DNA of 64,000 nt, taken from a virus. Under the pieces are notes generated by a model, which was not told the DNA's origin, made no database searches, and saw only the letters and a list, made by a program, of their open reading frames with translations. Of this stretch, positions 1-64,000 are shown one piece after another. The translations under genes were made by a program, and so were the position numbers. The stretch is taken from the IMG/VR virus record IMGVR_UViG_3300008120_000061, positions 1 to 64,000 of that record. One strand, given 5' to 3'. The stretch's first letter is position 1, and every line of letters starts with the position of its first letter.

Positions 1-579
1 ACTTCTGTTGAAAGAATTGTTGAAGAATTTAAACAAATACATAAAAAGAACAAAGTAGTGGTATTTCAGCCTTATGGAAGTACTATGTCAATTTCCAACA
101 ATAGACCGTATGATATTTCTAATAGAAGTTTAGACGTTGACGACTATTTAAAGATCGGAAAGTTTTTAAACGATAAAGACTGTCTAATCTTCTTCTTTGG
201 TAACAGAGAACTCAAACATCCTGGAGATAACTTTAGTGCAGATCTAACTAACTTTAACCCTGAGCTAAGAATGTACATGTCGTTAATAAGTGAATGTGAT
301 TACTTTGTAGGATGCGACAGTGTAGGTCAGCATATGGCTAGAGCGTTTGACAAACCTGGCTCTATATTCATGGGTAGTACGTTTGAAAAGAATGTAAGTT
401 ATCCAGATCATTTTAAGTTTTTTAGAAAACAAGGGCAAACTCCAGTTTATAGTCCTATTCGTCTTGGTGGAGTAGAATCAGACTTTACAGATAGATTGAA
501 CGACGGGATCATGAACTTTTCTGCTAATGAAATCAACGAGTTTTGCCAGATAATACTTAAAGACATATATGATGAATAG
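1..579 (+). CDS. GT9-family (heptosyltransferase-like) glycosyltransferase, 5' truncated by window edge
   Basis: The frame is open from base 1, so the N-terminal part lies outside the window. The visible 192 residues are the C-terminal Rossmann domain of a GT-B enzyme. A beta-strand with VVVFQPYGS opens the nucleotide-sugar site, followed by the stretch around CDYFVGCDSVGQHMARAF and a conserved aromatic/Pro region (MGSTFEKNVSYP). This matches the GT9 family, which includes the ADP-heptose:LPS heptosyltransferases. It would move a sugar, plausibly heptose, from a nucleotide donor to a glycan or protein acceptor in the cytoplasm. The neighbours HldD and HldC at 1139-2432 support heptose as donor. 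The acceptor cannot be inferred. A GTG at 58 is an internal codon, not a likely start. Confidence 0.72.
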   Translation, partial: TSVERIVEEFKQIHKKNKVVVFQPYGSTMSISNNRPYDISNRSLDVDDYLKIGKFLNDKDCLIFFFGNRELKHPGDNFSADLTNFNPELRMYMSLISECDYFVGCDSVGQHMARAFDKPGSIFMGSTFEKNVSYPDHFKFFRKQGQTPVYSPIRLGGVESDFTDRLNDGIMNFSANEINEFCQIILKDIYDE

Positions 580-590
580 TGAGAAGATAA

Positions 591-1136
591 ATGACTAATA
601 CAAATTTTTCTGTAAATCGATCTGTAATTAATTATATACATGCAAGAGACTACTTTCCAAAAGATGAAGTAGAACAGCTTCGCCCACTTGTACAAGACGT
701 GCACTGGGTAGATAAAAAGTTTGGTAAAGAGATGGCACACTTCAATCTCATCTTTAACGATATTGATCTTGTAATCGGTAAGATGGTTGGCGATATAGTT
801 GAGATAGACAGACCCTCATCAGGAACTCTTCGTAGAACAATAAATGAAGTAATACACTTCGAAGATTTTGAAGACTTAAATGATTGGAGATTTGTTGTTT
901 CACTTGAAGAAAATGAATTTAAGACATATATACACAAAGATGGGTATAAAAGCGTTCTTGATTTTATTAAAGATGAACAGAGTCAAGATAAAGAGCTCGA
1001 TTATATCAATAAAGATGATTGGGAAGTAGAAACATCAATAAAAATGAAACCAAACGATGTTTTATTCTATCGTCCATGGATATTCCACTCATTTCAAGAT
1101 GGCATACTCCATTACTACAAGCTAAAAGTGTTGTGA
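591..1136 (+). CDS. Cupin/double-stranded-beta-helix-like protein of unknown role
   Basis: A 181-residue protein preceded by a purine-rich ribosome site (GAGAAG) 11 nt after the GT9 stop. The C-terminal segment (about residues 155-178) reads PNDVLFYRPWIFHSF followed by a hydrophobic strand. This is how the last strands of cupin or 2-oxoglutarate/Fe(II) oxygenase-like beta-helix folds look, with an Arg and a His near the end. A clear HxD metal pair is not obvious, so oxygenase activity is not claimed. It lies between a GT9 glycosyltransferase and the HldD epimerase, almost touching both, so a role in sugar modification is plausible. It could equally be a non-catalytic sugar-binding protein. 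Confidence 0.5.
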   Translation: MTNTNFSVNRSVINYIHARDYFPKDEVEQLRPLVQDVHWVDKKFGKEMAHFNLIFNDIDLVIGKMVGDIVEIDRPSSGTLRRTINEVIHFEDFEDLNDWRFVVSLEENEFKTYIHKDGYKSVLDFIKDEQSQDKELDYINKDDWEVETSIKMKPNDVLFYRPWIFHSFQDGILHYYKLKVL

Positions 1137-1138
1137 AA

Positions 1139-1888
1139 ATGAAAATATTAGTTACTGGTGCAAGCGGGTTCATAGGTCAGAATTTAGTAAAAAAACTACC
1201 AACTGATTGGGATATAATTAAGTTTGATATTAAAGATTATCCAGATACTCGTCCAAAGCATTTAAGCTTTAACAATATCAATTGGGTCATACACTTAGGA
1301 GCGTTAAGTTCTACCACCGAAAAAGATGCTAAAAGAGTGATGGATTTAAATCTTGCGTGGTCTATAGAACTTGCAGAGGAATGTGAAAAACATAATGTAA
1401 ACCTACAATGGTCTTCATCCGCGTCTGTATATGGAAATAAATATAAATGTGCAGTTGATGAAAATAAAGCTGCACAACCTCTCAATCTATACGCTATGAG
1501 CAAATATTTTTTTGAAGAGTATATGAAACTAAAATCTTATGAATTTACATGGCAAGGATTTCGTTATTTCAACGTATATGGACCACATGAAGAACATAAG
1601 GGATCTCAGGCAAGTCCTTATACTCAATTTTCAAAACAAGCTAGTGAGACTGGTGTTATTCGAGTGTTCGAAGGCTCTGAGAATTATAAAAGAGACTTTG
1701 TGCATGTTGATTATGTAGTAGATACTCATGTTAAGATGATACAAAAAAAAGAAAGTGGAATTTTTAATTTAGGAACTGGGTCTACTCGTAGTTTTCTTGA
1801 TGTGGCTAAAGAAATTGCTACTATCCACAATGCTAGAATTGAGACGATACCGTTTCCTGAAATAATATATAGAACTAGGTTAAAATAG
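1139..1888 (+). CDS. hldD: ADP-L-glycero-D-manno-heptose 6-epimerase (HldD/RfaD-like), C-terminally short
   Basis: Extended SDR epimerase of 249 residues. Residues 1-13 carry the NAD(P)-binding GASGFIG loop. The catalytic pair is Y118 and K122 (YAMSK), preceded by a Ser-rich SSSASVYG strand. The segment RYFNVYGPHEEHKGS (142-156) is the HldD signature with its extra catalytic-type Lys. The enzyme converts ADP-D-glycero- to ADP-L-glycero-manno-heptose. The start is ATG 1139, just after the upstream stop; a longer frame beginning at 1019 only overlaps the previous gene. The family is about 310 residues, and this copy stops soon after IETIPFPE and lacks the last ~60 residues of the substrate domain. 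I found no continuation in the following 120 bases. It may be minimal or damaged. Confidence 0.85.
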   Translation: MKILVTGASGFIGQNLVKKLPTDWDIIKFDIKDYPDTRPKHLSFNNINWVIHLGALSSTTEKDAKRVMDLNLAWSIELAEECEKHNVNLQWSSSASVYGNKYKCAVDENKAAQPLNLYAMSKYFFEEYMKLKSYEFTWQGFRYFNVYGPHEEHKGSQASPYTQFSKQASETGVIRVFEGSENYKRDFVHVDYVVDTHVKMIQKKESGIFNLGTGSTRSFLDVAKEIATIHNARIETIPFPEIIYRTRLK

Positions 1889-1951
1889 TCTGTAATTGAT
1901 GATTATCTATCAATATAGTAACTCATGTCCACTACTTTTTTAAAAATTATT

Positions 1952-1980
1952 TTGACTAAACAATATAAATTAGTTAAAAT
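1952..1980 (+). promoter_or_regulatory. Sigma70-type promoter ahead of hldC and fibre
   Basis: TTGACT (1952-1957), a 17-bp AT-rich spacer, and TAAAAT (1975-1980). It lies in the 127-bp gap between the truncated hldD and hldC and would start RNA near 1987. The same TTGACN / 17 bp / TATNNT arrangement recurs in front of other modules in this window. Confidence 0.65.
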
Positions 1981-2015
1981 TATTATAAGGGTAAAGCACC
2001 CAGCGAGAGAATATA

Positions 2016-2432
2016 ATGACCAAAGTTTTTGTTAACGGCACTTTTGATATTATACATTCTGGTCATCTATACTTATTAAGCTACGCTAAAAGGTTAGGTG
2101 ACCATTTACTTGTAGCGCTAGATAGTGACGACAGAATTCGATCTAAAAAAGGCGATTCTCGACCTGTAAATAATGCAAATACTAGAATCCATATTATGTC
2201 TAGTTTTAAATTTGTTGATGGCGTTAACATGTTTAATAGCGACGATGAATTAGTTCGTATTATACAAAACTACTCTCCTGATATAATGGTGGTCGGATCT
2301 GATTGGCGCAATAAACCAGTTATAGGCAGTGAATACGCAAAACAGTTAATATTCTTTGATAGAATAGAAGATTTATCTACTACTAATACGTTAAATAAGT
2401 ACTTGAGTAGTATAAGAGAGAATAATATATGA
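2016..2432 (+). CDS. hldC: Heptose-1-phosphate adenylyltransferase (HldE C-domain / HldC-like)
   Basis: A 138-residue nucleotidyltransferase of the RfaE domain II family. The HxGH motif is at 14-17 within NGTFDIIHSGH, a KGDSRPVN segment is at 45-52, and STTNTLNKY lies near the C-terminus; all three are typical of HldE adenylyltransferase domains. It would transfer AMP from ATP to D-glycero-beta-D-manno-heptose 1-phosphate, giving ADP-heptose for HldD. In E. coli this domain is fused to the kinase. Here the kinase is a separate gene 55 kb away at 56949-57818. The ATG follows a GCGAGAGA ribosome site, and the 3' end overlaps the fibre gene by 4 nt (ATGA), suggesting coupled translation. Confidence 0.88.
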   Translation: MTKVFVNGTFDIIHSGHLYLLSYAKRLGDHLLVALDSDDRIRSKKGDSRPVNNANTRIHIMSSFKFVDGVNMFNSDDELVRIIQNYSPDIMVVGSDWRNKPVIGSEYAKQLIFFDRIEDLSTTNTLNKYLSSIRENNI

Positions 2433-5032
2433 GTAATACCTTTTCAACTCCTTCAGTAGTTACTACTATATCACAAAGTAGATTAGACTATAACGAGGCT
2501 TTGTTATCACTACTACAAAATTTTGCTAGTGCTGGACAGCCTTCTGGCGCAGAAATAAATTCTGATGGAACTACTGGACTGCGTACCGGTATGTTCTGGT
2601 ATAAAAGCGGAGCTGATACTGCTGACGGTCAAGGCCGTATGCTAGTATACAATGGTGCAGAATTTACTAGAAACGGTTTAGCAGTTTATAAAATGCCTAG
2701 TTTAGTTGCCGCTAATGCGGCAGCAGTAGCTACTAAAATTTCTTACGGCGAACTAGTATCTGTAGGTAGTGACGCACTGTATATGGTAAATGCTGCTAAT
2801 AACGGCGTATTTCAAGTTGGTGGAGATGCTATAACTCTTTCTGGTTTGACATCTGGTCAATTTGTTCGTACAGATACAAGCTCTACTATAACAGGCAATG
2901 TAACTTTTAGTGGGACTGGTTTTGTTAAACTGCCTCTAGGTAACGATTCTCAGCGACCTGGAACTCCTGCTCCTGGTATGCTTAGATTTAGTAATACTAG
3001 TGGGTCTTTTGAAGGTTATGACGGAACTGAGTGGGGTGAAATTGGCGGTGGCGGAGCATTTACAGATGACGGCACCTATGTGTTCTATACCGGCTCAGCT
3101 AACGTAGGTATAGGAGTTGCAGCACCGCAAGCTAATCTTCATATTAAAGGCACTGGAAATGTGCTAAGACTTGAAACTGGTACACTAACTGATGCTAATG
3201 GTGTAGCTATTAGATTTCAACAAAGTGATACTACTATTACAAATGGACAAGGTTATGGAGCTATTGAATGGTCTGGCGCCGATACAGGTAATGATGGAGT
3301 TCGTGGTTATATAAAAGGAGTTGCTGAAGGCGATACTGGCGAGTTTGCAGTTAGAATAGGTACTCAATCATCAGGTGCTAGTGCTCCAACCGATAGAATT
3401 ACTGTAGACAGTGCTGGCAGGGTAGGTATTGGTACAGTCTCACCAAACGTAACACTACAAGTAGCTGGTAACGTTCATTTATCTGGAGGTGATGCTACAA
3501 TATTCAATAGAAGCAATAATTATTTAGCTTTAGGAGCTAACAATATTGAGGCTATTAGAATACTTCCTAATACTAATATTGGCATAGGAGTTACAGCTCC
3601 GACTGCCAATCTTCATATTGCCGGTACAGGTTCTGTACTTAAGTTACAAACTGCCACAGCTACTGATAGCACTGGAGTTAGTTTACAGTTAGTTCAAACT
3701 GACACTACTATAATTTCTGGTCAAGGATATGGTGGAGTTGAATGGTTTGGTCTTGACGCATCTGGTACTGGAGTGCGCGGTTATGTAAAAGGCTTTGCAG
3801 AAGGCGATAGCGGAGAGTTTGGTATTAGGATTGCTACACAAGCTACTGGTATTAGTTCTCCTGTAGATCGAGTTTATGTATCTAATACAGGTAGCGTTGG
3901 TATAGGAGTTGCTGCTCCAACGTCTACACTAGATGTAAATGGCGCTGTTACTGCCTTGTTATATTCTGGAGATGGTGGAGGTTTAAGCAATCTAGTAAAT
4001 GCTTATGCTAATGACGGAGTTACGCTAGCAACTGCACGCGGTAATGACCATGCAACGCTACTTAGTGCTCAGTCTAATGACTATGCTACTTATCTTACTC
4101 TTTCAGCTAACGATGGAGTTACGATAGCAACTGCACGAGGAAACGACCATACCACACTTCTTAGTGCTCAGTCTAATGACTTTGCTACCTTTAACTTTGC
4201 TAGATCTAATGACTACGCTACTTTGCTTAGCGCTCAAAGCAATGACGGAGCTACCTTACTTACAGCTCGTTCTAATGATTGGGCTACGCTACTATCAGCT
4301 CAAAGCAATGATGGAGCTACACTACTAACAGCACGCTCTAACGACTGGGCTACCTATACCACATTAGCTGCTAACGATTATAACACTTTATTAAGTGCAT
4401 ACAGCAATGATTTAGTTACTCTAAATTCAGCTCGTGCTAACGATTTAGTTACTTTTAACTCAGCTCGTGCTAATGACTATAGTACATATACCACTTTAGT
4501 AACTACTATAAATGATTTAGATGCTAGATTCTTGCGTAGTAATGCAGCGGCTATTAAAGCTACTGGTGATCTAAAACTAAATGATAACATTCAGCTTAAT
4601 ATAGGTACTGATAACGACGTTGAACATTATTTTAATGGAACTGATTATTATACTGATATTAATGTAGGAGCTAATTGGTTCTTAAGAGATGGTGATAGCG
4701 CTAATGCTACACGATTTACTTTTGATATAGATACCGGTAACTTTACTGCTACAGGGGATGTAGCAGCATTCTCAGATGCTAGACTAAAATCAAATATACA
4801 CACATATCAAAACGCTTTAGCTACTGTACAACAACTACGAGGAGTTAGGTATGAAAGAAATAACAAATTTAATATTGGTGTTATAGCTCAAGAAGTTCAG
4901 GCTATCCTACCTGAAGTAGTTAATACTGATAATGAATACTTAGCTGTAGCCTATGGAAATATCATTGCAGTATTAATTGAAGCAATAAAAGAACTAAGCT
5001 TAAAGATTGAAAAGTTAGAAAAAGGTAAGTAA
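2429..5032 (+). CDS. Tail fibre/spike with internal duplication, 11-residue repeats and S74 autoprotease chaperone
   Basis: An 867-residue virion fibre. The N-terminal ~200 residues are Gly/Ser/Asn-rich. Residues ~226-340 and ~383-500 are a duplicated module: both copies start VGIGVAAP- or IGIGVTAP-like, then NLHI.GTG, and contain a GQGYG segment and a GEF(A/G)(V/I)RI segment. Residues 527-691 are fifteen consecutive 11-residue repeats with Asn-Asp at positions 2-3. The last ~90 residues are a peptidase S74 intramolecular chaperone with FSDARLKSNI (S782, K787), which trimerises fibres and cleaves itself off before the Ser. The final ~25 residues look coiled-coil. It probably binds the host surface and lies next to glycan-synthesis genes. 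Confidence 0.85.
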   Translation: MSNTFSTPSVVTTISQSRLDYNEALLSLLQNFASAGQPSGAEINSDGTTGLRTGMFWYKSGADTADGQGRMLVYNGAEFTRNGLAVYKMPSLVAANAAAVATKISYGELVSVGSDALYMVNAANNGVFQVGGDAITLSGLTSGQFVRTDTSSTITGNVTFSGTGFVKLPLGNDSQRPGTPAPGMLRFSNTSGSFEGYDGTEWGEIGGGGAFTDDGTYVFYTGSANVGIGVAAPQANLHIKGTGNVLRLETGTLTDANGVAIRFQQSDTTITNGQGYGAIEWSGADTGNDGVRGYIKGVAEGDTGEFAVRIGTQSSGASAPTDRITVDSAGRVGIGTVSPNVTLQVAGNVHLSGGDATIFNRSNNYLALGANNIEAIRILPNTNIGIGVTAPTANLHIAGTGSVLKLQTATATDSTGVSLQLVQTDTTIISGQGYGGVEWFGLDASGTGVRGYVKGFAEGDSGEFGIRIATQATGISSPVDRVYVSNTGSVGIGVAAPTSTLDVNGAVTALLYSGDGGGLSNLVNAYANDGVTLATARGNDHATLLSAQSNDYATYLTLSANDGVTIATARGNDHTTLLSAQSNDFATFNFARSNDYATLLSAQSNDGATLLTARSNDWATLLSAQSNDGATLLTARSNDWATYTTLAANDYNTLLSAYSNDLVTLNSARANDLVTFNSARANDYSTYTTLVTTINDLDARFLRSNAAAIKATGDLKLNDNIQLNIGTDNDVEHYFNGTDYYTDINVGANWFLRDGDSANATRFTFDIDTGNFTATGDVAAFSDARLKSNIHTYQNALATVQQLRGVRYERNNKFNIGVIAQEVQAILPEVVNTDNEYLAVAYGNIIAVLIEAIKELSLKIEKLEKGK
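4007..4501 (+). repeat. Fifteen tandem 33-bp units encoding 11-residue (ND) repeats in the fibre
   Basis: Units such as SNDGATLLTAR, SNDWATLLSAQ and ANDGVTLATAR follow without a gap over fibre residues 527-691. Every unit has Asn-Asp at positions 2-3 and mostly Ala/Thr and Leu at 5-8. The 11-residue period suits a hendecad coiled coil. Neighbouring units differ at synonymous sites, so the array is old rather than freshly expanded. Confidence 0.9.
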
Positions 5033-5034
5033 TA

Positions 5035-6633
5035 ATGGTTTTACAAGCAAGCGGGCTAATAAGCTTATCAAATATAAAATCAGAATTTAATGGTATAGAC
5101 CCTGTAGAGCTTAGCGATTACTATAGAGGAGGCGTATATGTACCAGATCTTCCTTTGAATGCTAACGTACCTACGAGTGGCACTATTAACGTACGAAATT
5201 TTTATGGATCTACACTATCTACATTCAATATTAGTCCTAATGTTAGCACCGTAAACGAAGGGGAAACTGTAAGATTTAATGTAACTAGCACTAATTTTTC
5301 TGGCACGCTATACTGGTCTATATTGGGCGGCGTTACAAATTCGGATTTTAGTAGTCCAGCAAGTGCTGTAACCTCTGGTGGAACTCTAACTATTTCTGAA
5401 AATTCAGGACTGCTAGATCTTACTACTAGCTCTGATAGAACTACAGAAGGTTCCGAATCTTTCTCTGTGCGTTTAAAAGCTCTTTCTACATCCGGCCCAG
5501 TAGTAACTCAATCTTCCAACGTATTTATAAACGATACTAGCTTAAATCCGTTCTATGTAACTCTGGCAACAAGCCAATCACCTATAATAGGTCCAAATAG
5601 TGTTAACTTTACACTTATTGGTAATAGTATTCCAAACGGTAGAACTGTTGGATATACTATAACTGGAATACGAATTCCTAATGATACTAATGCAGCATCA
5701 TTGTCAGGTACATTTACTATGTCTAGTAATACAGCTACAGTATCTCTGCCTTTAAATAGTATTATGGGAGAACTGTTTGTAGTAGATATTAACCCGTTGG
5801 CAGATGTTCAATCATATGATGCTAATATTAGTTTACAGACTACTAGAATACCAAGAAGACAACAGTTTCAGAATATATCAAATAGCCAGTTCGTATATAT
5901 GTTTTGGAAACCAGATGGTACTAGCTTATTCTTAGCTAACACTCTTAAAGATAGCGTTGATCAGTATAACCTGTCAAGACCTTTCGATACAACAAGCGCT
6001 ACTATAACTACAGCTAATGCTAAAGCTTTACCCAGTGCTATTACTGCTCCGTTAGGTATGTATATATCTAGCGGCGGTACTAATCTACTTATTATGGATT
6101 CTGTAGATAAACGAATATATAGAATGTCCATAGGCACTGCATGGAATATAAGCACACTTAGTGCTACTACCTTTGCATCTCCTGTACTTCCTTTAGTTAC
6201 CTATAGAGGCTTAGAGTTAAGCGCTAATGGTATTCTTTATTTTGTTTGTGCAGTATCTACTGGAAGTGTTAATGTATTTAAAGGTACTACAGCGTTTAGA
6301 CCAGATACTATGAGTACTACTCTTATAGAAGACTTTAACCCTCCTGAACCCAGTACACCCACTAGCATAAGATTCAATAGCACAGGTACAGCAATGTATT
6401 TAGCTGATCAAAGTCCTAATGTAAGTTTTTATACTTTAAGTACTCCTTATACCTTAAGTACTGCTACTCTTGTACACACCCAGAGCTTTAGTGCCTTTGC
6501 AGGTGGCTTACAAATTTCAGACGTATATTGGAATAACGTAATATCTAGAACTGCAACGATTACTACAGCCCTTTCAGATTCTGGTGGTACTAGTACTGGA
6601 CCTAAGAGCAATTCTGTCGTTATTACAATATAA
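5035..6633 (+). CDS. Virion protein with N-terminal anchor module, Ig/Calx-beta-like region and beta-propeller-like domain
   Basis: A 532-residue protein starting 2 nt after the fibre stop. Residues 1-60 (LISLSNIKSEF..., LSDYYRGGVYVPD, SGTINVRNFYG) form a compact module that looks like an attachment domain. Residues ~62-165 resemble a Calx-beta/Ig-like fold (VNEGETVRFNVTSTN, SEGSESFSVRL-type strands). Residues ~280-500 contain repeating strand patterns with GTSLFLAN, GTNLLIMDS, NGILYFV and GTAMYLAD at regular spacing, as in six- or seven-bladed beta-propellers. It has no catalytic motif. With the fibre just upstream, it is most likely an accessory tail or receptor-binding protein; this is inference from fold-like patterns. 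Confidence 0.6.
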   Translation: MVLQASGLISLSNIKSEFNGIDPVELSDYYRGGVYVPDLPLNANVPTSGTINVRNFYGSTLSTFNISPNVSTVNEGETVRFNVTSTNFSGTLYWSILGGVTNSDFSSPASAVTSGGTLTISENSGLLDLTTSSDRTTEGSESFSVRLKALSTSGPVVTQSSNVFINDTSLNPFYVTLATSQSPIIGPNSVNFTLIGNSIPNGRTVGYTITGIRIPNDTNAASLSGTFTMSSNTATVSLPLNSIMGELFVVDINPLADVQSYDANISLQTTRIPRRQQFQNISNSQFVYMFWKPDGTSLFLANTLKDSVDQYNLSRPFDTTSATITTANAKALPSAITAPLGMYISSGGTNLLIMDSVDKRIYRMSIGTAWNISTLSATTFASPVLPLVTYRGLELSANGILYFVCAVSTGSVNVFKGTTAFRPDTMSTTLIEDFNPPEPSTPTSIRFNSTGTAMYLADQSPNVSFYTLSTPYTLSTATLVHTQSFSAFAGGLQISDVYWNNVISRTATITTALSDSGGTSTGPKSNSVVITI

Positions 6634-6642
6634 AGGAATACA

Positions 6643-7926
6643 ATGACTAACAATTATTTTAAGGTACCAGTAGACAAACTAGTATCACGACTACCCGATA
6701 AGTACGGATTTAAAGAGCTTAACATTAGCCAACAAGCTATGATGGATGGTCTTTCAACTAAACGAAACTGGGTTCATATATCAGCTCGTCGTACTGGTAA
6801 GTCTAGTGGTGCTGCTGTGCTAGCGCTAGCAAAACTGCTAGAGCCTAACCAGCAAGTAATTGTTGTTGCGCCTGACTTTAACCTTAGCTCTATTATTTGG
6901 GATTTTACTACCGAATTGATTGAAGCGTTTAATATTGAAACAAAGCGTTTCAATCTAAAAGATCGTGTTGTAAAACTTGTAAATGATAGCACTCTAAGAC
7001 TGCTGTCAGCTAATAATAGAAGCTCACTAGTTGGTCGTGCTGCTAACTTACTAATTGTAGACGAAGCTGCACTTATTCCAGACGATGAATATTTTACTAG
7101 AGATCTTCGCCCTGCGCTATCAACCTTCCCAGATTCTCGTGCACTATTTATTTCTACTCCTCGAGGTAAGGAAAACTATCTATATAACTACTATTTACGC
7201 GGTCAAGATGAAAGCTTTCCTGAATGGGGTAGCGGACTATTTCCTTGGCACGCTAATCCTAGACTTACACAAGAAGATATTGAGCAGGCTAGACGAGCTA
7301 TTCCTGAATCGCTATTCAGACAAGAATATTATTGCGAATGGGCTACTTTTGAAGGTCAGATTTATAAACTAGACGAAAATGACCATCTAAAAGATCTTAC
7401 TAGTGAATCAGCTGCTTTCAAAATTACTCCAGGTGATTCTCGATTTACATTTATAGCAGGTCTTGACATGGGGTATAGAGACGCTACAGCCTTTGTAGTA
7501 TTAGCTACTGATGGCAGTACATGGTTTGTTGTAGATGAATATATTGCTGAAGAGGGCACTACTAGTCAACATGCGGAAGTAATTAAGTCTATGGTTGAGT
7601 TATGGGATATCGAAAATATATTTATTGACTCTGCTGCCCAACAAACTAAAGCAGATTTAGTATACGATTATGATATTGCTTGTGAAAATGCTATTAAAAG
7701 TGTTAATGACGGTATAGCTCATGTGCAAAGTCTTATTGAACAAGATAAAATTATATTTGATATTGGTAATGCCTCTCACACCTTTAAAAGTATGACAGCT
7801 TATCGCTGGAATTCTAGAACTGAAAAGTCAAAACCTGTTCACGATTGGACTTCTCACTGCTGTGATGCTGTGCGCTATGCTATATATACATACACTAAAA
7901 ATAGTGCTATTAGTATCTATGCCTAG
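6643..7926 (+). CDS. terL: Terminase large subunit (packaging ATPase-nuclease)
   Basis: A 427-residue DNA-packaging motor. The ATPase domain has a Walker A-type ARRTGKSS (48-55), Walker B LLIVDEAA (136-143) and coupling motif LFISTPRG (168-175). The RNase H-like nuclease domain has the acidic residues D275 (GLDMGYRDATA), D329 (IFIDSAA) and D408 (DWTSHCCDAVRY). It pumps DNA into proheads through the portal and cuts concatemers. An AAAGGAAT ribosome site precedes the ATG. No small terminase gene is recognisable next to it, either upstream or downstream. The HNH gene that follows belongs with it functionally. Confidence 0.95.
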   Translation: MTNNYFKVPVDKLVSRLPDKYGFKELNISQQAMMDGLSTKRNWVHISARRTGKSSGAAVLALAKLLEPNQQVIVVAPDFNLSSIIWDFTTELIEAFNIETKRFNLKDRVVKLVNDSTLRLLSANNRSSLVGRAANLLIVDEAALIPDDEYFTRDLRPALSTFPDSRALFISTPRGKENYLYNYYLRGQDESFPEWGSGLFPWHANPRLTQEDIEQARRAIPESLFRQEYYCEWATFEGQIYKLDENDHLKDLTSESAAFKITPGDSRFTFIAGLDMGYRDATAFVVLATDGSTWFVVDEYIAEEGTTSQHAEVIKSMVELWDIENIFIDSAAQQTKADLVYDYDIACENAIKSVNDGIAHVQSLIEQDKIIFDIGNASHTFKSMTAYRWNSRTEKSKPVHDWTSHCCDAVRYAIYTYTKNSAISIYA

Positions 7927-7955
7927 GTATTAACATATTTCAAAAATAAAATATT

Positions 7956-7984
7956 TTGACTATTCCGAACATTAGACTTATAAT
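7956..7984 (+). promoter_or_regulatory. Sigma70-type promoter ahead of HNH-portal-capsid genes
   Basis: TTGACT (7956-7961), 17-bp spacer, TATAAT (7979-7984). It fills the only gap (87 bp) between terL and the HNH gene and is the closest match to the bacterial consensus on the + strand. RNA would start near 7991 and run into the HNH, portal and capsid genes. Confidence 0.75.
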
Positions 7985-8013
7985 AAATTAAGAAAATTAA
8001 AAGTGATACTCTT

Positions 8014-8394
8014 ATGTCAGATTTGAAACGTCTTCCCGTTAAATACTTACGAGACTACATAAAAAAAGATTATAAAATACGTGATAAATGTTTTATATGC
8101 GGTTCTGTTTCTGACTTAGAACTCCACCACCTATACAGTGTTAGTGAATTGTTCGAGAGATGGTGTATAAAAAATAAAGTAAAGTCTGTTGACTCTATAG
8201 ATACTATGCTAACTTTGCGAGTTTCTTTTGCCGAAGATTGTAAGGAAGAATTAAGTAGCGAAAATCTGTATACACTATGTACGTCACATCATAAACGATT
8301 ACATTTTTTATTTGGTAAAAGCTATTCTAATTATACTGCTCTTAAAGTAAAAGATTGGCTTATCAAACAAAAAGATACTATGGAGATACAGTAA
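8014..8394 (+). CDS. HNH endonuclease, packaging-associated
   Basis: A 126-residue HNH nuclease. Zinc-binding CFIC (about residues 28-31) pairs with a later LCTSHHKRLH segment, and the catalytic LELHHLY sits between them, as in HNH proteins. It is located between the large terminase and the portal, the position of HK97 gp74-like HNH proteins, which are needed with TerL for cos-site cutting in several siphophages (established for HK97). It touches the portal start (stop 8394, ATG 8395). A free-standing homing endonuclease is the alternative, but the conserved packaging position favours a terminase partner. Confidence 0.8.
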   Translation: MSDLKRLPVKYLRDYIKKDYKIRDKCFICGSVSDLELHHLYSVSELFERWCIKNKVKSVDSIDTMLTLRVSFAEDCKEELSSENLYTLCTSHHKRLHFLFGKSYSNYTALKVKDWLIKQKDTMEIQ

Positions 8395-9642
8395 ATGGCA
8401 AGAGGCCCACTAGGTTGGATTGTAGAAAAGTTAAATCCTGTTCAGCCCTACATACAAAGTAGACAACCTTTTGCTATGCCTGAGTCTAATGTAGACTTTA
8501 GAGCTGCATACGATCAAATAGAAGTAGTACACCGCGCAGTAGACATGGTTGTTAGTGCATGTGTGGAAATACCTTTTGATATTGCAGGCGAAGGTCCGAT
8601 TAAAAAAATAAGCAAGCTACTTAACGACAGACCTAATCCTTTTGAAGATAGAGTTAAGCTGCTAAGAAGAGCATATTTTGATTTACTAATGGACGGTAAT
8701 GCTTTCTTTTACTATGATGGCACACACATATATGTTCTTCCAGCTAACGATGTTCAAGTTGTATCAGATCCAAAAACTTTTATTAAAGGATATACATTCT
8801 TAATTCATGGCGGTGGTTTATCATCTTATAATTCTGGGCGACAGTCAAAAGAGACTGTGATAGAATTTGGCGCTAACGAAATAATTCACATCAAAGAAGA
8901 TAACGACGAAAGTATTTTTAGAGGCAAATCTAGAATAAAAAGCATAGGAAATATAATTAATATTTATAATGCTTTGTTAAAGTTTCAACGTCAATTCTTT
9001 AAGAATAACGCAGTACCTGGAGTGGTATTAACCACAGAAGCTGTTTTAAATACTAAAATAAAAGAAAGACTACTTCAAAGCTGGAGAAATTCTTACGCTA
9101 CTATATTTGAAGGCGCTAGAAGTCCAGCTATTTTAGATGGCGGTCTTAAAATAGATAAGTTTAGCGAAATAAACTTTCAAAGTTTAGATTTCGAAGCAAG
9201 CATAGAAAGACTTGAGCAAGATATGGCCAAAGCAATTGGCGTACCTTATGTGTTAATGAAGAGTGGTAATAACGCCAACATAGCCGCTAATCAAGTTTTA
9301 TTTTATGAGCATACCGTACTTCCTATAGTACTTATGTTTGCCAGTGCTTTTGCACACTACTTTAACTCTGTTAGAATAAATCCAGATAGAACTGTAATCA
9401 CTGCTTTACAACCAGACTTGAGAACTCAAAGTCAATATTATGTAAGTTTAGTTAATGCAGGTATTATATCAGCTGATGAAGCAAGATTAAAGCTTGGGTT
9501 TAGTACTTTAAACACACCAGAAACTTCTAATATCAGAGTACCACAAAACATAACTGGAAGCGCTGTTCAACCTGATACAGGCGGTAGACCTACTAATGAA
9601 GAAGTAGATACACTACCTGAAGACAGTGTTTCTATTAACTAA
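8395..9642 (+). CDS. Portal protein (HK97 family)
   Basis: A 415-residue portal. Typical features are YDQIEVVHRAVDMVVSACVEIPF near the N-terminus, a wing region with RRAYFDLLMDGNAFFYY, a clip/stem region containing IERLEQDMAKAIGVPYVLM (about 272-290), and LQPDLRTQSQYY before a low-complexity C-terminus. It forms the dodecameric ring at one capsid vertex, through which TerL moves DNA and to which the connector binds. The tail end PEDSVSIN leads directly into the ribosome site of the protease-capsid gene, 13 nt before its ATG. Confidence 0.9.
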   Translation: MARGPLGWIVEKLNPVQPYIQSRQPFAMPESNVDFRAAYDQIEVVHRAVDMVVSACVEIPFDIAGEGPIKKISKLLNDRPNPFEDRVKLLRRAYFDLLMDGNAFFYYDGTHIYVLPANDVQVVSDPKTFIKGYTFLIHGGGLSSYNSGRQSKETVIEFGANEIIHIKEDNDESIFRGKSRIKSIGNIINIYNALLKFQRQFFKNNAVPGVVLTTEAVLNTKIKERLLQSWRNSYATIFEGARSPAILDGGLKIDKFSEINFQSLDFEASIERLEQDMAKAIGVPYVLMKSGNNANIAANQVLFYEHTVLPIVLMFASAFAHYFNSVRINPDRTVITALQPDLRTQSQYYVSLVNAGIISADEARLKLGFSTLNTPETSNIRVPQNITGSAVQPDTGGRPTNEEVDTLPEDSVSIN

Positions 9643-9655
9643 GGAGCAAGCAAAT

Positions 9656-12229
9656 ATGGATAAAACATTTTTTATCACTACAGATGACATTCAAAAGAGT
9701 GCCAAAAGTAGTGACAAAACTTTAAGAATTGCTGGCTACGCTAATACAACTAGTAAAGATAGATCTGGAGATATTGTACTACCAGAAGCTTGGGCTAAAG
9801 GTGTAGAAAACTTCCGCAGAAATCCTATTTTACTTTATCAGCACGATCACGGTAAACCTATCGGTAGAGTTAGTGCTGTTACAGTAGATAAAAAAGGTAT
9901 TTTTGTTGAAGCTAGTATTAGTGAGGCTGCAGAACGTCAACACGGAGTTAAAACTCTTATTAATGATGGCGTGTTAAAAAGTTTTAGTGTTGGTTTCAGA
10001 ATTAAGGATGCTAAATATGATAAATTAGCTGATACTTTCTATATCAAAGATGTAGAGCTATTAGAAATTTCTGTAGTTAGTGTTCCTGCAAACCAAAATT
10101 CTTTATTCTCTGTACGCAAAACTTTTGAAGACGAAGCAGACTATGCTAAATTCAAAGATCAATTTGCAGACGATAATAAAGCCTCAGTAGAAGAATCAGC
10201 TGTTAAAGAGCTTGAAGCTACTGAAATCAAAGCCGCAGAAGATGAAGCTGAAGAAGAGTCTACCTTTGTAGAATCTGATCCTATGAAGCTAATTCCTTTT
10301 GTAAACCTTTTAAATGCAGACACTTCTAAAATCACAACTAAATCTTTTGTAGTTATTGATAAAGTTCGTTATAAAACTTCAGAAATTGCTACTGCAGAGA
10401 GCCCAGAATTTACTTTTGAAGAGTGTGACATATCAGGAAATCTAACTGGAAAATCTATTAAAGTACCAGCTATCGATATCACTGTTATTAATGCTTGGGA
10501 TCTTGAAAAAGAATACGATATACTATTAAATATTACTAAAACACAAACACTAAACGACGAAGAGAAAGTTAGAGTAATTGGTAAGTTTAAAACTCTTATT
10601 AATTCAAATGAGCTAGATCTTATTCAATTAAAGAATGATTCCGAACTAGCTTCAAATGCAAAGCTACAAAGAGCTTTAAATGATTCTATCAATCTCATGA
10701 GTCAAAATTATACTGAATGGAATGACTCTCATTTCAACTTAGCTTACAAAAGCTGTATGGTTATTGAGACGCTAAAGCAGATCCCGGCGGATAGTAACAG
10801 GGATCTAATGCTAAAAGTATATGGCCATAATATACAAAACACTCTAGAGGAGAAAAGAACTATGACTACTGAAAATGTAGGTGAACCAATGAAGATCGAT
10901 ACAAAATCTACTGCAACTGAATCAGTTGCTAGAGTATCAGAACCTCGCGTAGCCCAACTAGTTGAAAAAGCTGGTGAGGCTATCATCAAAGCAGAAGCTG
11001 CTGAGTATAGAGCTCAAGAAACAAACTCTGCTCCAGATCCTCGCGTTATGGAAGAACTAGCTGAACTTAAAGGTCAACTAAAAGCTTATCGCGAGCAAGT
11101 AGGTGCAATGCAAACAAGCAAAATGCACTATCAGGAAAGCACTAGAACTAATGCTCAGTTCTCTGACGCAGAAAAGTCTAATGCAGTGTTCCTAGCACGC
11201 GCCCTAAACAAGCGTGACATGTTTGACACTAGACTAGGTGATCGTATGAAAGCTGTTCTAACTGACGGCAATCTAAACGAAGCATTTAGCACTAACGTGT
11301 ACAACGAAATGCAACAACAACTAGTTATTGCTCCAATGTTTAACCGCATTGATGTAAATAGCAAAGACTTCCGTATTCCAGTAGCCGACGAAGACGGTTC
11401 AGATTTCGTAGCACAATTCCCAAGCGGTTCATTCGCAGCAGGAGTTAACGATTCTACTACTGTACCAACATCTCGTCAAGCTCAAATTGGTGCTGTAACT
11501 CTAAGCCCTAAAAAGTTCATGGTTGCGACACACATTGCCAAAGACGAAGAAGAAGATACAATTCTTCCACTTATCGACTTCCTACGCCAAGCTGCTACTC
11601 GTCGCTTAGCTCGTGGTATCGACAAGGCTCTTCTACGTGGTAACGGCTCTCTAAGCGCATTCTCTGCTTCTAACACTCTAACTGCAGCTGGAGCATATCC
11701 ATCTGTTATTAAGGGTCTTGTAGAGCACGCTGCTGCTGTTAACGCTCTAGTTACTAAAACCGGAACAACAATTGATAAAGCAGATCCAGGTGATATCGCT
11801 GCTGCTCGCCTAACTCTAGGTAAGTACGGTCTATCTCTAGGTTCTAACCTAGCATATGTTACTTCTGTAGAAGGTTATAATAACCTAGTAACTAACACTG
11901 ATTTCCAAACTGTAGATAAGTTCGGTGCTCAAGCTACTTACCTAACTGGTAGCGTAGGTGCTGTATACGGTATTCCAATTTTCATCTCTGAATTCATGGA
12001 CACCGCTTCTGCAGCTGACTCTAACCTAGGTATCCTAGTTTATAAGCCAGGATTCATTATCGGTGAGCGTCGTTCAATGGAAATTGAAAGCGAATACCTA
12101 CCACAACAACAAGTAACTGCAATGTACCTAAGCACTCGTATGGACTTCCAAGCCTTAACAACTGTTTCACAGGCTGCATTAAGTGCTCGTTATTCTTACG
12201 CAGGTCTAATTACTACTGCAAGCTCATAA
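9656..12229 (+). CDS. Prohead protease (S78) - linker - major capsid protein fusion
   Basis: 857 residues read from ATG 9656, which has AAGGAG (9641-9646) 9 nt before it; the GTG at 9626 lacks such a site. Residues 1-155 are an HK97-type prohead protease with QHDHGKPIGR (His63/His65), SFSVGF (Ser109/Ser111) and LLEISVVSVPAN. Residues ~160-400 are an acidic, partly helical linker of no known family. Residues ~403-510 are charged and coiled-coil-like (a scaffolding delta domain), and ~510-857 are the HK97 capsid fold. Codon use becomes more GC-rich in the capsid part. In HK97 protease and capsid are separate genes. An in-frame internal ribosome site at 10846-10864 suggests both a fusion and a free capsid protein are made. 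Confidence 0.9.
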   Translation: MDKTFFITTDDIQKSAKSSDKTLRIAGYANTTSKDRSGDIVLPEAWAKGVENFRRNPILLYQHDHGKPIGRVSAVTVDKKGIFVEASISEAAERQHGVKTLINDGVLKSFSVGFRIKDAKYDKLADTFYIKDVELLEISVVSVPANQNSLFSVRKTFEDEADYAKFKDQFADDNKASVEESAVKELEATEIKAAEDEAEEESTFVESDPMKLIPFVNLLNADTSKITTKSFVVIDKVRYKTSEIATAESPEFTFEECDISGNLTGKSIKVPAIDITVINAWDLEKEYDILLNITKTQTLNDEEKVRVIGKFKTLINSNELDLIQLKNDSELASNAKLQRALNDSINLMSQNYTEWNDSHFNLAYKSCMVIETLKQIPADSNRDLMLKVYGHNIQNTLEEKRTMTTENVGEPMKIDTKSTATESVARVSEPRVAQLVEKAGEAIIKAEAAEYRAQETNSAPDPRVMEELAELKGQLKAYREQVGAMQTSKMHYQESTRTNAQFSDAEKSNAVFLARALNKRDMFDTRLGDRMKAVLTDGNLNEAFSTNVYNEMQQQLVIAPMFNRIDVNSKDFRIPVADEDGSDFVAQFPSGSFAAGVNDSTTVPTSRQAQIGAVTLSPKKFMVATHIAKDEEEDTILPLIDFLRQAATRRLARGIDKALLRGNGSLSAFSASNTLTAAGAYPSVIKGLVEHAAAVNALVTKTGTTIDKADPGDIAAARLTLGKYGLSLGSNLAYVTSVEGYNNLVTNTDFQTVDKFGAQATYLTGSVGAVYGIPIFISEFMDTASAADSNLGILVYKPGFIIGERRSMEIESEYLPQQQVTAMYLSTRMDFQALTTVSQAALSARYSYAGLITTASS
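10846..10864 (+). promoter_or_regulatory. In-frame internal ribosome binding site and ATG for free capsid protein
   Basis: AGAGGAG (10846-10852) lies 9 nt before ATG 10862, in frame with the protease-capsid reading frame (codon 403). It is a better Shine-Dalgarno match than most gene starts here. The start falls exactly where the delta-domain-like coiled coil of the capsid part begins. Confidence 0.75.
10862..12229 (+). CDS. Major capsid protein, nested product from internal start
   Basis: A predicted 455-residue HK97-fold major capsid protein translated from the internal ATG. Residues 1-~108 would be the delta domain: charged, helical, with VAQLVEKAGEAIIKAEAAEY and ELAELKGQLKAYREQVGAM. This is normally removed by the protease after it guides prohead assembly. 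The rest is the shell: LVIAPMFNRIDVNSKDF (N-arm and E-loop strands), FMVATHIAKDEEED, RRLARGIDKALLRGNG (spine helix) and a C-terminal P-domain with YGIPIFISEFM. The nested product has about the length of a normal HK97 capsid precursor. This entry is the second product of the same frame, not a separate locus. Confidence 0.72.
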   Translation: MTTENVGEPMKIDTKSTATESVARVSEPRVAQLVEKAGEAIIKAEAAEYRAQETNSAPDPRVMEELAELKGQLKAYREQVGAMQTSKMHYQESTRTNAQFSDAEKSNAVFLARALNKRDMFDTRLGDRMKAVLTDGNLNEAFSTNVYNEMQQQLVIAPMFNRIDVNSKDFRIPVADEDGSDFVAQFPSGSFAAGVNDSTTVPTSRQAQIGAVTLSPKKFMVATHIAKDEEEDTILPLIDFLRQAATRRLARGIDKALLRGNGSLSAFSASNTLTAAGAYPSVIKGLVEHAAAVNALVTKTGTTIDKADPGDIAAARLTLGKYGLSLGSNLAYVTSVEGYNNLVTNTDFQTVDKFGAQATYLTGSVGAVYGIPIFISEFMDTASAADSNLGILVYKPGFIIGERRSMEIESEYLPQQQVTAMYLSTRMDFQALTTVSQAALSARYSYAGLITTASS

Positions 12230-12261
12230 TATACAATGTATATAATACGCTAACAAAAGGT

Positions 12262-12284
12262 GGGGGAGGGCTGAGCCCTCCCCC
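12262..12284 (+). terminator. Strong G/C hairpin after the capsid gene
   Basis: A perfect 10-bp stem (GGGGGAGGGC / GCCCTCCCCC) with a TGA loop, 33 nt after the capsid stop. Only a weak U-run (TATTTA) follows, so it may act as a partial terminator or as a 3' mRNA-stabilising hairpin that sets capsid expression above the genes downstream. Confidence 0.7.
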
Positions 12285-12304
12285 TATTTACTATCGGGAT
12301 ACTC

Positions 12305-13021
12305 ATGCTTAAACATCATATATGCCATATCCACTGCTTAGATCATCCTAGTGTATTTAAAGTAGTATCATATGCTGCTAAATATAAAAAACTATTTAAC
12401 GGCGTAAAAATTGCCACTCTAATAAAAGTAACTCCAGAATCTGATATTTACGAAAGAGTGTATTCTATATTAACAAAGCTAGGATACGAAATTGTTACAG
12501 TACAGAATACACCTCTTAGAGAGGTAGGTCATTTTTTTAATACTAGCCTACCTATATTACTATCTAAAACATCAGAAGGGGTAGTATATTACAACCATTC
12601 TAAAGGTATTTCATATCATCCAGATTCAGAAGACGGCATAGCCACTACTCTTTGGACAGATGTTTTATATCACTACACGCTAGATTGCGCTGATAAATTT
12701 CCTTTTGAAGATAAACGATATAAAACTTTTGGATCTTGTATTATTAAAAATAAAAACTTTCTAGAGCCAAAGACTCTAGGTGAAGAGTATAGCTACTTAG
12801 GAACATTTTTCTGGATCAAGATAGAAGATCTAGCTACTAAGAAGTTTAACCCAGAACTATCTGTATTTTACCTAGAGGCTCTGCCGGGCTTAGTTAGTAA
12901 GAGCACTCAGGCTTTTAATTTGGGTCCAACCTTTAGTAAATTTGAAAGCCCATATAAGTTAGAATCTTGGGAGAAGAAAGGTATAAATTTTGGATTTCCA
13001 AACAAAAATAATGCTAATTGA
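12305..13021 (+). CDS. Glycosyltransferase-like protein between capsid and connector genes
   Basis: A 238-residue protein. The order of motifs (VVYYNHSKGIS, an acidic HPDSEDG segment, a W...LYHY helix, then YLGTFFWIKIEDL) resembles small glycosyltransferase-like proteins seen in polysaccharide clusters, where a His-x-Lys-Gly segment is followed later by a Gly-Asn/Thr-Phe-Trp segment. The assignment rests on this motif order only. It sits just after the capsid hairpin in the middle of the morphogenesis block, an unusual place for a sugar gene, and its AT-rich codon use is like that of the neighbouring non-capsid genes. It may decorate capsid or tail proteins. A non-enzymatic structural role cannot be excluded. 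Confidence 0.5.
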   Translation: MLKHHICHIHCLDHPSVFKVVSYAAKYKKLFNGVKIATLIKVTPESDIYERVYSILTKLGYEIVTVQNTPLREVGHFFNTSLPILLSKTSEGVVYYNHSKGISYHPDSEDGIATTLWTDVLYHYTLDCADKFPFEDKRYKTFGSCIIKNKNFLEPKTLGEEYSYLGTFFWIKIEDLATKKFNPELSVFYLEALPGLVSKSTQAFNLGPTFSKFESPYKLESWEKKGINFGFPNKNNAN

Positions 13022-13022
13022 A

Positions 13023-13274
13023 ATGGCTAGACTCCAGTATATCACTTTTGATATGGAGTTTAGAGAATACACTTCCACAGGTAACTCTTTTAGTGGCGCT
13101 TATAACTTTTTTAGTTTAGAAGATATAGAGGCTCACAAAGAGAAGTCTGAAAGATATAAACAGATAGAAGCTTGGAATATAAAACATGCTAGCTTTAGGG
13201 ATGCGTCCCCAATAAGACTTACTACGCATTCTATAGTGAAGAATTTGGAGAAATTAGATGGCGAACTTAGTTAG
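13023..13274 (+). CDS. Small hypothetical protein in head-completion region
   Basis: About 83 residues, charged, with an N-terminal strand (LQYITFDMEF) and a helical centre (SLEDIEAHKEKSERYKQIEAW). No family recognised. The start is uncertain: ATG 13011 and ATG 13023 are both in frame, and neither has a strong ribosome site. 13023 is chosen because it directly follows the previous stop, and coupled re-initiation is likely. It overlaps the connector gene by 17 nt. Its position suggests a minor head or connector-related protein. Confidence 0.55.
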   Translation: MARLQYITFDMEFREYTSTGNSFSGAYNFFSLEDIEAHKEKSERYKQIEAWNIKHASFRDASPIRLTTHSIVKNLEKLDGELS

Positions 13275-14526
13275 TTTAGCAGAAATAAAAGACTTTTTAG
13301 TAATAAAAGTTATTAATACCGATGAAGATGGTCGTTTAGCTAATATTGCTACCCAAGTTAGTTCTCTAGTAGAGTCTTATTGTGGAAGAATATTTGCAGC
13401 AAATAATTATACAGAATACTTTGATGGCGGAATATCATCAGTATTTGTGGCTTACCCACCTCTAAATAGGGTAGATGAAGTATCACATTTTGATGGAAAA
13501 GACTATGTAATTTTAGGCGGGCCAGGAGTTAATGGTGAGCCTATAATAACAGATGGCACTTCTCATAGCATTACTAATGTGGGAAATCCCGTACTAAGTA
13601 CTCGCGTTAAAAAGTTTAATAGATCTAGTTTAAAGTTAGACGGTAGTAGTTATGTCCAGACAGATTCTACAGAAGATTGGAACTTTGGAGTTGATCCTTT
13701 TACTATAGAAACGCAAGTTAGACTTGATAATGTTGCCTCGTCACATACTATAGCTTCTAGCGGGTTAATAGCTAATAATAGTCATTGGCAGTTTGAAGTT
13801 GATTTAATAAATGGCGCTCAATTTAGAGTTATAGAAAATAACATTGTAAAGATAAATGTTTCTCAAGGTTCTAATACAGGGTATAGTGCCAATCAATTCT
13901 ACCATATGGCAATAGTTAGAGACAACACTACAATTAAAATATATAGAAATGGAACTAGCATAGCATCGTTAACCACAGCTAACTCAATACCTAATTTTAA
14001 TAATGGCATATTTGTTGGTAGCGGCACACATAGTTTGACTGGATATCTAGACGATTTTAAGATTAGCCATATAGCAGAATATACCTCTAACTTTACTGCT
14101 CCTACATACCCTACTAGAATAGACGAAAATACTAAACTAATGCTTCGTTTTGATGGGGCGAATAACACAAATGTTATAGCTGATGTATCTAGACGAGTTA
14201 ATCAGTTTAGTTTCTATCCAGTAACTGGTGAAATAACTTTTAATACTGGAAATGGCGGCGGAACAGAAGCGCTTGGATTCTTTAGGCCTCTTAAGTTTTA
14301 TAACTATCCTAAAGGAGTTAAAGTTACTTATAATGGGGGATACACTACAATACCTAGCGATTTAAAGCTAGCTACGCTTGAAATGGTAAAAGTTATATAT
14401 AAAGGCAGATCGGGTAGCGAGAGTGTTAGAATGCAGGGAGAAGATATTAGCAGCCATAAGCTGTCACTAGATGGGTTCCCGCCACAAGTTAGAAGAGTTT
14501 TAAATCTATACAGGTTGATTGAATAA
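13258..14526 (+). CDS. Head-tail connector (HK97 gp6-like) with inserted LamG-like domain
   Basis: 422 residues. The two ends look like one connector/adaptor fold. Residues 1-~95 (LVSLAEIKDFL, DGRLANIATQVSSLVESYCGR, YPPLNRVDEV) and ~312-422 (KGVKVTYNGGYTTIPSDLKLATLEMVKVIYK, then FPPQVRRVLNLYRL) match the gp6-type protein that docks below the portal. Between them, ~104-308 is a concanavalin/LamG-like jelly-roll: SSLKLDGSSYVQ, PFTIETQVRLDN, FYHMAIVRDNTTIKIYRNGT, GYLDDFKIS, ending TKLMLRFDG. Connectors of this type are usually near 110-200 residues, so the insertion explains the length. The inserted domain would project outward at the neck and may bind glycans. Confidence 0.78.
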   Translation: MANLVSLAEIKDFLVIKVINTDEDGRLANIATQVSSLVESYCGRIFAANNYTEYFDGGISSVFVAYPPLNRVDEVSHFDGKDYVILGGPGVNGEPIITDGTSHSITNVGNPVLSTRVKKFNRSSLKLDGSSYVQTDSTEDWNFGVDPFTIETQVRLDNVASSHTIASSGLIANNSHWQFEVDLINGAQFRVIENNIVKINVSQGSNTGYSANQFYHMAIVRDNTTIKIYRNGTSIASLTTANSIPNFNNGIFVGSGTHSLTGYLDDFKISHIAEYTSNFTAPTYPTRIDENTKLMLRFDGANNTNVIADVSRRVNQFSFYPVTGEITFNTGNGGGTEALGFFRPLKFYNYPKGVKVTYNGGYTTIPSDLKLATLEMVKVIYKGRSGSESVRMQGEDISSHKLSLDGFPPQVRRVLNLYRLIE

Positions 14527-15749
14527 TGTCTAATATTAGATTATCTGTACTTTCATTTAATAAAAATCCCGCACTATTACGCGTTTATCAATCTTATATA
14601 GAAGCTGCAGATGAAACATCTAGAAATAGATTACAACAAAAACTAGAGCGAGTAATAGGTGATAAGTTATACGGTGCTAAAAAAGTAGCAGGAAATCCAA
14701 GGCTAATACCAGACTGGTATATTGATCAAAGTGACGCCGCTCTAGAAATTACTAATAAACTTGGGATATTTGAGAGAGATGCTAAATCAGGTATACTAGA
14801 AATTGAAGCCAAACTCCAAAGAAGACTTACAGAATCTAGAACCACTACTACTATCGGTTCAGGAGTACTAAATAATAGTATTATAAATGAGATACTACAA
14901 AATAAAGGTCAAGTAACTACTAACAACGTAGAGCAAAAGATATTTAGGCAACTACGAAGAATTAAGTCTGGTACTAATCTATTTAATTTCTTAGCTAAAA
15001 ATGCAGTTTCTACTATACACGAACCTGCATATCAAAAATCAAAAAACTTAACTATCCTGTCTAAAACGTCTGGTAGCTTATTAGCTTATCAAATATATTT
15101 TCCAAGAGCTAAATTTAAAGCTCCTATCTTCGGTAGTTCTATTGGCTCTGATGGCACTATTAGTTACTTTTTACAAACTAGTTTTGAAAAACAACTTGTA
15201 GCCGCAGCTTCCAAAGCTATGATGGCTGTTGATGTAGAAATTATACGCGAGCAACAAGATCTTGCTAAAACTATAAAACCTACAGATATAAGCTTTAGTA
15301 AGCCAGCTAAAGGTAGAAAAACTAAACCAACTGAAACTATTGACATGATATATTATTCTACTAATAGTATACCTATGTCTAGAGGTATTCCTAAAGCGTC
15401 TGTCAATCTTCGATTGCCCGCAGATATTGAAGATAAAGACTTTGACACTCCTAGAGACTCAGTACTTGATATAACTAGAGCAGTACAAGCTAAAGTAAGA
15501 AGTAGAATGAGACGTGGAGTAGGTAAACCTCGCCCTCCTAAGCTATATGAACGTACCGGAACTTTTAGAGGAAGTATTCGTGCTCATTTTGTTGAGCGTC
15601 AAAATACTGTAGACTATTCTTATATACCTTATTACGATAGACTAGAACGTTCCGGCTATCAGGTTAATAGACTAGTAGAAGATTCTATTAGATCGGTAGT
15701 TCAAGCCAAGTTTAAACAACAGGCAACAACTAGAAGAATAAATCTTTAA
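14526..15749 (+). CDS. Neck/tail-completion protein (HK97 gp10-like at C-terminus)
   Basis: A 407-residue protein that starts on the last base of the connector stop. The N-terminal half is helical and charged (ETSRNRLQQKLERVIGDKL, GILEIEAKLQRRL). The C-terminal ~100 residues contain YERTGTFRGSIRAHF and YSYIPYYDRLERSGYQ followed by a helix. This order resembles the gp10-type neck protein found between connector and tail terminator in HK97-like phages. Gene order (connector, this, tail terminator, tail tube) supports that role. The family is normally ~150 residues, so most of the N-terminal half is unexplained. Confidence 0.5.
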   Translation: MSNIRLSVLSFNKNPALLRVYQSYIEAADETSRNRLQQKLERVIGDKLYGAKKVAGNPRLIPDWYIDQSDAALEITNKLGIFERDAKSGILEIEAKLQRRLTESRTTTTIGSGVLNNSIINEILQNKGQVTTNNVEQKIFRQLRRIKSGTNLFNFLAKNAVSTIHEPAYQKSKNLTILSKTSGSLLAYQIYFPRAKFKAPIFGSSIGSDGTISYFLQTSFEKQLVAAASKAMMAVDVEIIREQQDLAKTIKPTDISFSKPAKGRKTKPTETIDMIYYSTNSIPMSRGIPKASVNLRLPADIEDKDFDTPRDSVLDITRAVQAKVRSRMRRGVGKPRPPKLYERTGTFRGSIRAHFVERQNTVDYSYIPYYDRLERSGYQVNRLVEDSIRSVVQAKFKQQATTRRINL

Positions 15750-15760
15750 AAAATTAAAAT

Positions 15761-15789
15761 TTGCCAATTATAGTTCTGCGTGCTATACT
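15761..15789 (+). promoter_or_regulatory. Sigma70-type promoter ahead of tail terminator and tail tube genes
   Basis: TTGCCA (15761-15766), 17-bp spacer, TATACT (15784-15789). Transcription would start about 12 nt before the ATG at 15807, giving a very short leader. The promoter overlaps an in-frame GTG at 15780, which argues against that GTG as the translation start. Confidence 0.65.
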
Positions 15790-15806
15790 TAAGAAAGAAT
15801 AGAGAG

Positions 15807-16256
15807 ATGTCCAATCGTTCCGATATAAATGACTTTATCGTAAGCCAATTACGAAATATAAACGGTAGAACGTCTCCGTACGATTCTACATACAATTTTA
15901 AGACGTCTTTACATGAAAATGTATACAGAGGAATTCGATTCTTAGATGAGATAAACGATTTCCCTTCTATATATGTATCTACAGGACGAGAAGTAAGAAA
16001 GTTTAATACTCAAGGAAATATAGAGGCTAGGGTAGAAACAACATTACGCTGTTACTTGTATGGAGATGATACAGTTAATCAAATTAACGATCTGATCCAA
16101 GACATAGAACACGTTATTTATAATTTAAAGTTTCAACCATCTCTACAAGTATTTGATGTTAGCATTACTACAGCTTTAACAGACTCTGGGTTGCTAATAC
16201 CATATGGAATGGCCGAGATATTTCTTAGTACTCGTTTTGAAATTTTTAAAATCTAA
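15807..16256 (+). CDS. Tail terminator / minor tail protein U-like
   Basis: 149 residues from ATG 15807, preceded by AGAGAG. An N-terminal helix (DINDFIVSQLRNI) is followed by strand-rich sequence (PSIYVSTGREVRKF, IEARVETTLRCYLYG), a helix (VNQINDLIQDIEHVIYNL) and final strands. Small alpha/beta proteins of this size and order, placed immediately before the tail tube gene, are tail terminators that cap the tail tube and join it to the head. The assignment is mainly by position and fold pattern. It has its own promoter and is followed 14 nt later by the tube gene. Confidence 0.6.
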   Translation: MSNRSDINDFIVSQLRNINGRTSPYDSTYNFKTSLHENVYRGIRFLDEINDFPSIYVSTGREVRKFNTQGNIEARVETTLRCYLYGDDTVNQINDLIQDIEHVIYNLKFQPSLQVFDVSITTALTDSGLLIPYGMAEIFLSTRFEIFKI

Positions 16257-16270
16257 AGGAGAAAGCTAAA

Positions 16271-17545
16271 ATGGCTTCATCACTAAACCTTCAAAGAAAC
16301 TCTGAAGTTTACATGTCTACCGTCGACCTAGCCGGTGGAGATACAGGCTCAGATATGACACCTACAAATACCTGGAGAATAGAAGTACTCGCCGGTTATG
16401 CAGCAAGTCAATCAGCGGCTACACAAGATATTACATCACTGGAAAGTGGTCTAACTCCTGACCGCGGTACCCAGCGCTTTAACACTGCAATCAATCCAAC
16501 TGAGTGGAGTTTCCAGACCTACTTACGCCCAACTGGAGTTACAAATACTAGCGGAGGCACAAACGTAGACCCTACAGGTAACTCACAGCCACTAGCAGAC
16601 TGGTTCTTATGGCAGGCACTTCTATCTAATACTGCATACTCAGCAGGAACAGGAGCTTCTTCAGTTCTGCAGTCTGTATGGCAGACTAATGGAAAATTTG
16701 CTCTAGTAGCTCGTGCAGCATCAGGTAATACTCGTGCCCACACTTCTAACATGGCTCGCGCAACAGAATATAATATGTACCTAAAAATGGATAACGTAGT
16801 ATATCAAGTTCAAAACGCTACTGTTAATGAAGCTTCTATTGATGCCGCCATTGACTCTATCGCTATGACCAGCTGGAGCGGTTTTGGTACTGATTTTATC
16901 GAACTAACAAGTACCGCACGTAACGACTTTATTGACGTTGTTGGTGGAGTTAAGAATGATGGAAGTTCTGTAACAGCAACTCCATCAGTTGACTCTAATA
17001 CACAAGCTTCTGCATATCACAGTTATGCAAGATATAACGTTGCTGGAACTACAACTACAAGCGCATTCATTCAGAACCGTTTAAGTGCTATTGAAGTAAC
17101 CCACACACCAGCAGGTCAAGCTTCAGATACTTACACATTCCCAGTAACTGGACTAGGATTTACATATTCTAACGCACTAACTTATCTAACTCCAGAAGAA
17201 CTAGCTGCTCTAAATACTCCAATCAGTCAGTTTACTGGATCTAGAACTATCACAGGTAACTTTACTGCTTACCTACGTTCTGGAGATGATGAAAGTGCTC
17301 AGTTCCTACGTAATATCTCTAACGATTCTAGAACAAGTATCGCACAAGCAAGTACTGCTAACCTAAAGATTGGTGGTTCTACAGCTCCGTTCGTTGCGGC
17401 TTACATGCCTGCTACTCAGTTCAACTTCCCAACTCACACTGTGGAAGATATCATTGGTATCTCTGTAGAATTCTTAGCTCAAGAACCTACAGCTAGTCGT
17501 GGTACTGGTAGCGAATTAACACTAGTTGTTTCTGCCGCATCTTAA
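16271..17545 (+). CDS. Major tail tube protein
   Basis: 424 residues, preceded by AAAGGAGA. The composition is rich in Ser, Thr, Ala and Asn, with beta-strands throughout and GC-richer, optimised-looking codons as in the capsid part, as expected for a highly expressed structural protein. The N-terminus SSLNLQRNSEVYMSTVDL and the WRIEVLAGY segment are typical of siphovirus tail tube subunits. The C-terminal part (ITGNFTAYLRSGDDESAQFL, FVAAYMPATQFNFPTH, IGISVEFLAQEP) gives the tube domain strands. It lies between tail terminator and tail chaperones, the conserved place. About 424 residues is large, so a surface-exposed extra domain around residues 90-260 is likely. Confidence 0.88.
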   Translation: MASSLNLQRNSEVYMSTVDLAGGDTGSDMTPTNTWRIEVLAGYAASQSAATQDITSLESGLTPDRGTQRFNTAINPTEWSFQTYLRPTGVTNTSGGTNVDPTGNSQPLADWFLWQALLSNTAYSAGTGASSVLQSVWQTNGKFALVARAASGNTRAHTSNMARATEYNMYLKMDNVVYQVQNATVNEASIDAAIDSIAMTSWSGFGTDFIELTSTARNDFIDVVGGVKNDGSSVTATPSVDSNTQASAYHSYARYNVAGTTTTSAFIQNRLSAIEVTHTPAGQASDTYTFPVTGLGFTYSNALTYLTPEELAALNTPISQFTGSRTITGNFTAYLRSGDDESAQFLRNISNDSRTSIAQASTANLKIGGSTAPFVAAYMPATQFNFPTHTVEDIIGISVEFLAQEPTASRGTGSELTLVVSAAS

Positions 17546-17554
17546 TAATTGAAT

Positions 17555-17580
17555 AAACTACGCTTGAGGGGGCGTAGTTT
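17555..17580 (+). terminator. Hairpin after the tail tube gene
   Basis: A perfect 9-bp stem AAACTACGC / GCGTAGTTT with loop TTGAGGGG, 10 nt after the tail tube stop. The flanks are A- and T-rich. The loop and lower stem share TTGAGGGGGCG with the minus-strand hairpin at 45169-45194. Confidence 0.65.
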
Positions 17581-17594
17581 ATAAAAATGCAGTT

Positions 17595-17667
17595 GGGTAG
17601 CTACCTCAGCAAGCTATTAGATCTCCCCTCACTAATAGTAAGTTGGATATGGTAGCTACCCTTTTTT
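17595..17667 (+). terminator. Nested inverted repeat with U-run between tail tube and chaperone genes
   Basis: GGGTAGCTACC (17595-17605) pairs with GGTAGCTACCC (17651-17661), followed directly by six T (17662-17667). Inside lies a second stem, CTATTAG (17614-17620) with CTAATAG (17632-17638). Each outer arm is also self-palindromic (GGTAGCTACC), so alternative folds are possible. It looks like a large terminator or a switchable attenuator. Together with 17555-17580 and the -10 box at 17667 it fills this 144-bp gap. Confidence 0.6.
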
Positions 17668-17672
17668 ATAAT
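17643..17672 (+). promoter_or_regulatory. Possible promoter ahead of the tail chaperone-tape measure operon
   Basis: A perfect TATAAT (17667-17672) overlaps the last base of the U-run. The best -35 is TTGGAT (17643-17648) with an 18-bp spacer, only a 3-of-6 match. The spacer contains the right arm of the inverted repeat, so hairpin and promoter overlap. Weak on the -35 side. Confidence 0.4.
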
Positions 17673-17689
17673 AGAAATGAGAGGAAAAT

Positions 17690-18121
17690 ATGAGTTTAAT
17701 TAAAAATTTAATGGTAACAGAAAAGGTTACCGAAGTAGAGTTTCCAGATATTGACGGATTTGTAGTTCATGTTAACTATGTTGGCCGTGACAAAATGATG
17801 AAAATTCGTAATAGCGCACTAGTATATAAGTTTAATAAGCGTACTCGCCAGCGTGAAGAAGAAGTAGATAATGATAAGTTCCTAGAAGCTTATACTGAAG
17901 CTACTATTAAAGGTTGGAAAGGTCTAACTGTAAAAGGACTAAGCCAGCTTATTCCAGTAGACACTTCTAAAATGGATGCTAGTAAAGAAATTCCTTACAC
18001 TCCAGAAGACGCTCTTGACCTAGTTAAAAACTCTACTATTTTTGATCAATTTATCACTGACACGCTAAATGATTTTGATAACTTTGAACAAACTAGAAAA
18101 GAAACTCAAGAAAAAAACTAA
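17690..18121 (+). CDS. Tail assembly chaperone, short (gpG-like) product
   Basis: 143 residues, preceded by GAGAGGAAAAT. This is the unshifted product of a programmed-frameshift pair that coats the tape measure and recruits tail tube subunits, as lambda gpG does. It contains a beta-rich N-terminal region (VTEVEFPDIDGFVVHVNYVG), a basic central part, and a helical acidic end (FDQFITDTLNDFDNFEQTR). The stop codon TAA at 18119-18121 follows the slippery heptamer directly. It lies between tail tube and tape measure, the position where nearly all long-tailed phages keep this gene. Confidence 0.85.
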   Translation: MSLIKNLMVTEKVTEVEFPDIDGFVVHVNYVGRDKMMKIRNSALVYKFNKRTRQREEEVDNDKFLEAYTEATIKGWKGLTVKGLSQLIPVDTSKMDASKEIPYTPEDALDLVKNSTIFDQFITDTLNDFDNFEQTRKETQEKN

Positions 18122-18489
18122 AAGACTTCCTCCGCAATCAACTTCATGGCGGAGGGATGTCAGCTGACCAATACTACGCTATGTGTGAACAAATGGGGTG
18201 GGAGCCAAGAGAAGATGAAATACCAAAAGATATTGGCTCTCTCCCATTTAATAGTCAACTAGCTGTTTTATTTTTAAACCTACTTCCAGATCGTTGGGAT
18301 ACTACTGGTGGTGGATGGTTAGGAAAAGATTTTGCACCCTTAGAAGCTTTTATGAACATACATGAGGCGCAAGATAGAAAAGAAATCCTTGATTTAATAC
18401 TAATAGCTCATAGCGTACTAGCTGAACACTATAATCAGCAAAAGAAAGCTAGAGATTCTGCAGGTAAGAACAAGGCAAGAGTGAGATAA
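17690..18489 (+). CDS. Tail assembly chaperone, frameshifted (gpGT-like) product, join(17690..18118,18118..18489)
   Basis: A -1 shift at the A AAA AAC heptamer bypasses the TAA and continues with CTA AAA GAC, open without a stop through 18489, giving a 266-residue fusion. The extension begins LKDFLRNQLHGGG and continues MSADQYYAMCEQMGWEPRED, then LPFNSQLAVLFLNLLPDRW and a basic C-terminal tail. This is the T-like domain that binds tail tube protein, while the G part binds the tape measure (established in lambda). An ATG at 18157 within the extension lacks a ribosome site, so separate translation of the T part is unlikely. Confidence 0.85.
18112..18157 (+). promoter_or_regulatory. Programmed -1 ribosomal frameshift signal
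   Basis: Slippery heptamer A AAA AAC (18112-18118) is in the correct phase, with zero-frame codons AAA AAC. An 8-nt spacer (18119-18126) follows, and then a 9-bp stem TTCCTCCGC (18127-18135) with GCGGAGGGA (18149-18157), containing one G-T wobble and a 13-nt loop. All three parts of a canonical signal are present. The C/G-rich stem also carries a GGAGG that could pair with 16S rRNA. Confidence 0.88.
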
Positions 18490-18492
18490 GGT

Positions 18493-21400
18493 TTGGCTTT
18501 AATTAAGAATATAATTCAGACCCAGTTTACTAGTACTGGATCTGGCGCAGTAAATAAACAAGTAGAAACTTTAAATAAAAATCAAACCCGCCTAGCACAG
18601 AGTAGTGCTAGCGCGGGTCGCTCTTTTGCTGCGCAATCACAAGGTTTAGGTGGTTTAGTTGGTGCCTATGCTGGTGCTGCTGCAACTACATTTGCCCTAC
18701 AACAAGCCTTCTCAAAATTAGCTGCTGCTGCTCGTGCTGAACAAACTCTAGAAGGTCTTAAAAGCTTAGCCACTGCTAGCGGTGAGTCTAGTTCTATCTT
18801 GCTTAAAAATGTTCGTGAAATAACTAAAAACCAATTAACACTTGCAGAAGCCGCACAACAAATTAACCTTAGCTTAAGTGCTGGTTTTGACCAAAGACAA
18901 ATTGAAGGACTAGCTACTGTAGCTATAAAAGCGTCACGCGCGTTAGGACGTGATTTAACTGACGCTTATACTCGTGTTATTCGCGGTTCAGCTAAGTTGG
19001 AAACAGAACTCTTAGACGAACTTGGTATTTATACTAAAATTGGACCATCTACTCGTGCTTATGCTGCTGCCTTAAATAGATCAGCAGAATCATTAACAGA
19101 ATTTGAACGTCGTCAAGCATTTGTTAATAGCGTTATTGCAGAAGGAAATAGAAAATTCTCTTCTATAAATACTACTATACCAACTTCCGCAGAAAGGCTA
19201 GAAGCTTTTGGCGTTAAGATTGTTGATGTAGCTACGCAAATGGGTATTCTCTTAGCTAACTATCTAGCTCCATTGGCTGACTTCTTAACAAATAATTTTG
19301 CGGGTAGCTTAGCTGCAGTAGGTACACTGCTTGCTTTAATTTCTAAGACAGCCGTAGGCGCTTTAGGTTCGGCTATAGGTAAATTAGAAACTAAAATTGA
19401 ATCTTTTACTAGTAAAACTAGTGGTTGGCTAGCTAAAAATGGTGGGGACTGGCAAGGGTATTCAAAAAAAGCTCAGGAAGCTATGCAAAGCGTAAATACT
19501 CAAATGCGTGGATTAAACAAAGCAGAGCAAAGCCAACTTTCTGCCTTACGTGAAACTTCTAAACAACGCGCACTAACAAGTTCCGAGCTAAAATCTGCCA
19601 ATGACATTTTGAAAAAAAGAGAAGATAGTTTAACTACCCTGACAGCTACTCAGACAAAAGAATTAGCGGTTCTTACGGCTTCACGAGCGGCAGGCAAGCT
19701 ATCACAAGACCAAACTAAAGCTCTAGATACTACTATAAATAATTTAACTAAAAGACTCGAAATAAACCAGGCTATACTTGCTAGTACAACTGCTCAAACT
19801 AAACTTTTTGGAGCTGCCCAAGCTGCTACCGGGGCTAGAATAGCAGCAGTTACTGCTACAGTTGCTTCAGGATTTAGTACTTTAGTAGTAGGAACAGTAA
19901 GTGCTGGTAGAGCTTTACTTGGTCTAACATCAGGTTTTCTTGGGGTTGTGTCAATTGCATCTTTAGTTGGTAGTTCTATTGCCGGATTAATGGGTAAACA
20001 AGAAGCTTATAACGCCTTACTAAAAGAAGGGGCACTAGCTTTAGGAGCATTCTTTAATCCTGGGGCTGGAAATAGTACTCAGGAATCTTTTAATGCATTA
20101 GCTGCTGCTGCCCTAGAAGATATGTCTAAAGTAGACGCTACACTAAGAGACATAGATACTTTTAAGATTAAAGATAAAGTTTTTGGTATAAGCGTTGATG
20201 TAGAAAAAACAAAAGAAGACTTAGTACGCGAAGTTGGAGCTATTTTTGAAGAAGTAGCAAAAGACGGACAAAAGACTTTTACAGAGAGTTTTGCTTCTGG
20301 TAGTGCTGCTACAGGCGGATTATTAGGTTATATTTTTGGAGGTTCTATTATTAGAGGGATTGCCTCTTTTGTAACAGCTAGAGGATTAACAATGCTTGGC
20401 GGAGCGCTTGGTACTGCTTTTGGGGGTCCTATTGGTACTGCTGTTGGTGCGGCTATAGGTGCAGCAGCAGGTGCTGCTTTTGAGTACTATTTCTCAAAAA
20501 GCTTAGACGATTTAGATCCTCAGGCTTTAGAAGATGCACTAATTACTGTTGGTAGAAGGGTTTATAATGACCCTGAAGCATTTGCAGGTATAAATGAGAC
20601 ACTAGCACAAGCTCTATATAAAATAGAAGAACAATACGGAGCATTAGCAGAAGCTTCTTTTGCAGGTAGAGAATATTATAGAATTATGGTACAAGTGGCG
20701 GAAGCCATTGGAGACTCTTCTAACAACCTAGAAATATTAACTGATCTATCAAAAGCTTTAGGAATTTCTATTGTAGATTTAAAAAAGAATTTTACCGATC
20801 TAACAAGCGGCAATGGCAACATTCAACTTATACCTAAATTAGATATACCAGATATTAGCCTACCTGCGTTAACTATTACTATACAAGATGAAAAAGCTGT
20901 ATTAAGTAGACTAGCTACAATTAGTGATATTGCAAATGAGTTAGCGTCAAGCTATTTTATAACTCCTGAACAAACTAACTCAGTTTTAACGTTATCAAAT
21001 GCTATTGGTGATTTGGCTGCTATAACTCAAACAGCTAGTACAGACATATTACTAGCTAATAATAATTTACAATCTTTTCGTAACGCTGTTGATGATGGGT
21101 CTATAACCTTAGAGAAATTTGCGGAAAATGAAGCAGCTGTATCTAAGAGTTTAATTAGAGCCGGTGCCGCATTAGATGTTGCTAAAGATAAATTAGCCGA
21201 ATTAAAAGATCAAAGAGCTGCCGCTGAAGAACTTGGTATACCAACACAATTATTAGAAATACTTAATGAGGAAATTAGGTTACAGTCAAGTATAGTAGCA
21301 GAAATATCTAAAGGTATTGGTGCTACTCAAGAAAGACTTGGAATACTACTAACAGAGTCCCAGGCTCTTAGAGATCAGTTAAAGATTAAAGAGAACATAA

Positions 21401-24400
21401 CAACACTATTTGATGCAGAATTAAAAACTAAATTAGATCTTCTTGCTGTAGATCAGGCTAGTGGAGCTTTAGCTGCTACTTCTTTTGAAAAAGATTTGGC
21501 AAGAGCTGCTTTTTTACAAGATATATTAGAAAAAAATAAGGAGTCATATGACGCTAGACTTAAGTTCGAAACTGATGTAAACGAAGTACTAAAGGCCGCC
21601 GGTAAGGATCAATTAGGATTACAATCTGAAATATTCTCACTAGTTGGTAATACTGGACAAGCTCGTTTAGCTGAGATAGACGCAGCCTACGGGTTAAATG
21701 GTGCATTATCTAGCCTTAATACCCTTTCTTCAGATGCATCTGAAGAAGCTAATAACTACAATGACGCATTGAAAGTTGTTAAGGTAACTGCTCTAGAAAT
21801 ATATGAGGCACTACGTAAAGGCACTGAAGAATTTGATAAACAACTTAAGCAAGTAGAAAGAGATATTTCTGAATTTGTAGCTGAAGATAGAATAGTAAAA
21901 CTAAGATTAGAAGCTGAAACCCTAAACTTAAATTATGAAGCTGTACAAGCGCAATTAGATGCACAGATAGCTTCTCTACAGTCTCAAATAGATATAGTTG
22001 AGGCATTAGCAGATTTAGATAATTTTGCTACTGTAGACTCTATTGTGGCCGAGGTTAACGCTGCTCTAGCAAATACTAAAGTTCAAGTTGAGGTACCGAA
22101 AGAACTTCAAAATTTAAGCGCAGTAGAAGCAGCTAAAACTGTAACACAAAAGCAATATGAAATATTAGCTTTACAAATTGATGCAGAAAACAAGCGCTAC
22201 TTAAATGAACTTCAAAATATAGCTATTGAAAAAGATATATTAAAACAAGAATACGCTCTAGAAGTGTCTAGAAGAGAAGCCGAGAAACAATCTAGATTAG
22301 CAGAGATAGAAGTTCAAAGAAATAATTTAACAGCCTTAGCTAGTACCTATGTTAAAAGTCTAACACAGCAAGAAGGCATAAATCAAATTTTAGTAGAAGG
22401 CTTAGCTAGAGTATTTTCTGAAGGAGCTTCTAGAATAGCTCTTGCAGTGGGCGCTGCGGCTCCTCCTGGTATAGCTGTTCCTAAAATGGGGCTGGGTGAG
22501 GCCGCAATAGCAGAAAATATTACAGCAGCTGCAAAGGCTTATGCTCCAGCATTTGATAAATTAACATCATCTATTGAAGATTTTTATTCTAAAACTGCCT
22601 ATGCAGCTGCAGAGAATCATGCGACAGCATTAGATAATTTTGACGAGCAAGCAGATGCTGCTGCAGCTGCTCATGCAGCTAACCTAGAAGGTTTTAGAAA
22701 CGATGGTATAGCAATTGGTATTGCTGGTCGTCAAGCATTAAAAACTATTGCAGATGAAAATGCTAAACAAGCCGAAGACGATGCAAAAAAGCGTGCCGAA
22801 GCTTTAGAAGAAATGCAAAAGATTATAAATGAAACCGGAGAAAAGATAAAAGAACTCACTAAGCAATTAGCTCAGCAAATTTTAGATACTCTTGGAGGAG
22901 TTGTTACTTCTGTTATGCAGAAAAAAGTTGATCTTTTAGCTGCTCAAGAAACTATGATTTCAGATACATTAAGTCTTATATCTGCTAAAACAGAAGAGGC
23001 AAGTAATAAGTTACAACAAACTTTAGAAAAAGAAAACTCACTAAGAGAAGAGGTCGCCTCTAAGACTGAGGCTGTAAATAAATCTTATACTGATTTTATT
23101 GACGCTTTAGTAAGCAGTGACGGTAAAATACAAGAATCAGGTAAGGAATATGTTTCAAGACTATTAGAACAAAAAAATTCTATAATGGAATTGAATAAAG
23201 CAGGATCTGCTAGAATAGCTCAAGAAGGAGCTGCCAAAACTCTAGAAGAAATGAAAATAGATTTAGAGAAGCGTTTAGAAGAAGTAACTGCTAATCGCAT
23301 TAAAGCAGACGAAAAACTACAAAAGACACAAGAAACTTTATCAGTTTTGAGTGATCTACTTAATAGTAAATTTACTCAAATGACATCTACCATAACTCAA
23401 CTTTCTCAAGCTATAGGAGCTTTTAATTCTATGGGTGGAGTAGGTGGTGCTGCTGGGATCGGTTTTCAACCGATTGTAAATAAATTTGCTGACGCAGTTA
23501 AGCAGTTTAATAAAGCTGCCGAAACAGCGGGTACAGCCTCTAAACAAAGTACTGAAGCAAGTACCAATATTGCAGGCGCAGGTAAGAACATAGCAACAGC
23601 GTTTAATCAAAATGTTGTTAAAGCTATGGACCTATTTGGTGCGGCTTTAGATGGTTTTAATCTTGGATCAATGATAGGGCAGCTAACTGGTGATATGGGT
23701 ATGGGAAGTTCTATAGGCGGCGCTATTGGCGGCATAGTATCTGCTATACCAGCCTTTAGTAATGCAATAGCTGGAGCAATAACTGGTGCTCTTGGAAAAG
23801 GATTTTTTGCCACAGCATTAGGTGCGGCAATCCCAGTATTAGGTCCTATCATAGGCGCTTTACTAGGTGGGTTATTTAGTAAAAAACCTAGAGGACAAGC
23901 TCAGGGCACATTAACTTCTGAAGGCTTTGAAACTACTAGTATGTCAGGTAGAAAAATAGATGTTAAAGCTTTAGCTAGTATAGCTGAAGCGTCTCTTACT
24001 GGGGTAATATCTTCTTTAGCAGCTGCAGGCATATCGTTTTCTGACACTGTTAATACAAGCATTAGCTATTATAAAAAAGGAATTAACGGTGCAACCTTAG
24101 AATTTGCTAACGGTTTTAAAGCATCGTTTGAGGGTGGTACTGCCGAACAGGCTGGAAAATTCTTTGTAGATTCTTTCTTTCAGGGATTAAGGATTGGCAG
24201 CTTAACTATTGACGAATCTATGCCGGCAGCCGATAGAATCCAAGCTGCTATAGATAGATTTGCAACTCTAGCAGACGTAGCTGAAAAAACAGCTGAAAGA
24301 CTTGATAAAGCTATTCAATTTGCTTCTGAATTTGATACTTCATTAGCAGAACTAAGCGGTACTGGTTCTTCAGTTGCACAAATATTTAAAGCTATAAATA

Positions 24401-27400
24401 ATGCTGCATTAGCTAATGCAAATAATGTAGGTAGATACTATTCTGATTTCTTAGCAGACACTAAAGAAGTATTTGGTGAAGCTAGTTCTGAGTACGAAGA
24501 AGCATATAATTCTGTAGTAGATAATGCTTTAGCTCAAATAGGTTTGGCTAAGGACTTAGAAGGTAATATTATTTCTGTTGCAGAAGCAATGAAAGGTTTA
24601 GCTATTGCTAACATACAAGCTTTTAGCACTGTACTTGAAGAATTAGAAATACCTGATGTAGATACTATTATTACTCAAGCTATAAATGCTAAATTAACTA
24701 CTTTAGTAACTGACGTTGGGGATGCTTTATCTAGCAGTATAGAGAAATTAAAAGAACCAACATATGCTGCTGCATTTGAGCTTAGAGATATGCTGGAAGA
24801 AAGTGCTGCTAGAATATCCGACTTACAAGGTATCTATGACCAACTTAATAAGGAAATTGGAGAAGGCACAAATGTAAATGCTGATATAGTTACAGGCGCC
24901 GCAGATAATATTGCTAAAGCTACAGAATTAGCTGCCTTGCAAGTTGACGCCTACATAAATACTCTTGATAAATCTGGCCTAAAAGCTATCATTACTAATG
25001 AAGCATGGGGTAACGCGGCGGCACTAGCTGCCGCGGAAACTCGTTTAGCTACTATACTAGAGTATGAGCGTATCCAAGCTATAGTAAAATTTGTAGAGGT
25101 TAGCAGAAATTTTAGAAAGAAATTAGCTGAAATATCAGGCCAAATGGTAGACATTTCAAAGATACCTATTTCATTTACTGCCATAACTGATGTTATGAAA
25201 GCATTTGACCAACAAGTAAGTACTAGCTTAACTAATAGTTTTACAGGTTTTCTTAATAGTATAGGTAAGGGAGAAGACATTACAACTAACTTCGAAGATG
25301 CTATAACTCTACTAAATGATAATTTTATTAGTGGTGAATTAGATAGTATTGCGTATGCAAATGGTCTTGAAATGCTACAAGAAGTATCGGTTTCTGTGTT
25401 AGAAGAAATTAAATCTATGGTAGACGAATATGAGTCTCTATTAAATCAAATTGCAAACTCCTATACTGACTCAAAAAATACTGTTATATCAGCCATTCAA
25501 CAATTAGGTGAAGATCTTATATCTTTAACTCAAAACATAACAGACCAAACTTCAGAGATTTTAGGTATTTATGACGATACTCTAGCTAGCGTAGCGGAAT
25601 CAGGAAATGAATTATTTGATTTACGTGACACAGCTAAAGAAGCATTTTCTACTGCAGCTAAAGCTGTTGCAGAATTTGAAAAGAGTAATAAACTTAGTGG
25701 AAAATCTTCTGCAGCACTACGTGGAGAAATTGTAAGTGTACAGTCACAATTAGATCAGTTATTAGCTGGAGGATCTTTAGATTTTGCTGGATTTGCACAG
25801 TTTACAGAATTAAGCGCTAAGCAAAATGCCTTAAAGAAAGAACTTAAATCACTTGTCACTGTTGAAGCTGAATATGAAGCTTTACTAGCTACTAGAAGTA
25901 GTAGTCAAGAAGATTTAGCATTCGTAGAAGCTACTCTAGCTACGTTAAATGATGAACTAATAGATACTCGTGTAAAAGAATCAGATATAATTAAAAAAAC
26001 TAAAGATTCAACACAAACTTTTCTAGAATCACAACAGGATCTAAGAACAATAACAGAACTTCTTTCAGAGTCTAATTTTAATTTAAATCAGGTTAGAATT
26101 GATGAAGAGTCTGTGATAAATAGAATGAGAGCTGCGTTAAACGAGTTTAATAGAGATACTACATCTTTAACAGAAATACTAACTGTTGTAGGAGGCGTAG
26201 CTGGTGCTGCACTAAGAGATTCATTTATTGAGGCAGCTAGACAAAATGCTGAAATTATGTTTGCAAGTTTAGCTGATCCAATAAGAAATCAAGAAGTAGC
26301 CACAGCTGTACAAGGAGCTTCTGATGCTTTTACACAACTTGAAAATTTAATAGGTAATATAGCTTCTTATTTCCAACCAGCAAATGCTATATCTCAAAGT
26401 TTAATAACTGTTAGTAATGCTAGCATAGCGCTAACTGATAGATTTGAAGAATTTAGTGATGACTTAGTAAGATATTTAGATCAAGAAGGACTTTCTCAAT
26501 TTTATGGTCAAGGTGGAATATTCTCACAATTTAGGGATTCCCTACTTACTACTCTACAAACAGATGGATTTGACGTTCTAACTGCTTCTGGCGGGCCTAT
26601 GGAATCATTTAACCTAAACTTAATGACCATAGGTACTGCTATAAATACTCTAACACAATCTGGAAATTTCTTAAATGTAAGTATACAAGCGGTTGAAACT
26701 TCTTTTGGTAATTTAATTTCTGCTGTAGGTACAGACCTAGAAGGATTAACTAGTGCTTTTGTAGGCCTTTCAGTAGTTAATCAAACAATTGGAGATATAG
26801 AAACTGCTGCACTACAACTTATATTAGAAGATGTTGGACAAATTGGAATAGCTATGGATAGTCTCGGCAATTTAGATGTAAATTTAGATGCATTTACATC
26901 TTTAGACGAGCTGTACGGATCTATACTAGTAGTAGAATCAACATTAAATAATATAAATTTTGAAGTAGCTGCAACAAGTGCTGTTAATTCTATAACTAGT
27001 GCTATAGAAGTAGTTAATAGCAGTATACAGGAAATAAATATTGACCCTGCAACACAGAATATAATAGGACAAGTAAATTCTTTTGTTACTGCTATTAATA
27101 GTACTTTACAAGCAGTTAATATAAATGTAGATACTACAGGAATTGTTAATTCTGTAACTACTGCTCTAAGCACTCTTAATAGCACGTTACAAGCAGTTAA
27201 TATAAACGTGTCTGCTACCAGTGCTGTTAATTCTATAACTACTGCCATAAGTACTATTGATAGCACTTTACAAGCAGTTAACGTTCAAGTAGGCACTACA
27301 GGGTTTGTTAACTCTATAAACACTGCCATAAGTACTATTAATAGCACTTTACAAGCAGTTAATATTAGCACGGCTGCAACAAGTGCTGTTAATTCTGTAA

Positions 27401-30192
27401 CTACTGCCATAAGTACTATTGGTAGCACTTTACAAGCAGTTAATATAAACGTGGCTGCTGCCAGTGCTGTTAATTCTATAACTACTGCCATAAGTACTAT
27501 TGATAGCACTTTACAAGCAGTTAATATAAACGTGGCTGCTGCCAGTGCTGTTAATTCTATAACTACAGCTATAGGGGTGGTCAATAGTGCCATAGAAGAG
27601 TTAAATATTGATGCAGTATCAAGTTGGGTGTTAGGCCAGATAAGTACTTTTATTAGCGCTATCAACAGTGATCTACCTGATACTAATATTAGTGTTAGGG
27701 CTAATCAAATTATAGGGCAAATTGTTACTGTTATTAGTGCTTTAGACTCTGGCATATCTAATATAAATTTTGATGTAACACTCGGATCAGCTGTTCAAGA
27801 GATTATAAATATACAAACTACTATTAATAGCGCATTAAATGGTATAACTTTTGGTGTTAGTATAGCTAATATTAATTCTACAATAGCAAGTATACCAACA
27901 TCTATTAACACTCAATTAAATGGCGTAAATTTTACTGCTAGTGTAACTAGTCTTAATGCTAGAATAAGTAGTATGCAGACATCTATCAATACTCAATTAG
28001 ATGCAGCAACTTTTGCTACTAATATAGATAACTTAATATCTAGAATAACGGGTATAAGAACAGCTATTACTACTCAATTAGACGCTACAACTTTTTCTCC
28101 TAACGTACCTAACTTAGTATCTAGAATAAATCAGATTGGAGTTCTTACAAATACTGGACTAGACGCTGTCAACTTTACAACTAGTACAACTAACTTTGTT
28201 AACAGAATAAATGGAGTAGGGTCTGCCATAAATACCTCGTTAAACGCTTCAACTTTAACAAATATAAAAGAAACTTTTGATGCGCTATTAGCTGTATTCG
28301 ACACAGGAGCAAATACTTCTATATCAAACTTTAAGACATCTATTGATGCTTTTAAAGACTTAACCCTTCAAATAAATAGCGTGACTGGTTTAGCCGCTCA
28401 AATTAATGCTTTATCTAATCCTACTACAGGAGCTACTGCGACTCTTATTACTAGATTTAAAGATTTACAAACACAAATTCAAACGTTAACAGGTACTACT
28501 GGAGTAGAGGCTCTAAGAACTCAAATAACCAAGATAGCAACAGATTTAGCTACTGCATGGGGTAAGGTAAAATTAGAAGTTGATAAGTTAGATACTGATA
28601 TTAGTGTTACTGTGGCTAGTACTCTTTCTAGTACTGATTCAGCTACTCTAAAGAGAATTGCTGATAATTCTGGTAAGGCTAAAGTTCTAGATAAGTCAGG
28701 TTTAAAATATACAACAGTTGCGTTAGCTGAAGGGGGTCCAGTATCTGGCCCAGGTACTAGTACTAGTGATTCTATCCCTGCAAGACTATCTGACGGAGAA
28801 TATGTTATCAAGGCTTCTTCAGCTAAAATTATAGGTAAAGATATTCTATCTATGATAAACTCTGGAGCTAGTATGGAAGAAATTTTTTCTAAATTAGGTA
28901 GATACAACGATACAATGGTGGCACATATAACACCAGAAGAAGCTGAGATGCTAAAACGTGCTGGTGGTAGCGGTACTAGAAACCCTCGTACTGGTCTATA
29001 TGAATTTTTCAATCCTGAAGCAGGTGCTTTAGTATATGGTGGACTATTTGATGCAGAAGAAAAAGCTTACCTAAATACTGCATATGGCACAGATGCAAAT
29101 GCGGCTAATACTATGTATAAAGATGGTGCGCATTTCGGAGCTGTAGCTTCACTTGCTAACAGTAAGAACAGTTATCAACGTGGATTCTTCACAGTAAACC
29201 CTCTTGCAAAAGATTACGGTCTTAAGACTGAAGATCTGTTTGATAGTACTGGGTGGGCTACCGAAAGAAAAAGAATAAACGCAGTACATATGGGTTTAAA
29301 TGATATGAGAAATGCTAGAGAAAAGAATTTAATTGGTGAGTTAACTTCTGGATATGGTGGTAAAATTGAAAAGAAGAAGAAAAACTGGCTTAATGCAATA
29401 TTGGGAGCAATTGTCGGAGCTATTTTAGCAGTTGTTACCGGTGGTCTTAGTCTAGTTGCTGGAGCTGCTTTAGGCGGAGCCGCCGGCCTTGCACTAACTA
29501 ATAACAAGCTATCTGTAGGCGCTGTGGCGGACGGCGTAACTGCTGGATATAAGGATAGCAATAACTACAGTGTTGACGCAGACAGAGCTAATAAAGTACT
29601 TGCAGAAGGTAAGCTACTTAAACAATTTGATAGATCCAGTAATTTAAATCTTAGATCTCCTGCAGTGGGCAATAGTGCTCTAGGTTCTGGAGACGATAGT
29701 ACTAGCCAAGATTATTTTGCAAAGACAGTAGATAAACTGAATAGCATAGATCCTCTTTTCTTTGATTTTTATATGTTAGGGGATGCTAAACGTGCTCAAG
29801 CTGCTAAAACAATATATGGTAATATAAGTGCCTACGATAAAATAACTAGTGATAATCGCGCTTATGGTGGTCTAGTAACAAAATCTGCACAAAAAGGTAT
29901 GCTAGGTAAGAGAGACTCCGTCTCTGCAATGTTAGAGCCTGGAGAGTTTATACTTCGTAAACCTATAGTAGAAAAACTTGGTATAGATACCCTAAACAAA
30001 ATAAATGCTGGAAGCGGGGATTTTGGTGGGGATGTAAATGTAGAAGTTAATATTACTAATAATGGAACTCCTGTTAACGCTATTGCAACACCTGTAGTAA
30101 GACGTGAAAACGAAAAGATTATTGTTGATGTTATACTTGAAGATATTAGAACTAACGGACCTATTCGTCAACAAATTAGGAGTATAAGATAA
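18493..30192 (+). CDS. Tape measure protein, giant (3,899 residues)
   Basis: Read from TTG 18493 after a weak AAGG site, 3 nt after the chaperone stop. Residues 1-~45 are polar. Hydrophobic Gly/Ala-rich segments occur near 50-70, 608-668, 1768-1796 and 3635-3669 and may enter the host membrane during DNA ejection. Long stretches (about 700-1700, 1900-2600) are Ala/Glu/Lys/Gln-rich helix and coiled coil. Residues 2816-3247 are sixteen perfect-period 27-residue repeats. Two copies of the tape-measure C-terminal motif occur: GGPVSGPGTSTSDSIPARLS near 3414 and AYGGLVTK...DSVSAMLEPGEF near 3790. No lytic transglycosylase or peptidase domain is recognisable. By the lambda ratio of ~0.15 nm per residue the tail would be about 0.58 micrometre. 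Confidence 0.95.
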   Translation: MALIKNIIQTQFTSTGSGAVNKQVETLNKNQTRLAQSSASAGRSFAAQSQGLGGLVGAYAGAAATTFALQQAFSKLAAAARAEQTLEGLKSLATASGESSSILLKNVREITKNQLTLAEAAQQINLSLSAGFDQRQIEGLATVAIKASRALGRDLTDAYTRVIRGSAKLETELLDELGIYTKIGPSTRAYAAALNRSAESLTEFERRQAFVNSVIAEGNRKFSSINTTIPTSAERLEAFGVKIVDVATQMGILLANYLAPLADFLTNNFAGSLAAVGTLLALISKTAVGALGSAIGKLETKIESFTSKTSGWLAKNGGDWQGYSKKAQEAMQSVNTQMRGLNKAEQSQLSALRETSKQRALTSSELKSANDILKKREDSLTTLTATQTKELAVLTASRAAGKLSQDQTKALDTTINNLTKRLEINQAILASTTAQTKLFGAAQAATGARIAAVTATVASGFSTLVVGTVSAGRALLGLTSGFLGVVSIASLVGSSIAGLMGKQEAYNALLKEGALALGAFFNPGAGNSTQESFNALAAAALEDMSKVDATLRDIDTFKIKDKVFGISVDVEKTKEDLVREVGAIFEEVAKDGQKTFTESFASGSAATGGLLGYIFGGSIIRGIASFVTARGLTMLGGALGTAFGGPIGTAVGAAIGAAAGAAFEYYFSKSLDDLDPQALEDALITVGRRVYNDPEAFAGINETLAQALYKIEEQYGALAEASFAGREYYRIMVQVAEAIGDSSNNLEILTDLSKALGISIVDLKKNFTDLTSGNGNIQLIPKLDIPDISLPALTITIQDEKAVLSRLATISDIANELASSYFITPEQTNSVLTLSNAIGDLAAITQTASTDILLANNNLQSFRNAVDDGSITLEKFAENEAAVSKSLIRAGAALDVAKDKLAELKDQRAAAEELGIPTQLLEILNEEIRLQSSIVAEISKGIGATQERLGILLTESQALRDQLKIKENITTLFDAELKTKLDLLAVDQASGALAATSFEKDLARAAFLQDILEKNKESYDARLKFETDVNEVLKAAGKDQLGLQSEIFSLVGNTGQARLAEIDAAYGLNGALSSLNTLSSDASEEANNYNDALKVVKVTALEIYEALRKGTEEFDKQLKQVERDISEFVAEDRIVKLRLEAETLNLNYEAVQAQLDAQIASLQSQIDIVEALADLDNFATVDSIVAEVNAALANTKVQVEVPKELQNLSAVEAAKTVTQKQYEILALQIDAENKRYLNELQNIAIEKDILKQEYALEVSRREAEKQSRLAEIEVQRNNLTALASTYVKSLTQQEGINQILVEGLARVFSEGASRIALAVGAAAPPGIAVPKMGLGEAAIAENITAAAKAYAPAFDKLTSSIEDFYSKTAYAAAENHATALDNFDEQADAAAAAHAANLEGFRNDGIAIGIAGRQALKTIADENAKQAEDDAKKRAEALEEMQKIINETGEKIKELTKQLAQQILDTLGGVVTSVMQKKVDLLAAQETMISDTLSLISAKTEEASNKLQQTLEKENSLREEVASKTEAVNKSYTDFIDALVSSDGKIQESGKEYVSRLLEQKNSIMELNKAGSARIAQEGAAKTLEEMKIDLEKRLEEVTANRIKADEKLQKTQETLSVLSDLLNSKFTQMTSTITQLSQAIGAFNSMGGVGGAAGIGFQPIVNKFADAVKQFNKAAETAGTASKQSTEASTNIAGAGKNIATAFNQNVVKAMDLFGAALDGFNLGSMIGQLTGDMGMGSSIGGAIGGIVSAIPAFSNAIAGAITGALGKGFFATALGAAIPVLGPIIGALLGGLFSKKPRGQAQGTLTSEGFETTSMSGRKIDVKALASIAEASLTGVISSLAAAGISFSDTVNTSISYYKKGINGATLEFANGFKASFEGGTAEQAGKFFVDSFFQGLRIGSLTIDESMPAADRIQAAIDRFATLADVAEKTAERLDKAIQFASEFDTSLAELSGTGSSVAQIFKAINNAALANANNVGRYYSDFLADTKEVFGEASSEYEEAYNSVVDNALAQIGLAKDLEGNIISVAEAMKGLAIANIQAFSTVLEELEIPDVDTIITQAINAKLTTLVTDVGDALSSSIEKLKEPTYAAAFELRDMLEESAARISDLQGIYDQLNKEIGEGTNVNADIVTGAADNIAKATELAALQVDAYINTLDKSGLKAIITNEAWGNAAALAAAETRLATILEYERIQAIVKFVEVSRNFRKKLAEISGQMVDISKIPISFTAITDVMKAFDQQVSTSLTNSFTGFLNSIGKGEDITTNFEDAITLLNDNFISGELDSIAYANGLEMLQEVSVSVLEEIKSMVDEYESLLNQIANSYTDSKNTVISAIQQLGEDLISLTQNITDQTSEILGIYDDTLASVAESGNELFDLRDTAKEAFSTAAKAVAEFEKSNKLSGKSSAALRGEIVSVQSQLDQLLAGGSLDFAGFAQFTELSAKQNALKKELKSLVTVEAEYEALLATRSSSQEDLAFVEATLATLNDELIDTRVKESDIIKKTKDSTQTFLESQQDLRTITELLSESNFNLNQVRIDEESVINRMRAALNEFNRDTTSLTEILTVVGGVAGAALRDSFIEAARQNAEIMFASLADPIRNQEVATAVQGASDAFTQLENLIGNIASYFQPANAISQSLITVSNASIALTDRFEEFSDDLVRYLDQEGLSQFYGQGGIFSQFRDSLLTTLQTDGFDVLTASGGPMESFNLNLMTIGTAINTLTQSGNFLNVSIQAVETSFGNLISAVGTDLEGLTSAFVGLSVVNQTIGDIETAALQLILEDVGQIGIAMDSLGNLDVNLDAFTSLDELYGSILVVESTLNNINFEVAATSAVNSITSAIEVVNSSIQEINIDPATQNIIGQVNSFVTAINSTLQAVNINVDTTGIVNSVTTALSTLNSTLQAVNINVSATSAVNSITTAISTIDSTLQAVNVQVGTTGFVNSINTAISTINSTLQAVNISTAATSAVNSVTTAISTIGSTLQAVNINVAAASAVNSITTAISTIDSTLQAVNINVAAASAVNSITTAIGVVNSAIEELNIDAVSSWVLGQISTFISAINSDLPDTNISVRANQIIGQIVTVISALDSGISNINFDVTLGSAVQEIINIQTTINSALNGITFGVSIANINSTIASIPTSINTQLNGVNFTASVTSLNARISSMQTSINTQLDAATFATNIDNLISRITGIRTAITTQLDATTFSPNVPNLVSRINQIGVLTNTGLDAVNFTTSTTNFVNRINGVGSAINTSLNASTLTNIKETFDALLAVFDTGANTSISNFKTSIDAFKDLTLQINSVTGLAAQINALSNPTTGATATLITRFKDLQTQIQTLTGTTGVEALRTQITKIATDLATAWGKVKLEVDKLDTDISVTVASTLSSTDSATLKRIADNSGKAKVLDKSGLKYTTVALAEGGPVSGPGTSTSDSIPARLSDGEYVIKASSAKIIGKDILSMINSGASMEEIFSKLGRYNDTMVAHITPEEAEMLKRAGGSGTRNPRTGLYEFFNPEAGALVYGGLFDAEEKAYLNTAYGTDANAANTMYKDGAHFGAVASLANSKNSYQRGFFTVNPLAKDYGLKTEDLFDSTGWATERKRINAVHMGLNDMRNAREKNLIGELTSGYGGKIEKKKKNWLNAILGAIVGAILAVVTGGLSLVAGAALGGAAGLALTNNKLSVGAVADGVTAGYKDSNNYSVDADRANKVLAEGKLLKQFDRSSNLNLRSPAVGNSALGSGDDSTSQDYFAKTVDKLNSIDPLFFDFYMLGDAKRAQAAKTIYGNISAYDKITSDNRAYGGLVTKSAQKGMLGKRDSVSAMLEPGEFILRKPIVEKLGIDTLNKINAGSGDFGGDVNVEVNITNNGTPVNAIATPVVRRENEKIIVDVILEDIRTNGPIRQQIRSIR
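26938..28233 (+). repeat. Sixteen in-register 81-bp repeats in the tape measure gene
   Basis: Unit starts fall at 26938, 27019, 27100, 27181, 27262, 27343, 27424, 27505, 27586 and on by 81 to 28153, with no indel. The 27-residue unit in the conserved part begins STLQAVNINV and contains SAVNSITTAIS. Units at 27424 and 27505 are nearly identical in DNA, while those from 27586 onward are diverged (INTQLNGVNF type). The array is coding throughout. Confidence 0.92.
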
Positions 30193-30602
30193 TGACCGCC
30201 TTTCCTACGAATGCTACATATACCTATAATGCTATAGTTTATTCTATGGTTAACAGACGACCTGATAGAAACTATGTGTATGTTCAGTCATTTGATAATG
30301 CCATTTTTACATCTCAGGGCGGGTATGAACGTAGAAGACAAATATCTCGTAGACGCAAACGTACTTTTAACTTTGTATTCAACAATATTAGAGGAGTTTA
30401 TAAAGAGGCAATAGAAAATTTTTATAATTCTAGGGGAGGAACCTACGAATCTTTTGAATTTGATTTGTCATATGCAGGGCAATCTGGTACAATGATATCA
30501 AGATTTAGTGGGGACTTAAATATTACTCAAGTAATTGCAACAGATAACCCACTTACTGATATTTACAACGTAACTTTTACAATACAGGAAGTATTTTCAT
30601 AA
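30192..30602 (+). CDS. Minor tail protein M-like (distal tail)
   Basis: 136 residues, overlapping the tape measure stop (TAATG). Strand-rich with a basic patch RRRQISRRRKRTFNFVFNNI and later aromatic strands (YESFEFDLSY, YNVTFTIQEVF). Size, fold pattern and position (between tape measure and the L-like protein) match lambda gpM-type proteins at the distal end of the tail tube. The assignment depends strongly on gene order, since sequence in this family is poorly conserved. Confidence 0.65.
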   Translation: MTAFPTNATYTYNAIVYSMVNRRPDRNYVYVQSFDNAIFTSQGGYERRRQISRRRKRTFNFVFNNIRGVYKEAIENFYNSRGGTYESFEFDLSYAGQSGTMISRFSGDLNITQVIATDNPLTDIYNVTFTIQEVFS

Positions 30603-32338
30603 TGTCTACAAGAGCGTATGACTATATAGTACAACTATCAGATACTGCCAACTTTTCAGTTGGAAATATTGTTATAGGTCAGTCCAGCAATACTGTAGGC
30701 GAAATTATAGCTATAGAGTCTGCTAATCTTAAGATTAGACTTAGCAACGTATACTTAGAGTTTATTAACGGTGAAAGGTTAATTAGCAATTCTGCTATAT
30801 TATACTCTCAGAACACTTTTATAGATCATTCTGCTAGCATTAATGGAAGTATAAATGTATTTGCTACTCCTACTTCAGTAGATTTAAGCGATACTATAAC
30901 TGTGTATGTAGACGGTTTAGTAGCTCCTAGAGATAGTTATAGCAGTAATTCATCAGCAATACAGTTTCTACCGTTAGAAGTTATAGCTAATACTCAAAGT
31001 GGATTTACTGATTTTGTTGTATATCCAACAACCGCAGTAACATCGCTATTTGTACAGGTAGTACGCGGCAACATTGAATCTGCACATTTTGTAGCTTCTA
31101 ATATAGTATCTTATGTAGAAACAGCTAACTCAGTTATAACTGGTATATTTAATACACCGTATATTGCAGAAAAGAATTCTTTTGAACAAACCCCCCTAGT
31201 AAAACTATACTCTATATATTATCCTGGAGAGTGGTATCCTAAAAATGCTAATGGTAATCCATCTAATTCAGGAGATACCTTTCCTTGGCCTCACGGCTTT
31301 CCGTTGCGATATGCAGAAGTAGTGGGCGAGACTTATAGTGATTTTAACTATTCAGTTATTTTTGGTGGCAATAGTTATAAAGTTACTGCACTAGAGAGTG
31401 GAGACATTAGTACAGACAGTTCTGGTCAAATTAGTGAAATATCTTTATCTATTTCTAACTTTGATGGGTACATGGCTAGTTTAGTTGATAATGCTAATGT
31501 AGCTGGATTTAATTCTACAAATGCTACAATTGCATATATTAACGGTGAAGTAGTACAGAATATAGACCCTAGAACAGTACCGTCTAATGTGCATTATAAT
31601 TCTTCAGTAGCTGCTTCTAGAGGGGTTAACGCTGCTCACACATATGAAACAACTGCAGCTACAGGTGCTACTTGGATACCGTTTAAAAGTGACTCTAGAG
31701 ATCTGCTAGGAGCTATAGTAGAAATCAAACTTACTTATGCTAAGTTTCTAGACTATTGGCCTGAGTATTCTGTAGTAAAATCTGCTAACGTATCAGAAAA
31801 TAGTATAACAGTATATTCTACGGGGCCCTATAGAGTTGGTGATATCATAACTTCTAATGCAAAGATTGGTTTTTCTACAGTTATATCGTCTATTGACGGT
31901 AATAAACTATTTTGCACCACAGATGATTTAGTAGACTCTGTGTCAGGTCATAAGATTTATATAATTAACCATGAAGCAGATAAAAATGCTTATGTAGAAC
32001 ATGCTTTTATTATTAATAGATTAGATGAGTTAGATGAACTAAAAGCTAATTTTAATATTAGCAATTGGTTACAGTATTTTAAAAACTCAGCTCCTAGAAA
32101 AAAGTTTTTTATTACTACATGCCCCTTTAGATATAAAGGAGAAGACTGTAAGTATCCAGCTAATGGAAGCGGTACTATAGTTGGATCAAATCCGCCATTA
32201 ACTGCTAACGGATATTTTACTATTAATAATGTGTCTACTGGTAATTTATCAGAAGATATTTGTGCAAAGACTTTAACAGCTTGTTCACTACGTAAAAACT
32301 TAATTAACTTTGGAGGCTTTCCAGGTGCATCCACTTAA
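30602..32338 (+). CDS. Minor tail protein L-like with four-cysteine (Fe-S) C-terminal domain
   Basis: 578 residues. The region ~195-330 (PLVKLYSIYYPGEW, KVTALESGDIST, EISLSISNFDGYM) is typical of lambda gpL, followed by LLGAIVEIKLTYAKF. The C-terminal domain has four cysteines, C507, C516, C554 and C561 (CPFRYKGEDC and CAKTLTAC). In lambda gpL the equivalent cysteines hold a [4Fe-4S] cluster (established), so this domain probably does too. The first ~190 residues are extra compared with lambda gpL (232 residues) and look strand-rich. The gene starts by overlapping the M-like stop (TAATG). Confidence 0.82.
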   Translation: MSTRAYDYIVQLSDTANFSVGNIVIGQSSNTVGEIIAIESANLKIRLSNVYLEFINGERLISNSAILYSQNTFIDHSASINGSINVFATPTSVDLSDTITVYVDGLVAPRDSYSSNSSAIQFLPLEVIANTQSGFTDFVVYPTTAVTSLFVQVVRGNIESAHFVASNIVSYVETANSVITGIFNTPYIAEKNSFEQTPLVKLYSIYYPGEWYPKNANGNPSNSGDTFPWPHGFPLRYAEVVGETYSDFNYSVIFGGNSYKVTALESGDISTDSSGQISEISLSISNFDGYMASLVDNANVAGFNSTNATIAYINGEVVQNIDPRTVPSNVHYNSSVAASRGVNAAHTYETTAATGATWIPFKSDSRDLLGAIVEIKLTYAKFLDYWPEYSVVKSANVSENSITVYSTGPYRVGDIITSNAKIGFSTVISSIDGNKLFCTTDDLVDSVSGHKIYIINHEADKNAYVEHAFIINRLDELDELKANFNISNWLQYFKNSAPRKKFFITTCPFRYKGEDCKYPANGSGTIVGSNPPLTANGYFTINNVSTGNLSEDICAKTLTACSLRKNLINFGGFPGAST

Positions 32339-32699
32339 TTTTAATAAGCTTGAGTCTGATATGCAATCTCACTCTATTAGAGAATATCCTAAAGAAGCTT
32401 GCGGTATTATAACTAAAGGTTTTGAATATATACCTTGTAAGAATATAAGTAATAGACCTAAAACTAGTTTTGTTATAGATCCACTAGCAATACTACAACA
32501 TGAAGATGATATATGGGGATTCTACCACTCCCATCCAGGAAGTACAGATCCAATACCTAGTAAAAGAGATGTTAGTAGTACTGTGTTTTCAGAATATAAA
32601 TTCTTAGTTGGGTTTGCTAATAACACATACATATACTGGTTAAATGATAGTTCTGAACTATCCTTTGAGAGATTTAATGAAAGTCACTGTAAAATTTAG
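32325..32699 (+). CDS. Tail tip JAMM peptidase (lambda gpK N-domain-like)
   Basis: 124 residues from GTG 32325, with GGAGG (32312-32316) 8 nt upstream; the TTG at 32310 lies before that site and is rejected. The JAB/MPN+ metalloprotease motif is complete: E24 (YPKEACGII), H68 and H70 (HSHP), S79 and D82 (PIPSKRD), which bind zinc. Lambda gpK also has an NlpC/P60 cell-wall peptidase domain, which is absent here. It is located between L-like and I-like genes, with 14 nt of overlap with L and 23 nt with I. It probably acts in tail-tip assembly. Confidence 0.85.
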   Translation: MHPLNFNKLESDMQSHSIREYPKEACGIITKGFEYIPCKNISNRPKTSFVIDPLAILQHEDDIWGFYHSHPGSTDPIPSKRDVSSTVFSEYKFLVGFANNTYIYWLNDSSELSFERFNESHCKI

Positions 32700-33297
32700 T
32701 AAAACACTACAAAGCTATACTAACTGCAATGAAATAACTATAGATGTTTTTTCTTATAGAGATGTGCTATCTGCTTGTATAAATTTACTTCCTCTATTTA
32801 AACAACATATATTCTCAGCTAATTTATACTCTCAGCTAACTTTAGTTGACGGGGATAAGTATATTAGAAACTTTGAACTAGACTTCAAGCCTAGAACAGA
32901 CAGCATATATTTAATACCTACTATTTCTGGCGGTGTATCTACTGGTTTTGATAGTTTAGGTAATCTAAATGTGTTTTACGGGTCTTCTAGCCCAGTTAGT
33001 AATCAAGTTATTGCGTTACGTGGTATTGATAAGCGTATTAGAGATTCTGTACTATTTGGTAAATCTTCTACTGCTTTTGACATATCTCAACGAAAAGTTA
33101 ATAGAGAAAATGGTGTGTTAGAAAACTCAGAAGATCCTTCGAAAGGTTTTGGTTCTTTAGCTACTATGGATGCAGCTGGAAAAGCTATACCGTTACACTT
33201 TGGAATGGTTAGAACTTCAGGAGTGCTAATAAATCAGTATATTAAGCACATACAAAGAGGTGGAGTAGATACTGTTAGAGTGGCTGATTATATATGA
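32677..33297 (+). CDS. Tail assembly protein I-like
   Basis: 206 residues from ATG 32677, preceded by TTTGAGAG; the frame is open earlier, but that part only overlaps the JAMM gene. The first ~90 residues are ubiquitin/beta-grasp-like (KVTVKFSKTLQSY, ITIDVFSYRDVLSACINLLP, DSIYLIPTISGG), as in lambda gpI. Later residues include GKAIPLHFGMVRTSGVLINQYI, similar to the region following the first gpI domain. It assists tail-tip assembly with the J-like protein, whose ATG overlaps the stop (ATGA). Confidence 0.78.
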   Translation: MKVTVKFSKTLQSYTNCNEITIDVFSYRDVLSACINLLPLFKQHIFSANLYSQLTLVDGDKYIRNFELDFKPRTDSIYLIPTISGGVSTGFDSLGNLNVFYGSSSPVSNQVIALRGIDKRIRDSVLFGKSSTAFDISQRKVNRENGVLENSEDPSKGFGSLATMDAAGKAIPLHFGMVRTSGVLINQYIKHIQRGGVDTVRVADYI

Positions 33298-35852
33298 ATA
33301 AAAAGTATTTTTACTTAAATAACAAACTAGTTCCTTTTATCGCTGGAGGAGTAGAATCAGTAGGTTCCACTCTTACAGTAGATTTTGATGGTAGTTTTAG
33401 CTATAACCCTAATACCTCTAAAAGTACAGATATACTTTATATGCAATTAGCTCTGGGTGAAGGTCCTATTTACAGAATTAATCCTAACGGCCCGCAAGAT
33501 ATAGAAATTGACGGTAAGTATATAGATGATCTAGTAGACTTTGCTACCAACAACACCAGACCAGAAATATTTGCAGCAAGATACGCTACTGGTACAGCTA
33601 CACAAACAGCTATGCCTTCTTTTTCAGAAGATATTGTAACTCCTGTTAGATTTGTAAGTCCAGTAATATTAAAAAGCGGTATATCAACCTTTGCTGGTAC
33701 TTCAGCACCGCCTTCTACCAATATACTATTTTATCCTTCTAATTCATCTGAAGGACTAACCCCAATAGACTCTATTAAGGTAAAATTTAATGTACTAGGT
33801 CTAAGAACTGAATTCAATGGTGGTAATGAGCCAGCTCAACTATCAGTCGTAGGGTTAATTCATGATTTTGCAGAAACCTCAAACTTAAATAATTATATAG
33901 TCGGCAGTGGTTTGTTAATAAATAGTATTGTTAATGATAGTATGGCTGCTGAGTTAGAACTTAAAATACCAGAAAATAAACGTTCTAACGATGGTTACAA
34001 TATATCTATTCTTAAGCTATCAGAAGATATAGCAGAAACAGGGTATGTATCTGAAGTTGAAGTTATAGGTTTTGACGAGATAAGAAAGCAAATTCACTCA
34101 TACCCAAAAACTGCTATAGCAGGATACGCAGTTAAATCTTCAGACTTTAGAACAGAATCTCTTCCTATTTATACTAGCTTAGTTAAAGGTATGATTGTAG
34201 ATGTACCCTCTAATTATAATCAACCTATTTTAGCTAGTGGAGAAGTAGACTGGAGACAAATTGAAGTTCCTAGCACAGGGGCATTTAGTGCTGCAGTGTC
34301 AGGATACAGATTACAAAAAACTGGATCTCAGTTGTTAACATCACCAGATATTAATATTTATGATGGTATATGGGATGGAACTTATAAAAAAGACTGGACT
34401 GAAAATAGAGTATGGATAATTAGACACCTACTAGTTAATATACTAGGAGTCCCAGAATCTTCTATAGATAAGTATAATTTTTATAACGCAGCACAATATG
34501 TAGATGCTGTAGACTCTCATACAGGTAATTTTGTAGGCGTAACTGGCTTTTCTGATGGATCTTTTAGATATAAACCTAATGGGTATCAAACTGAAATAGA
34601 GAATGCGCTATTAGGTCTTCCAGAAGGTACTGAAATTAAAGAAAGACGTTTTGTATGCGGATTATCTATTACAGACGAAACACCTGTTATAGATATTATA
34701 ACTTCTTTAGCAGCCAGTATGAGAGCTGTATTTAGTAACACAGGTAATAAGATTAGACTTATTGTAGATAAAGCAAATTCTCTACCAGTAGCTTTATTTA
34801 ATGAGACTAATATTGAAGCTGGTTCGTTAAAAATATCTGGGGTTAGATCAGAAGACGTGCCTACAGGGGTTGAAGTATCTTATATAGACTTTTTAAATCA
34901 TTTTGAGAAGGAAACTGTAGTTCTTGATAGCTCTGAAGTTTCTGAATTTGAAGAGACTAATAGAATATCTATAGATGTATCTGGTTGCACTAGAAAAAGT
35001 GAAGCCTTAAGATTTGCTCAATACGCATTAGATTCTGCTAGAAAGCTTAAAAGAAAAATGCAGTTTACTGCTTTTGCTGATGCGTCTGATTTAGAAGTTG
35101 GAGATATTATTGCTGTATCTCATACTATTTCTGGAGTATCTTACGGGTATGGCGGTTTAGTTTTAGCTAACTCAGCTGTAGCTTCTTCTAATGCTTATCT
35201 AGAGCATATTACAAGCCCTGCCATATCTGATAGTGTATTTACTGCAAACACTAATCCTATAGTGCTTAAAATATTTAAACAAGTTAGCAATAACTTAGAT
35301 TATTATATTGTAAATAATAGTTCTTATAACTTAGTGGAAACAGGTAATACTTCATCTGGAATAGACTTAATAGATGTTAATATAGTTAGTAAACTTAATA
35401 TGTTAACTAAAACTTTTGAGGCTAATACTGCTTTTTCAACTATAACAGCTCCTACTAGGGGCGATCTATGGGCACTGGGAGAAATAGACCCATCTAATAT
35501 TTATAATGATAGTAGCTTTAAATTATTCAGAGTAGAATCTATAAGTATAAGTAATGATGGCAAGACTTCTTTAGTTGTAACAGAATATAACTCTTCTGTA
35601 ATAGCTGACTCAGATTTAGCAGCTAAGAATGTAATAACTCAAAGAAGAAGTAATTTAAACTACGTTACTCCGCCACCACCACTACTTTCTTTAAGGTCTA
35701 TACCCTCAAAAACTAATGAGGGTGTAATAAATTACAACTTACTTCTCAATGCATTAGTAAACACTACTAATTATAATGTTCCAACAACGACTGTAGTAAG
35801 TTATGGTACTATAGCTGTGGTCATAGAAATTGGCTCTTTTCAGATTATATAG
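33294..35852 (+). CDS. Central tail tip protein, J-like N-terminal part
   Basis: 852 residues. Motifs shared with lambda gpJ and other central fibre/hub proteins are LALGEGPIYRI near residue 52, DGIWDGTYKKDWTENRVWIIRHLLVN (about 360-385), VIDIITSLAASMRAVFSNTGNKIRL (about 463-487) and LRFAQYALDSARKLKRKMQF (about 567-586), then LEVGDIIAVSHT. It forms the trimeric plug and tip of the tail and contacts the receptor. Lambda gpJ is a single 1,132-residue protein; here the FN3-like C-terminal section seems to be on the next gene. The C-terminus of this protein is hydrophobic (TIAVVIEIGSFQII). Confidence 0.82.
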   Translation: MNKKYFYLNNKLVPFIAGGVESVGSTLTVDFDGSFSYNPNTSKSTDILYMQLALGEGPIYRINPNGPQDIEIDGKYIDDLVDFATNNTRPEIFAARYATGTATQTAMPSFSEDIVTPVRFVSPVILKSGISTFAGTSAPPSTNILFYPSNSSEGLTPIDSIKVKFNVLGLRTEFNGGNEPAQLSVVGLIHDFAETSNLNNYIVGSGLLINSIVNDSMAAELELKIPENKRSNDGYNISILKLSEDIAETGYVSEVEVIGFDEIRKQIHSYPKTAIAGYAVKSSDFRTESLPIYTSLVKGMIVDVPSNYNQPILASGEVDWRQIEVPSTGAFSAAVSGYRLQKTGSQLLTSPDINIYDGIWDGTYKKDWTENRVWIIRHLLVNILGVPESSIDKYNFYNAAQYVDAVDSHTGNFVGVTGFSDGSFRYKPNGYQTEIENALLGLPEGTEIKERRFVCGLSITDETPVIDIITSLAASMRAVFSNTGNKIRLIVDKANSLPVALFNETNIEAGSLKISGVRSEDVPTGVEVSYIDFLNHFEKETVVLDSSEVSEFEETNRISIDVSGCTRKSEALRFAQYALDSARKLKRKMQFTAFADASDLEVGDIIAVSHTISGVSYGYGGLVLANSAVASSNAYLEHITSPAISDSVFTANTNPIVLKIFKQVSNNLDYYIVNNSSYNLVETGNTSSGIDLIDVNIVSKLNMLTKTFEANTAFSTITAPTRGDLWALGEIDPSNIYNDSSFKLFRVESISISNDGKTSLVVTEYNSSVIADSDLAAKNVITQRRSNLNYVTPPPPLLSLRSIPSKTNEGVINYNLLLNALVNTTNYNVPTTTVVSYGTIAVVIEIGSFQII

Positions 35853-35862
35853 GAGTATAAAT

Positions 35863-38800
35863 ATGGCTATATATAAAATTAACACAAGCAATACTAGTTT
35901 TTTAACTACAGGAGAGGAACTTGTTTACGCAGGTAAAAATGGGTTTACTACAACTTTAGGGGCTATTCCAGTTCTGTGCAATTCTTATACGGCTAATGCT
36001 TCTAGTATTGTTCTTAGTGTACCTAATATACATCTACTTCAAGATGATAACTATGCTACTCATATTTTAGCGGTTCCAGCTTTAGAGGGTATAGCCACTA
36101 CATACATTAAAGCTCCTATACTACAGTATGCTGTCAGCACAATTCAAGAAGGTTCTGTAGGATTTACAAATCAAGACTCTACTATAAGTTTAGATATTAA
36201 AAACTATAATATAACTGCAAATACTATAACAGTTTCTAACAAGCCTTATGGGGAATCTTCCCTTGTTAGTACAATATTACCTACACCTCCTTTTTATATT
36301 ACTGCTTATCAAACTCTTACTACTAATAATTTTTCAAATAGAACAGCTTATATATCTGGATCTACTAGGCCAATTAAAAGAACAAATAATGTAGAAGGGG
36401 TAACAGGTACATATTCTGCCAATCTAGGAATAACTCCTAGAAGTAGAAATACTATTAAAGTTTATTTAGATGATAATCAAACTGATAACTTCAATCTTGT
36501 AAATGATAACGTAAGTATATCACTCGATGGTACTACTAGTGAAATAAAAACTGTAGTAGAGCTATACACTGTACCAGCTATAGAATTAAAGGATTTAGTA
36601 TCTCTAACTGTTTTTAATAACTTATATTCAGTTACTAATACTAGCTATATTAGTAATGATGCGTTATACAATGCCAACTTAACTAATAACAACTTTTATA
36701 AAATTAAATTTAATAGAGAATTTTCAGCTAACGTAGGTGGGCTATATCTATTAAATGTGAGCCCTGATTTAACAGGTACTGTAGGTAATTTAACTTCTAA
36801 CTCTTTTACTGTAGACTCTTCTTCCGCTTATCCTTACTCTTATAGTTTATCCAATAATAATATTTACTATCTATATCAGAAAAGCAAAGTTAGATATACT
36901 ACTGCAAGACTTGATGAATTTGGTAGATTACAGGGCACACAACCAGCTACATATATAGTAGAAGCTACTAATATAAATAGATATAACAGATCTAGCAATT
37001 CTATAAGAAAAGTTATAGAGGTAGAACCACTAAACGCTTCCAAAATAGGTAATATAACCATAACAGAATCTATTGTTATAGATACTTCTGGCGGTGCGTC
37101 TATTAATATAACTGCAACATTCCCAACAATACTTGGGAGAGATATAACATCTTATGAGATTAAATATAGAGTTACTTCAGCAGAGGGTGAGGTACTTCCT
37201 GGCGGTATAGCTTCTATACCTCACGACGAATCTATTACTAATATTTCTTATACTATAAATGGACTTCCTAGAGGCAGAACAGCTGGTGGTAACACTGTAG
37301 AAATAACTATAACTCCAATGATTGGATTGTTTAGAGGATTTCCTAAAAGAGTAACTCATTTTATTATAGGTAAACAAGGCAGACCTTCTGGAGTTCAAAA
37401 TCTAAATGTAGCCCAACAAGGACTTTTCTTACTATTCTCTTGGCAGTTCCAGTTAACTACAGAAGGGTACATTCTAGATCTAGATACCAAAGAAGTTGAA
37501 ATTAGGCAATATCCAGGTTTAGTAGATGTAACTTCTACACAGTCTATAGCCGCAGCGTGGGGTTTTTCTATTGTGGTAGCTAGAGTAGCTTTCCCTAATA
37601 CTTCTTATACCCTACCTATTAGTAGCTTTGGACCTTATACTTATCTACTTAGAGTTAGAGATACTAGCGATATAGAAAGTATTGATATTGGAGCTTCAGC
37701 TCTTAGCACTGTTAGACCTTCTACTGTTAGAGTTATCAAATCTTACAATGAAGCAGATCCTTCTACTTCCTATATCACCCAAGATAATGTATCATTCCCT
37801 ACTTCCAATGATTATCCAGAGTTGTCTTTTACTAGTTTTAGTGAATCAATTAATGGTGGCTTAGTTTTAAGTGATAGTTCAAATACAGATAATGCTAATG
37901 GCAGTGCTACAGGATTTTCTCTGTACAGTAATACAAGCTACCTAACTACGTCTACTAATGATTTTACAGAATATATAACCCCTATCAGAGATATGGGCGA
38001 AGTTGTAAGGGCTACTGTTAGAATAGCTCCTATTATAGCCGCGTCAACTCCTGGTATTACATATGGAACATTTTTTACCACTGTAGTATCTGGAGTTACT
38101 GATTTTCATGGTTCTGCAGGGTTATCACCTAGTGCTAATGTATTAGTAGATAACGCTTTTGGAGGCATAGGCTCTATACTAGGATTCAATAATGCTCAAG
38201 CAGCGCCTGTAACCTATAGTAGTACTCAAAAAACTCTTGTAAGTGGCAGTGCTTTGGGAAATGTCTATGCTATACGAAATGTAGGTCAATTTACTGATGA
38301 TGTGTCTAACGCTAATAGTTTTGCACTAATAGCAGGAGTTATTAATGCTAATGCTATAGCATTAGGCGAAGTATACTTTGCCAATGGCAGGCCTTCAGGA
38401 TCTAATAGTTTTGGTAATGTTACTATAGCAGGTAATTCATATGCTTTAATTAACTTATTGCAGTACGGAGATCCAGAAGCTACTGTTACATTCTTAGGCG
38501 AAGAAAGAAGCATATTACAAAACGTTTTTGTTAGATATGCAACTTCTAACGTATACTATGCTGCCAATGCTAATGGTGTTGTGGGATACCCAGGTCACGG
38601 TAATGTAAATGGCAATACTTTTACTGGTGCCGCTAATAATGTTGAATTTGGTTGGAAAAATTATGTTCCTGGTGCTTCTGATTTTCAATATTTCCAAATA
38701 AAACTTCAATTAATTAACTCAGAACCTGAGCAAGCTGAACTCATACTACAAGATCTAAAATATGAAGTAGATACTGAGCAAAAAACTATTAGACAAAAAC

Positions 38801-39018
38801 TTCAGATTACGTCAGTAGCGGGAGTAGTGTTTGACTATTCTTATGCTAATTTTTATGAAATACCTGAAATATCTGCTATAGTAGTTGATTCAGCTATATC
38901 ACAATTCGCTCAAGTTTATGACGTAACAAAAACAAGTTGCAATATTAAAGCTCTAATTTCATCAAATGGAAACTTTAGTGATAATGCTACAATCAGCGTT
39001 ATGGCTGTAGGAGGATAA
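35863..39018 (+). CDS. Tail tip/central fibre protein with FN3-like domains (J C-terminal-like)
   Basis: 1,051 residues from ATG 35863, with AGGAG (35851-35855) 7 nt upstream; an earlier in-frame codon at 35830 lies within the J-like gene. The first ~330 residues are strand-rich and Asn/Ser/Thr-rich. From about 410 on, fibronectin-type-III-like strands appear (ASINITATFPTILGRDITSYEIKYR, NISYTINGLPRG, GVQNLNVAQQGLFLLFSWQF). This is the region that follows the hub domain in lambda gpJ. Residues ~650-1050 are Gly/Ser/Asn-rich beta sequence that may hold the receptor site. It is directly downstream of the J-like gene and ends at the spanin gene start. Confidence 0.65.
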   Translation: MAIYKINTSNTSFLTTGEELVYAGKNGFTTTLGAIPVLCNSYTANASSIVLSVPNIHLLQDDNYATHILAVPALEGIATTYIKAPILQYAVSTIQEGSVGFTNQDSTISLDIKNYNITANTITVSNKPYGESSLVSTILPTPPFYITAYQTLTTNNFSNRTAYISGSTRPIKRTNNVEGVTGTYSANLGITPRSRNTIKVYLDDNQTDNFNLVNDNVSISLDGTTSEIKTVVELYTVPAIELKDLVSLTVFNNLYSVTNTSYISNDALYNANLTNNNFYKIKFNREFSANVGGLYLLNVSPDLTGTVGNLTSNSFTVDSSSAYPYSYSLSNNNIYYLYQKSKVRYTTARLDEFGRLQGTQPATYIVEATNINRYNRSSNSIRKVIEVEPLNASKIGNITITESIVIDTSGGASINITATFPTILGRDITSYEIKYRVTSAEGEVLPGGIASIPHDESITNISYTINGLPRGRTAGGNTVEITITPMIGLFRGFPKRVTHFIIGKQGRPSGVQNLNVAQQGLFLLFSWQFQLTTEGYILDLDTKEVEIRQYPGLVDVTSTQSIAAAWGFSIVVARVAFPNTSYTLPISSFGPYTYLLRVRDTSDIESIDIGASALSTVRPSTVRVIKSYNEADPSTSYITQDNVSFPTSNDYPELSFTSFSESINGGLVLSDSSNTDNANGSATGFSLYSNTSYLTTSTNDFTEYITPIRDMGEVVRATVRIAPIIAASTPGITYGTFFTTVVSGVTDFHGSAGLSPSANVLVDNAFGGIGSILGFNNAQAAPVTYSSTQKTLVSGSALGNVYAIRNVGQFTDDVSNANSFALIAGVINANAIALGEVYFANGRPSGSNSFGNVTIAGNSYALINLLQYGDPEATVTFLGEERSILQNVFVRYATSNVYYAANANGVVGYPGHGNVNGNTFTGAANNVEFGWKNYVPGASDFQYFQIKLQLINSEPEQAELILQDLKYEVDTEQKTIRQKLQITSVAGVVFDYSYANFYEIPEISAIVVDSAISQFAQVYDVTKTSCNIKALISSNGNFSDNATISVMAVGG

Positions 39019-39378
39019 ATGAATAAAATTATATTATACGCTATAATAGTATCTGCTGCTGTAGGGTACTTTATTTATACTCAAACTCGTATGCAATCAC
39101 TAGTAAAAACCAATGCTAATTTATCTACAAGTCTAGAGGCTAGTGAAAGCAATATGAATAATTATAAAGAAGCTATAGACAGACAACAAAAGCTACTAGG
39201 CGAAGTAAGCACAGCTAAAGCTGCGGCTGAACAGCAAGCAAAAGACGCACTAAAAGCTATGGAAGAAAATAATTTAGGATACTTAAGTGAGCAAAAACCT
39301 GAATTAATAGAAAAAGCAATAAATAGAGGTACTAAGAATGTATTTAAAGAAATTGAAACTATTACTGGCGGTCAGTAG
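39019..39378 (+). CDS. Inner-membrane spanin (Rz-like)
   Basis: 119 residues. An N-terminal membrane anchor (about residues 4-21, IILYAIIVSAAVGYFIY) is followed by a periplasmic coiled coil (ANLSTSLEASESNMNNYKEAID, LLGEVSTAKAAAEQQAKDALKAM). This is the i-spanin layout. With the outer-membrane lipoprotein encoded in the overlapping next frame it would fuse inner and outer membranes in the last step of lysis. It starts 1 nt after the tail-tip stop, so lysis genes are read as part of the late operon. No endolysin or holin is recognisable beside it. Confidence 0.82.
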   Translation: MNKIILYAIIVSAAVGYFIYTQTRMQSLVKTNANLSTSLEASESNMNNYKEAIDRQQKLLGEVSTAKAAAEQQAKDALKAMEENNLGYLSEQKPELIEKAINRGTKNVFKEIETITGGQ

Positions 39379-39673
39379 TACTATACTGTTAGCTGGATGT
39401 GTTGGCGGGTCAGAGCCTCCTAAGGTTTTACCAGTACCTGACGCTCCACCAATAATAGCACCAGAAAAACCCAGAGCAGTAACTACTAAACCCGTAAGCT
39501 TTTTAGTTATAACACAAAATAACTTAGACAAATTAAAAAGTGAGCCAGTGTGGTATGCTATTACTCCTGGCAGTTATGAAAACTTAGCTTTTAACACCCA
39601 AGAAATGCTAAGATTTATTAAGCAGCAAAAAACTATTATACAATATTACGAAGGCGCTACTGCACCAAAATAA
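39338..39673 (+). CDS. Outer-membrane spanin lipoprotein (Rz1-like)
   Basis: 111 residues. Basic start KKLK, hydrophobic core, and lipobox LLAGC with the lipidated Cys at position 21, so it is a lipoprotein. The region after it is Pro-rich (SEPPKVLPVPDAPPIIAPEKP), as in o-spanins, followed by ~65 residues ending QQKTIIQYYEG. The first 41 nt overlap the i-spanin gene in another frame, the typical overlapped Rz/Rz1 arrangement. Its lipoprotein signal implies a Gram-negative host. Confidence 0.82.
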   Translation: MYLKKLKLLLAVSSTILLAGCVGGSEPPKVLPVPDAPPIIAPEKPRAVTTKPVSFLVITQNNLDKLKSEPVWYAITPGSYENLAFNTQEMLRFIKQQKTIIQYYEGATAPK

Positions 39674-39688
39674 TTGTAAAAAATTAAA

Positions 39689-39716
39689 TTGACTTAGATA
39701 TTCGATATGCTATAAT
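39689..39716 (+). promoter_or_regulatory. Sigma70-type promoter ahead of two small late genes
   Basis: TTGACT (39689-39694), 16-bp spacer, TATAAT (39711-39716), in the 65-bp gap after the o-spanin gene. It is followed by the AAGGAG ribosome site (39725-39730) of the next gene. Confidence 0.7.
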
Positions 39717-39738
39717 GTATATATAAGGAGTAAATCCG

Positions 39739-39936
39739 ATGATTAAAAAGAAAAATCTTATATTTCTGCCTAATACTGGTGACGAGCAATATTACCCTGT
39801 TGATAAACAAGGAGTAGATGAAACGTTACTTAAATTATCAAGCGCAGATCACCCAAATGTCAATTCTCTAGACTACATACCTGTTAGACATGAGAGTAGA
39901 GGCATGATACCTATAAAAAATAAACCAAAACGCTAA
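39739..39936 (+). CDS. Small basic hypothetical protein
   Basis: 65 residues, KKK near the N-terminus and KNKPKR at the C-terminus, no membrane segment. It has its own consensus promoter and a strong AAGGAG site 8 nt before the ATG, so it is probably well expressed. No family recognised. It is followed 14 nt later by another small gene with GGAG, and the two end at the convergent terminator. Confidence 0.6.
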   Translation: MIKKKNLIFLPNTGDEQYYPVDKQGVDETLLKLSSADHPNVNSLDYIPVRHESRGMIPIKNKPKR

Positions 39937-39950
39937 TTAGGAGATAACAT

Positions 39951-40271
39951 ATGGCAAAATTGCAAAATATGGCTGGCGCAGATAATACTATTTCTGGAAA
40001 CCCATCTGAGTACTACACTCAGGCTTCTGGTGAGGGACTAGTTAGTCCTATTATCGCTCCAATGCCAACAGCTGGCGGAACACCTGCGATGCGCGGAGTT
40101 AAGGTAAACTATCCAAACTCTAATGAAGCCGGAATTCGTGGTTCTATCAATGATGGAGCAACTGTATCTGGTGGAGTAAAGGGTAAGAAAGTAACTTCAG
40201 GAGCTCCTATGAGACACCCTGTAAACGGTACTAATCCAGCAAAGCCTGTTCAACGCAAAGGCAAAAGATAA
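39951..40271 (+). CDS. Small Gly/Pro-rich hypothetical protein, last gene of the + strand block
   Basis: 106 residues with low-complexity Gly, Ser, Pro and Asn content (APMPTAGGTPAMRG, VSGGVKGKKV) and a basic end (PVQRKGKR). It has a clear GGAG ribosome site and GC-richer codons similar to the capsid and tube genes. This suggests an abundant, perhaps virion-associated, protein. No family recognised. Its stop is 8 nt before the bidirectional terminator. Confidence 0.6.
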   Translation: MAKLQNMAGADNTISGNPSEYYTQASGEGLVSPIIAPMPTAGGTPAMRGVKVNYPNSNEAGIRGSINDGATVSGGVKGKKVTSGAPMRHPVNGTNPAKPVQRKGKR

Positions 40272-40274
40272 AAT

Positions 40275-40302
40275 AAAAACCCCGGAATTTCCGGGGTTTT
40301 TT
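40275..40302. terminator. Bidirectional intrinsic terminator between the + and - blocks
   Basis: Stem CCCCGGA / TCCGGGG (7 bp, 3-nt loop; 40280-40296) flanked by an A-run on the left and six T on the right. It therefore works as a U-run terminator read from either side. It sits exactly between the last + strand stop (40271) and the last - strand stop (40304). Confidence 0.92.
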
Positions 40303-40303
40303 A

Positions 40304-40654
40304 TTAGAACTTCTCTCGCTCAGAAAAGAACCAACATTTATAGTAGTTTTCTAATTCCGCATAACTACCAAAATACGCTGCTCCTTTAAATATCGAGGGA
40401 GATTTTTTAGTTTGATACTGGACGATTAGTCTGCGCTGCCATTCAGGATTAAGTATTACCGGTTTAACACTTTCTTTATGTTCTCTTAGTAGCTCTATAG
40501 CTTTAGCAGTCCAAGGGCAGTTTTCAATGCCAATAACTGTCCATACAGCAGTATCATCTACGTTTCTAATTCTTTCTTCTTTTAGTTCCTGTTTAACTAC
40601 AGGTTTAGCCGTTACATTAGTTGTAGCGGTTTTTGTATTTGCACTAGTTGTCAT
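40304..40654 (-). CDS. Glutaredoxin/thioredoxin-fold protein with CPWT motif
   Basis: 116 residues. After a ~35-residue polar, Thr/Lys-rich N-terminal tail, the fold begins with WTVIGIENCPWTAKAIELL. This is a glutaredoxin-like strand-CPWT-helix with one Cys (monothiol type) in the active site. A cis-Pro segment KKSPSIF and GSYAELENYY complete the fold. It overlaps the thyX gene by 11 nt. Its role may be redox or Fe-S related, or it may be a second partner of the ribonucleotide reductase. The lack of the second active-site Cys makes a normal dithiol reductase less likely. Confidence 0.68.
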   Translation of the reverse strand: MTTSANTKTATTNVTAKPVVKQELKEERIRNVDDTAVWTVIGIENCPWTAKAIELLREHKESVKPVILNPEWQRRLIVQYQTKKSPSIFKGAAYFGSYAELENYYKCWFFSEREKF

Positions 40655-41351
40655 TTTGTTTTTCCTTATTGTTAATAGTAGTTGCTAAAGGGAAAATTTT
40701 AGAAATAGCTTTACCAATCTCTTTTGCAATTAGCATGTGTTCTTTTTGCGTTCCGTTTGCTGAACGAAGTTCAATGTAATGAATCCACGAACGAATAGTT
40801 CCTTGCATGTATAGACGACTTACAGTATTACCTTCTGGAAGTACCACACGAGCTTGTTCCTTGGCAATTCCAATTTCTGCACTTAAAGCCCAATCATATG
40901 CTTCTTTAGCTGCTTTAATTACTGCCTCTTGTCTACGACGCCACTCTCTATCAATATCTCTATAATATTCTCGAGTTAAATCCAACTCAACTGAATCTTG
41001 ACGATTAGTCGGATGCTGGAGACGCGCTTCACGGATAACAAACGACTCGCCAAGAGCATCAACTTCTTTATATCGCTGGCTAAACTCTTGAAAGGAGAAT
41101 GAACGGTGACGTAACATTTGTCGAGCGATATCGCGAGTAGTTTCAATCTCCATAGTTGCACTAACCATTTCAAAAGGTGACCAGTGCTGATGTTTGATTA
41201 GATATCTTAGCAAACGATCTGAGCTATCAAACTGTTTCTGAAATTGAGGATTTGATACTTTAGCGCAATACGCAATAATATCTTGAATATCCTCAAGCCC
41301 TTCAATTTCGCTTTCGATTGGTTGGCTACATGCAAATAGTTTAACTTTCAT
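40644..41351 (-). CDS. thyX: Flavin-dependent thymidylate synthase ThyX
   Basis: 235 residues. The signature RHR-x7-S lies at 81-91 within RHRSFSFQEFSQRY. Further family residues are SPFEMVSATMEIETTRDIARQ before it, and LPEGNTVSRLYMQGTIRSWIHYIELR near the C-terminus with the Arg/His region for dUMP and FAD. It methylates dUMP to dTMP using methylene-tetrahydrofolate, NADPH and FAD. It lies in a nucleotide-supply group with the ribonucleotide reductase and glutaredoxins. The start is ATG 41351, 2 nt after the exonuclease stop on the same strand. Confidence 0.95.
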   Translation of the reverse strand: MKVKLFACSQPIESEIEGLEDIQDIIAYCAKVSNPQFQKQFDSSDRLLRYLIKHQHWSPFEMVSATMEIETTRDIARQMLRHRSFSFQEFSQRYKEVDALGESFVIREARLQHPTNRQDSVELDLTREYYRDIDREWRRRQEAVIKAAKEAYDWALSAEIGIAKEQARVVLPEGNTVSRLYMQGTIRSWIHYIELRSANGTQKEHMLIAKEIGKAISKIFPLATTINNKEKQNDN

Positions 41352-41353
41352 TA

Positions 41354-42211
41354 TTACCCTTTTACAGCTTTATCCAACATGTCAATAATAAGATCTTGTT
41401 TTTCAACTGATCTCAACACGTCTTCAATATAGTCTAATAGATTAATTAGTTTCTCATTTCTAGTTAGTGTGTCTACGCTTTTGTTTAGATTTTGAATATA
41501 CTTAGCTTTTCCAACAATAGGTAAACTGTTAATCAGATTATCTAGCGTTTTGTATTCTTTTACTAAGGCAATGCTACGCTTAGGACCAATCCCTTCTACC
41601 CCACTAATATTATCGCCAGAATCGCCTTCAATAATTCGAGCCATAGCGTATTCACGAGGTGTTAGTTCAAAATTATCTAGTAAATACTGTAAATCAATCT
41701 CTTTTCTAGAATACATATTAAAAATGCTTACATCTTCTTTAATAAGCTGGTACAAATCCCTATCACTAGAAACAATCCAAGTGTGTGAGTATTTACTATT
41801 AAGATTTTTAGAAAAGTAAGCAATTAGATCGTCTGCTTCAATGCCTTTAAACTTAAAGTGTTCGAATGGCAGAGCGTCAATAGTATCAGATAAACAGTTA
41901 AAGAACTCTGTAAAGCGTTCTTGATCTTCTTCACTACGTTCTACTTTTCTGTTAGCTTTGTATTCTGGAAATAGATTTTTTCTATATGCAGAAGCGCCTG
42001 AGTCAAAACAGCAAATAATGCGTTTAGCTTCATAACTTTTACCAAGGCTAGTAACAGTTCTAATATAATCTTCTGTAAAATTATTATAATTCTTACGTTG
42101 TAAATATCTAAATGCTAGATTTACTCCGTCAATAAGCAATAGATTATTAGCATTTTCTACAGCTTTTTTAGCTTGCGTTAGTTCTGCAAGATCATCCCAA
42201 TTTGTTACCAC
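41354..42211 (-). CDS. 5'-3' exonuclease / flap endonuclease (FEN, T5/T4 RNase H-like)
   Basis: 285 residues. The PIN-like nuclease core has metal-binding acidic residues: D28 (LLLIDGVN), D70 (CCFDSG), E125/D127/D128 (GIEADD), D150/D152 (SSDRD) and D197/D200 (EGDSGDN). The helix-three-turn-helix DNA clamp GVEGIGPKRS (204-213) follows. It removes RNA primers and flaps during phage DNA replication. Pol A at 53403-55649 lacks such a domain, so this gene supplies the missing activity. It is preceded by a promoter-like pair at 42243-42271. Confidence 0.9.
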   Translation of the reverse strand: MVTNWDDLAELTQAKKAVENANNLLLIDGVNLAFRYLQRKNYNNFTEDYIRTVTSLGKSYEAKRIICCFDSGASAYRKNLFPEYKANRKVERSEEDQERFTEFFNCLSDTIDALPFEHFKFKGIEADDLIAYFSKNLNSKYSHTWIVSSDRDLYQLIKEDVSIFNMYSRKEIDLQYLLDNFELTPREYAMARIIEGDSGDNISGVEGIGPKRSIALVKEYKTLDNLINSLPIVGKAKYIQNLNKSVDTLTRNEKLINLLDYIEDVLRSVEKQDLIIDMLDKAVKG

Positions 42212-42242
42212 AATATTCCTCTTAAATTAATTATCATATGTA

Positions 42243-42271
42243 ATATTATCATATAAACTAGCGAGTAGCAA
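42243..42271 (-). promoter_or_regulatory. Sigma70-type promoter ahead of FEN-thyX genes
   Basis: On the minus strand TTGCTA (42271-42266), 17-bp spacer, TAATAT (42248-42243). It lies in the 66-bp gap before the FEN gene. Confidence 0.5.
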
Positions 42272-42277
42272 GAATAA

Positions 42278-42730
42278 TTATGAATTGCCTTTAAGCTTTA
42301 TCTGAGCTTTAGGAATCCAATCATCTAATAAACCCATTTTAAATTCACAATCTGCACTCTTTATAAATAGATAATTGTTTATTTTAATATCATCATCTAT
42401 CCAACATACATAGTTCTTGCTTCTATCCCATCTATATATTAGTAGTGGTAACTTTTTCATTACAGCAGCTTCTCTAGTAGTTTGTCTCCAAAAATCTAGC
42501 AGTAGCGAGCTTTTAGCTGTTAGAACGTTATTCCAAGGCACTTCTTTGTGGTGCTTAGCTTCTATACACCAAGGAAAATCAGGTTTCCAAGGTGCATAAA
42601 CATCACCTTTTAAATAAGAAAGAGCGCCCGATAAAGGCACTCTTTCAAATTGTGTTTTAAAAGCATCTGTGAATATATCTCTTACAACATATTCATAAGT
42701 CCTGCCCTTAGTTTTACTTAAATTTGACAT
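42278..42730 (-). CDS. PD-(D/E)XK nuclease, Holliday-junction-resolvase-like
   Basis: 150 residues. KGRTYEYVVRDIF (start helix with Glu), RVPLSGALSYLKGDVYAP and CIEAKHHKEV give the E / D / E-x-K pattern of the PD-(D/E)XK fold. The catalytic candidates are D in KGDVY and E-x-K in IEAKHH. Proteins of this size and layout in phages are usually Holliday junction resolvases or related structure-specific nucleases. It would resolve branched replication intermediates before packaging. It has its own promoter (42749-42777), and a hairpin that could hide its ribosome site in read-through RNA. Confidence 0.72.
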   Translation of the reverse strand: MSNLSKTKGRTYEYVVRDIFTDAFKTQFERVPLSGALSYLKGDVYAPWKPDFPWCIEAKHHKEVPWNNVLTAKSSLLLDFWRQTTREAAVMKKLPLLIYRWDRSKNYVCWIDDDIKINNYLFIKSADCEFKMGLLDDWIPKAQIKLKGNS

Positions 42731-42739
42731 AAATTACTC

Positions 42740-42777
42740 CTTAGCTTAAAGATAGCAATTTATAAGCTAAGAGTCAA
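42740..42777 (-). promoter_or_regulatory. Promoter with overlapping ribosome-site hairpin ahead of PD-(D/E)XK nuclease
   Basis: Minus strand TTGACT (42777-42772), 17-bp spacer, TATCTT (42754-42749). A 9-bp inverted repeat CTTAGCTTA / TAAGCTAAG (42771-42763 with 42748-42740) overlaps the spacer and runs into the AAGGAG ribosome site. RNA read through from upstream would contain both arms; RNA started here would not. Confidence 0.58.
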
Positions 42778-42786
42778 AAAAGTTTT

Positions 42787-43014
42787 TTAAATAGTTTGCT
42801 CAAAGTATTTTACTAAATCGTCATATCCGCCAATACGAACATCTCCAAGATATATTTGAGGAACTGTTTTTACTTCTGGATACCTAGCAAGCAGTTCGAG
42901 CCTGAGTTCTGGAGTTTCAATGTTTTTCTCTAGAAACTCAATACTCTTACTGCTTAGTAGTTGTTTTGCTTTTACACAATATGAGCAAGTGCTTTTTGTA
43001 TAAACTGTAAACAT
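42787..43014 (-). CDS. Glutaredoxin
   Basis: 75 residues, a minimal dithiol glutaredoxin. Active site CSYC (residues 10-13) after a TVYTKST strand, cis-Pro segment KTVPQIY, and GGYDDLVKYF for glutathione or substrate binding. It is 3 nt downstream of the ribonucleotide reductase gene on the same transcript. Its likely role is to reduce the C-terminal cysteine pair of that enzyme after each turnover. Confidence 0.93.
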   Translation of the reverse strand: MFTVYTKSTCSYCVKAKQLLSSKSIEFLEKNIETPELRLELLARYPEVKTVPQIYLGDVRIGGYDDLVKYFEQTI

Positions 43015-43017
43015 AGT

Positions 43018-45141
43018 TTAGATAGCGCAACCTGTGCTATCACAGAACTTATTAGCATTAGCATCTTCACCTTCCGCAGTTAGGGTGCTAAAGTCTAGAG
43101 GCAATAGAGTTGCGGCATAAGCTTCAATTTCTTCTCTAGGAGTAGAAATATATGGAGCTTGTGCATAACCATGATCGCTAAGCGGTAGTAAGCTAACTCC
43201 TTTTAGCTGCTTGTCAAAACAACTTAAAGCTCTAGCAATTTGAGACTTTTCATGTTCTCTAAAAGTGATAGTAATACTTACTTGGTTATCACTCCACTCA
43301 CGCTGTAGATCAACAGCATTAGCAAATTGTTCCCAAATACTAACATCTTTATTGCTGATAGTACCTTTTTCATGTAGAACTGGGAAGTAAACTATAGAAG
43401 TTCTTGTAGGATCGCTAACTGCTGGTTCAATTCTGTAGTTAGCAGCTTGCATAATTGGTAGCAGTTCGCTTGTGTTAGAAACTCTAACTGTTCTATAGTA
43501 GCTTTCTGCTTCTGCGTGGTGAATACCAGGTAAAGCTCCTGCTACTAACGAAACTGTTCCACTTGGCTTTACGCTAGTCTTCTTAACAGAAAGAGGACTG
43601 CCTAGCCATTCAGAATACTTCTGATCTAAGTAGTTAACATAGTTGTAAGCTCTGTCACAGAATTCGTCTAGATACTTACGTCTTCCAAACTTTAGAATTG
43701 CTTCTTGAATACCGCTCTGAGAAGTGCCAATTCTACGATTACGCTTAATAACGTCATTAGTTTCTCTCCAGTGAGTAGGAACTAATGTAACTGTTTTAGC
43801 GTATAGATATGCAAATTTTAGAGTACGCTGGAAGTCCCAATAATCATTATGTTTTGCTGGGTAGGTTTCAACTAAGCAGCATAGTTCGTATGGCTCTAGT
43901 GACTGTTCTAAGCAAGGATTACCTCCGCGAACTCTGCTATCTTTCCAGTCAGCTGGATCTTTCATGCGTCCGTAAGCTTGCATATTTTCTAACCATGCAA
44001 ATCCTGGCTCACCATTTACAGCAATGCTTTCAGCTGGTGCAGTATAATCCATACCTACTTTTGCAAATAGAGAGTTGTTAGATGCCCAACGCCATCCGCC
44101 GAACTTGTATGCCCAAATCTTATCCGAGTATTTTTTAGCGATTACAGCTCTTGAGTTCCAATCACTGTTATAAGTGTTATAATCTTCTTCGTTAAGCTCT
44201 TTTAGCTCAATAGGTGCTATGGAACCAGTTTCAACTCCAAACTGTTGCCAGTCTTTCATCTTAGTAAATTCTTCATCTTCAGGTTCGCCAAATGCAATTT
44301 CTGCTGTACGACGAACGTTACCCGCTACTACAATTTTACCAATAATGTTCATAATATCAGTAATATCTACAGAGGTTAGTAGTGGATTATCACTTACAGC
44401 ACGCTTTTCTAGTACATCACGAATACCATTAAATCCTTGTACTAGCGGTTCTGGTCCAGAAGCTACACCACCAAATCCCTTAATAGGTTCGCCATAAGCA
44501 CGAACTAAGCTAGTATCAGGAATTACAGGATTAGAACCTTCTTCCAAGTAAGAATCGATTAAGCAAGAAATTAGCTCTACCCAGCCTTCACGACTATCTT
44601 CTACAGTAATAAGTTCTGCATCGCCCTGCGGCACATAAGAAGCTACTTTACCTGCTCCTTTAGTATCAAAACCTACCCCAACTCCAACCATGCTCATATC
44701 CATTAAGAATGCGAATGGTTTAGATAGTTCTGCATCAATATTTTCAGTACTAACAAAAGCACAGTTATTTAGGCAAGCTCCGCCTTTTTCCCACACAAAG
44801 TCAGTACCCATCATCCATAGTCCGCGACCTGGAGGAGTCCATTTAAATGTGTATAGTCTAGTAGCTGCTTCTTCTGCTAGTTTATGGCCGCGCTTTTCAT
44901 CCCAAGTATGACCAGAAGTTAATGAGTGTGTTTTTAAAATAGAAAACATACCTTCAATAACGCGTACTACGCACTCTGACCATGTTTCTAGTTTACCGTT
45001 ATCCTTTTTTCTTGCATACGTTCTGTAGTATGTAAAAGCAGATAAACCGCCGTAGCCCCAGCTTACCGGAGTGTTATATAGTTCATCCTTAAAGTTTTGT
45101 TTTAGTTGGAATTTAATTGGATTTTTTCCAATAGTAATCAT
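43018..45141 (-). CDS. Class II (adenosylcobalamin-dependent) ribonucleotide reductase, monomeric RTPR type
   Basis: 707 residues. GACLNNCAFVS (C123), GNPCLEQSLEPYELCC (C410, E412, C421) and the C-terminal pair C700/C705 (FCDSTGC) keep the same spacing as the known catalytic and redox cysteines of the Lactobacillus RTPR (C119, C408, E410, C419, C731/C736). No TAT-region, NrdB partner or glycyl-radical site is present, so this is the B12-dependent class. It makes deoxynucleotides for phage DNA and needs host or environmental cobalamin. AAGGAG precedes the ATG, with a hairpin just upstream (45169-45194). Confidence 0.93.
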   Translation of the reverse strand: MITIGKNPIKFQLKQNFKDELYNTPVSWGYGGLSAFTYYRTYARKKDNGKLETWSECVVRVIEGMFSILKTHSLTSGHTWDEKRGHKLAEEAATRLYTFKWTPPGRGLWMMGTDFVWEKGGACLNNCAFVSTENIDAELSKPFAFLMDMSMVGVGVGFDTKGAGKVASYVPQGDAELITVEDSREGWVELISCLIDSYLEEGSNPVIPDTSLVRAYGEPIKGFGGVASGPEPLVQGFNGIRDVLEKRAVSDNPLLTSVDITDIMNIIGKIVVAGNVRRTAEIAFGEPEDEEFTKMKDWQQFGVETGSIAPIELKELNEEDYNTYNSDWNSRAVIAKKYSDKIWAYKFGGWRWASNNSLFAKVGMDYTAPAESIAVNGEPGFAWLENMQAYGRMKDPADWKDSRVRGGNPCLEQSLEPYELCCLVETYPAKHNDYWDFQRTLKFAYLYAKTVTLVPTHWRETNDVIKRNRRIGTSQSGIQEAILKFGRRKYLDEFCDRAYNYVNYLDQKYSEWLGSPLSVKKTSVKPSGTVSLVAGALPGIHHAEAESYYRTVRVSNTSELLPIMQAANYRIEPAVSDPTRTSIVYFPVLHEKGTISNKDVSIWEQFANAVDLQREWSDNQVSITITFREHEKSQIARALSCFDKQLKGVSLLPLSDHGYAQAPYISTPREEIEAYAATLLPLDFSTLTAEGEDANANKFCDSTGCAI

Positions 45142-45168
45142 TTAGTTTCTCCTTACGCATAAAAGAAT

Positions 45169-45194
45169 CTATCCGCCCCCTCAAGAGCGGATAG
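45169..45194 (-). terminator. Hairpin at the end of the SbcC-like gene, upstream of the reductase
   Basis: Minus strand stem CTATCCGC / GCGGATAG (8 bp) with a loop containing CTTGAGGGG. The SbcC stop codon TGA is in the loop. It is followed by ATTCTTTTAT, a weak U-run. It may attenuate transcription into, or protect the 5' end of, the reductase message. Confidence 0.55.
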
Positions 45195-47010
45195 TGCTTA
45201 TATTATTTGTTTTCTCAATCTCTATCCGTGGTATTAGAGGGTGAGAGTAGTCATGTGATATTAAAAACACATTTAAGTCTTTTTCTTCTTGTAGCACCTC
45301 GAAAAGACGTTCTTTACCAGTTTCGTCTAGTACGCCTGTTATTTCGTCTAGAAATAGTAGGTTTATACTTTTTCCACCTATTTTTGAAAGTGTACCTCTA
45401 ACAGCTAACAATACAGAAGTTTGTACTCTAGAAAATTCTCCGCCTGAAAGAGACTCTATACTAACTTCTTCACCGTTATTAATTACTACAATGTTTAACT
45501 TATCACCTGTTAGTCTAAATAGGACTTGAAACTGTCCATCGCTTAGAAGCGCTAGATAATAATTAATACTCTCTTCAAGTTGTTTAGCCACATTTTCAAG
45601 TTTGTAGGCAACTATTCCAGAAGTAGAGAAAGCTTTTCTTAATATAGTTAAGTTACTTATCTCTTCTTGAATAATAACTATATCATTTTTTATTAGCTCT
45701 TGTCTAGCTTTAAAATCTCTAATTTGCTCTTTTAGGGCATCTATCTTAGCATTTCTGATTTTTACGCTATCGTTGTAAGTTATAGCTTCGTCTCTAGTTT
45801 TCTTTTGAGATTCGTATTTATTTTTTAACTCTCTTAACTTATTTGATATATTATTAAAATCTGGATATTCTTTAGGTATGCTAATATCAATCAACTGAGA
45901 TAGCTGAGTGAATCTATCTATAGCCTTTTGATTATCGTCATAAGCTTTTTTCTCTGCCTTATTCTTAGTTACTTTAGAGTTTAGTCTTTCAATTACTTTA
46001 TTTCTAGCAATCATGGACGTATCTAAGTCAGCTATTTCAGCAGCTAGTGCAGCGCTTAACTGAGTAGCCTTAGAGTTATCAATTGCTTGTTTACACGCGT
46101 AGCAATGGTCAGACGTATCTAAAGCTTTAATATCCTTTACAGCTTTGGCTTTTTGCGATTCTTCTTTATATACTAAGCTTTTTTCTTCTTCTAAAACTTT
46201 TACAATCTCAGTATCTAGCTCTGTATAAGTCATACCAATATCAAACTTTAAAACTTGTTGTTCTTGTATATACAGATTATTTTTATCAATTTTAGTGCAT
46301 ATAGACTTTTGTTCATTAATTTCGGATTGTAACTTATCTATTTCAGGTAATATTGATTCATCTAAGTTTGGAACTTCAATCAACTCAGCTCTTTCGGGCA
46401 ATTGATTCTGAGATAGGAACTGTTGAACGGTCTTAAGTTCGCCATTCTTACCAGCTAGTTCTTTTTCTTTAGCGCTGTTAAGAGTTTTTAGATTATCACC
46501 AATATCTAAGTACTTAGATAGATTAAATAGATTAACTAAGAATTTTTTTCTATTCGTATCCGTAGCTTTTAGAAATTCTAATAAATCAGTGCTACTTTGA
46601 TATGTTAGTTGACTGAACGTTTCAAAATCTCTACCAATCGAATTAGATAGTTCTTTGTATGTATCTAAGACTTTATGCTCACTAACATCTCCCCCATTTT
46701 TTATAATAGATACTTTAGTAGATGCACCCTGTCTTTTAGAAGTCAATTCGTATTCGTCACTATCAATACTAAATACAAGCTTAGCTTCCCAGGTCTTTGC
46801 ATTATTGTATTTATTCAATATATCAGACTTCTTTAAACCTTTTACATTTTTATTGTACAGTAGTTCTTGAATTATTAATGCTAGAGAGCTTTTACCGCTG
46901 CCGTTAGGAGCGGCTAATTGTGTTATTTTATTTTGATTTAGTATTAGTTTATTATTAGGACCATAACTAAACATATTACTAAATTCTAGTGTCTTTAATA
47001 CTACGCCCAT
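45181..47010 (-). CDS. SbcC/Rad50-like recombination ATPase (T4 gp46-like)
   Basis: 609 residues. Walker A APNGSGKSS (34-42), long coiled coils on both sides of a zinc hook CYAC (303-306), ABC signature LSGGEFS (521-527) and Walker B NLLFLDE (550-556), then a His switch (LISHDYSH). It forms with the Mre11-like protein the nuclease complex that processes DNA ends for recombination-dependent replication. It is shorter than E. coli SbcC (about 1,050 residues) and similar to T4 gp46 (560). The start codon overlaps the stop of the Mre11-like gene. Confidence 0.93.
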   Translation of the reverse strand: MGVVLKTLEFSNMFSYGPNNKLILNQNKITQLAAPNGSGKSSLALIIQELLYNKNVKGLKKSDILNKYNNAKTWEAKLVFSIDSDEYELTSKRQGASTKVSIIKNGGDVSEHKVLDTYKELSNSIGRDFETFSQLTYQSSTDLLEFLKATDTNRKKFLVNLFNLSKYLDIGDNLKTLNSAKEKELAGKNGELKTVQQFLSQNQLPERAELIEVPNLDESILPEIDKLQSEINEQKSICTKIDKNNLYIQEQQVLKFDIGMTYTELDTEIVKVLEEEKSLVYKEESQKAKAVKDIKALDTSDHCYACKQAIDNSKATQLSAALAAEIADLDTSMIARNKVIERLNSKVTKNKAEKKAYDDNQKAIDRFTQLSQLIDISIPKEYPDFNNISNKLRELKNKYESQKKTRDEAITYNDSVKIRNAKIDALKEQIRDFKARQELIKNDIVIIQEEISNLTILRKAFSTSGIVAYKLENVAKQLEESINYYLALLSDGQFQVLFRLTGDKLNIVVINNGEEVSIESLSGGEFSRVQTSVLLAVRGTLSKIGGKSINLLFLDEITGVLDETGKERLFEVLQEEKDLNVFLISHDYSHPLIPRIEIEKTNNISTIRS

Positions 47011-47969
47011 TATTTTATACCTAATTTAGAGAATAGCTCAAGTACGCTATTTTTATTGTCTACTTTAATAAAATCTAAATACAAACTAAGCTCTTCTAAT
47101 AATGATTTATCAGTTAAGTCTAACACAGAGTTTTCTGAAGGCTTATCTGCAATCTTTTTATCAAGCAGTTCATGATTTTTAATTTTACTTAGATTATCTA
47201 TTGTACCAGTAACTTCATAGACGACATGGTGAAACTTATCTGCTACTAGTTCAGTTGAGACATCTACTGTTTTTCTTATAAGCTTAGGTAGTTCTAAATC
47301 TACAAATTCAATAGAATAGTTTTTATCGTCTATATAGTTTATAATATTTACACCATACGCTCTACTGGCATCCCTATCAAATGTTGTATTAACAGGGCTC
47401 CCAGAATAGTACACATTATAATCTTTATACCTATGATTAAAATGCAAATCGCCTAATAGTGTTAATGGCCAAGGCTTCAACTTATCAAAATCAAATTCTG
47501 CAGTGATGTGTGGAGGAACTTCTCCGCGAATATGAGTTATAAGTATATCGCCTTCTACATATGTAGGAATATTACCTACTTGCATTTCTCCATAAGGAAA
47601 CAGCTGAAAGCCTTGACCATTAATTACTGTTCTAGCGTTTTTTGTGTGTAGTATGAAGTTATTATTGTTAATAGCATTTTCAGTTTCAAAGTGTTCTAAA
47701 AATGTATTACCTTTTGTAGACGCTTCATGATTACCTGGTATTGCTAAAGTAGGCTTTGTAACAGAGTTAGCATAGCTTAGAAATACACATATTTCATCTG
47801 TCTCTGGTTTTTTGTCAAATATATCCCCAGCTAGAACAACAACATCACAGTCTTGTTCTAGTTCTAACAGTTTCTGAAATAGTGCATTGAATCTATTTAA
47901 TTGCCACTCATACGGAATCTTCTTTTTGTGAAGATTTATATGAATATCTGCTACATGTAGTATTTTCAT
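47010..47969 (-). CDS. SbcD/Mre11-like nuclease (T4 gp47-like)
   Basis: 319 residues. Calcineurin-like phosphoesterase motifs in order: D8/H10 (HVADIH), D49 (LAGDIF), GNHE (79-82), a His in DILITHIRGE, and LLGDLHFNHR. A capping domain follows (residues ~200-319). It cuts DNA with manganese and works with the Rad50-like partner encoded immediately downstream. It is coupled to the preceding glycosyltransferase gene (shared ATG/stop bases). Confidence 0.93.
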   Translation of the reverse strand: MKILHVADIHINLHKKKIPYEWQLNRFNALFQKLLELEQDCDVVVLAGDIFDKKPETDEICVFLSYANSVTKPTLAIPGNHEASTKGNTFLEHFETENAINNNNFILHTKNARTVINGQGFQLFPYGEMQVGNIPTYVEGDILITHIRGEVPPHITAEFDFDKLKPWPLTLLGDLHFNHRYKDYNVYYSGSPVNTTFDRDASRAYGVNIINYIDDKNYSIEFVDLELPKLIRKTVDVSTELVADKFHHVVYEVTGTIDNLSKIKNHELLDKKIADKPSENSVLDLTDKSLLEELSLYLDFIKVDNKNSVLELFSKLGIK

Positions 47970-48862
47970 TATGCCCTTTGCAATATGTTTGCTAGATTAC
48001 CTTCAAATGTATAACTACCTACGTGATTTAGTTTAGTATTTGGGTCTACCCAAATCTCTCCGCCCATACGTTGCCATCTACGGCAGAACGCATAGTCTTC
48101 TGATAGATAGCGCCTATCAGTAGGATCAATTTCAGTATCCCAGAAAGCATAGCAATGTGGGTTAAACTTTGGATCAATAGATGAGTCGTTTTTATAATGA
48201 AGATCTGGATATTCTTTTACCATGCGTTCAATAACTTCGCGCTTTACGATAAAGAAACCGGTAGAAGCATCTAAAACTTCTACAGCACCCATATGAGTTC
48301 TTACTCGTCTGGTTTCAGGATCAGCTTTTAGATTGATAGCATAATCAGCACCATAAGTAGCTATCTGATCAGTTTTTCCTGATTGTACTGCGTTTTGAAC
48401 TTGACCCCAGTTTATTGTTTTCTTAGGGTATGCTCCTGCAATAATATCTTTATCCATAGCAAGCATTCTAATAACTGCATCAGGATCAAATTCGATATCA
48501 GCATCAATAAACATTAGATGAGTGCAGCTTCTATCTTCTAAGAACATAGCTGTTAGAATATTTCTAGCACGAGTTACTAGACTCTCATTTCTTAATGTGG
48601 TAATTCTAAAACGAATTCCATGCTGCATAAGAACTTGAGACATTCTGAACATACTTAAAAAGTATTGGTCAGTTACAGCTCCACCATAGCATGGAGTTGC
48701 AAAAAAGATATTCATTTTCCTTAAAAAATTCATATCAATAGTTACTTTATCCCCATCAATAGAGCTAAATCCAGCAGGTAGCTGGTTAGTATCAGACGGA
48801 GTAGTCGGGGCTCTTTCAAGCCCCGAATTTGCTGCTAAATCTTTTAAGGATTTCTTACTCAT
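47969..48862 (-). CDS. GT-A-fold glycosyltransferase
   Basis: 297 residues. After a ~48-residue polar lead, the fold begins MNIFFATPCYGGAVTDQYF, with LVTRARNILTAMFLE and a DxD metal-nucleotide site FIDADIEFD (residues about 118-126). The GFFIVKREVIERM and SEDYAFCRRWQRMGGEIWVDP segments and LNHVGSYTFEG complete the pattern. It should transfer a sugar from a nucleotide donor; the acceptor is unknown. It lies inside the recombination/SSB block and overlaps both neighbours, so it is expressed with DNA metabolism genes rather than with the virion genes. A GC hairpin falls in its first 20 codons. Confidence 0.8.
   Translation of the reverse strand: MSKKSLKDLAANSGLERAPTTPSDTNQLPAGFSSIDGDKVTIDMNFLRKMNIFFATPCYGGAVTDQYFLSMFRMSQVLMQHGIRFRITTLRNESLVTRARNILTAMFLEDRSCTHLMFIDADIEFDPDAVIRMLAMDKDIIAGAYPKKTINWGQVQNAVQSGKTDQIATYGADYAINLKADPETRRVRTHMGAVEVLDASTGFFIVKREVIERMVKEYPDLHYKNDSSIDPKFNPHCYAFWDTEIDPTDRRYLSEDYAFCRRWQRMGGEIWVDPNTKLNHVGSYTFEGNLANILQRA
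48806..48825 (-). terminator. GC-rich hairpin inside the 5' end of the glycosyltransferase gene
   Basis: A perfect 7-bp stem CGGGGCT / AGCCCCG with 6-nt loop, 34-53 nt after the stop of the SSB-like gene and within codons ~13-19 of the next gene. No U-run follows. It may reduce read-through from the highly needed SSB gene or slow translation initiation of the glycosyltransferase. Confidence 0.4.
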
Positions 48863-49512
48863 AGATCTTCCATTCCCTCAGTGCTATTAAGATCTCCTGC
48901 AACTTCTTCTGTGAAGTAAGTAGTGTTCTTCAGTAGCCATTCTTTTTGTTCTTCGTAAGTTTGGCGCTTGAAAATAGTATCAAGGCTAAACAGTTCCATA
49001 TCTTTTTCATCTTTAGTCAAGGGTATGGTATTGCGACTAGGCATAACTGTATATTTTACGTTTTGTGGTTGTGGCCCAGTTTTTTCACGTTTAATCGTAA
49101 TATCGTAGCCATTATCAGGATCAGCAGGGCTACCATAGTCGGGGTTTGTAGCATAGTCTACCAATTGCTTATAGATAGTAGTTTTAAGATCCAATAGCTT
49201 AGGCTTGCCATCTTTTCTGTCGATTACGTTACAGATATAAGCAAATTGAGGCTTTTCTGAGTAGATATAATCAGGCAATTCTTTAATAGGATCTCTGCTA
49301 GAATTAAATTGCTCAGTCTCTCTATCGAAGCTCAAGCATTCAAGAGGATATTTTTTACCTTCATTTGTTACTACCCAATAAACATAACGAGGCATAACAG
49401 GTCCGACGAATCGTACTCTTGTTTCAGCTCCGTCAATACGAATTCTTTCAATATCGCGTGAGTTGTTAGATTGTGCTTGTGGTTTTTTAAGTTGTGTCCA
49501 GTCTCTTCCCAT
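48859..49512 (-). CDS. Single-stranded DNA-binding protein, gp32-like
   Basis: 217 residues. The N-terminal segment is basic and polar (DWTQLKKPQAQSNNSRDIERI). The central part has OB-fold-like strands (ETRVRFVGPVMPRYVYWVV, PQFAYICNVIDRKDGKPKLLDL, YDITIKREKTG) and the residue order of T4 gp32-like cores. The C-terminus is acidic (EEVAGDLNSTEGMEDL), as in SSBs that recruit replication proteins. The zinc-binding Cys/His set of T4 gp32 is not seen. Position among SbcCD, UvsW-like and Pol A genes supports the role. Confidence 0.62.
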   Translation of the reverse strand: MGRDWTQLKKPQAQSNNSRDIERIRIDGAETRVRFVGPVMPRYVYWVVTNEGKKYPLECLSFDRETEQFNSSRDPIKELPDYIYSEKPQFAYICNVIDRKDGKPKLLDLKTTIYKQLVDYATNPDYGSPADPDNGYDITIKREKTGPQPQNVKYTVMPSRNTIPLTKDEKDMELFSLDTIFKRQTYEEQKEWLLKNTTYFTEEVAGDLNSTEGMEDL

Positions 49513-49514
49513 AT

Positions 49515-49946
49515 TTAGTTCTCCAGTGGAAATGTGATTTTATCTTTGATTTTTCTTATCAAAGGGTTTGTGTGGTATTGTGGTTCTACGTAGTGTTCAG
49601 GTATCCAGTTGTTTTTATTTACTATAGATCTCTGACTTAAAATATATAAATAATCGCTTTTTTCTTTAGCTGTAAATCTCATGTGTAAAAAAGAACAATC
49701 ACGTATATAGCTTTGTGGTTCAATTGTTTTGTAGTGAGAGAATACTCCAGTCCTATAAACTCCTATATATCCATAGTTAACCAAAGTACTCGGCATTTTA
49801 GTTAGTATTAGCTTTTTGCGTAATAACTCTAAACTACCAGATAATTGTTTTTTAGTTCCTATACATAGGGCGAATATCAGAATAAGCTGCGATTCTGGTA
49901 CTGTTGTTATAGAGTTTATCTCACACCAATTGTATTGTACTACCAT
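49515..49946 (-). CDS. Hypothetical protein
   Basis: 143 residues with an N-terminal hydrophobic stretch (ITTVPESQLILIFALCIG), later basic and aromatic segments (YGYIGVYRTGVFSHYKTI, SYIRDCSFLHMRFTAKEK) and IPEHYVEPQYHTNPL. No family recognised. It stops 2 nt before the SSB-like start and follows the TPR glycosyltransferase gene by 19 nt, so it is in the same operon. A DNA-metabolism accessory role would be a guess from position only. Confidence 0.5.
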   Translation of the reverse strand: MVVQYNWCEINSITTVPESQLILIFALCIGTKKQLSGSLELLRKKLILTKMPSTLVNYGYIGVYRTGVFSHYKTIEPQSYIRDCSFLHMRFTAKEKSDYLYILSQRSIVNKNNWIPEHYVEPQYHTNPLIRKIKDKITFPLEN

Positions 49947-49965
49947 AATATAATTTTAAATAGCA

Positions 49966-51642
49966 TTAGTCAATATTAAAGTCACTATTAAATACTGTTT
50001 TAATTTCCTGACCTAATTGCTCAAATACTGAATTCCAATCTCTTAATTGTTTTTGTCTAATATTAGTAATAGATGGATACCAAGGGCTATCTTTTCTATC
50101 TAATAGCCATCTCCAATCAGGAGAGAAGGCGTGAAGTACGAATGTCTTAAGATTGGCGCTTCCTGCTAAATGAGCTATCATAGAATCTACAGTGACTATT
50201 ATCTTACATCTTTTTAGCAATACTAGAGTATCATCTAAATAATTTAGCTTATCACTGTGATAGTCTACATTTGGCAGCTTATTTATGTTTTCATCTTTAT
50301 CTAACTGTAGATTTAAAAACTTTAAGTTACTATGTTTAGTAATAAACTGTTCTATTAGCTGGGTAGGCACAGATCTGTTTATATCATTATGATGCGCTTT
50401 AGATCCTTGCCATAGTATACCAATATCATAGGTAGGTATTAACATCATATCACTGCTAATTTTATGTTCCTTAAAATTAGGTACAGCAGGGATAGTGTCA
50501 AGATTAGTTCTAAAAATTCTAGGTAAACTCATAAAAGATACTTTATAGGCATACTTAGAATAATCATTCTTATGCCATCCTCTAACATACGAGTCAGATA
50601 CGTAATCTTTATAGTTATTATGTAGAAACTCTCTAAAAGATTTTGGTTCAGACGTAGAGTCTTCCCATTTTTCATATTGATTAGCGATAACTTCTATATC
50701 AATGTTTGATGCTCTAGAATGTACTAATGGTAAATATCTTGAGAACTGCAACAAGTCGCCTAGCCCTTGTTCTTGATACACTAACAGCTTCTTATCTTCC
50801 GGTAGCTTTTCACCATTCCAATTAGGTATATTATAGTTTTTTAGTCCTTGAAATTGCTTAGTATTTAGTCTAAACTCACAAAGTCTCCAACCTTTTTGAA
50901 AATCACCTTTTAGCAGTTGTAACATACCTTCTTGATATAGAGAATCCATCACTACTTCATAGTCTTCTGATTTTTGAGCTTTTTGTGCGGCAATTATTGC
51001 TTCGTCAATTTTCAGTAAACTAGAATAGGCAGAGGCTAAGTTTTTATTAATTAAGGGATCACCCAGGTCAAACTCTTCAGCAGCTACTAATAGTGATACT
51101 GCTTCTGAATAGTTATGAGTAGATAACAGACTAGCACCCCACCCTGTTAATATATCTATTAACATACGTATATGCTCTTCTGAACTATTAAATTCAGCTT
51201 TTAGTAAATTATACGCTTTAGAAAAGTTATCAGTTGCTTTAAGTTGCTTACTAATATTACCTTTATACTTTTTACTTAGTACTAGTGCATAAGTTAGATA
51301 GTTTTGAGGTTTCTTAGAATTAAGTAGTAACAGTTGTTCTGCACATTCTTCTGCCTTACTAAACTCTCCAATTTCTAAATAGCTAGAAGCTAACCCAGTT
51401 ATTGCATCTTCATTTAACGGGTTCTTAATTAGGGACTGCTCAAAGCAGCTTATAGCCTTTACATGATCGTTCATAGCTTGAGCTTTCCAGCCTTTTAAAA
51501 AGAAAGAAAAATAGTGAATGCCACTCAGTTTTCTCTTAGTTAAATTAATAGCTTTATCGAAGCAACCGGTAGTAGCTAGGTCAATTGCAGCATTGATAGT
51601 TTCTAGTTCTCTAGTATTTCGTAATTTTGTTTTCTGTACCAT
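49966..51642 (-). CDS. TPR-repeat protein with GT9-like glycosyltransferase domain
   Basis: 558 residues. Residues ~10-250 are tetratricopeptide repeats (FSFFLKGWKAQAMNDHVKAISCFEQSL, ITGLASSYLEIGEFSKAEECAEQLL). The rest is a GT-B glycosyltransferase: LLVYQEQGLGDLLQFSRYLPLV, then DIGILWQGSKAHHNDINRSV, VTVDSMIAHLAGSANLKTFVL and PDWRWLLDRKDSPWYPS. This TPR plus GT9-fold arrangement occurs in bacterial and phage protein or surface glycosyltransferases; the TPR part usually binds a protein acceptor. It overlaps the helicase gene by 40 nt. A heptose donor is possible given the ADP-heptose genes, but is not shown by the sequence. Confidence 0.8.
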   Translation of the reverse strand: MVQKTKLRNTRELETINAAIDLATTGCFDKAINLTKRKLSGIHYFSFFLKGWKAQAMNDHVKAISCFEQSLIKNPLNEDAITGLASSYLEIGEFSKAEECAEQLLLLNSKKPQNYLTYALVLSKKYKGNISKQLKATDNFSKAYNLLKAEFNSSEEHIRMLIDILTGWGASLLSTHNYSEAVSLLVAAEEFDLGDPLINKNLASAYSSLLKIDEAIIAAQKAQKSEDYEVVMDSLYQEGMLQLLKGDFQKGWRLCEFRLNTKQFQGLKNYNIPNWNGEKLPEDKKLLVYQEQGLGDLLQFSRYLPLVHSRASNIDIEVIANQYEKWEDSTSEPKSFREFLHNNYKDYVSDSYVRGWHKNDYSKYAYKVSFMSLPRIFRTNLDTIPAVPNFKEHKISSDMMLIPTYDIGILWQGSKAHHNDINRSVPTQLIEQFITKHSNLKFLNLQLDKDENINKLPNVDYHSDKLNYLDDTLVLLKRCKIIVTVDSMIAHLAGSANLKTFVLHAFSPDWRWLLDRKDSPWYPSITNIRQKQLRDWNSVFEQLGQEIKTVFNSDFNID

Positions 51643-52913
51643 TCTAATCTGCCCTGTTGCTGATTATATACTATAGGGCCTGTTAGCCAAAAGTCTATAA
51701 TTAATGGATCTTTTTTATCTGGATGCCTTCTTAGAATACGCCCAATTCTTTGTTCTAGCTTTGCATAGTTATTTCCAGGGCAAGTGAACATAAGAGTATC
51801 TAATCTATGGCAACTAATACCTTCATCAAATATTTTTGTAGATAGTATGGCAGAATACTTAGTTCCTGCATTTTTTAGTATATCTTCTCTTTGAGCGTTC
51901 TTAGTACTACCAACTAATAATACACTATTAGGAATTCTAGACTGCAAATCTTCTAACATTTCTATGCGCTCACTTAATATAAGAGGGCATCTACCATGCG
52001 CTATTTTATCTCTTGCTACTTGAGCTATTAAATCTAAATAAGAAGTAGTCTTTGCTAGTTTAGTTAGTTGCCTAGTCCAGTCTCTGTTTGGATTTATTAC
52101 TCTAAAAGGTACTTGAGTTTGTACTAATTGTACTGATGCTGATAGCTTATCTACATTCTCTGCAATTATTCTATTTGGTCCGAAAAAGTCCGGTAATATA
52201 ATATGTAAGCCGTCTTTTCTAGTAGGAGTAGCACTTAGTGCAATCTTTACACGAGCATTTACCCCGTTTACAGCTCTGCTAAATGTTTCTGCTGGACACA
52301 AATGAGCTTCATCTACAAACAACACTTCAAACTGATCTAATACTTTATCTAGTCTAGTAAGCAAAGACTTATATATTGCTATTGTTATAGGCTTTATTGA
52401 TTCTTTACCGTCACCTATAAAACCTACTTCATCAACGTCTATCAATTCTTTTATAGCATCTAACCATTGGTATGCTAATAGTTTAGTATGACATATTATA
52501 ATAGTAGGTTTTTTATAATTCCCAATAAGATAAGTTCCTAAATAAGTCTTACCCCAGCCACAATCAGCTTTAATTAATCCGCTGTAAAGCTTGTTATTTT
52601 GTAATAGCTTATCTGCAACAGATTGTTGCTCAGCTCTTAGCCCACCTTTAAATGACCAGCTCTGTTTATCCGTGTTAGCTCTTAGATCTTCTAACTCTAG
52701 TATCTCTAGCTTATGCCAAGATCCACTGGGAACGCTACACATTCCAGTTTCTTCATCATACTCTAATGTAGAATAAAAGGTATCACCTAAATTATAGTTA
52801 AATAATACATATCTAAAGTCTTGAAAAGGAATATCTAATATATCGTCTCTATTAAAGTATATCTTATCAGAAATTGTAGCTTTACGTATTTTATATTTTA
52901 TCTTACTGTTCAT
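51603..52913 (-). CDS. SF2 DNA helicase, UvsW/RAD25-like
   Basis: 436 residues. After ~90 residues of N-terminal domain: GLRAEQQSVADKLL (Q-motif-like), Walker A ADCGWGKTY (117-125), DEAH (201-204), SATPTRKDG (227-235), then the second RecA domain with LVGSTKNAQREDIL, FDEGISCHRLDTLMF and motif VI QRIGRILRR. T4 UvsW and the Rad25/XPB group share this set. It remodels forks and R-loops during recombination-dependent replication. It shares the last base with the next gene's region and has the recombination genes downstream. Confidence 0.9.
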   Translation of the reverse strand: MNSKIKYKIRKATISDKIYFNRDDILDIPFQDFRYVLFNYNLGDTFYSTLEYDEETGMCSVPSGSWHKLEILELEDLRANTDKQSWSFKGGLRAEQQSVADKLLQNNKLYSGLIKADCGWGKTYLGTYLIGNYKKPTIIICHTKLLAYQWLDAIKELIDVDEVGFIGDGKESIKPITIAIYKSLLTRLDKVLDQFEVLFVDEAHLCPAETFSRAVNGVNARVKIALSATPTRKDGLHIILPDFFGPNRIIAENVDKLSASVQLVQTQVPFRVINPNRDWTRQLTKLAKTTSYLDLIAQVARDKIAHGRCPLILSERIEMLEDLQSRIPNSVLLVGSTKNAQREDILKNAGTKYSAILSTKIFDEGISCHRLDTLMFTCPGNNYAKLEQRIGRILRRHPDKKDPLIIDFWLTGPIVYNQQQGRLEWYRKQNYEILEN

Positions 52914-53419
52914 TATATATTTATTTCAGTAACATCCATTTTAAATGGTGTTACTTTGTATATCACCCATACTTTATCAATTTTTACTATTGTTAAATGT
53001 TGATTTAGTAGTTCTTTGCTATCAATTAGTTTTATAGGTAGTTCGAACGGATAGCTAACCGTAGGAACCCATACTGCATTTTTACTTACTTTAATTATTG
53101 GTAAGCTTTTAGATATAAATTTTTGTTTCTTACTTACGTCATATATCTTAGCTTTTGAATCTATCAGCCATTTTACAGGCTTATTAATCACATGAGTTAG
53201 ATTTAGACAGGTAGCATCAAAATTTATTTCATCAGACTTTACAGATAGATAGCGTTCTAGTACAGTCTTATTTCTGTCAAATCTGTCTATTATGTACCAG
53301 TCGTGAAATTCTCTTTTTTGTATTTGTATTGTATCAGTACCTATTTTATAATCAAAAGGTACTGAATACAATGCAAAAGCAGGAAACTTTATTCCATAAA
53401 ATTTACTTAGGTAACTCAT
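52913..53419 (-). CDS. Hypothetical protein between Pol A and helicase
   Basis: 168 residues, strand-rich with many Lys, Ile and Val, no recognised motif. Segments such as REFHDWYIIDRFDRNKTVLERYL and LTIVKIDKVWVIYKVTPF suggest a compact alpha/beta or beta protein. It overlaps the end of the Pol A gene by 17 nt and the helicase start by 1 nt, so it is translated as part of the replication operon. A polymerase- or helicase-associated role is only suggested by position. Confidence 0.5.
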   Translation of the reverse strand: MSYLSKFYGIKFPAFALYSVPFDYKIGTDTIQIQKREFHDWYIIDRFDRNKTVLERYLSVKSDEINFDATCLNLTHVINKPVKWLIDSKAKIYDVSKKQKFISKSLPIIKVSKNAVWVPTVSYPFELPIKLIDSKELLNQHLTIVKIDKVWVIYKVTPFKMDVTEINI

Positions 53420-55649
53420 ATTTACTTAATTCACCCCAAGAAGGGCCAGCTTCCACGTCTACGACAATTGGGCATCCTGTAATAAATACACCTCTGTCTT
53501 TTTGTAGATTGGTTACTAGTGTCTTGGCATATAAAGGCAATAGCTCATTCTTAACTTCAGCAACTACTGAGTCATGCACAGTAGCAAAAAGCTTAATATC
53601 ATCTTGAAGTTTATTCTCTTTTACCCAGTTTACAGTGTCAATCAACCCATAAATGTTAATATCGCTGGCAACACTCTGAATTAAGAAGTTTAGACCGCTG
53701 CGAGCGGCGTGAGCGGCAACGCCTTTATTATCAGATCCTACTTCTGGAAGTCTACGCTTTCTGCCGAATGCGCTATAAATAAAGTAGTTTGTTTCAATTG
53801 TAGAAAGACATGCGTCAATCCACTTGCGAAGGCTACTAGCTTCTCTAAAATACTTCTTAATAAAGTCTTTGGCTTCTTCCATAGTGATATTAGCAGTTTC
53901 ACTAATTTTAGAAGGACCAGCACCATACAAAATACCGAATGTAATAGCTTTAGAATACTGTCTCAAATCTGGATACAGATCTTTTACTTCGCCTACCGCA
54001 CAATCTAGCTTAAACATATTTTTAGCTACATAAGAGTGGAAGTCTAGTTTTTGAATAAAAGCCTGTTGTAGAAACTTATCGTTAGACAGTGCAGCTGCAA
54101 CATACACTTCGGCAGTACCTAAGTCGGCTTGAACAATACTATATCCTTCTCTAGCCTTAAAGATCTTTTTGATACCAGCATCTTTATCTCTAGGAAGATT
54201 CTGATAGTTAAGAACACCACTAGAACTTAAACGTCCAGAAGTAGTACCAGTAAGGTTAAAGCTCGAACGTAGACGAGAGTCGTTGTCCACTCCATCTTTA
54301 ATGTTTTTTAGATAGGTTTGACTTAGTTTAACTTTTTTACGAAGATCTAGAATTGCATCAGTAATAGGATGTTTAAGTTGTTCAAGTACTTCTGCGTCAG
54401 TACTAAAAGCACCTGTATCAGTCTTCTTAATAGGCTTTAGTTTTAGAATATCGAACAGCACTTGTCTGAGGTGGTACACACTATTAGGATTAAAAGTTTT
54501 ACCAGTAATCTCTTCAAACTCTTGAATAGCAGGATCAAATGCTAATTCATTCATAGTCTCTTCAATATCAATTCTATAATCTTGAATAAGATCGTCTAGA
54601 ATATCAATGCTAATAGGGCCACCATTCGACTCTAAGTGAATGATAGACATGATAGCAGGTTTCAGAAGATCATTATACAACGTAACAAAATTAGGATTCT
54701 TATCAATTATAGGCTTGAACTTTTTATATAGCTGCATAGTACCATCACCATCCTTACAGCCATAAGGTGCAAGAATTTCTGGCGGTAACATGCCATAGTT
54801 AAAATCTTCTAGTTTAACTTTGTGCTGTCTAGCCCAAGCTTTCTTATAATCATCTAGCTCTTTTTCATAGTCGCCTAGATCAGTATATTTCATAGCAAGT
54901 TGCTTAAGACCGTGAGTACCTACACTTTCGTCTAAGCAGTAATGCATTAACATGGTGTCTTCGAAGTCTGGAAACTCAAAACCATATTCATACCCAATAA
55001 ATTGAATATCGAACTTTGCGTTGTGAAAAACACACTTAGTGGTTTTGAAAAGTTCTTCAAACTCATCATAGTAATGCTCAATAATATGGGCGTCAGCATA
55101 TACGCCTTCATGAGGCGCTGTACTAAATACAAATCCTAGAATATTACCCTTTCTAGGGGATAGACTAGATGTTTCAGTATCGACAGAGATAACATCTGCT
55201 TGTTGTAGCTTTTTTAAGTAGGGCAGAAAATCTATTTCGTCTGTATAATGAGTATAAGACTTATTATGCACTAAAGGTTGCTCACCAGAAACAATACTGT
55301 TGAGCTTAGCAAAAGCTTTCTTAATATCATCCGCATACTGTGGCTTAATAAATACCATTCCAGGATCTAGAATAGGAATAAACTTTTCATTAAGTACGTG
55401 ACCATTATATTTCATAATACCTGTGACACCACAAGCATACTTTAGAGAGTCTCCGCCTACAGGGCAAATAATATCATACTGCTCAAAAATAGACATATCT
55501 AAATCTACGTCTTTTTTGAGAATTTTTTCTTTGGGTTCCGAACTTAGATAAACAACGTCAAATTTAATTTTATTGTTATATTCTTTTAAAACAGTTGGTA
55601 CAGCATTTTTTAATGGGGAAGGTAAGACTAGTAGAAATTTGTGTGTCAT
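53403..55649 (-). CDS. DNA polymerase A family with 3'-5' exonuclease and UDG-like N-terminal domain
   Basis: 748 residues. Residues 1-~115 resemble an inactive uracil-DNA-glycosylase-like fold (ICPVGGDSLKYACGV ... FIPILDPGMVFI). Exonuclease: D157/E159 (VDTET), FHNAKFD (208-214), YGCKDGDG (296-303). Polymerase: TGRLSSS and YQNLPRD (471-487), motif A ADLGTAE (508-514), motif B R563...K567...F571...Y575G (KAITFGILYG), motif C VHDS (691-694). F571 matches E. coli Phe762. There is no 5'-3' exonuclease; the FEN at 41354-42211 supplies it. Motif C is HDS instead of HDE. It is the main replicative polymerase and has its own promoter. Confidence 0.95.
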   Translation of the reverse strand: MTHKFLLVLPSPLKNAVPTVLKEYNNKIKFDVVYLSSEPKEKILKKDVDLDMSIFEQYDIICPVGGDSLKYACGVTGIMKYNGHVLNEKFIPILDPGMVFIKPQYADDIKKAFAKLNSIVSGEQPLVHNKSYTHYTDEIDFLPYLKKLQQADVISVDTETSSLSPRKGNILGFVFSTAPHEGVYADAHIIEHYYDEFEELFKTTKCVFHNAKFDIQFIGYEYGFEFPDFEDTMLMHYCLDESVGTHGLKQLAMKYTDLGDYEKELDDYKKAWARQHKVKLEDFNYGMLPPEILAPYGCKDGDGTMQLYKKFKPIIDKNPNFVTLYNDLLKPAIMSIIHLESNGGPISIDILDDLIQDYRIDIEETMNELAFDPAIQEFEEITGKTFNPNSVYHLRQVLFDILKLKPIKKTDTGAFSTDAEVLEQLKHPITDAILDLRKKVKLSQTYLKNIKDGVDNDSRLRSSFNLTGTTSGRLSSSGVLNYQNLPRDKDAGIKKIFKAREGYSIVQADLGTAEVYVAAALSNDKFLQQAFIQKLDFHSYVAKNMFKLDCAVGEVKDLYPDLRQYSKAITFGILYGAGPSKISETANITMEEAKDFIKKYFREASSLRKWIDACLSTIETNYFIYSAFGRKRRLPEVGSDNKGVAAHAARSGLNFLIQSVASDINIYGLIDTVNWVKENKLQDDIKLFATVHDSVVAEVKNELLPLYAKTLVTNLQKDRGVFITGCPIVVDVEAGPSWGELSKYELPK

Positions 55650-55684
55650 GAGTTCTCTTTGTGGTTATGTGTAACATATTAGTT

Positions 55685-55713
55685 ATAATATTACAGATTT
55701 AAGCATTCGTCAA
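55685..55713 (-). promoter_or_regulatory. Sigma70-type promoter ahead of DNA polymerase
   Basis: Minus strand TTGACG (55713-55708), 17-bp spacer, TATTAT (55690-55685). The -35 overlaps the last codons of the primase gene. The RNA would start near 55678, 29 nt before the Pol A ATG. Confidence 0.72.
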
Positions 55714-56601
55714 ATATAAATTATCTTCAATATTGCCTAAAAAGTGTTCAGCTATTTCTTTATTGAAACTACCTGGATCTAAACCATCAGTAAGAACAAT
55801 ATTATTGGTTTCTATATTTCTTTGTTCTAGTAGCTTTTCAATCTTAGCTGCCGCTTGTTTACCCGCAGAGTCGCCATCCATTAGTATGGTGACTTTTCTA
55901 CATCCATATTCATCTAGTAGTTTAGCCTTTTGAGCTGTAAAGTTTTGGGTGCCAAAGATACATAGGCTATTTGTATATCCTAAATCATGCAGTTTTAGCA
56001 CATCAAATAATCCTTCTACTAAGATTACATGTGAGAAGTCCGCTATTCTATCTAAGGGAAATAGAATATCACTCACAGATACTCCGGCTGGTTTTCTTAA
56101 ATATTTAGGCATACTAATAGAGCTGCTAAGAACTTTGTATCTGCCTTCTATGAATTTTAGTTTTTTGTGTTGATATATAGGTATGCAAGCATAATCACTC
56201 AACCCATTAGAGTCTGTGAAGAAAGCTCCAAAGTCTTTTAGAGTTTTTGCTCTAATACCTTTAAAATCATGACTCAAAGCAATTGTTGGCTCAGGCAGCC
56301 TAACCTCTCCTTGATATCTGATGTTATCTAGTTTATTCTTTAGCTTTTTTATTTTAAAAGACATTTTAGATGCAATTTGAAATGTGCTTTTAATTCCTAG
56401 CCCTTCCAAGAATTGTTGAGTATTTCCTCTATGTCCACATGCAAAGCAATGAAATACATTCTTTTCTAGATTTAGAGAAAGACTAGGATTAGAATCGACG
56501 TGCAAACCACTAAAACATCTTACAGTTAGTTCAGTAGGCTTATTAGGATTAACAACATAATCAATGCTGTTATCCTTTAGCACGTCTTCCATATTATCCA
56601 T
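55699..56601 (-). CDS. DnaG-type primase (zinc finger plus TOPRIM)
   Basis: 300 residues. The N-terminal zinc-binding domain has C29 and H34 (CFSGLH) and C52/C55 (FHCFACG), a CHC2-like arrangement. A basic, helix-rich linker follows. The TOPRIM core is VILVEGLFD (192-200, E196) and LMDGDSAGKQ (240-249, D242/D244). It makes RNA primers for lagging-strand synthesis. It is shorter than E. coli DnaG and lacks the C-terminal helicase-binding domain. It overlaps the cupin gene by 8 nt and is followed by the polymerase. Confidence 0.9.
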   Translation of the reverse strand: MDNMEDVLKDNSIDYVVNPNKPTELTVRCFSGLHVDSNPSLSLNLEKNVFHCFACGHRGNTQQFLEGLGIKSTFQIASKMSFKIKKLKNKLDNIRYQGEVRLPEPTIALSHDFKGIRAKTLKDFGAFFTDSNGLSDYACIPIYQHKKLKFIEGRYKVLSSSISMPKYLRKPAGVSVSDILFPLDRIADFSHVILVEGLFDVLKLHDLGYTNSLCIFGTQNFTAQKAKLLDEYGCRKVTILMDGDSAGKQAAAKIEKLLEQRNIETNNIVLTDGLDPGSFNKEIAEHFLGNIEDNLYLTNA

Positions 56602-56971
56602 TCTGATTATCTCCAGGCATCACTCTAAAGTTATCTTCTGCTGAATCTGCAGTACTAACTTCAATAATCTCACTATCATCTTCTAAAGCTATTAGCTGAT
56701 GCACTTGTAGAGGCATAATTCTGATAGAATCTCCAGTGCGAAGAGTCTGCTCAATGATACTGCCATTTTCAGTATTAATAAGTTTTAATGTGAATAATCC
56801 TTTTTGCACATACCATGTTTCATCTTTTTTATGGTGAAAGTGCATTGAAAACTTATTCCCAACTTTGTTAAAGTGAAGTATCTTTCCACAATATAAATCA
56901 TTAGTGGCAAAGATATACTCATACCCCCATCCCTTAGGAATATGACCGCTAAACCTCGTTACGCTTGACAT
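56594..56971 (-). CDS. Cupin, mannose-6-phosphate-isomerase/GMP-like sugar cupin
   Basis: 125 residues, a single cupin. KGWGYEYIFATNDLYCGKIL, then SMHFHHKKDETWYVQKG with HxHH...E metal ligands, TLRTGDSIRIMPLQVHQL with the late His, and a strand EIIEVST. This resembles the C-terminal domain of type II phosphomannose isomerases and related sugar-phosphate cupins. It is translated between the heptose kinase (23-nt overlap) and primase genes. A sugar-phosphate isomerase step connected with the heptose pathway is plausible, but known sedoheptulose-7-phosphate isomerase (GmhA) is a different fold. Confidence 0.68.
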   Translation of the reverse strand: MSSVTRFSGHIPKGWGYEYIFATNDLYCGKILHFNKVGNKFSMHFHHKKDETWYVQKGLFTLKLINTENGSIIEQTLRTGDSIRIMPLQVHQLIALEDDSEIIEVSTADSAEDNFRVMPGDNQNG

Positions 56972-57818
56972 AAGCTGTTCCTTTCTTTGTTACAGCTATT
57001 GCAGATACTTTAGTAGCAAATTCAATAGCTTTGTTTATCGTATTATTTTCATATAAAGAAGATGCCAGTGCTGCTAGAAAACTATCTCCAGCTCCCGTAA
57101 CATCTATTGCTTTAACAGAAAATGCAGAATACTCTTTATATAATCCTTTTTTAGTGGCAGTTACGCAACCCTCAGATCCTTTAGTTACTATGAGATTATC
57201 TACATTTAGTGCCTTTGCTGACTCTATTAGTAATTCTCTTGTAATAGTTGTTTCATTTGTCCAATCTAAAAATTCTTTTAAATTAGGTTTAAGTACGAAT
57301 GTATTTTTATATTTATCTAGATCTTTCTTAGGGTCTACTAATACTGGAATCTTTAATTCTACAGCAGCTTTAATAATACCATTAGGATTTATAATACTAC
57401 CCTTATTATAATCGCTTAGAACTATTATACTAGGTCTATTTTCTAGTACTTTATTAGCTAGTTGATTAGTATCACATTTTATGCTATCATCATAGTCTAT
57501 TCTAGATATATAAGCTCCATTACTATACAGTCTTACTTTAGTAATATCACTATCTGCATAATTTACTACGCTATCATAAGTTAACTGTTCTTCTTCTAAT
57601 AGCTTTGCTAAGATAGATTTATTACTAGTAAGGGCAGTAAATAGTTTTACCGGACTTCCTAAGTATTTTATGTTTAAAGCTGTATTACCAGCTCCACCTA
57701 GTTTATTTATAGTTTCATATACACTAACTACCGGGGCAGTATCGCACTCAGGAGACATACGAACACTGCTACCCAGCAGATATTTATCTAACATAATATC
57801 TCCAATAACTGCTATCAC
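56949..57818 (-). CDS. hldA: D-glycero-beta-D-manno-heptose-7-phosphate kinase (HldA / HldE N-domain-like)
   Basis: 289 residues, PfkB/ribokinase family. The start VIGDIMLDKYLLGSSVRMSPE and the GGAGN (41-45) segment are close to HldE kinase domains. VLSDYNKG, VDPKKD, LKPNLKEF and the anion-hole/catalytic DVTGAGDSF (239-247, D245) complete it. It phosphorylates heptose 7-phosphate to heptose 1,7-bisphosphate. The matching adenylyltransferase is at 2016-2432 and the epimerase at 1139-1888; the phosphatase and isomerase were not found. It is embedded between helicase (ATGA overlap) and primase genes, so it is expressed with replication genes. Confidence 0.87.
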   Translation of the reverse strand: MIAVIGDIMLDKYLLGSSVRMSPECDTAPVVSVYETINKLGGAGNTALNIKYLGSPVKLFTALTSNKSILAKLLEEEQLTYDSVVNYADSDITKVRLYSNGAYISRIDYDDSIKCDTNQLANKVLENRPSIIVLSDYNKGSIINPNGIIKAAVELKIPVLVDPKKDLDKYKNTFVLKPNLKEFLDWTNETTITRELLIESAKALNVDNLIVTKGSEGCVTATKKGLYKEYSAFSVKAIDVTGAGDSFLAALASSLYENNTINKAIEFATKVSAIAVTKKGTAYVKRNEV

Positions 57819-59191
57819 CCTAGATCACCTGCAAATTCTTTCTCATCATTTCCATATTTATTTAGTATCTTACCTTCTATAACTTTACTGCTTTCAGGTA
57901 CGATTTTTAGACATTCCCAATCCATGTGTACATTAAACTTCATGGATTTACCGTTACGAATCTTAGTAATTTCAAAAGGTAGAATACTTGGATCTTCGTT
58001 TAAATCTGCTGGCGTAAATCTAAAGCTGCGATCCGCAGAGTCAAGAACCCCTTTAGCAAATCTAGCTTCACCGCTAGCATCAATCTGATACGGAGAAACC
58101 ATCATAACTTTATACTTACGGCTAAGAGTTTTTAACTGGTCAGCAATGGCGATCTGGGATTTCCAATCCATTCTATCTTCTACTTTAACAATGTTAAGAT
58201 AGTCGATTACGCACATTTTTACATCATACTTTTTAGTCATAAGATTTAGATAGTGGTCAATCTTAGCTAAAGATAGATTAACATCATCTACAATATGGAA
58301 ACGCTTATCTTTAAACTTAGCTTTACCAGTTTTCAGCCCATAGTCAAACTCTTTTAGATTACCAGTTTTTAACAGATTAGCATACAGATCAGAAGCTTCT
58401 TCTGTAGCCTCATAGAATGTATCTAGTTTAGTTTTAGCTAACAACAGCTTATCAGTATTTGTTAGCTCGTTTTTAATGAATTTCATAAACGACACACCAG
58501 ACAGCATACTCATTAGTCGATAGTACACTTCAACATAACGCATCTCAATACTCATAAAGAGTACTGAGTTATTATTGCTTTCAAACTGATGTTTAGCTGT
58601 ATTGAGTGTGATAATAGACTTACCACTACCCCTACGACCTCCAAACATTATAAGCTCTTCTAAACCAAATCCACCGTTAGTAGCGTCGTACTCAGTAGAC
58701 AAGCCACTTGAATACATAATAAATTGTTCTTCACCTAAGAAAGAATCAATTGTTGCAACGTCAAATAGTTCCTCGCCTTCTGGCAGGAACTTATGTAGTT
58801 CTAGAATATGATTTTGTATACTATCAATTATTTCAATACGTTCTAGGTGTTCGAGCTGATCCATAAACTTATCTAGCCAGTTTATAGTTTCTTCCCTAAT
58901 AAAATAGTCTTGTAATTGGTCTGCAATAAATTGACTAGATAGATACTGTTCTTCAGGAGTATCTACATAGATCTGAGAAGATAAGTAGTCTTTAATATTC
59001 TCAATCTTCTGAGACTCGTAAAACTCTTGCATAGTGGGTATGCGCATATTCTTTTCGTAAAATTTAACAATCTTACGAAATATGATTAGATTAGTGTCGT
59101 TAAAAAACTTACTAACTAGCTTGTTATAAAAATCTGTACTCTGCGTAGACAATAACCTACGCAGAGCAATTTTTTGTATATCTACAGTCAT
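57815..59191 (-). CDS. Replicative DNA helicase, DnaB family
   Basis: 458 residues. Residues 1-~150 are a helical N-terminal domain (IPTMQEFYESQKI, QYLSSQFIADQLQDYF). The RecA-like motor has Walker A GGRRGSGKS (184-192), SVLFMSIEMRYVEVYYRLMSML, Walker B VKMCVIDYLNIV, the sensor MMVSPYQID and an Arg-rich loop FEITKIRNGK. It unwinds DNA at the phage fork. No helicase loader is recognised, so it may self-load or use the small DNA-binding proteins nearby. The stop overlaps the heptose kinase start (ATGA). Confidence 0.92.
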   Translation of the reverse strand: MTVDIQKIALRRLLSTQSTDFYNKLVSKFFNDTNLIIFRKIVKFYEKNMRIPTMQEFYESQKIENIKDYLSSQIYVDTPEEQYLSSQFIADQLQDYFIREETINWLDKFMDQLEHLERIEIIDSIQNHILELHKFLPEGEELFDVATIDSFLGEEQFIMYSSGLSTEYDATNGGFGLEELIMFGGRRGSGKSIITLNTAKHQFESNNNSVLFMSIEMRYVEVYYRLMSMLSGVSFMKFIKNELTNTDKLLLAKTKLDTFYEATEEASDLYANLLKTGNLKEFDYGLKTGKAKFKDKRFHIVDDVNLSLAKIDHYLNLMTKKYDVKMCVIDYLNIVKVEDRMDWKSQIAIADQLKTLSRKYKVMMVSPYQIDASGEARFAKGVLDSADRSFRFTPADLNEDPSILPFEITKIRNGKSMKFNVHMDWECLKIVPESSKVIEGKILNKYGNDEKEFAGDLG

Positions 59192-59955
59192 TATTTATTT
59201 ACCACAGGAAATAGCTCTGCTCTGGGAACGAACAGCTTTCTAAACGAGAATTCACTTTCAATCCATACTTCATACGTTTCTCTACCTGTCTCCTCAATTA
59301 ATGTTTCTACTCTTTTTACATGATTTTTTAGCGACTCTAGCTTCCAGCTAGAACCATCTTCTAGCTCCCAATAAATTTGATAATGAATATCAAGCATAGG
59401 CTCATTAAATCTACCGCCCTCTTTCCAAGGAAGTAGCTCAATCCAACGTTGTCTACCTTGTCTAAGAGACTCTGCGTATTCTTCATCAAATACTTTTAGA
59501 ATACTTACAAATGAGTTTTCTGGGCCAGAAAAAGCTCTGTCACCTACTTTAAACTTAATGTCTAGATCTTGAACAATATGTTCTGTTTTAGCTTCTGCAT
59601 TTTTACCTCTAGCTCTTAACGGAACATTAGCTTCCATAAGAACTTTTTTAACTCTAGGTGCAGAAATAAAATAAAGCTTGGCGATAGCTGACTGAGCTTC
59701 GCCATTTAAATAAGACTTAATTATTTCTTTCTTAGTAGCTTCTGTTATTTCAGCGTTTTTTGCTTTCTCTTTGAGCTGCTTTTCACGCTCTTCTTTAGCT
59801 TTAAAATCTTCAATTATTTTATTTAGTCGTGTAGTATTATAATTGATCCCAAGAAAATCACACACAAACTTTTTAGTTTTACCTGTTTTAATATACCATA
59901 TAGCATTTCTAATTTTAGCTTCAGGTATCTCCTCTGTAGTAAGTTTTCGAGCCAT
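59191..59955 (-). CDS. Helix-turn-helix DNA-binding protein of unknown role
   Basis: 254 residues. Two HTH-like stretches occur at the N-terminus: KKFVCDFLGINYNTTRLNKII (about 29-49) and EIIKSYLNGEAQSAIAKLYFISAPRVKKVL (about 78-107), with a charged coiled coil between them (DFKAKEEREKQLKEKAK). The C-terminal half is strand-rich (FKVGDRAFSGPENSFVSIL, IHYQIYWELEDGSSWKLESLKNHVK). It may be an origin- or fork-binding factor or a regulator. It overlaps the zinc-finger nuclease-like gene by 35 nt and touches the helicase start. Confidence 0.55.
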   Translation of the reverse strand: MARKLTTEEIPEAKIRNAIWYIKTGKTKKFVCDFLGINYNTTRLNKIIEDFKAKEEREKQLKEKAKNAEITEATKKEIIKSYLNGEAQSAIAKLYFISAPRVKKVLMEANVPLRARGKNAEAKTEHIVQDLDIKFKVGDRAFSGPENSFVSILKVFDEEYAESLRQGRQRWIELLPWKEGGRFNEPMLDIHYQIYWELEDGSSWKLESLKNHVKRVETLIEETGRETYEVWIESEFSFRKLFVPRAELFPVVNK

Positions 59956-60727
59956 CTATTAATCCTTCAATAGAGTTAAAGTTTTTTATATCTTTATCAT
60001 ACACAACTAGTAAGTTTTTGCCAATTACTTTATTAATATTAATCTTTCTTTCTAAGTTGTCTAAGTAACTTTTACTAGTGCCACCTGCTATTTCTATATA
60101 AACATTTAAGTCTGTTAGGTAAAAATCATATAGTAACTTATAAGGGTTTGGGTATCTAGGTTCATAAATATAAGACACTTTATTACATAAAAATTTATTT
60201 ATAAATTCAAACTCTAAAAGACTTCTACAGTTATTACCATCATCTGCTTGCACGCTTATGCCGTATAGGTTAGTATTTGGATCGTAACCAGCACTTTCAA
60301 TAGCTAAATTCCACGTTTTAAATACTCTTATAAAAGGATTAACACTAGGGTATATACTTTTACTATCATTAAACTCTCTATTAGTAGGAATACGATCATT
60401 ATCTACTACAAAATCATTTATTACACTAATTAGTTCTTCTTTTTTCCATTCTTTAGGTGGGTTTGGTATTACTATATCAAATTTTTTAAAATGATTTCTA
60501 ATGTAAGTCATAGTGCTTTTTAGGTTTGGATACTTGTACCTAATAAAGCTACTAGAATATCCTTTTAAAAATTCTGTAAAGTGTATAGCACCTTCCATAC
60601 TATCAATAAAGTATTCACCTGTTTTCATATGACAGTTTTTTGCATGTTTAGCTACGTGGTGCCAATCAGGAAAATTATATCTTTTTAGACTATTAGTGGT
60701 TATATTGCAGTAAGGACATTTAAACAT
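59921..60727 (-). CDS. Zinc-finger, HNH-repeat and PD-(D/E)XK-like putative endonuclease
   Basis: 268 residues. The N-terminus MFKCPYCNITTNSL...WHHVAKHAKNCH is a C2H2/CCHC-type zinc finger. Residues ~95-155 (ELISVINDFVVDNDRIPTNREF, FIRVFKTWNLAIESAGYDP) match the repeat that accompanies homing endonucleases. The C-terminal part (CRSLLEFEFINKFL, YIYEPRYPNPYKLLYDFYL, VYIEIAG) has the Glu / Asp / Glu pattern of Vsr-like PD-(D/E)XK nucleases; the usual Lys is replaced in the IEIAG segment. It is probably a free-standing homing or replication-linked nuclease. It is first in the replication operon, behind a consensus promoter. Confidence 0.6.
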   Translation of the reverse strand: MFKCPYCNITTNSLKRYNFPDWHHVAKHAKNCHMKTGEYFIDSMEGAIHFTEFLKGYSSSFIRYKYPNLKSTMTYIRNHFKKFDIVIPNPPKEWKKEELISVINDFVVDNDRIPTNREFNDSKSIYPSVNPFIRVFKTWNLAIESAGYDPNTNLYGISVQADDGNNCRSLLEFEFINKFLCNKVSYIYEPRYPNPYKLLYDFYLTDLNVYIEIAGGTSKSYLDNLERKININKVIGKNLLVVYDKDIKNFNSIEGLIDGSKTYYRGDT

Positions 60728-60758
60728 TTCTTACACCTTTTTTATATTTGAATACTTT

Positions 60759-60787
60759 ATAATAACGCACAATACAAAGTATGTCAA
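60759..60787 (-). promoter_or_regulatory. Consensus sigma70 promoter of the replication operon
   Basis: Minus strand TTGACA (60787-60782), a perfect -35, 17-bp spacer, TATTAT (60764-60759). It lies between the terminator at 60802-60830 and the first gene at 60727. It is the best -35 match in the window and should use host RNA polymerase directly. Confidence 0.82.
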
Positions 60788-60801
60788 TGTAAATTTTATA
60801 T

Positions 60802-60830
60802 AAAAAAGCCCACCATAAATTAATGATGGG
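60802..60830 (-). terminator. Intrinsic terminator of the small DNA-binding gene transcript
   Basis: Minus strand stem CCCATCAT / ATGGTGGG (8 bp including a U-G wobble, 6-nt loop; 60830-60809) followed by one C and six U. It ends the transcript that covers 61242-61928 and 60872-61192. Confidence 0.82.
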
Positions 60831-60871
60831 TTAACTGTAACAAATATTTGGTTAATAGTCAAGACAAATTT

Positions 60872-61192
60872 TTAATTAATTACTACCTTTTCAGGACCTA
60901 TTCCATATATGTCTAGGACTAACTCGCGTAACAAACCTGTTTTTGTATATATAGCTGTATAGTTTTTATTTATTAGCGGATTAACTCTGTACAATTTTTC
61001 AGTAGCAAAACTAGCTTTATAGCTATGTCTAAGCTCTATTATATGCTCAGGTTCTTTATCAGAAAGATCTCCGTAAAAACGACTAATTAGAGCTGAGACA
61101 TACTTGTCTAGCTCGTCATAAGATAGTTGTAAAATAAAATCTAATGTACTGTCGTCTAAGTCGTATAAATACAGTGCGGAGTCTTGATTCAA
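60872..61192 (-). CDS. Small hypothetical acidic protein, probable TTG start
   Basis: About 106 residues if started at TTG 61192. The frame is open to 61342, but the upstream part overlaps the end of the HTH-repeat gene and runs through a perfect hairpin, so it is probably not translated. The protein is acidic then mixed (LYDLDDSTLDFILQLSYDELDKYVSALI ... GIGPEKVVIN). No family recognised. An ATG alternative is lacking near the hairpin, and TTG 61204 is another candidate. It ends just before the terminator at 60802-60830. Confidence 0.5.
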   Translation of the reverse strand: MNQDSALYLYDLDDSTLDFILQLSYDELDKYVSALISRFYGDLSDKEPEHIIELRHSYKASFATEKLYRVNPLINKNYTAIYTKTGLLRELVLDIYGIGPEKVVIN

Positions 61193-61207
61193 TATGTTTC
61201 TCAAGGC

Positions 61208-61231
61208 AAGGGCGGCATTTCTGCCGCCCTT
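61208..61231 (-). terminator. Perfect GC-rich hairpin with GAAA tetraloop after the HTH-repeat gene
   Basis: Minus strand AAGGGCGGCA / TGCCGCCCTT, a 10-bp stem with a GAAA loop, 10 nt after the 61242 stop. No U-run follows. It probably blocks 3' exonucleases or partly attenuates, as the capsid hairpin does. Confidence 0.65.
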
Positions 61232-61241
61232 TAGGTTAAGA

Positions 61242-61928
61242 TCACTCTTTAGCTGCTTTTGGAGTGTAGTCAGTTGCAGAAAGACCGCGACGGCTAAGAA
61301 CAGTCTTAACACCACGATCGGTCTTGCCGTAGTGCTCAGCAAGCTCTGCTACAGTCATACGAGTAGCAAGTTCTTCGATCCCCTCATAAGAATCACTACG
61401 TGCAACTTTCTTGTCACGCTGAGGTGCTTTAAGTTGCATAGAAAGAAGCTTTCCACGAATGCTCTGAACGCTCTTACCAAGAGCATCTGCAATATCTTCA
61501 ATGAAAGAGCCGCTGTTAGCCATTTCAGCAATTTTAGTTTCTTCGGCTTCGCTATAAGTGCGAGGAGCTGCTTTCTTATCGGCTGGCTTAATAGAGCCAG
61601 TCATTTCAAGGCTAAGAGCCTTACCATTAATTTGACGTGCATTAAACTTACCGTCGGCAACGCGCTCAGCGATTTCCTCAGCAGTGTATGCACCATCATT
61701 TGCTTCCAAGAAGTCACGAAGTTCATTCGTTTCTTCGTCAGAGAAGGTTGGAGCTGCTTTAGGCTTGTGCGGAACGTCAAAACCTTGCTTGCGCAATTTT
61801 GCAGTTACGCTACGACGCGGGAATTCAAACTCATCGCAGAGCTGAGAGATAATATCTTCAGTCACCCCGCTTCCGCAAAGCTCTTCCATGCGAGCTACCA
61901 TTTCTTCTGTATATTCAAATTTAGCCAT
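61242..61928 (-). CDS. Protein of four tandem HTH/Myb-like repeats, GC-rich codons
   Basis: 228 residues. Four related modules lie at about 5-49, 61-109, 124-167 and 181-217. Each has an aromatic/acidic start (YTEEMVARMEELC, FSDEETNELRDFL, YSEAEETKIAEMA, YEGIEELATR) followed by a three-helix pattern with ...DI(A/I)... and a recognition-helix-like R.V...L..(Q/G). The linkers are Lys/Pro/Ala-rich. This looks like a DNA-binding array. Codons are clearly GC-richer than all neighbours and similar to the capsid gene, and AAAGAGGAAA precedes the ATG, so it is probably very abundant. It may be a genome-coating or host-takeover protein. Confidence 0.65.
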   Translation of the reverse strand: MAKFEYTEEMVARMEELCGSGVTEDIISQLCDEFEFPRRSVTAKLRKQGFDVPHKPKAAPTFSDEETNELRDFLEANDGAYTAEEIAERVADGKFNARQINGKALSLEMTGSIKPADKKAAPRTYSEAEETKIAEMANSGSFIEDIADALGKSVQSIRGKLLSMQLKAPQRDKKVARSDSYEGIEELATRMTVAELAEHYGKTDRGVKTVLSRRGLSATDYTPKAAKE

Positions 61929-61999
61929 ATTCTGTTTCCTCTTTATAATAATATGTATTTTTGGTTGGTTGTCATTATGTTGTTTTTCTCAACAACTAA

Positions 62000-62027
62000 A
62001 GTATCTTAACAAACTTTTTTATGACAA
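62000..62027 (-). promoter_or_regulatory. Sigma70-type promoter ahead of the HTH-repeat gene
   Basis: Minus strand TTGTCA (62027-62022), 16-bp spacer, GATACT (62005-62000). It lies in the 209-bp gap 61929-62137, the longest non-coding gap in the window; apart from this promoter, a long leader and the ribosome site I see nothing else in that gap. Confidence 0.55.
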
Positions 62028-62137
62028 GCAAGAGAAATATTACTTTTAGTCACTCTCGTCTTATATAGTCATTTGATACTTTTGTTATTTCGATAAAATA
62101 AATATAACTCTTTTCAACACGGTATGCAAATGTAATT

Positions 62138-62458
62138 TTACTTTAAATTACCGCTTTCCTGGATTTTAAGTTTTATGCCATCTACCACCTTCTCCAGGTT
62201 AGACTTTTTAGTAAGATTTAAGCCTTCAATTTCTATGCCTAGTATATTTTCTAGTTCAATAACCATACTCTTTACACTTCTTTTGCTAGTCTTTTCATCT
62301 TCTGGCTTTTTGTATATTTTTAGCTGTACTAACTTACTGATAATACTTCTAGTCTTTTTTCCAAAATGCTCTGCAATATCTTCTATATCTAGTTCATCTT
62401 CAGTGTATAGCTTGATTAGCTCTACTTCTTCTTCGTCATTCCAAGCTTTACCGTTCAT
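62138..62458 (-). CDS. Myb/HTH-like small protein related to the four-repeat protein
   Basis: 106 residues. Residues 3-50 (KAWNDEEEVELIKLYTEDELDIEDIAEHFGKKTRSIISKLVQL, given here as one module) have the acidic start, DIA and RSI...L pattern of the repeats in the 61242-61928 protein. The rest is charged and helical (KRSVKSMVIELENILGIEIEG). It overlaps the PC4-like gene by 4 nt. A paralogue or ancestor of the four-repeat protein is likely; the DNA target is unknown. Confidence 0.6.
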   Translation of the reverse strand: MNGKAWNDEEEVELIKLYTEDELDIEDIAEHFGKKTRSIISKLVQLKIYKKPEDEKTSKRSVKSMVIELENILGIEIEGLNLTKKSNLEKVVDGIKLKIQESGNLK

Positions 62459-62763
62459 TTAATTTCTTCCTCGTCTGGTTTATTTACAATCCGATCTACT
62501 TTTTTTCTCCATAAATCAGTTATTAATTCTGATGCGTCACTTAGTAGATGCACCCAAGTATCTATATGCTCTTCAGTGACTGAAATTCCATTTGTAGTTC
62601 TTAACCACTCACCAGTATCCCCATCTTGATAATACTCTCTGGTGTGTACTCTAACTACCCCTCTCCACTTATTAACCGTAACCTTTATCGCTCTGTTCAC
62701 GCCTTTTTGTGGAGGTAAATCGCAAATAAATCCTAAATCATATTCTTCATCACTATCAGACAT
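62455..62763 (-). CDS. PC4-like transcriptional coactivator / ssDNA-binding protein
   Basis: 102 residues. RAIKVTVNKWRGVVRVHTREYYQDGDTGEW followed by TTNGISVTEEHIDTWVHLLSDA is the PC4 core: four beta-strands with basic residues and an amphipathic helix that dimerises and binds single-stranded DNA. The N-terminus is acidic (SDSDEEYD) as in eukaryotic PC4. It may act in transcription or replication of the phage. It overlaps the glycosyltransferase gene by 8 nt and is followed by the Myb-like gene. Confidence 0.8.
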   Translation of the reverse strand: MSDSDEEYDLGFICDLPPQKGVNRAIKVTVNKWRGVVRVHTREYYQDGDTGEWLRTTNGISVTEEHIDTWVHLLSDASELITDLWRKKVDRIVNKPDEEEIK

Positions 62764-63874
62764 GCTTACTCCTAACTGTACTAGAAGCGTTTGAAATTTT
62801 AGTCACAACTTCATAGTACTTATTACCAACTTCCGTCCAAGTATTTAATAACGATGTATCTACTGATATAGTTTTTAAGTTATTAATAACATAGTGAAGT
62901 TGTTTAGCTAGATCATTTGCGTCTGGTTCTAGCACCCATTTATGACCGCCCATTTGTGTCATTGCGTCTTCTGCTTTTAGACCAAAAATTTCATACATAT
63001 TTACTATTCGTTTAGAGCTAGCAATCTTAAAGTCTTTTACAAACTCATCAGTAGGTCCGCCGAAAGTTACTATAGGTACACATCCACAGGCCATAGCTTC
63101 CTGTACGTGCATACCAAAACCTTCACCTCTATAAGGATGAACTAGTACGTGCGCTTGTTTGTATAGCGCAGCCATTTCTTCTTCACTTCTAACACTATCA
63201 TCATATATAATATCTGCACATTTAGTTTTGTATTGCAGCTTTACAATATCTTCTTGAGTGTTAGACGCTCCATAAACTTGTGGAGTATCTTTAATAATTA
63301 GTTGAACTGGTGTACCTTGTTTAGTTATTTGACTCCATACACTCAGTAGTATGTCTAATCCTTTTCTAAATTGGTGACAACCTACATACAGTACTGTAAT
63401 TTTAGTGTTGTCTTTAGTGTTTGGTTTATTAAATATATCTGGATTGTATCCATTAGGAATAGAGACTACTCTTTGAGGATTAATCCCACTATTTAAATAT
63501 ACTTCTCTTGTCCATTCACTAGGAGTTATTAGCAAATCTGCAAATGTCTCAAATTTGTATTGCCACTCAAAAGGAACAGCCATGTATTCCCAAGGCTGAA
63601 TAAAAACAATTTTTGTGTTATTACCAACGGGCCAACGCCACATTGGAGGATAGGTATGCCTAATCTGAACATCAACACTATCGAGTGGTTTATTAACCAA
63701 GCTAGATATAGTTTGAGCATCGATTTTAGATAACTTATGGTCTGATGAATAGGTGTCGAGCGCAGAAATTGATAAGTTAACTTTATCTTTAAGCTGCAAA
63801 GCAATATTTCTATTTACAATAGACAGTGAATGGTTGTCAAACACTTTGCCGATTAGTTCTACATTAATTGCCAT
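62756..63874 (-). CDS. GT4-family glycosyltransferase
   Basis: 372 residues, GT-B fold. The N-terminal domain has VQIRHTYPPMWRWP, IVFIQPWEYMAVP and LLITPSEWTREVYLNSG. The donor-binding domain has VSIPNGYNPDIF, VLYVGCHQFRKGLDILL, LVHPYRGEGFGMHVQEAMACGCVPIV (E-x7-E site) and GGPTDEF. It uses a nucleotide sugar, acceptor unknown. It is the upstream member of the PC4/Myb-like gene set and overlaps the partial gene at the window edge by 11 nt. Confidence 0.9.
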   Translation of the reverse strand: MAINVELIGKVFDNHSLSIVNRNIALQLKDKVNLSISALDTYSSDHKLSKIDAQTISSLVNKPLDSVDVQIRHTYPPMWRWPVGNNTKIVFIQPWEYMAVPFEWQYKFETFADLLITPSEWTREVYLNSGINPQRVVSIPNGYNPDIFNKPNTKDNTKITVLYVGCHQFRKGLDILLSVWSQITKQGTPVQLIIKDTPQVYGASNTQEDIVKLQYKTKCADIIYDDSVRSEEEMAALYKQAHVLVHPYRGEGFGMHVQEAMACGCVPIVTFGGPTDEFVKDFKIASSKRIVNMYEIFGLKAEDAMTQMGGHKWVLEPDANDLAKQLHYVINNLKTISVDTSLLNTWTEVGNKYYEVVTKISNASSTVRSKHV

Positions 63875-64000
63875 ATAACAGCCTCGCTTCTTGCTTACAA
63901 TAACTATTTAGTTCGTCTTTATGCACTAGCTTTAGTGTTGGCCATTGCGGACCCATATTACTAGTTTTAAAATTAATCATATCTCTATAGTTAGTAGCGT
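63864..64000 (-). CDS. C-terminal part of an unidentified gene at the window edge
   Basis: The frame is open from the window edge to TAA 63866-63864. The residues end LHKDELNSYCKQEARLLYGN-like and contain MINFKTSNMGPQWPTLK. An ATG in frame near 63979 could be a start of a 38-residue peptide, or the gene may begin outside the window. It overlaps the GT4 gene start by 11 nt. No family recognised. Confidence 0.45.
   Translation of the reverse strand, partial: ATNYRDMINFKTSNMGPQWPTLKLVHKDELNSYCKQEARLLYGN

Follow-up and report, generated by a model that had tools for sequence, protein, structure and literature searches.

A GT-A glycosyltransferase is a core gene of a phage replication module and probably adds sugar while phage DNA is copied

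Two glycosyltransferase genes within a T5-like replication module

The DNA analysed here is a 64,000-nt window, part of the 75,941-bp record IMGVR_UViG_3300008120_000061. Its source is an uncultured phage with many aquatic relatives, which encodes a lambda-J-like tail protein together with a T5-like replication module. Two glycosyltransferase genes, here called GT-A and TPR-GT9, lie on the minus strand exactly where an earlier note on this DNA had placed them (Table 1). That note had described the pair as overlapping or abutting SSB, SbcCD and helicase genes, and the coordinates, the overlaps and the identities of the neighbours were all confirmed, with the gp32-like single-strand DNA-binding protein (SSB), SbcD, SbcC, helicase, PolA, primase and DnaB identified using Pfam and PHROGs.

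Table 1 Features of the replication gene cluster and its two glycosyltransferase genes.
Feature	Coordinates	Strand	Remarks
Terminator-like hairpin at SbcC end	45169..45194	-	Consensus match only
SbcC-like nuclease subunit	45181..47010	-	T5 D13 position
SbcD-like nuclease subunit	47010..47969	-	T5 D12 position
GT-A glycosyltransferase, phrog_1574, 297 aa	47969..48862	-	Core module gene; catalytic residues D120/D122, E255/D256, H280 intact
gp32/D11-like single-strand DNA-binding protein (SSB)	48859..49512	-	Acidic C-terminal tip
143-aa ORF (o143)	49515..49946	-	Position kept in relatives, fast evolving
TPR + GT-B (GT9-like) protein (TPR-GT9), 558 aa	49966..51642	-	SPINDLY/OGT/FlmG-type architecture; near-subclade accessory gene
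Superfamily 2 helicase	51603..52913	-	T5 D10 position
Family A DNA polymerase (PolA)	53403..55649	-	T5-like
Cupin protein	56594..56971	-	Seen in near subclade only
PfkB kinase	56949..57818	-	Closest to RfaE/HldE kinase domain; seen in near subclade only

In the direction of transcription, the gene order is DnaB, PfkB kinase, cupin, primase, PolA, o168, helicase, TPR-GT9, o143, SSB, GT-A, SbcD and SbcC, with o143 being the small ORF that separates TPR-GT9 from SSB. Neighbouring genes from DnaB to SbcC overlap by at most 40 nt or are spaced by gaps of at most 49 nt. GT-A overlaps the SSB gene by 4 nt and the SbcD gene by 1 nt, and the overlap between TPR-GT9 and the helicase gene is 40 nt, a value repeated in those relatives where both gene ends are visible. 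Because of this layout, namely the tight spacing and the terminator-like hairpin after SbcC, it is likely that the genes from DnaB to SbcC, both glycosyltransferases included, are carried on one transcript.

GT-A and its conservation beside SSB

GT-A matched phrog_1574 (E=3.5e-50), and a search of NCBIfam gave no match. Residues R98, R100, D120, D122, K148, E255, D256 and H280 are invariant, gaps aside, in 312 phage and cellular homologues. The AlphaFold model was confident (pLDDT 89.6) and matched GT-A structures, the nearest solved ones being STIV A197 (the best PDB match) and human LH3, which has glycosyltransferase domains. The profile match together with the DxD, ED and H residues in a GT-A fold places the protein in this family, and judging from these residues and the predicted fold the enzyme looks active.

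We ran two locus searches. The first used GT-A as bait and returned 80 loci with SSB, SbcD or both adjoining, a result that is biased since GT-A itself was the bait. The second used an SbcD alignment as bait, counting the 81 loci with enough upstream sequence. GT-A was found upstream of SbcD in 79 of these and adjoined SSB in 77; as the loci were fetched independently of GT-A, this gene order is not a matter of chance. The two loci lacking GT-A are uninformative, because no SSB was found on those contigs either. Many relatives carry insertions between GT-A and SbcD (radical SAM, B12 radical SAM, 2OG oxygenase and methyltransferase genes), and the SSB-GT-A pair is almost never split. Mean identity was highest for GT-A (67-68%) among the proteins compared, followed by SbcD (64%), PolA (63%), SSB (62%), helicase (57%) and o143 (38%), and GT-A divergence tracks that of PolA (r=0.93) and SSB (r=0.925). 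GT-A is a core gene of the phage replication module.

The GT-A clade is monophyletic (95/95) and groups with cellular homologues, not with the T4-like branch, in a tree whose root is unsure and which has several long branches. Around the cellular homologues there are GT4, epimerase, OmpA and flagellar genes but no fixed context, and reading a function from bacterial neighbours was rejected for these mixed contexts and the lack of a constant neighbour. This grouping with homologues from glycan and flagellar contexts is an observation that runs against DNA as the acceptor. It would suit a role like the early host-surface change raised in the earlier note, in which GT-A alters glycans of the host or the virion in the early phase of infection, perhaps as a barrier to superinfection, and owes its early expression to its place in the operon. 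The same role would fit a homologue in cyanophage ACG-2014f that lies in a sugar cluster, a separate sugar cluster in this phage at about 62.8-69.3 kb, and the tailoring-type character of the genes inserted after GT-A in many relatives. However, genes for glycans tend to vary, and GT-A does the opposite: no gene compared is better conserved, its place is fixed, and in an unrelated group of phages the family holds a fixed position next to the sliding clamp (see below). We regard an early glycan-modifying role as unlikely.

TPR-GT9 and the accessory genes of the near subclade

TPR-GT9 was found in 14 of the SbcD-baited loci, and all relatives seen to carry it have a GT-A with 73% or more identity to that of this phage. 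Where GT-A averages 85% identity, TPR-GT9 averages 56%. The PfkB kinase gene, placed between the DnaB and cupin genes, and the cupin gene itself are distributed just as narrowly, having been seen in the closest subclade only. TPR-GT9 looks like an accessory gene inserted later in the near subclade, and PfkB and cupin likewise look like later insertions. Since this is so, treating the two glycosyltransferases as one system or pathway is not justified: GT-A is core, whereas these three genes are confined to the near subclade. The earlier proposal, which placed sugar transfer in the replication programme, is well supported for GT-A by its pairing with SSB, its co-divergence with PolA and SSB and the analogous fixed position at the clamp in T4-like phages, but not for the three subclade genes, of which TPR-GT9 also diverges fast.

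The kinase had previously been called a heptose kinase. Its closest match is indeed the RfaE/HldE kinase domain (TIGR02198), although the score of 198 bits falls short of the 345 set as equivalog cut-off. Heptosyltransferases form the GT9 family, and TPR-GT9 scored 14.4 bits against PF01075 (GT9), below the gathering cut-off of 22, so that it does not qualify as a GT9 member by this profile. A single heptose pathway could be drawn from these resemblances and from the occurrence of TPR-GT9, kinase and cupin in the same subclade; the kinase and cupin would make the donor, the GT9-like enzyme would use it, and GT-A would belong to the same route. We consider this very improbable: most relatives have GT-A without the other three, a single gain may account for the shared distribution, the proteins scanned contained no complete ADP-heptose route, and the GT9 match itself falls short of the Pfam cut-off.

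The TPR repeats of TPR-GT9 were found by Pfam. Its predicted structure (pLDDT 83) has SPINDLY and OGT as best Foldseek matches, and the protein combines an N-terminal TPR array with a C-terminal GT-B-type domain. In Caulobacter FlmG, flagellins bind to the TPR half and require the glycosyltransferase half to become glycosylated (PMC7591256). Going by this computed architecture and by analogy, the likeliest role of TPR-GT9 is that of a separate, accessory cytoplasmic O-glycosyltransferase, whose TPR arm would select the protein to be modified. It is no evidence for sugar on DNA.

The GT-A family in other phages and the candidate acceptor

Homologues of GT-A in T4-like phages lie directly before the sliding clamp gene (gp45) in 78 of 79 loci, with clamp identity checked by Pfam on one representative. 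T4-like isolates with the family are Cr30, DLP6, phiM12 and vB_OspM_OC. TET/JBP dioxygenase genes were found near GT-A in Cr30, DLP6 and 11 environmental loci, and when TET/JBP was used as bait, 27 of the 30 loci reaching the clamp carried GT-A. Ten other T4-like loci have an orthologue of T4 gp42, the dCMP hydroxymethylase, upstream (56-64% identical where compared), never together with TET. No hydroxymethylase was seen nearby in 15 of the 30 T4-like GT-A loci with enough upstream sequence. Six T4-like loci with GT-A also have a homologue of T4 agt, so GT-A was rejected as a simple replacement for agt. The presence of GT-A with or without a visible hydroxymethylase, and beside agt homologues in those six, counts against DNA as the acceptor. 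In a third group, small phages, the family lies near a RecT-like gene. Unrelated replication modules fix this glycosyltransferase, one of these modules being linked with hydroxymethyl pyrimidines.

We searched this phage for the corresponding partners. In the 75,941-bp record, which is possibly incomplete, PF00303, PF12851 (TET/JBP) and PF00145 (C5-methylase) were all negative, in agreement with the earlier note, which had seen no hydroxymethyl-pyrimidine enzyme; this result, too, runs against DNA as the acceptor. A phmmer search with T4 gp42 gave no match in the window, and the TS-fold dCMP hydroxymethylase of the classic glucosyl-hmC DNA system was not found in the record, as far as this possibly incomplete sequence extends. 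The enzyme that would mark TET/JBP-linked hypermodification, present in some T4-like phages, was likewise absent from the record and from 19 relatives (PF12851; contigs possibly incomplete). Among the relatives, whose contigs are possibly incomplete, PF00303 matched in one only, on a thymidylate synthase of full length. Homology to T4 agt or bgt was rejected for GT-A, as phmmer with either matched nothing in the window. ThyX as the acceptor-making enzyme was not favoured, having been seen only in the near subclade, and palindrome avoidance was discarded as a sign of unprotected DNA since modified T4 gave values like those of this phage.

Taken together, a sugar is probably added while the phage DNA is copied, perhaps onto the DNA itself. 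Our preferred, if tentative, explanation is that GT-A acts on phage DNA or, failing that, on a replication protein. A DNA-linked role is supported because T4-like family members sit with TET/JBP or dCMP hydroxymethylase genes and the DNA of one carrier, DLP6, is tabulated as resistant to restriction enzymes (review PMC8228603). The earlier suggestion of sugar on DNA thus gains from the T4-like phages, but no acceptor-making enzyme was found here to go with it. The residues and fold of GT-A, its pairing with SSB, its co-divergence with replication genes and the joint occurrence, in T4-like phages, of its family and hydroxymethyl-pyrimidine enzymes were computed; the acceptor, the timing and any tethering of the enzyme are what we infer. 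As a core and apparently catalytically intact member of the replication operon, GT-A would work during phage replication, with the overlap between the SSB and GT-A genes probably coupling their translation. The first ~25 residues of GT-A, modelled with low confidence, begin with a basic peptide of the LS[DE] type in 80 of the 81 clade members; this peptide may be a docking element that tethers the enzyme to SSB or the replisome. GT-A would take the sugar from a nucleotide-sugar donor and attach it to freshly synthesised phage DNA, where it could serve as a protective or marking modification.

The same peptide, together with the acidic tails of SSB, would also fit glycosylation of a replication or recombination protein (SSB, SbcCD or a host nucleic-acid protein). 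Such an acceptor would explain the fixed coupling to SSB, seen in the 4-nt overlap and the adjoining genes of 77 of the 81 loci, without any base hydroxylase, and LH3, the nearest human structural match, glycosylates hydroxylysine in protein. It would leave the association with TET and gp42 unexplained, and because the fixed neighbour in T4-like phages is the clamp, not SSB, those phages have DNA but no single protein partner in common with this clade. A protein acceptor is doubtful in our view. In a further reading, GT-A modifies phage DNA or SSB without any pre-made hydroxymethyl pyrimidine, by a DNA or replisome glycosylation chemistry not yet described, which would be common to the aquatic phages of a large clade whose replication modules are T5-like; we consider this rather unlikely.

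Although labelled 'unknown function' in PHROGs, phrog_1574 has a fixed place in the replication modules of two or more phage groups that are unrelated to each other. Glycosylation of DNA by this enzyme would make it a GT-A route, and a widespread one, by which phages protect their DNA, and this would bear on restriction, CRISPR and the sequencing of metagenomes; glycosylation of SSB or some other protein of replication would amount to an unusual form of replisome control. The cultured carriers Cr30, DLP6, phiM12 and vB_OspM_OC make the question of the acceptor directly testable.

Comparison with known systems

The locus belongs with the T5-like modules (D10-D11-D12-D13), with which it has both gene order and homologous proteins in common: polymerase, small ORF, helicase, small ORF, SSB, SbcD, SbcC and exonuclease. 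The T5-like phages PG07 and KEY share this order but lack GT-A between D11 and D12. The T4-like phrog_1574 homologues belong to the same family as this GT-A (32-37% identity by tblastn) and have the same catalytic residues. They are likewise fixed in a replication/recombination module, but beside the sliding clamp instead of SSB, and they carry lysine-rich C-terminal tails where the present clade has its basic N-terminal peptide. Some have TET/JBP or gp42 nearby, neither of which was found here (TET/JBP in the record, gp42 in the window); the family thus occurs in TET-bearing phages of the kind linked to DNA hypermodification, whereas this record is without TET/JBP. T4 agt, the alpha-glucosyltransferase, lies in the T4 45-46-47-55 block, equivalent to the block that holds GT-A in T4-like phages, although agt and bgt, which act on hmC DNA, have no sequence match to this GT-A. 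TPR-GT9 has the N-terminal TPR and C-terminal GT-B-type arrangement of FlmG, SPINDLY and OGT, but differs from them in being phage-encoded, and much of the structural match comes from its TPR repeats.

Surroundings of the GT-A gene

The interval between the GT-A glycosyltransferase gene and SbcD is a variable insertion spot in many relatives of the window phage (loci L028-L082), where its cargo comprises radical SAM, B12 radical SAM, 2OG oxygenase, FkbM-like and other methyltransferase genes. A contig placed in a 'Proteobacteria bacterium' MAG (L253) encodes a GT-A that is 63% identical, with adjoining ORFs sized like SSB, SbcD and SbcC, and therefore looks like a piece of the replication module of the window phage clade. 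A near-perfect inverted repeat, terminator-like on both strands, lies within the opening codons of DnaB. Sugar genes also occur outside the replication block: a cluster lies upstream of it, and a further epimerase gene is found close to a tail fibre gene.

Coordinates of features in the window and in two T4-like phages
Feature	Location	Content or record annotation	PF12851 match
Inverted repeat (14 bp)	window 59137-59168		
Sugar cluster	window 62756-64000, continuing in the record (L002) to about 69.3 kb	GT4, GT2-like and other GT-like proteins, GalE-type epimerase, two methyltransferases	
Further epimerase gene	window 1019-1888		
TET/JBP gene, Cr30	KF301602.1 59353-60681	SNF2 DNA repair protein	over cut-off
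TET/JBP gene, DLP6	KU682439.2 27179-28525; L087:3437-4780	SNF2 DNA repair protein	over cut-off

TET/JBP dioxygenases and gp42 in T4-like phages

Among the T4-like loci (L093-L172), a T4 gp42 orthologue and a TET/JBP dioxygenase were never seen in one locus; a PF00145-like protein accompanied gp42 in 8 of the 10 gp42 loci (Fisher p about 2e-5, kinship among the sequences being ignored). Nearly all TET/JBP dioxygenases of T4-like phages (loci L417-L496 and DLP6) carry an SLExFF-type C-terminal tail, a loose form of the pattern matching 59 of 61 distinct sequences. These tails are similar to sliding-clamp-binding peptides, a likeness which suggests that DNA oxidation by TET/JBP in T4-like phages may be tethered to the clamp.
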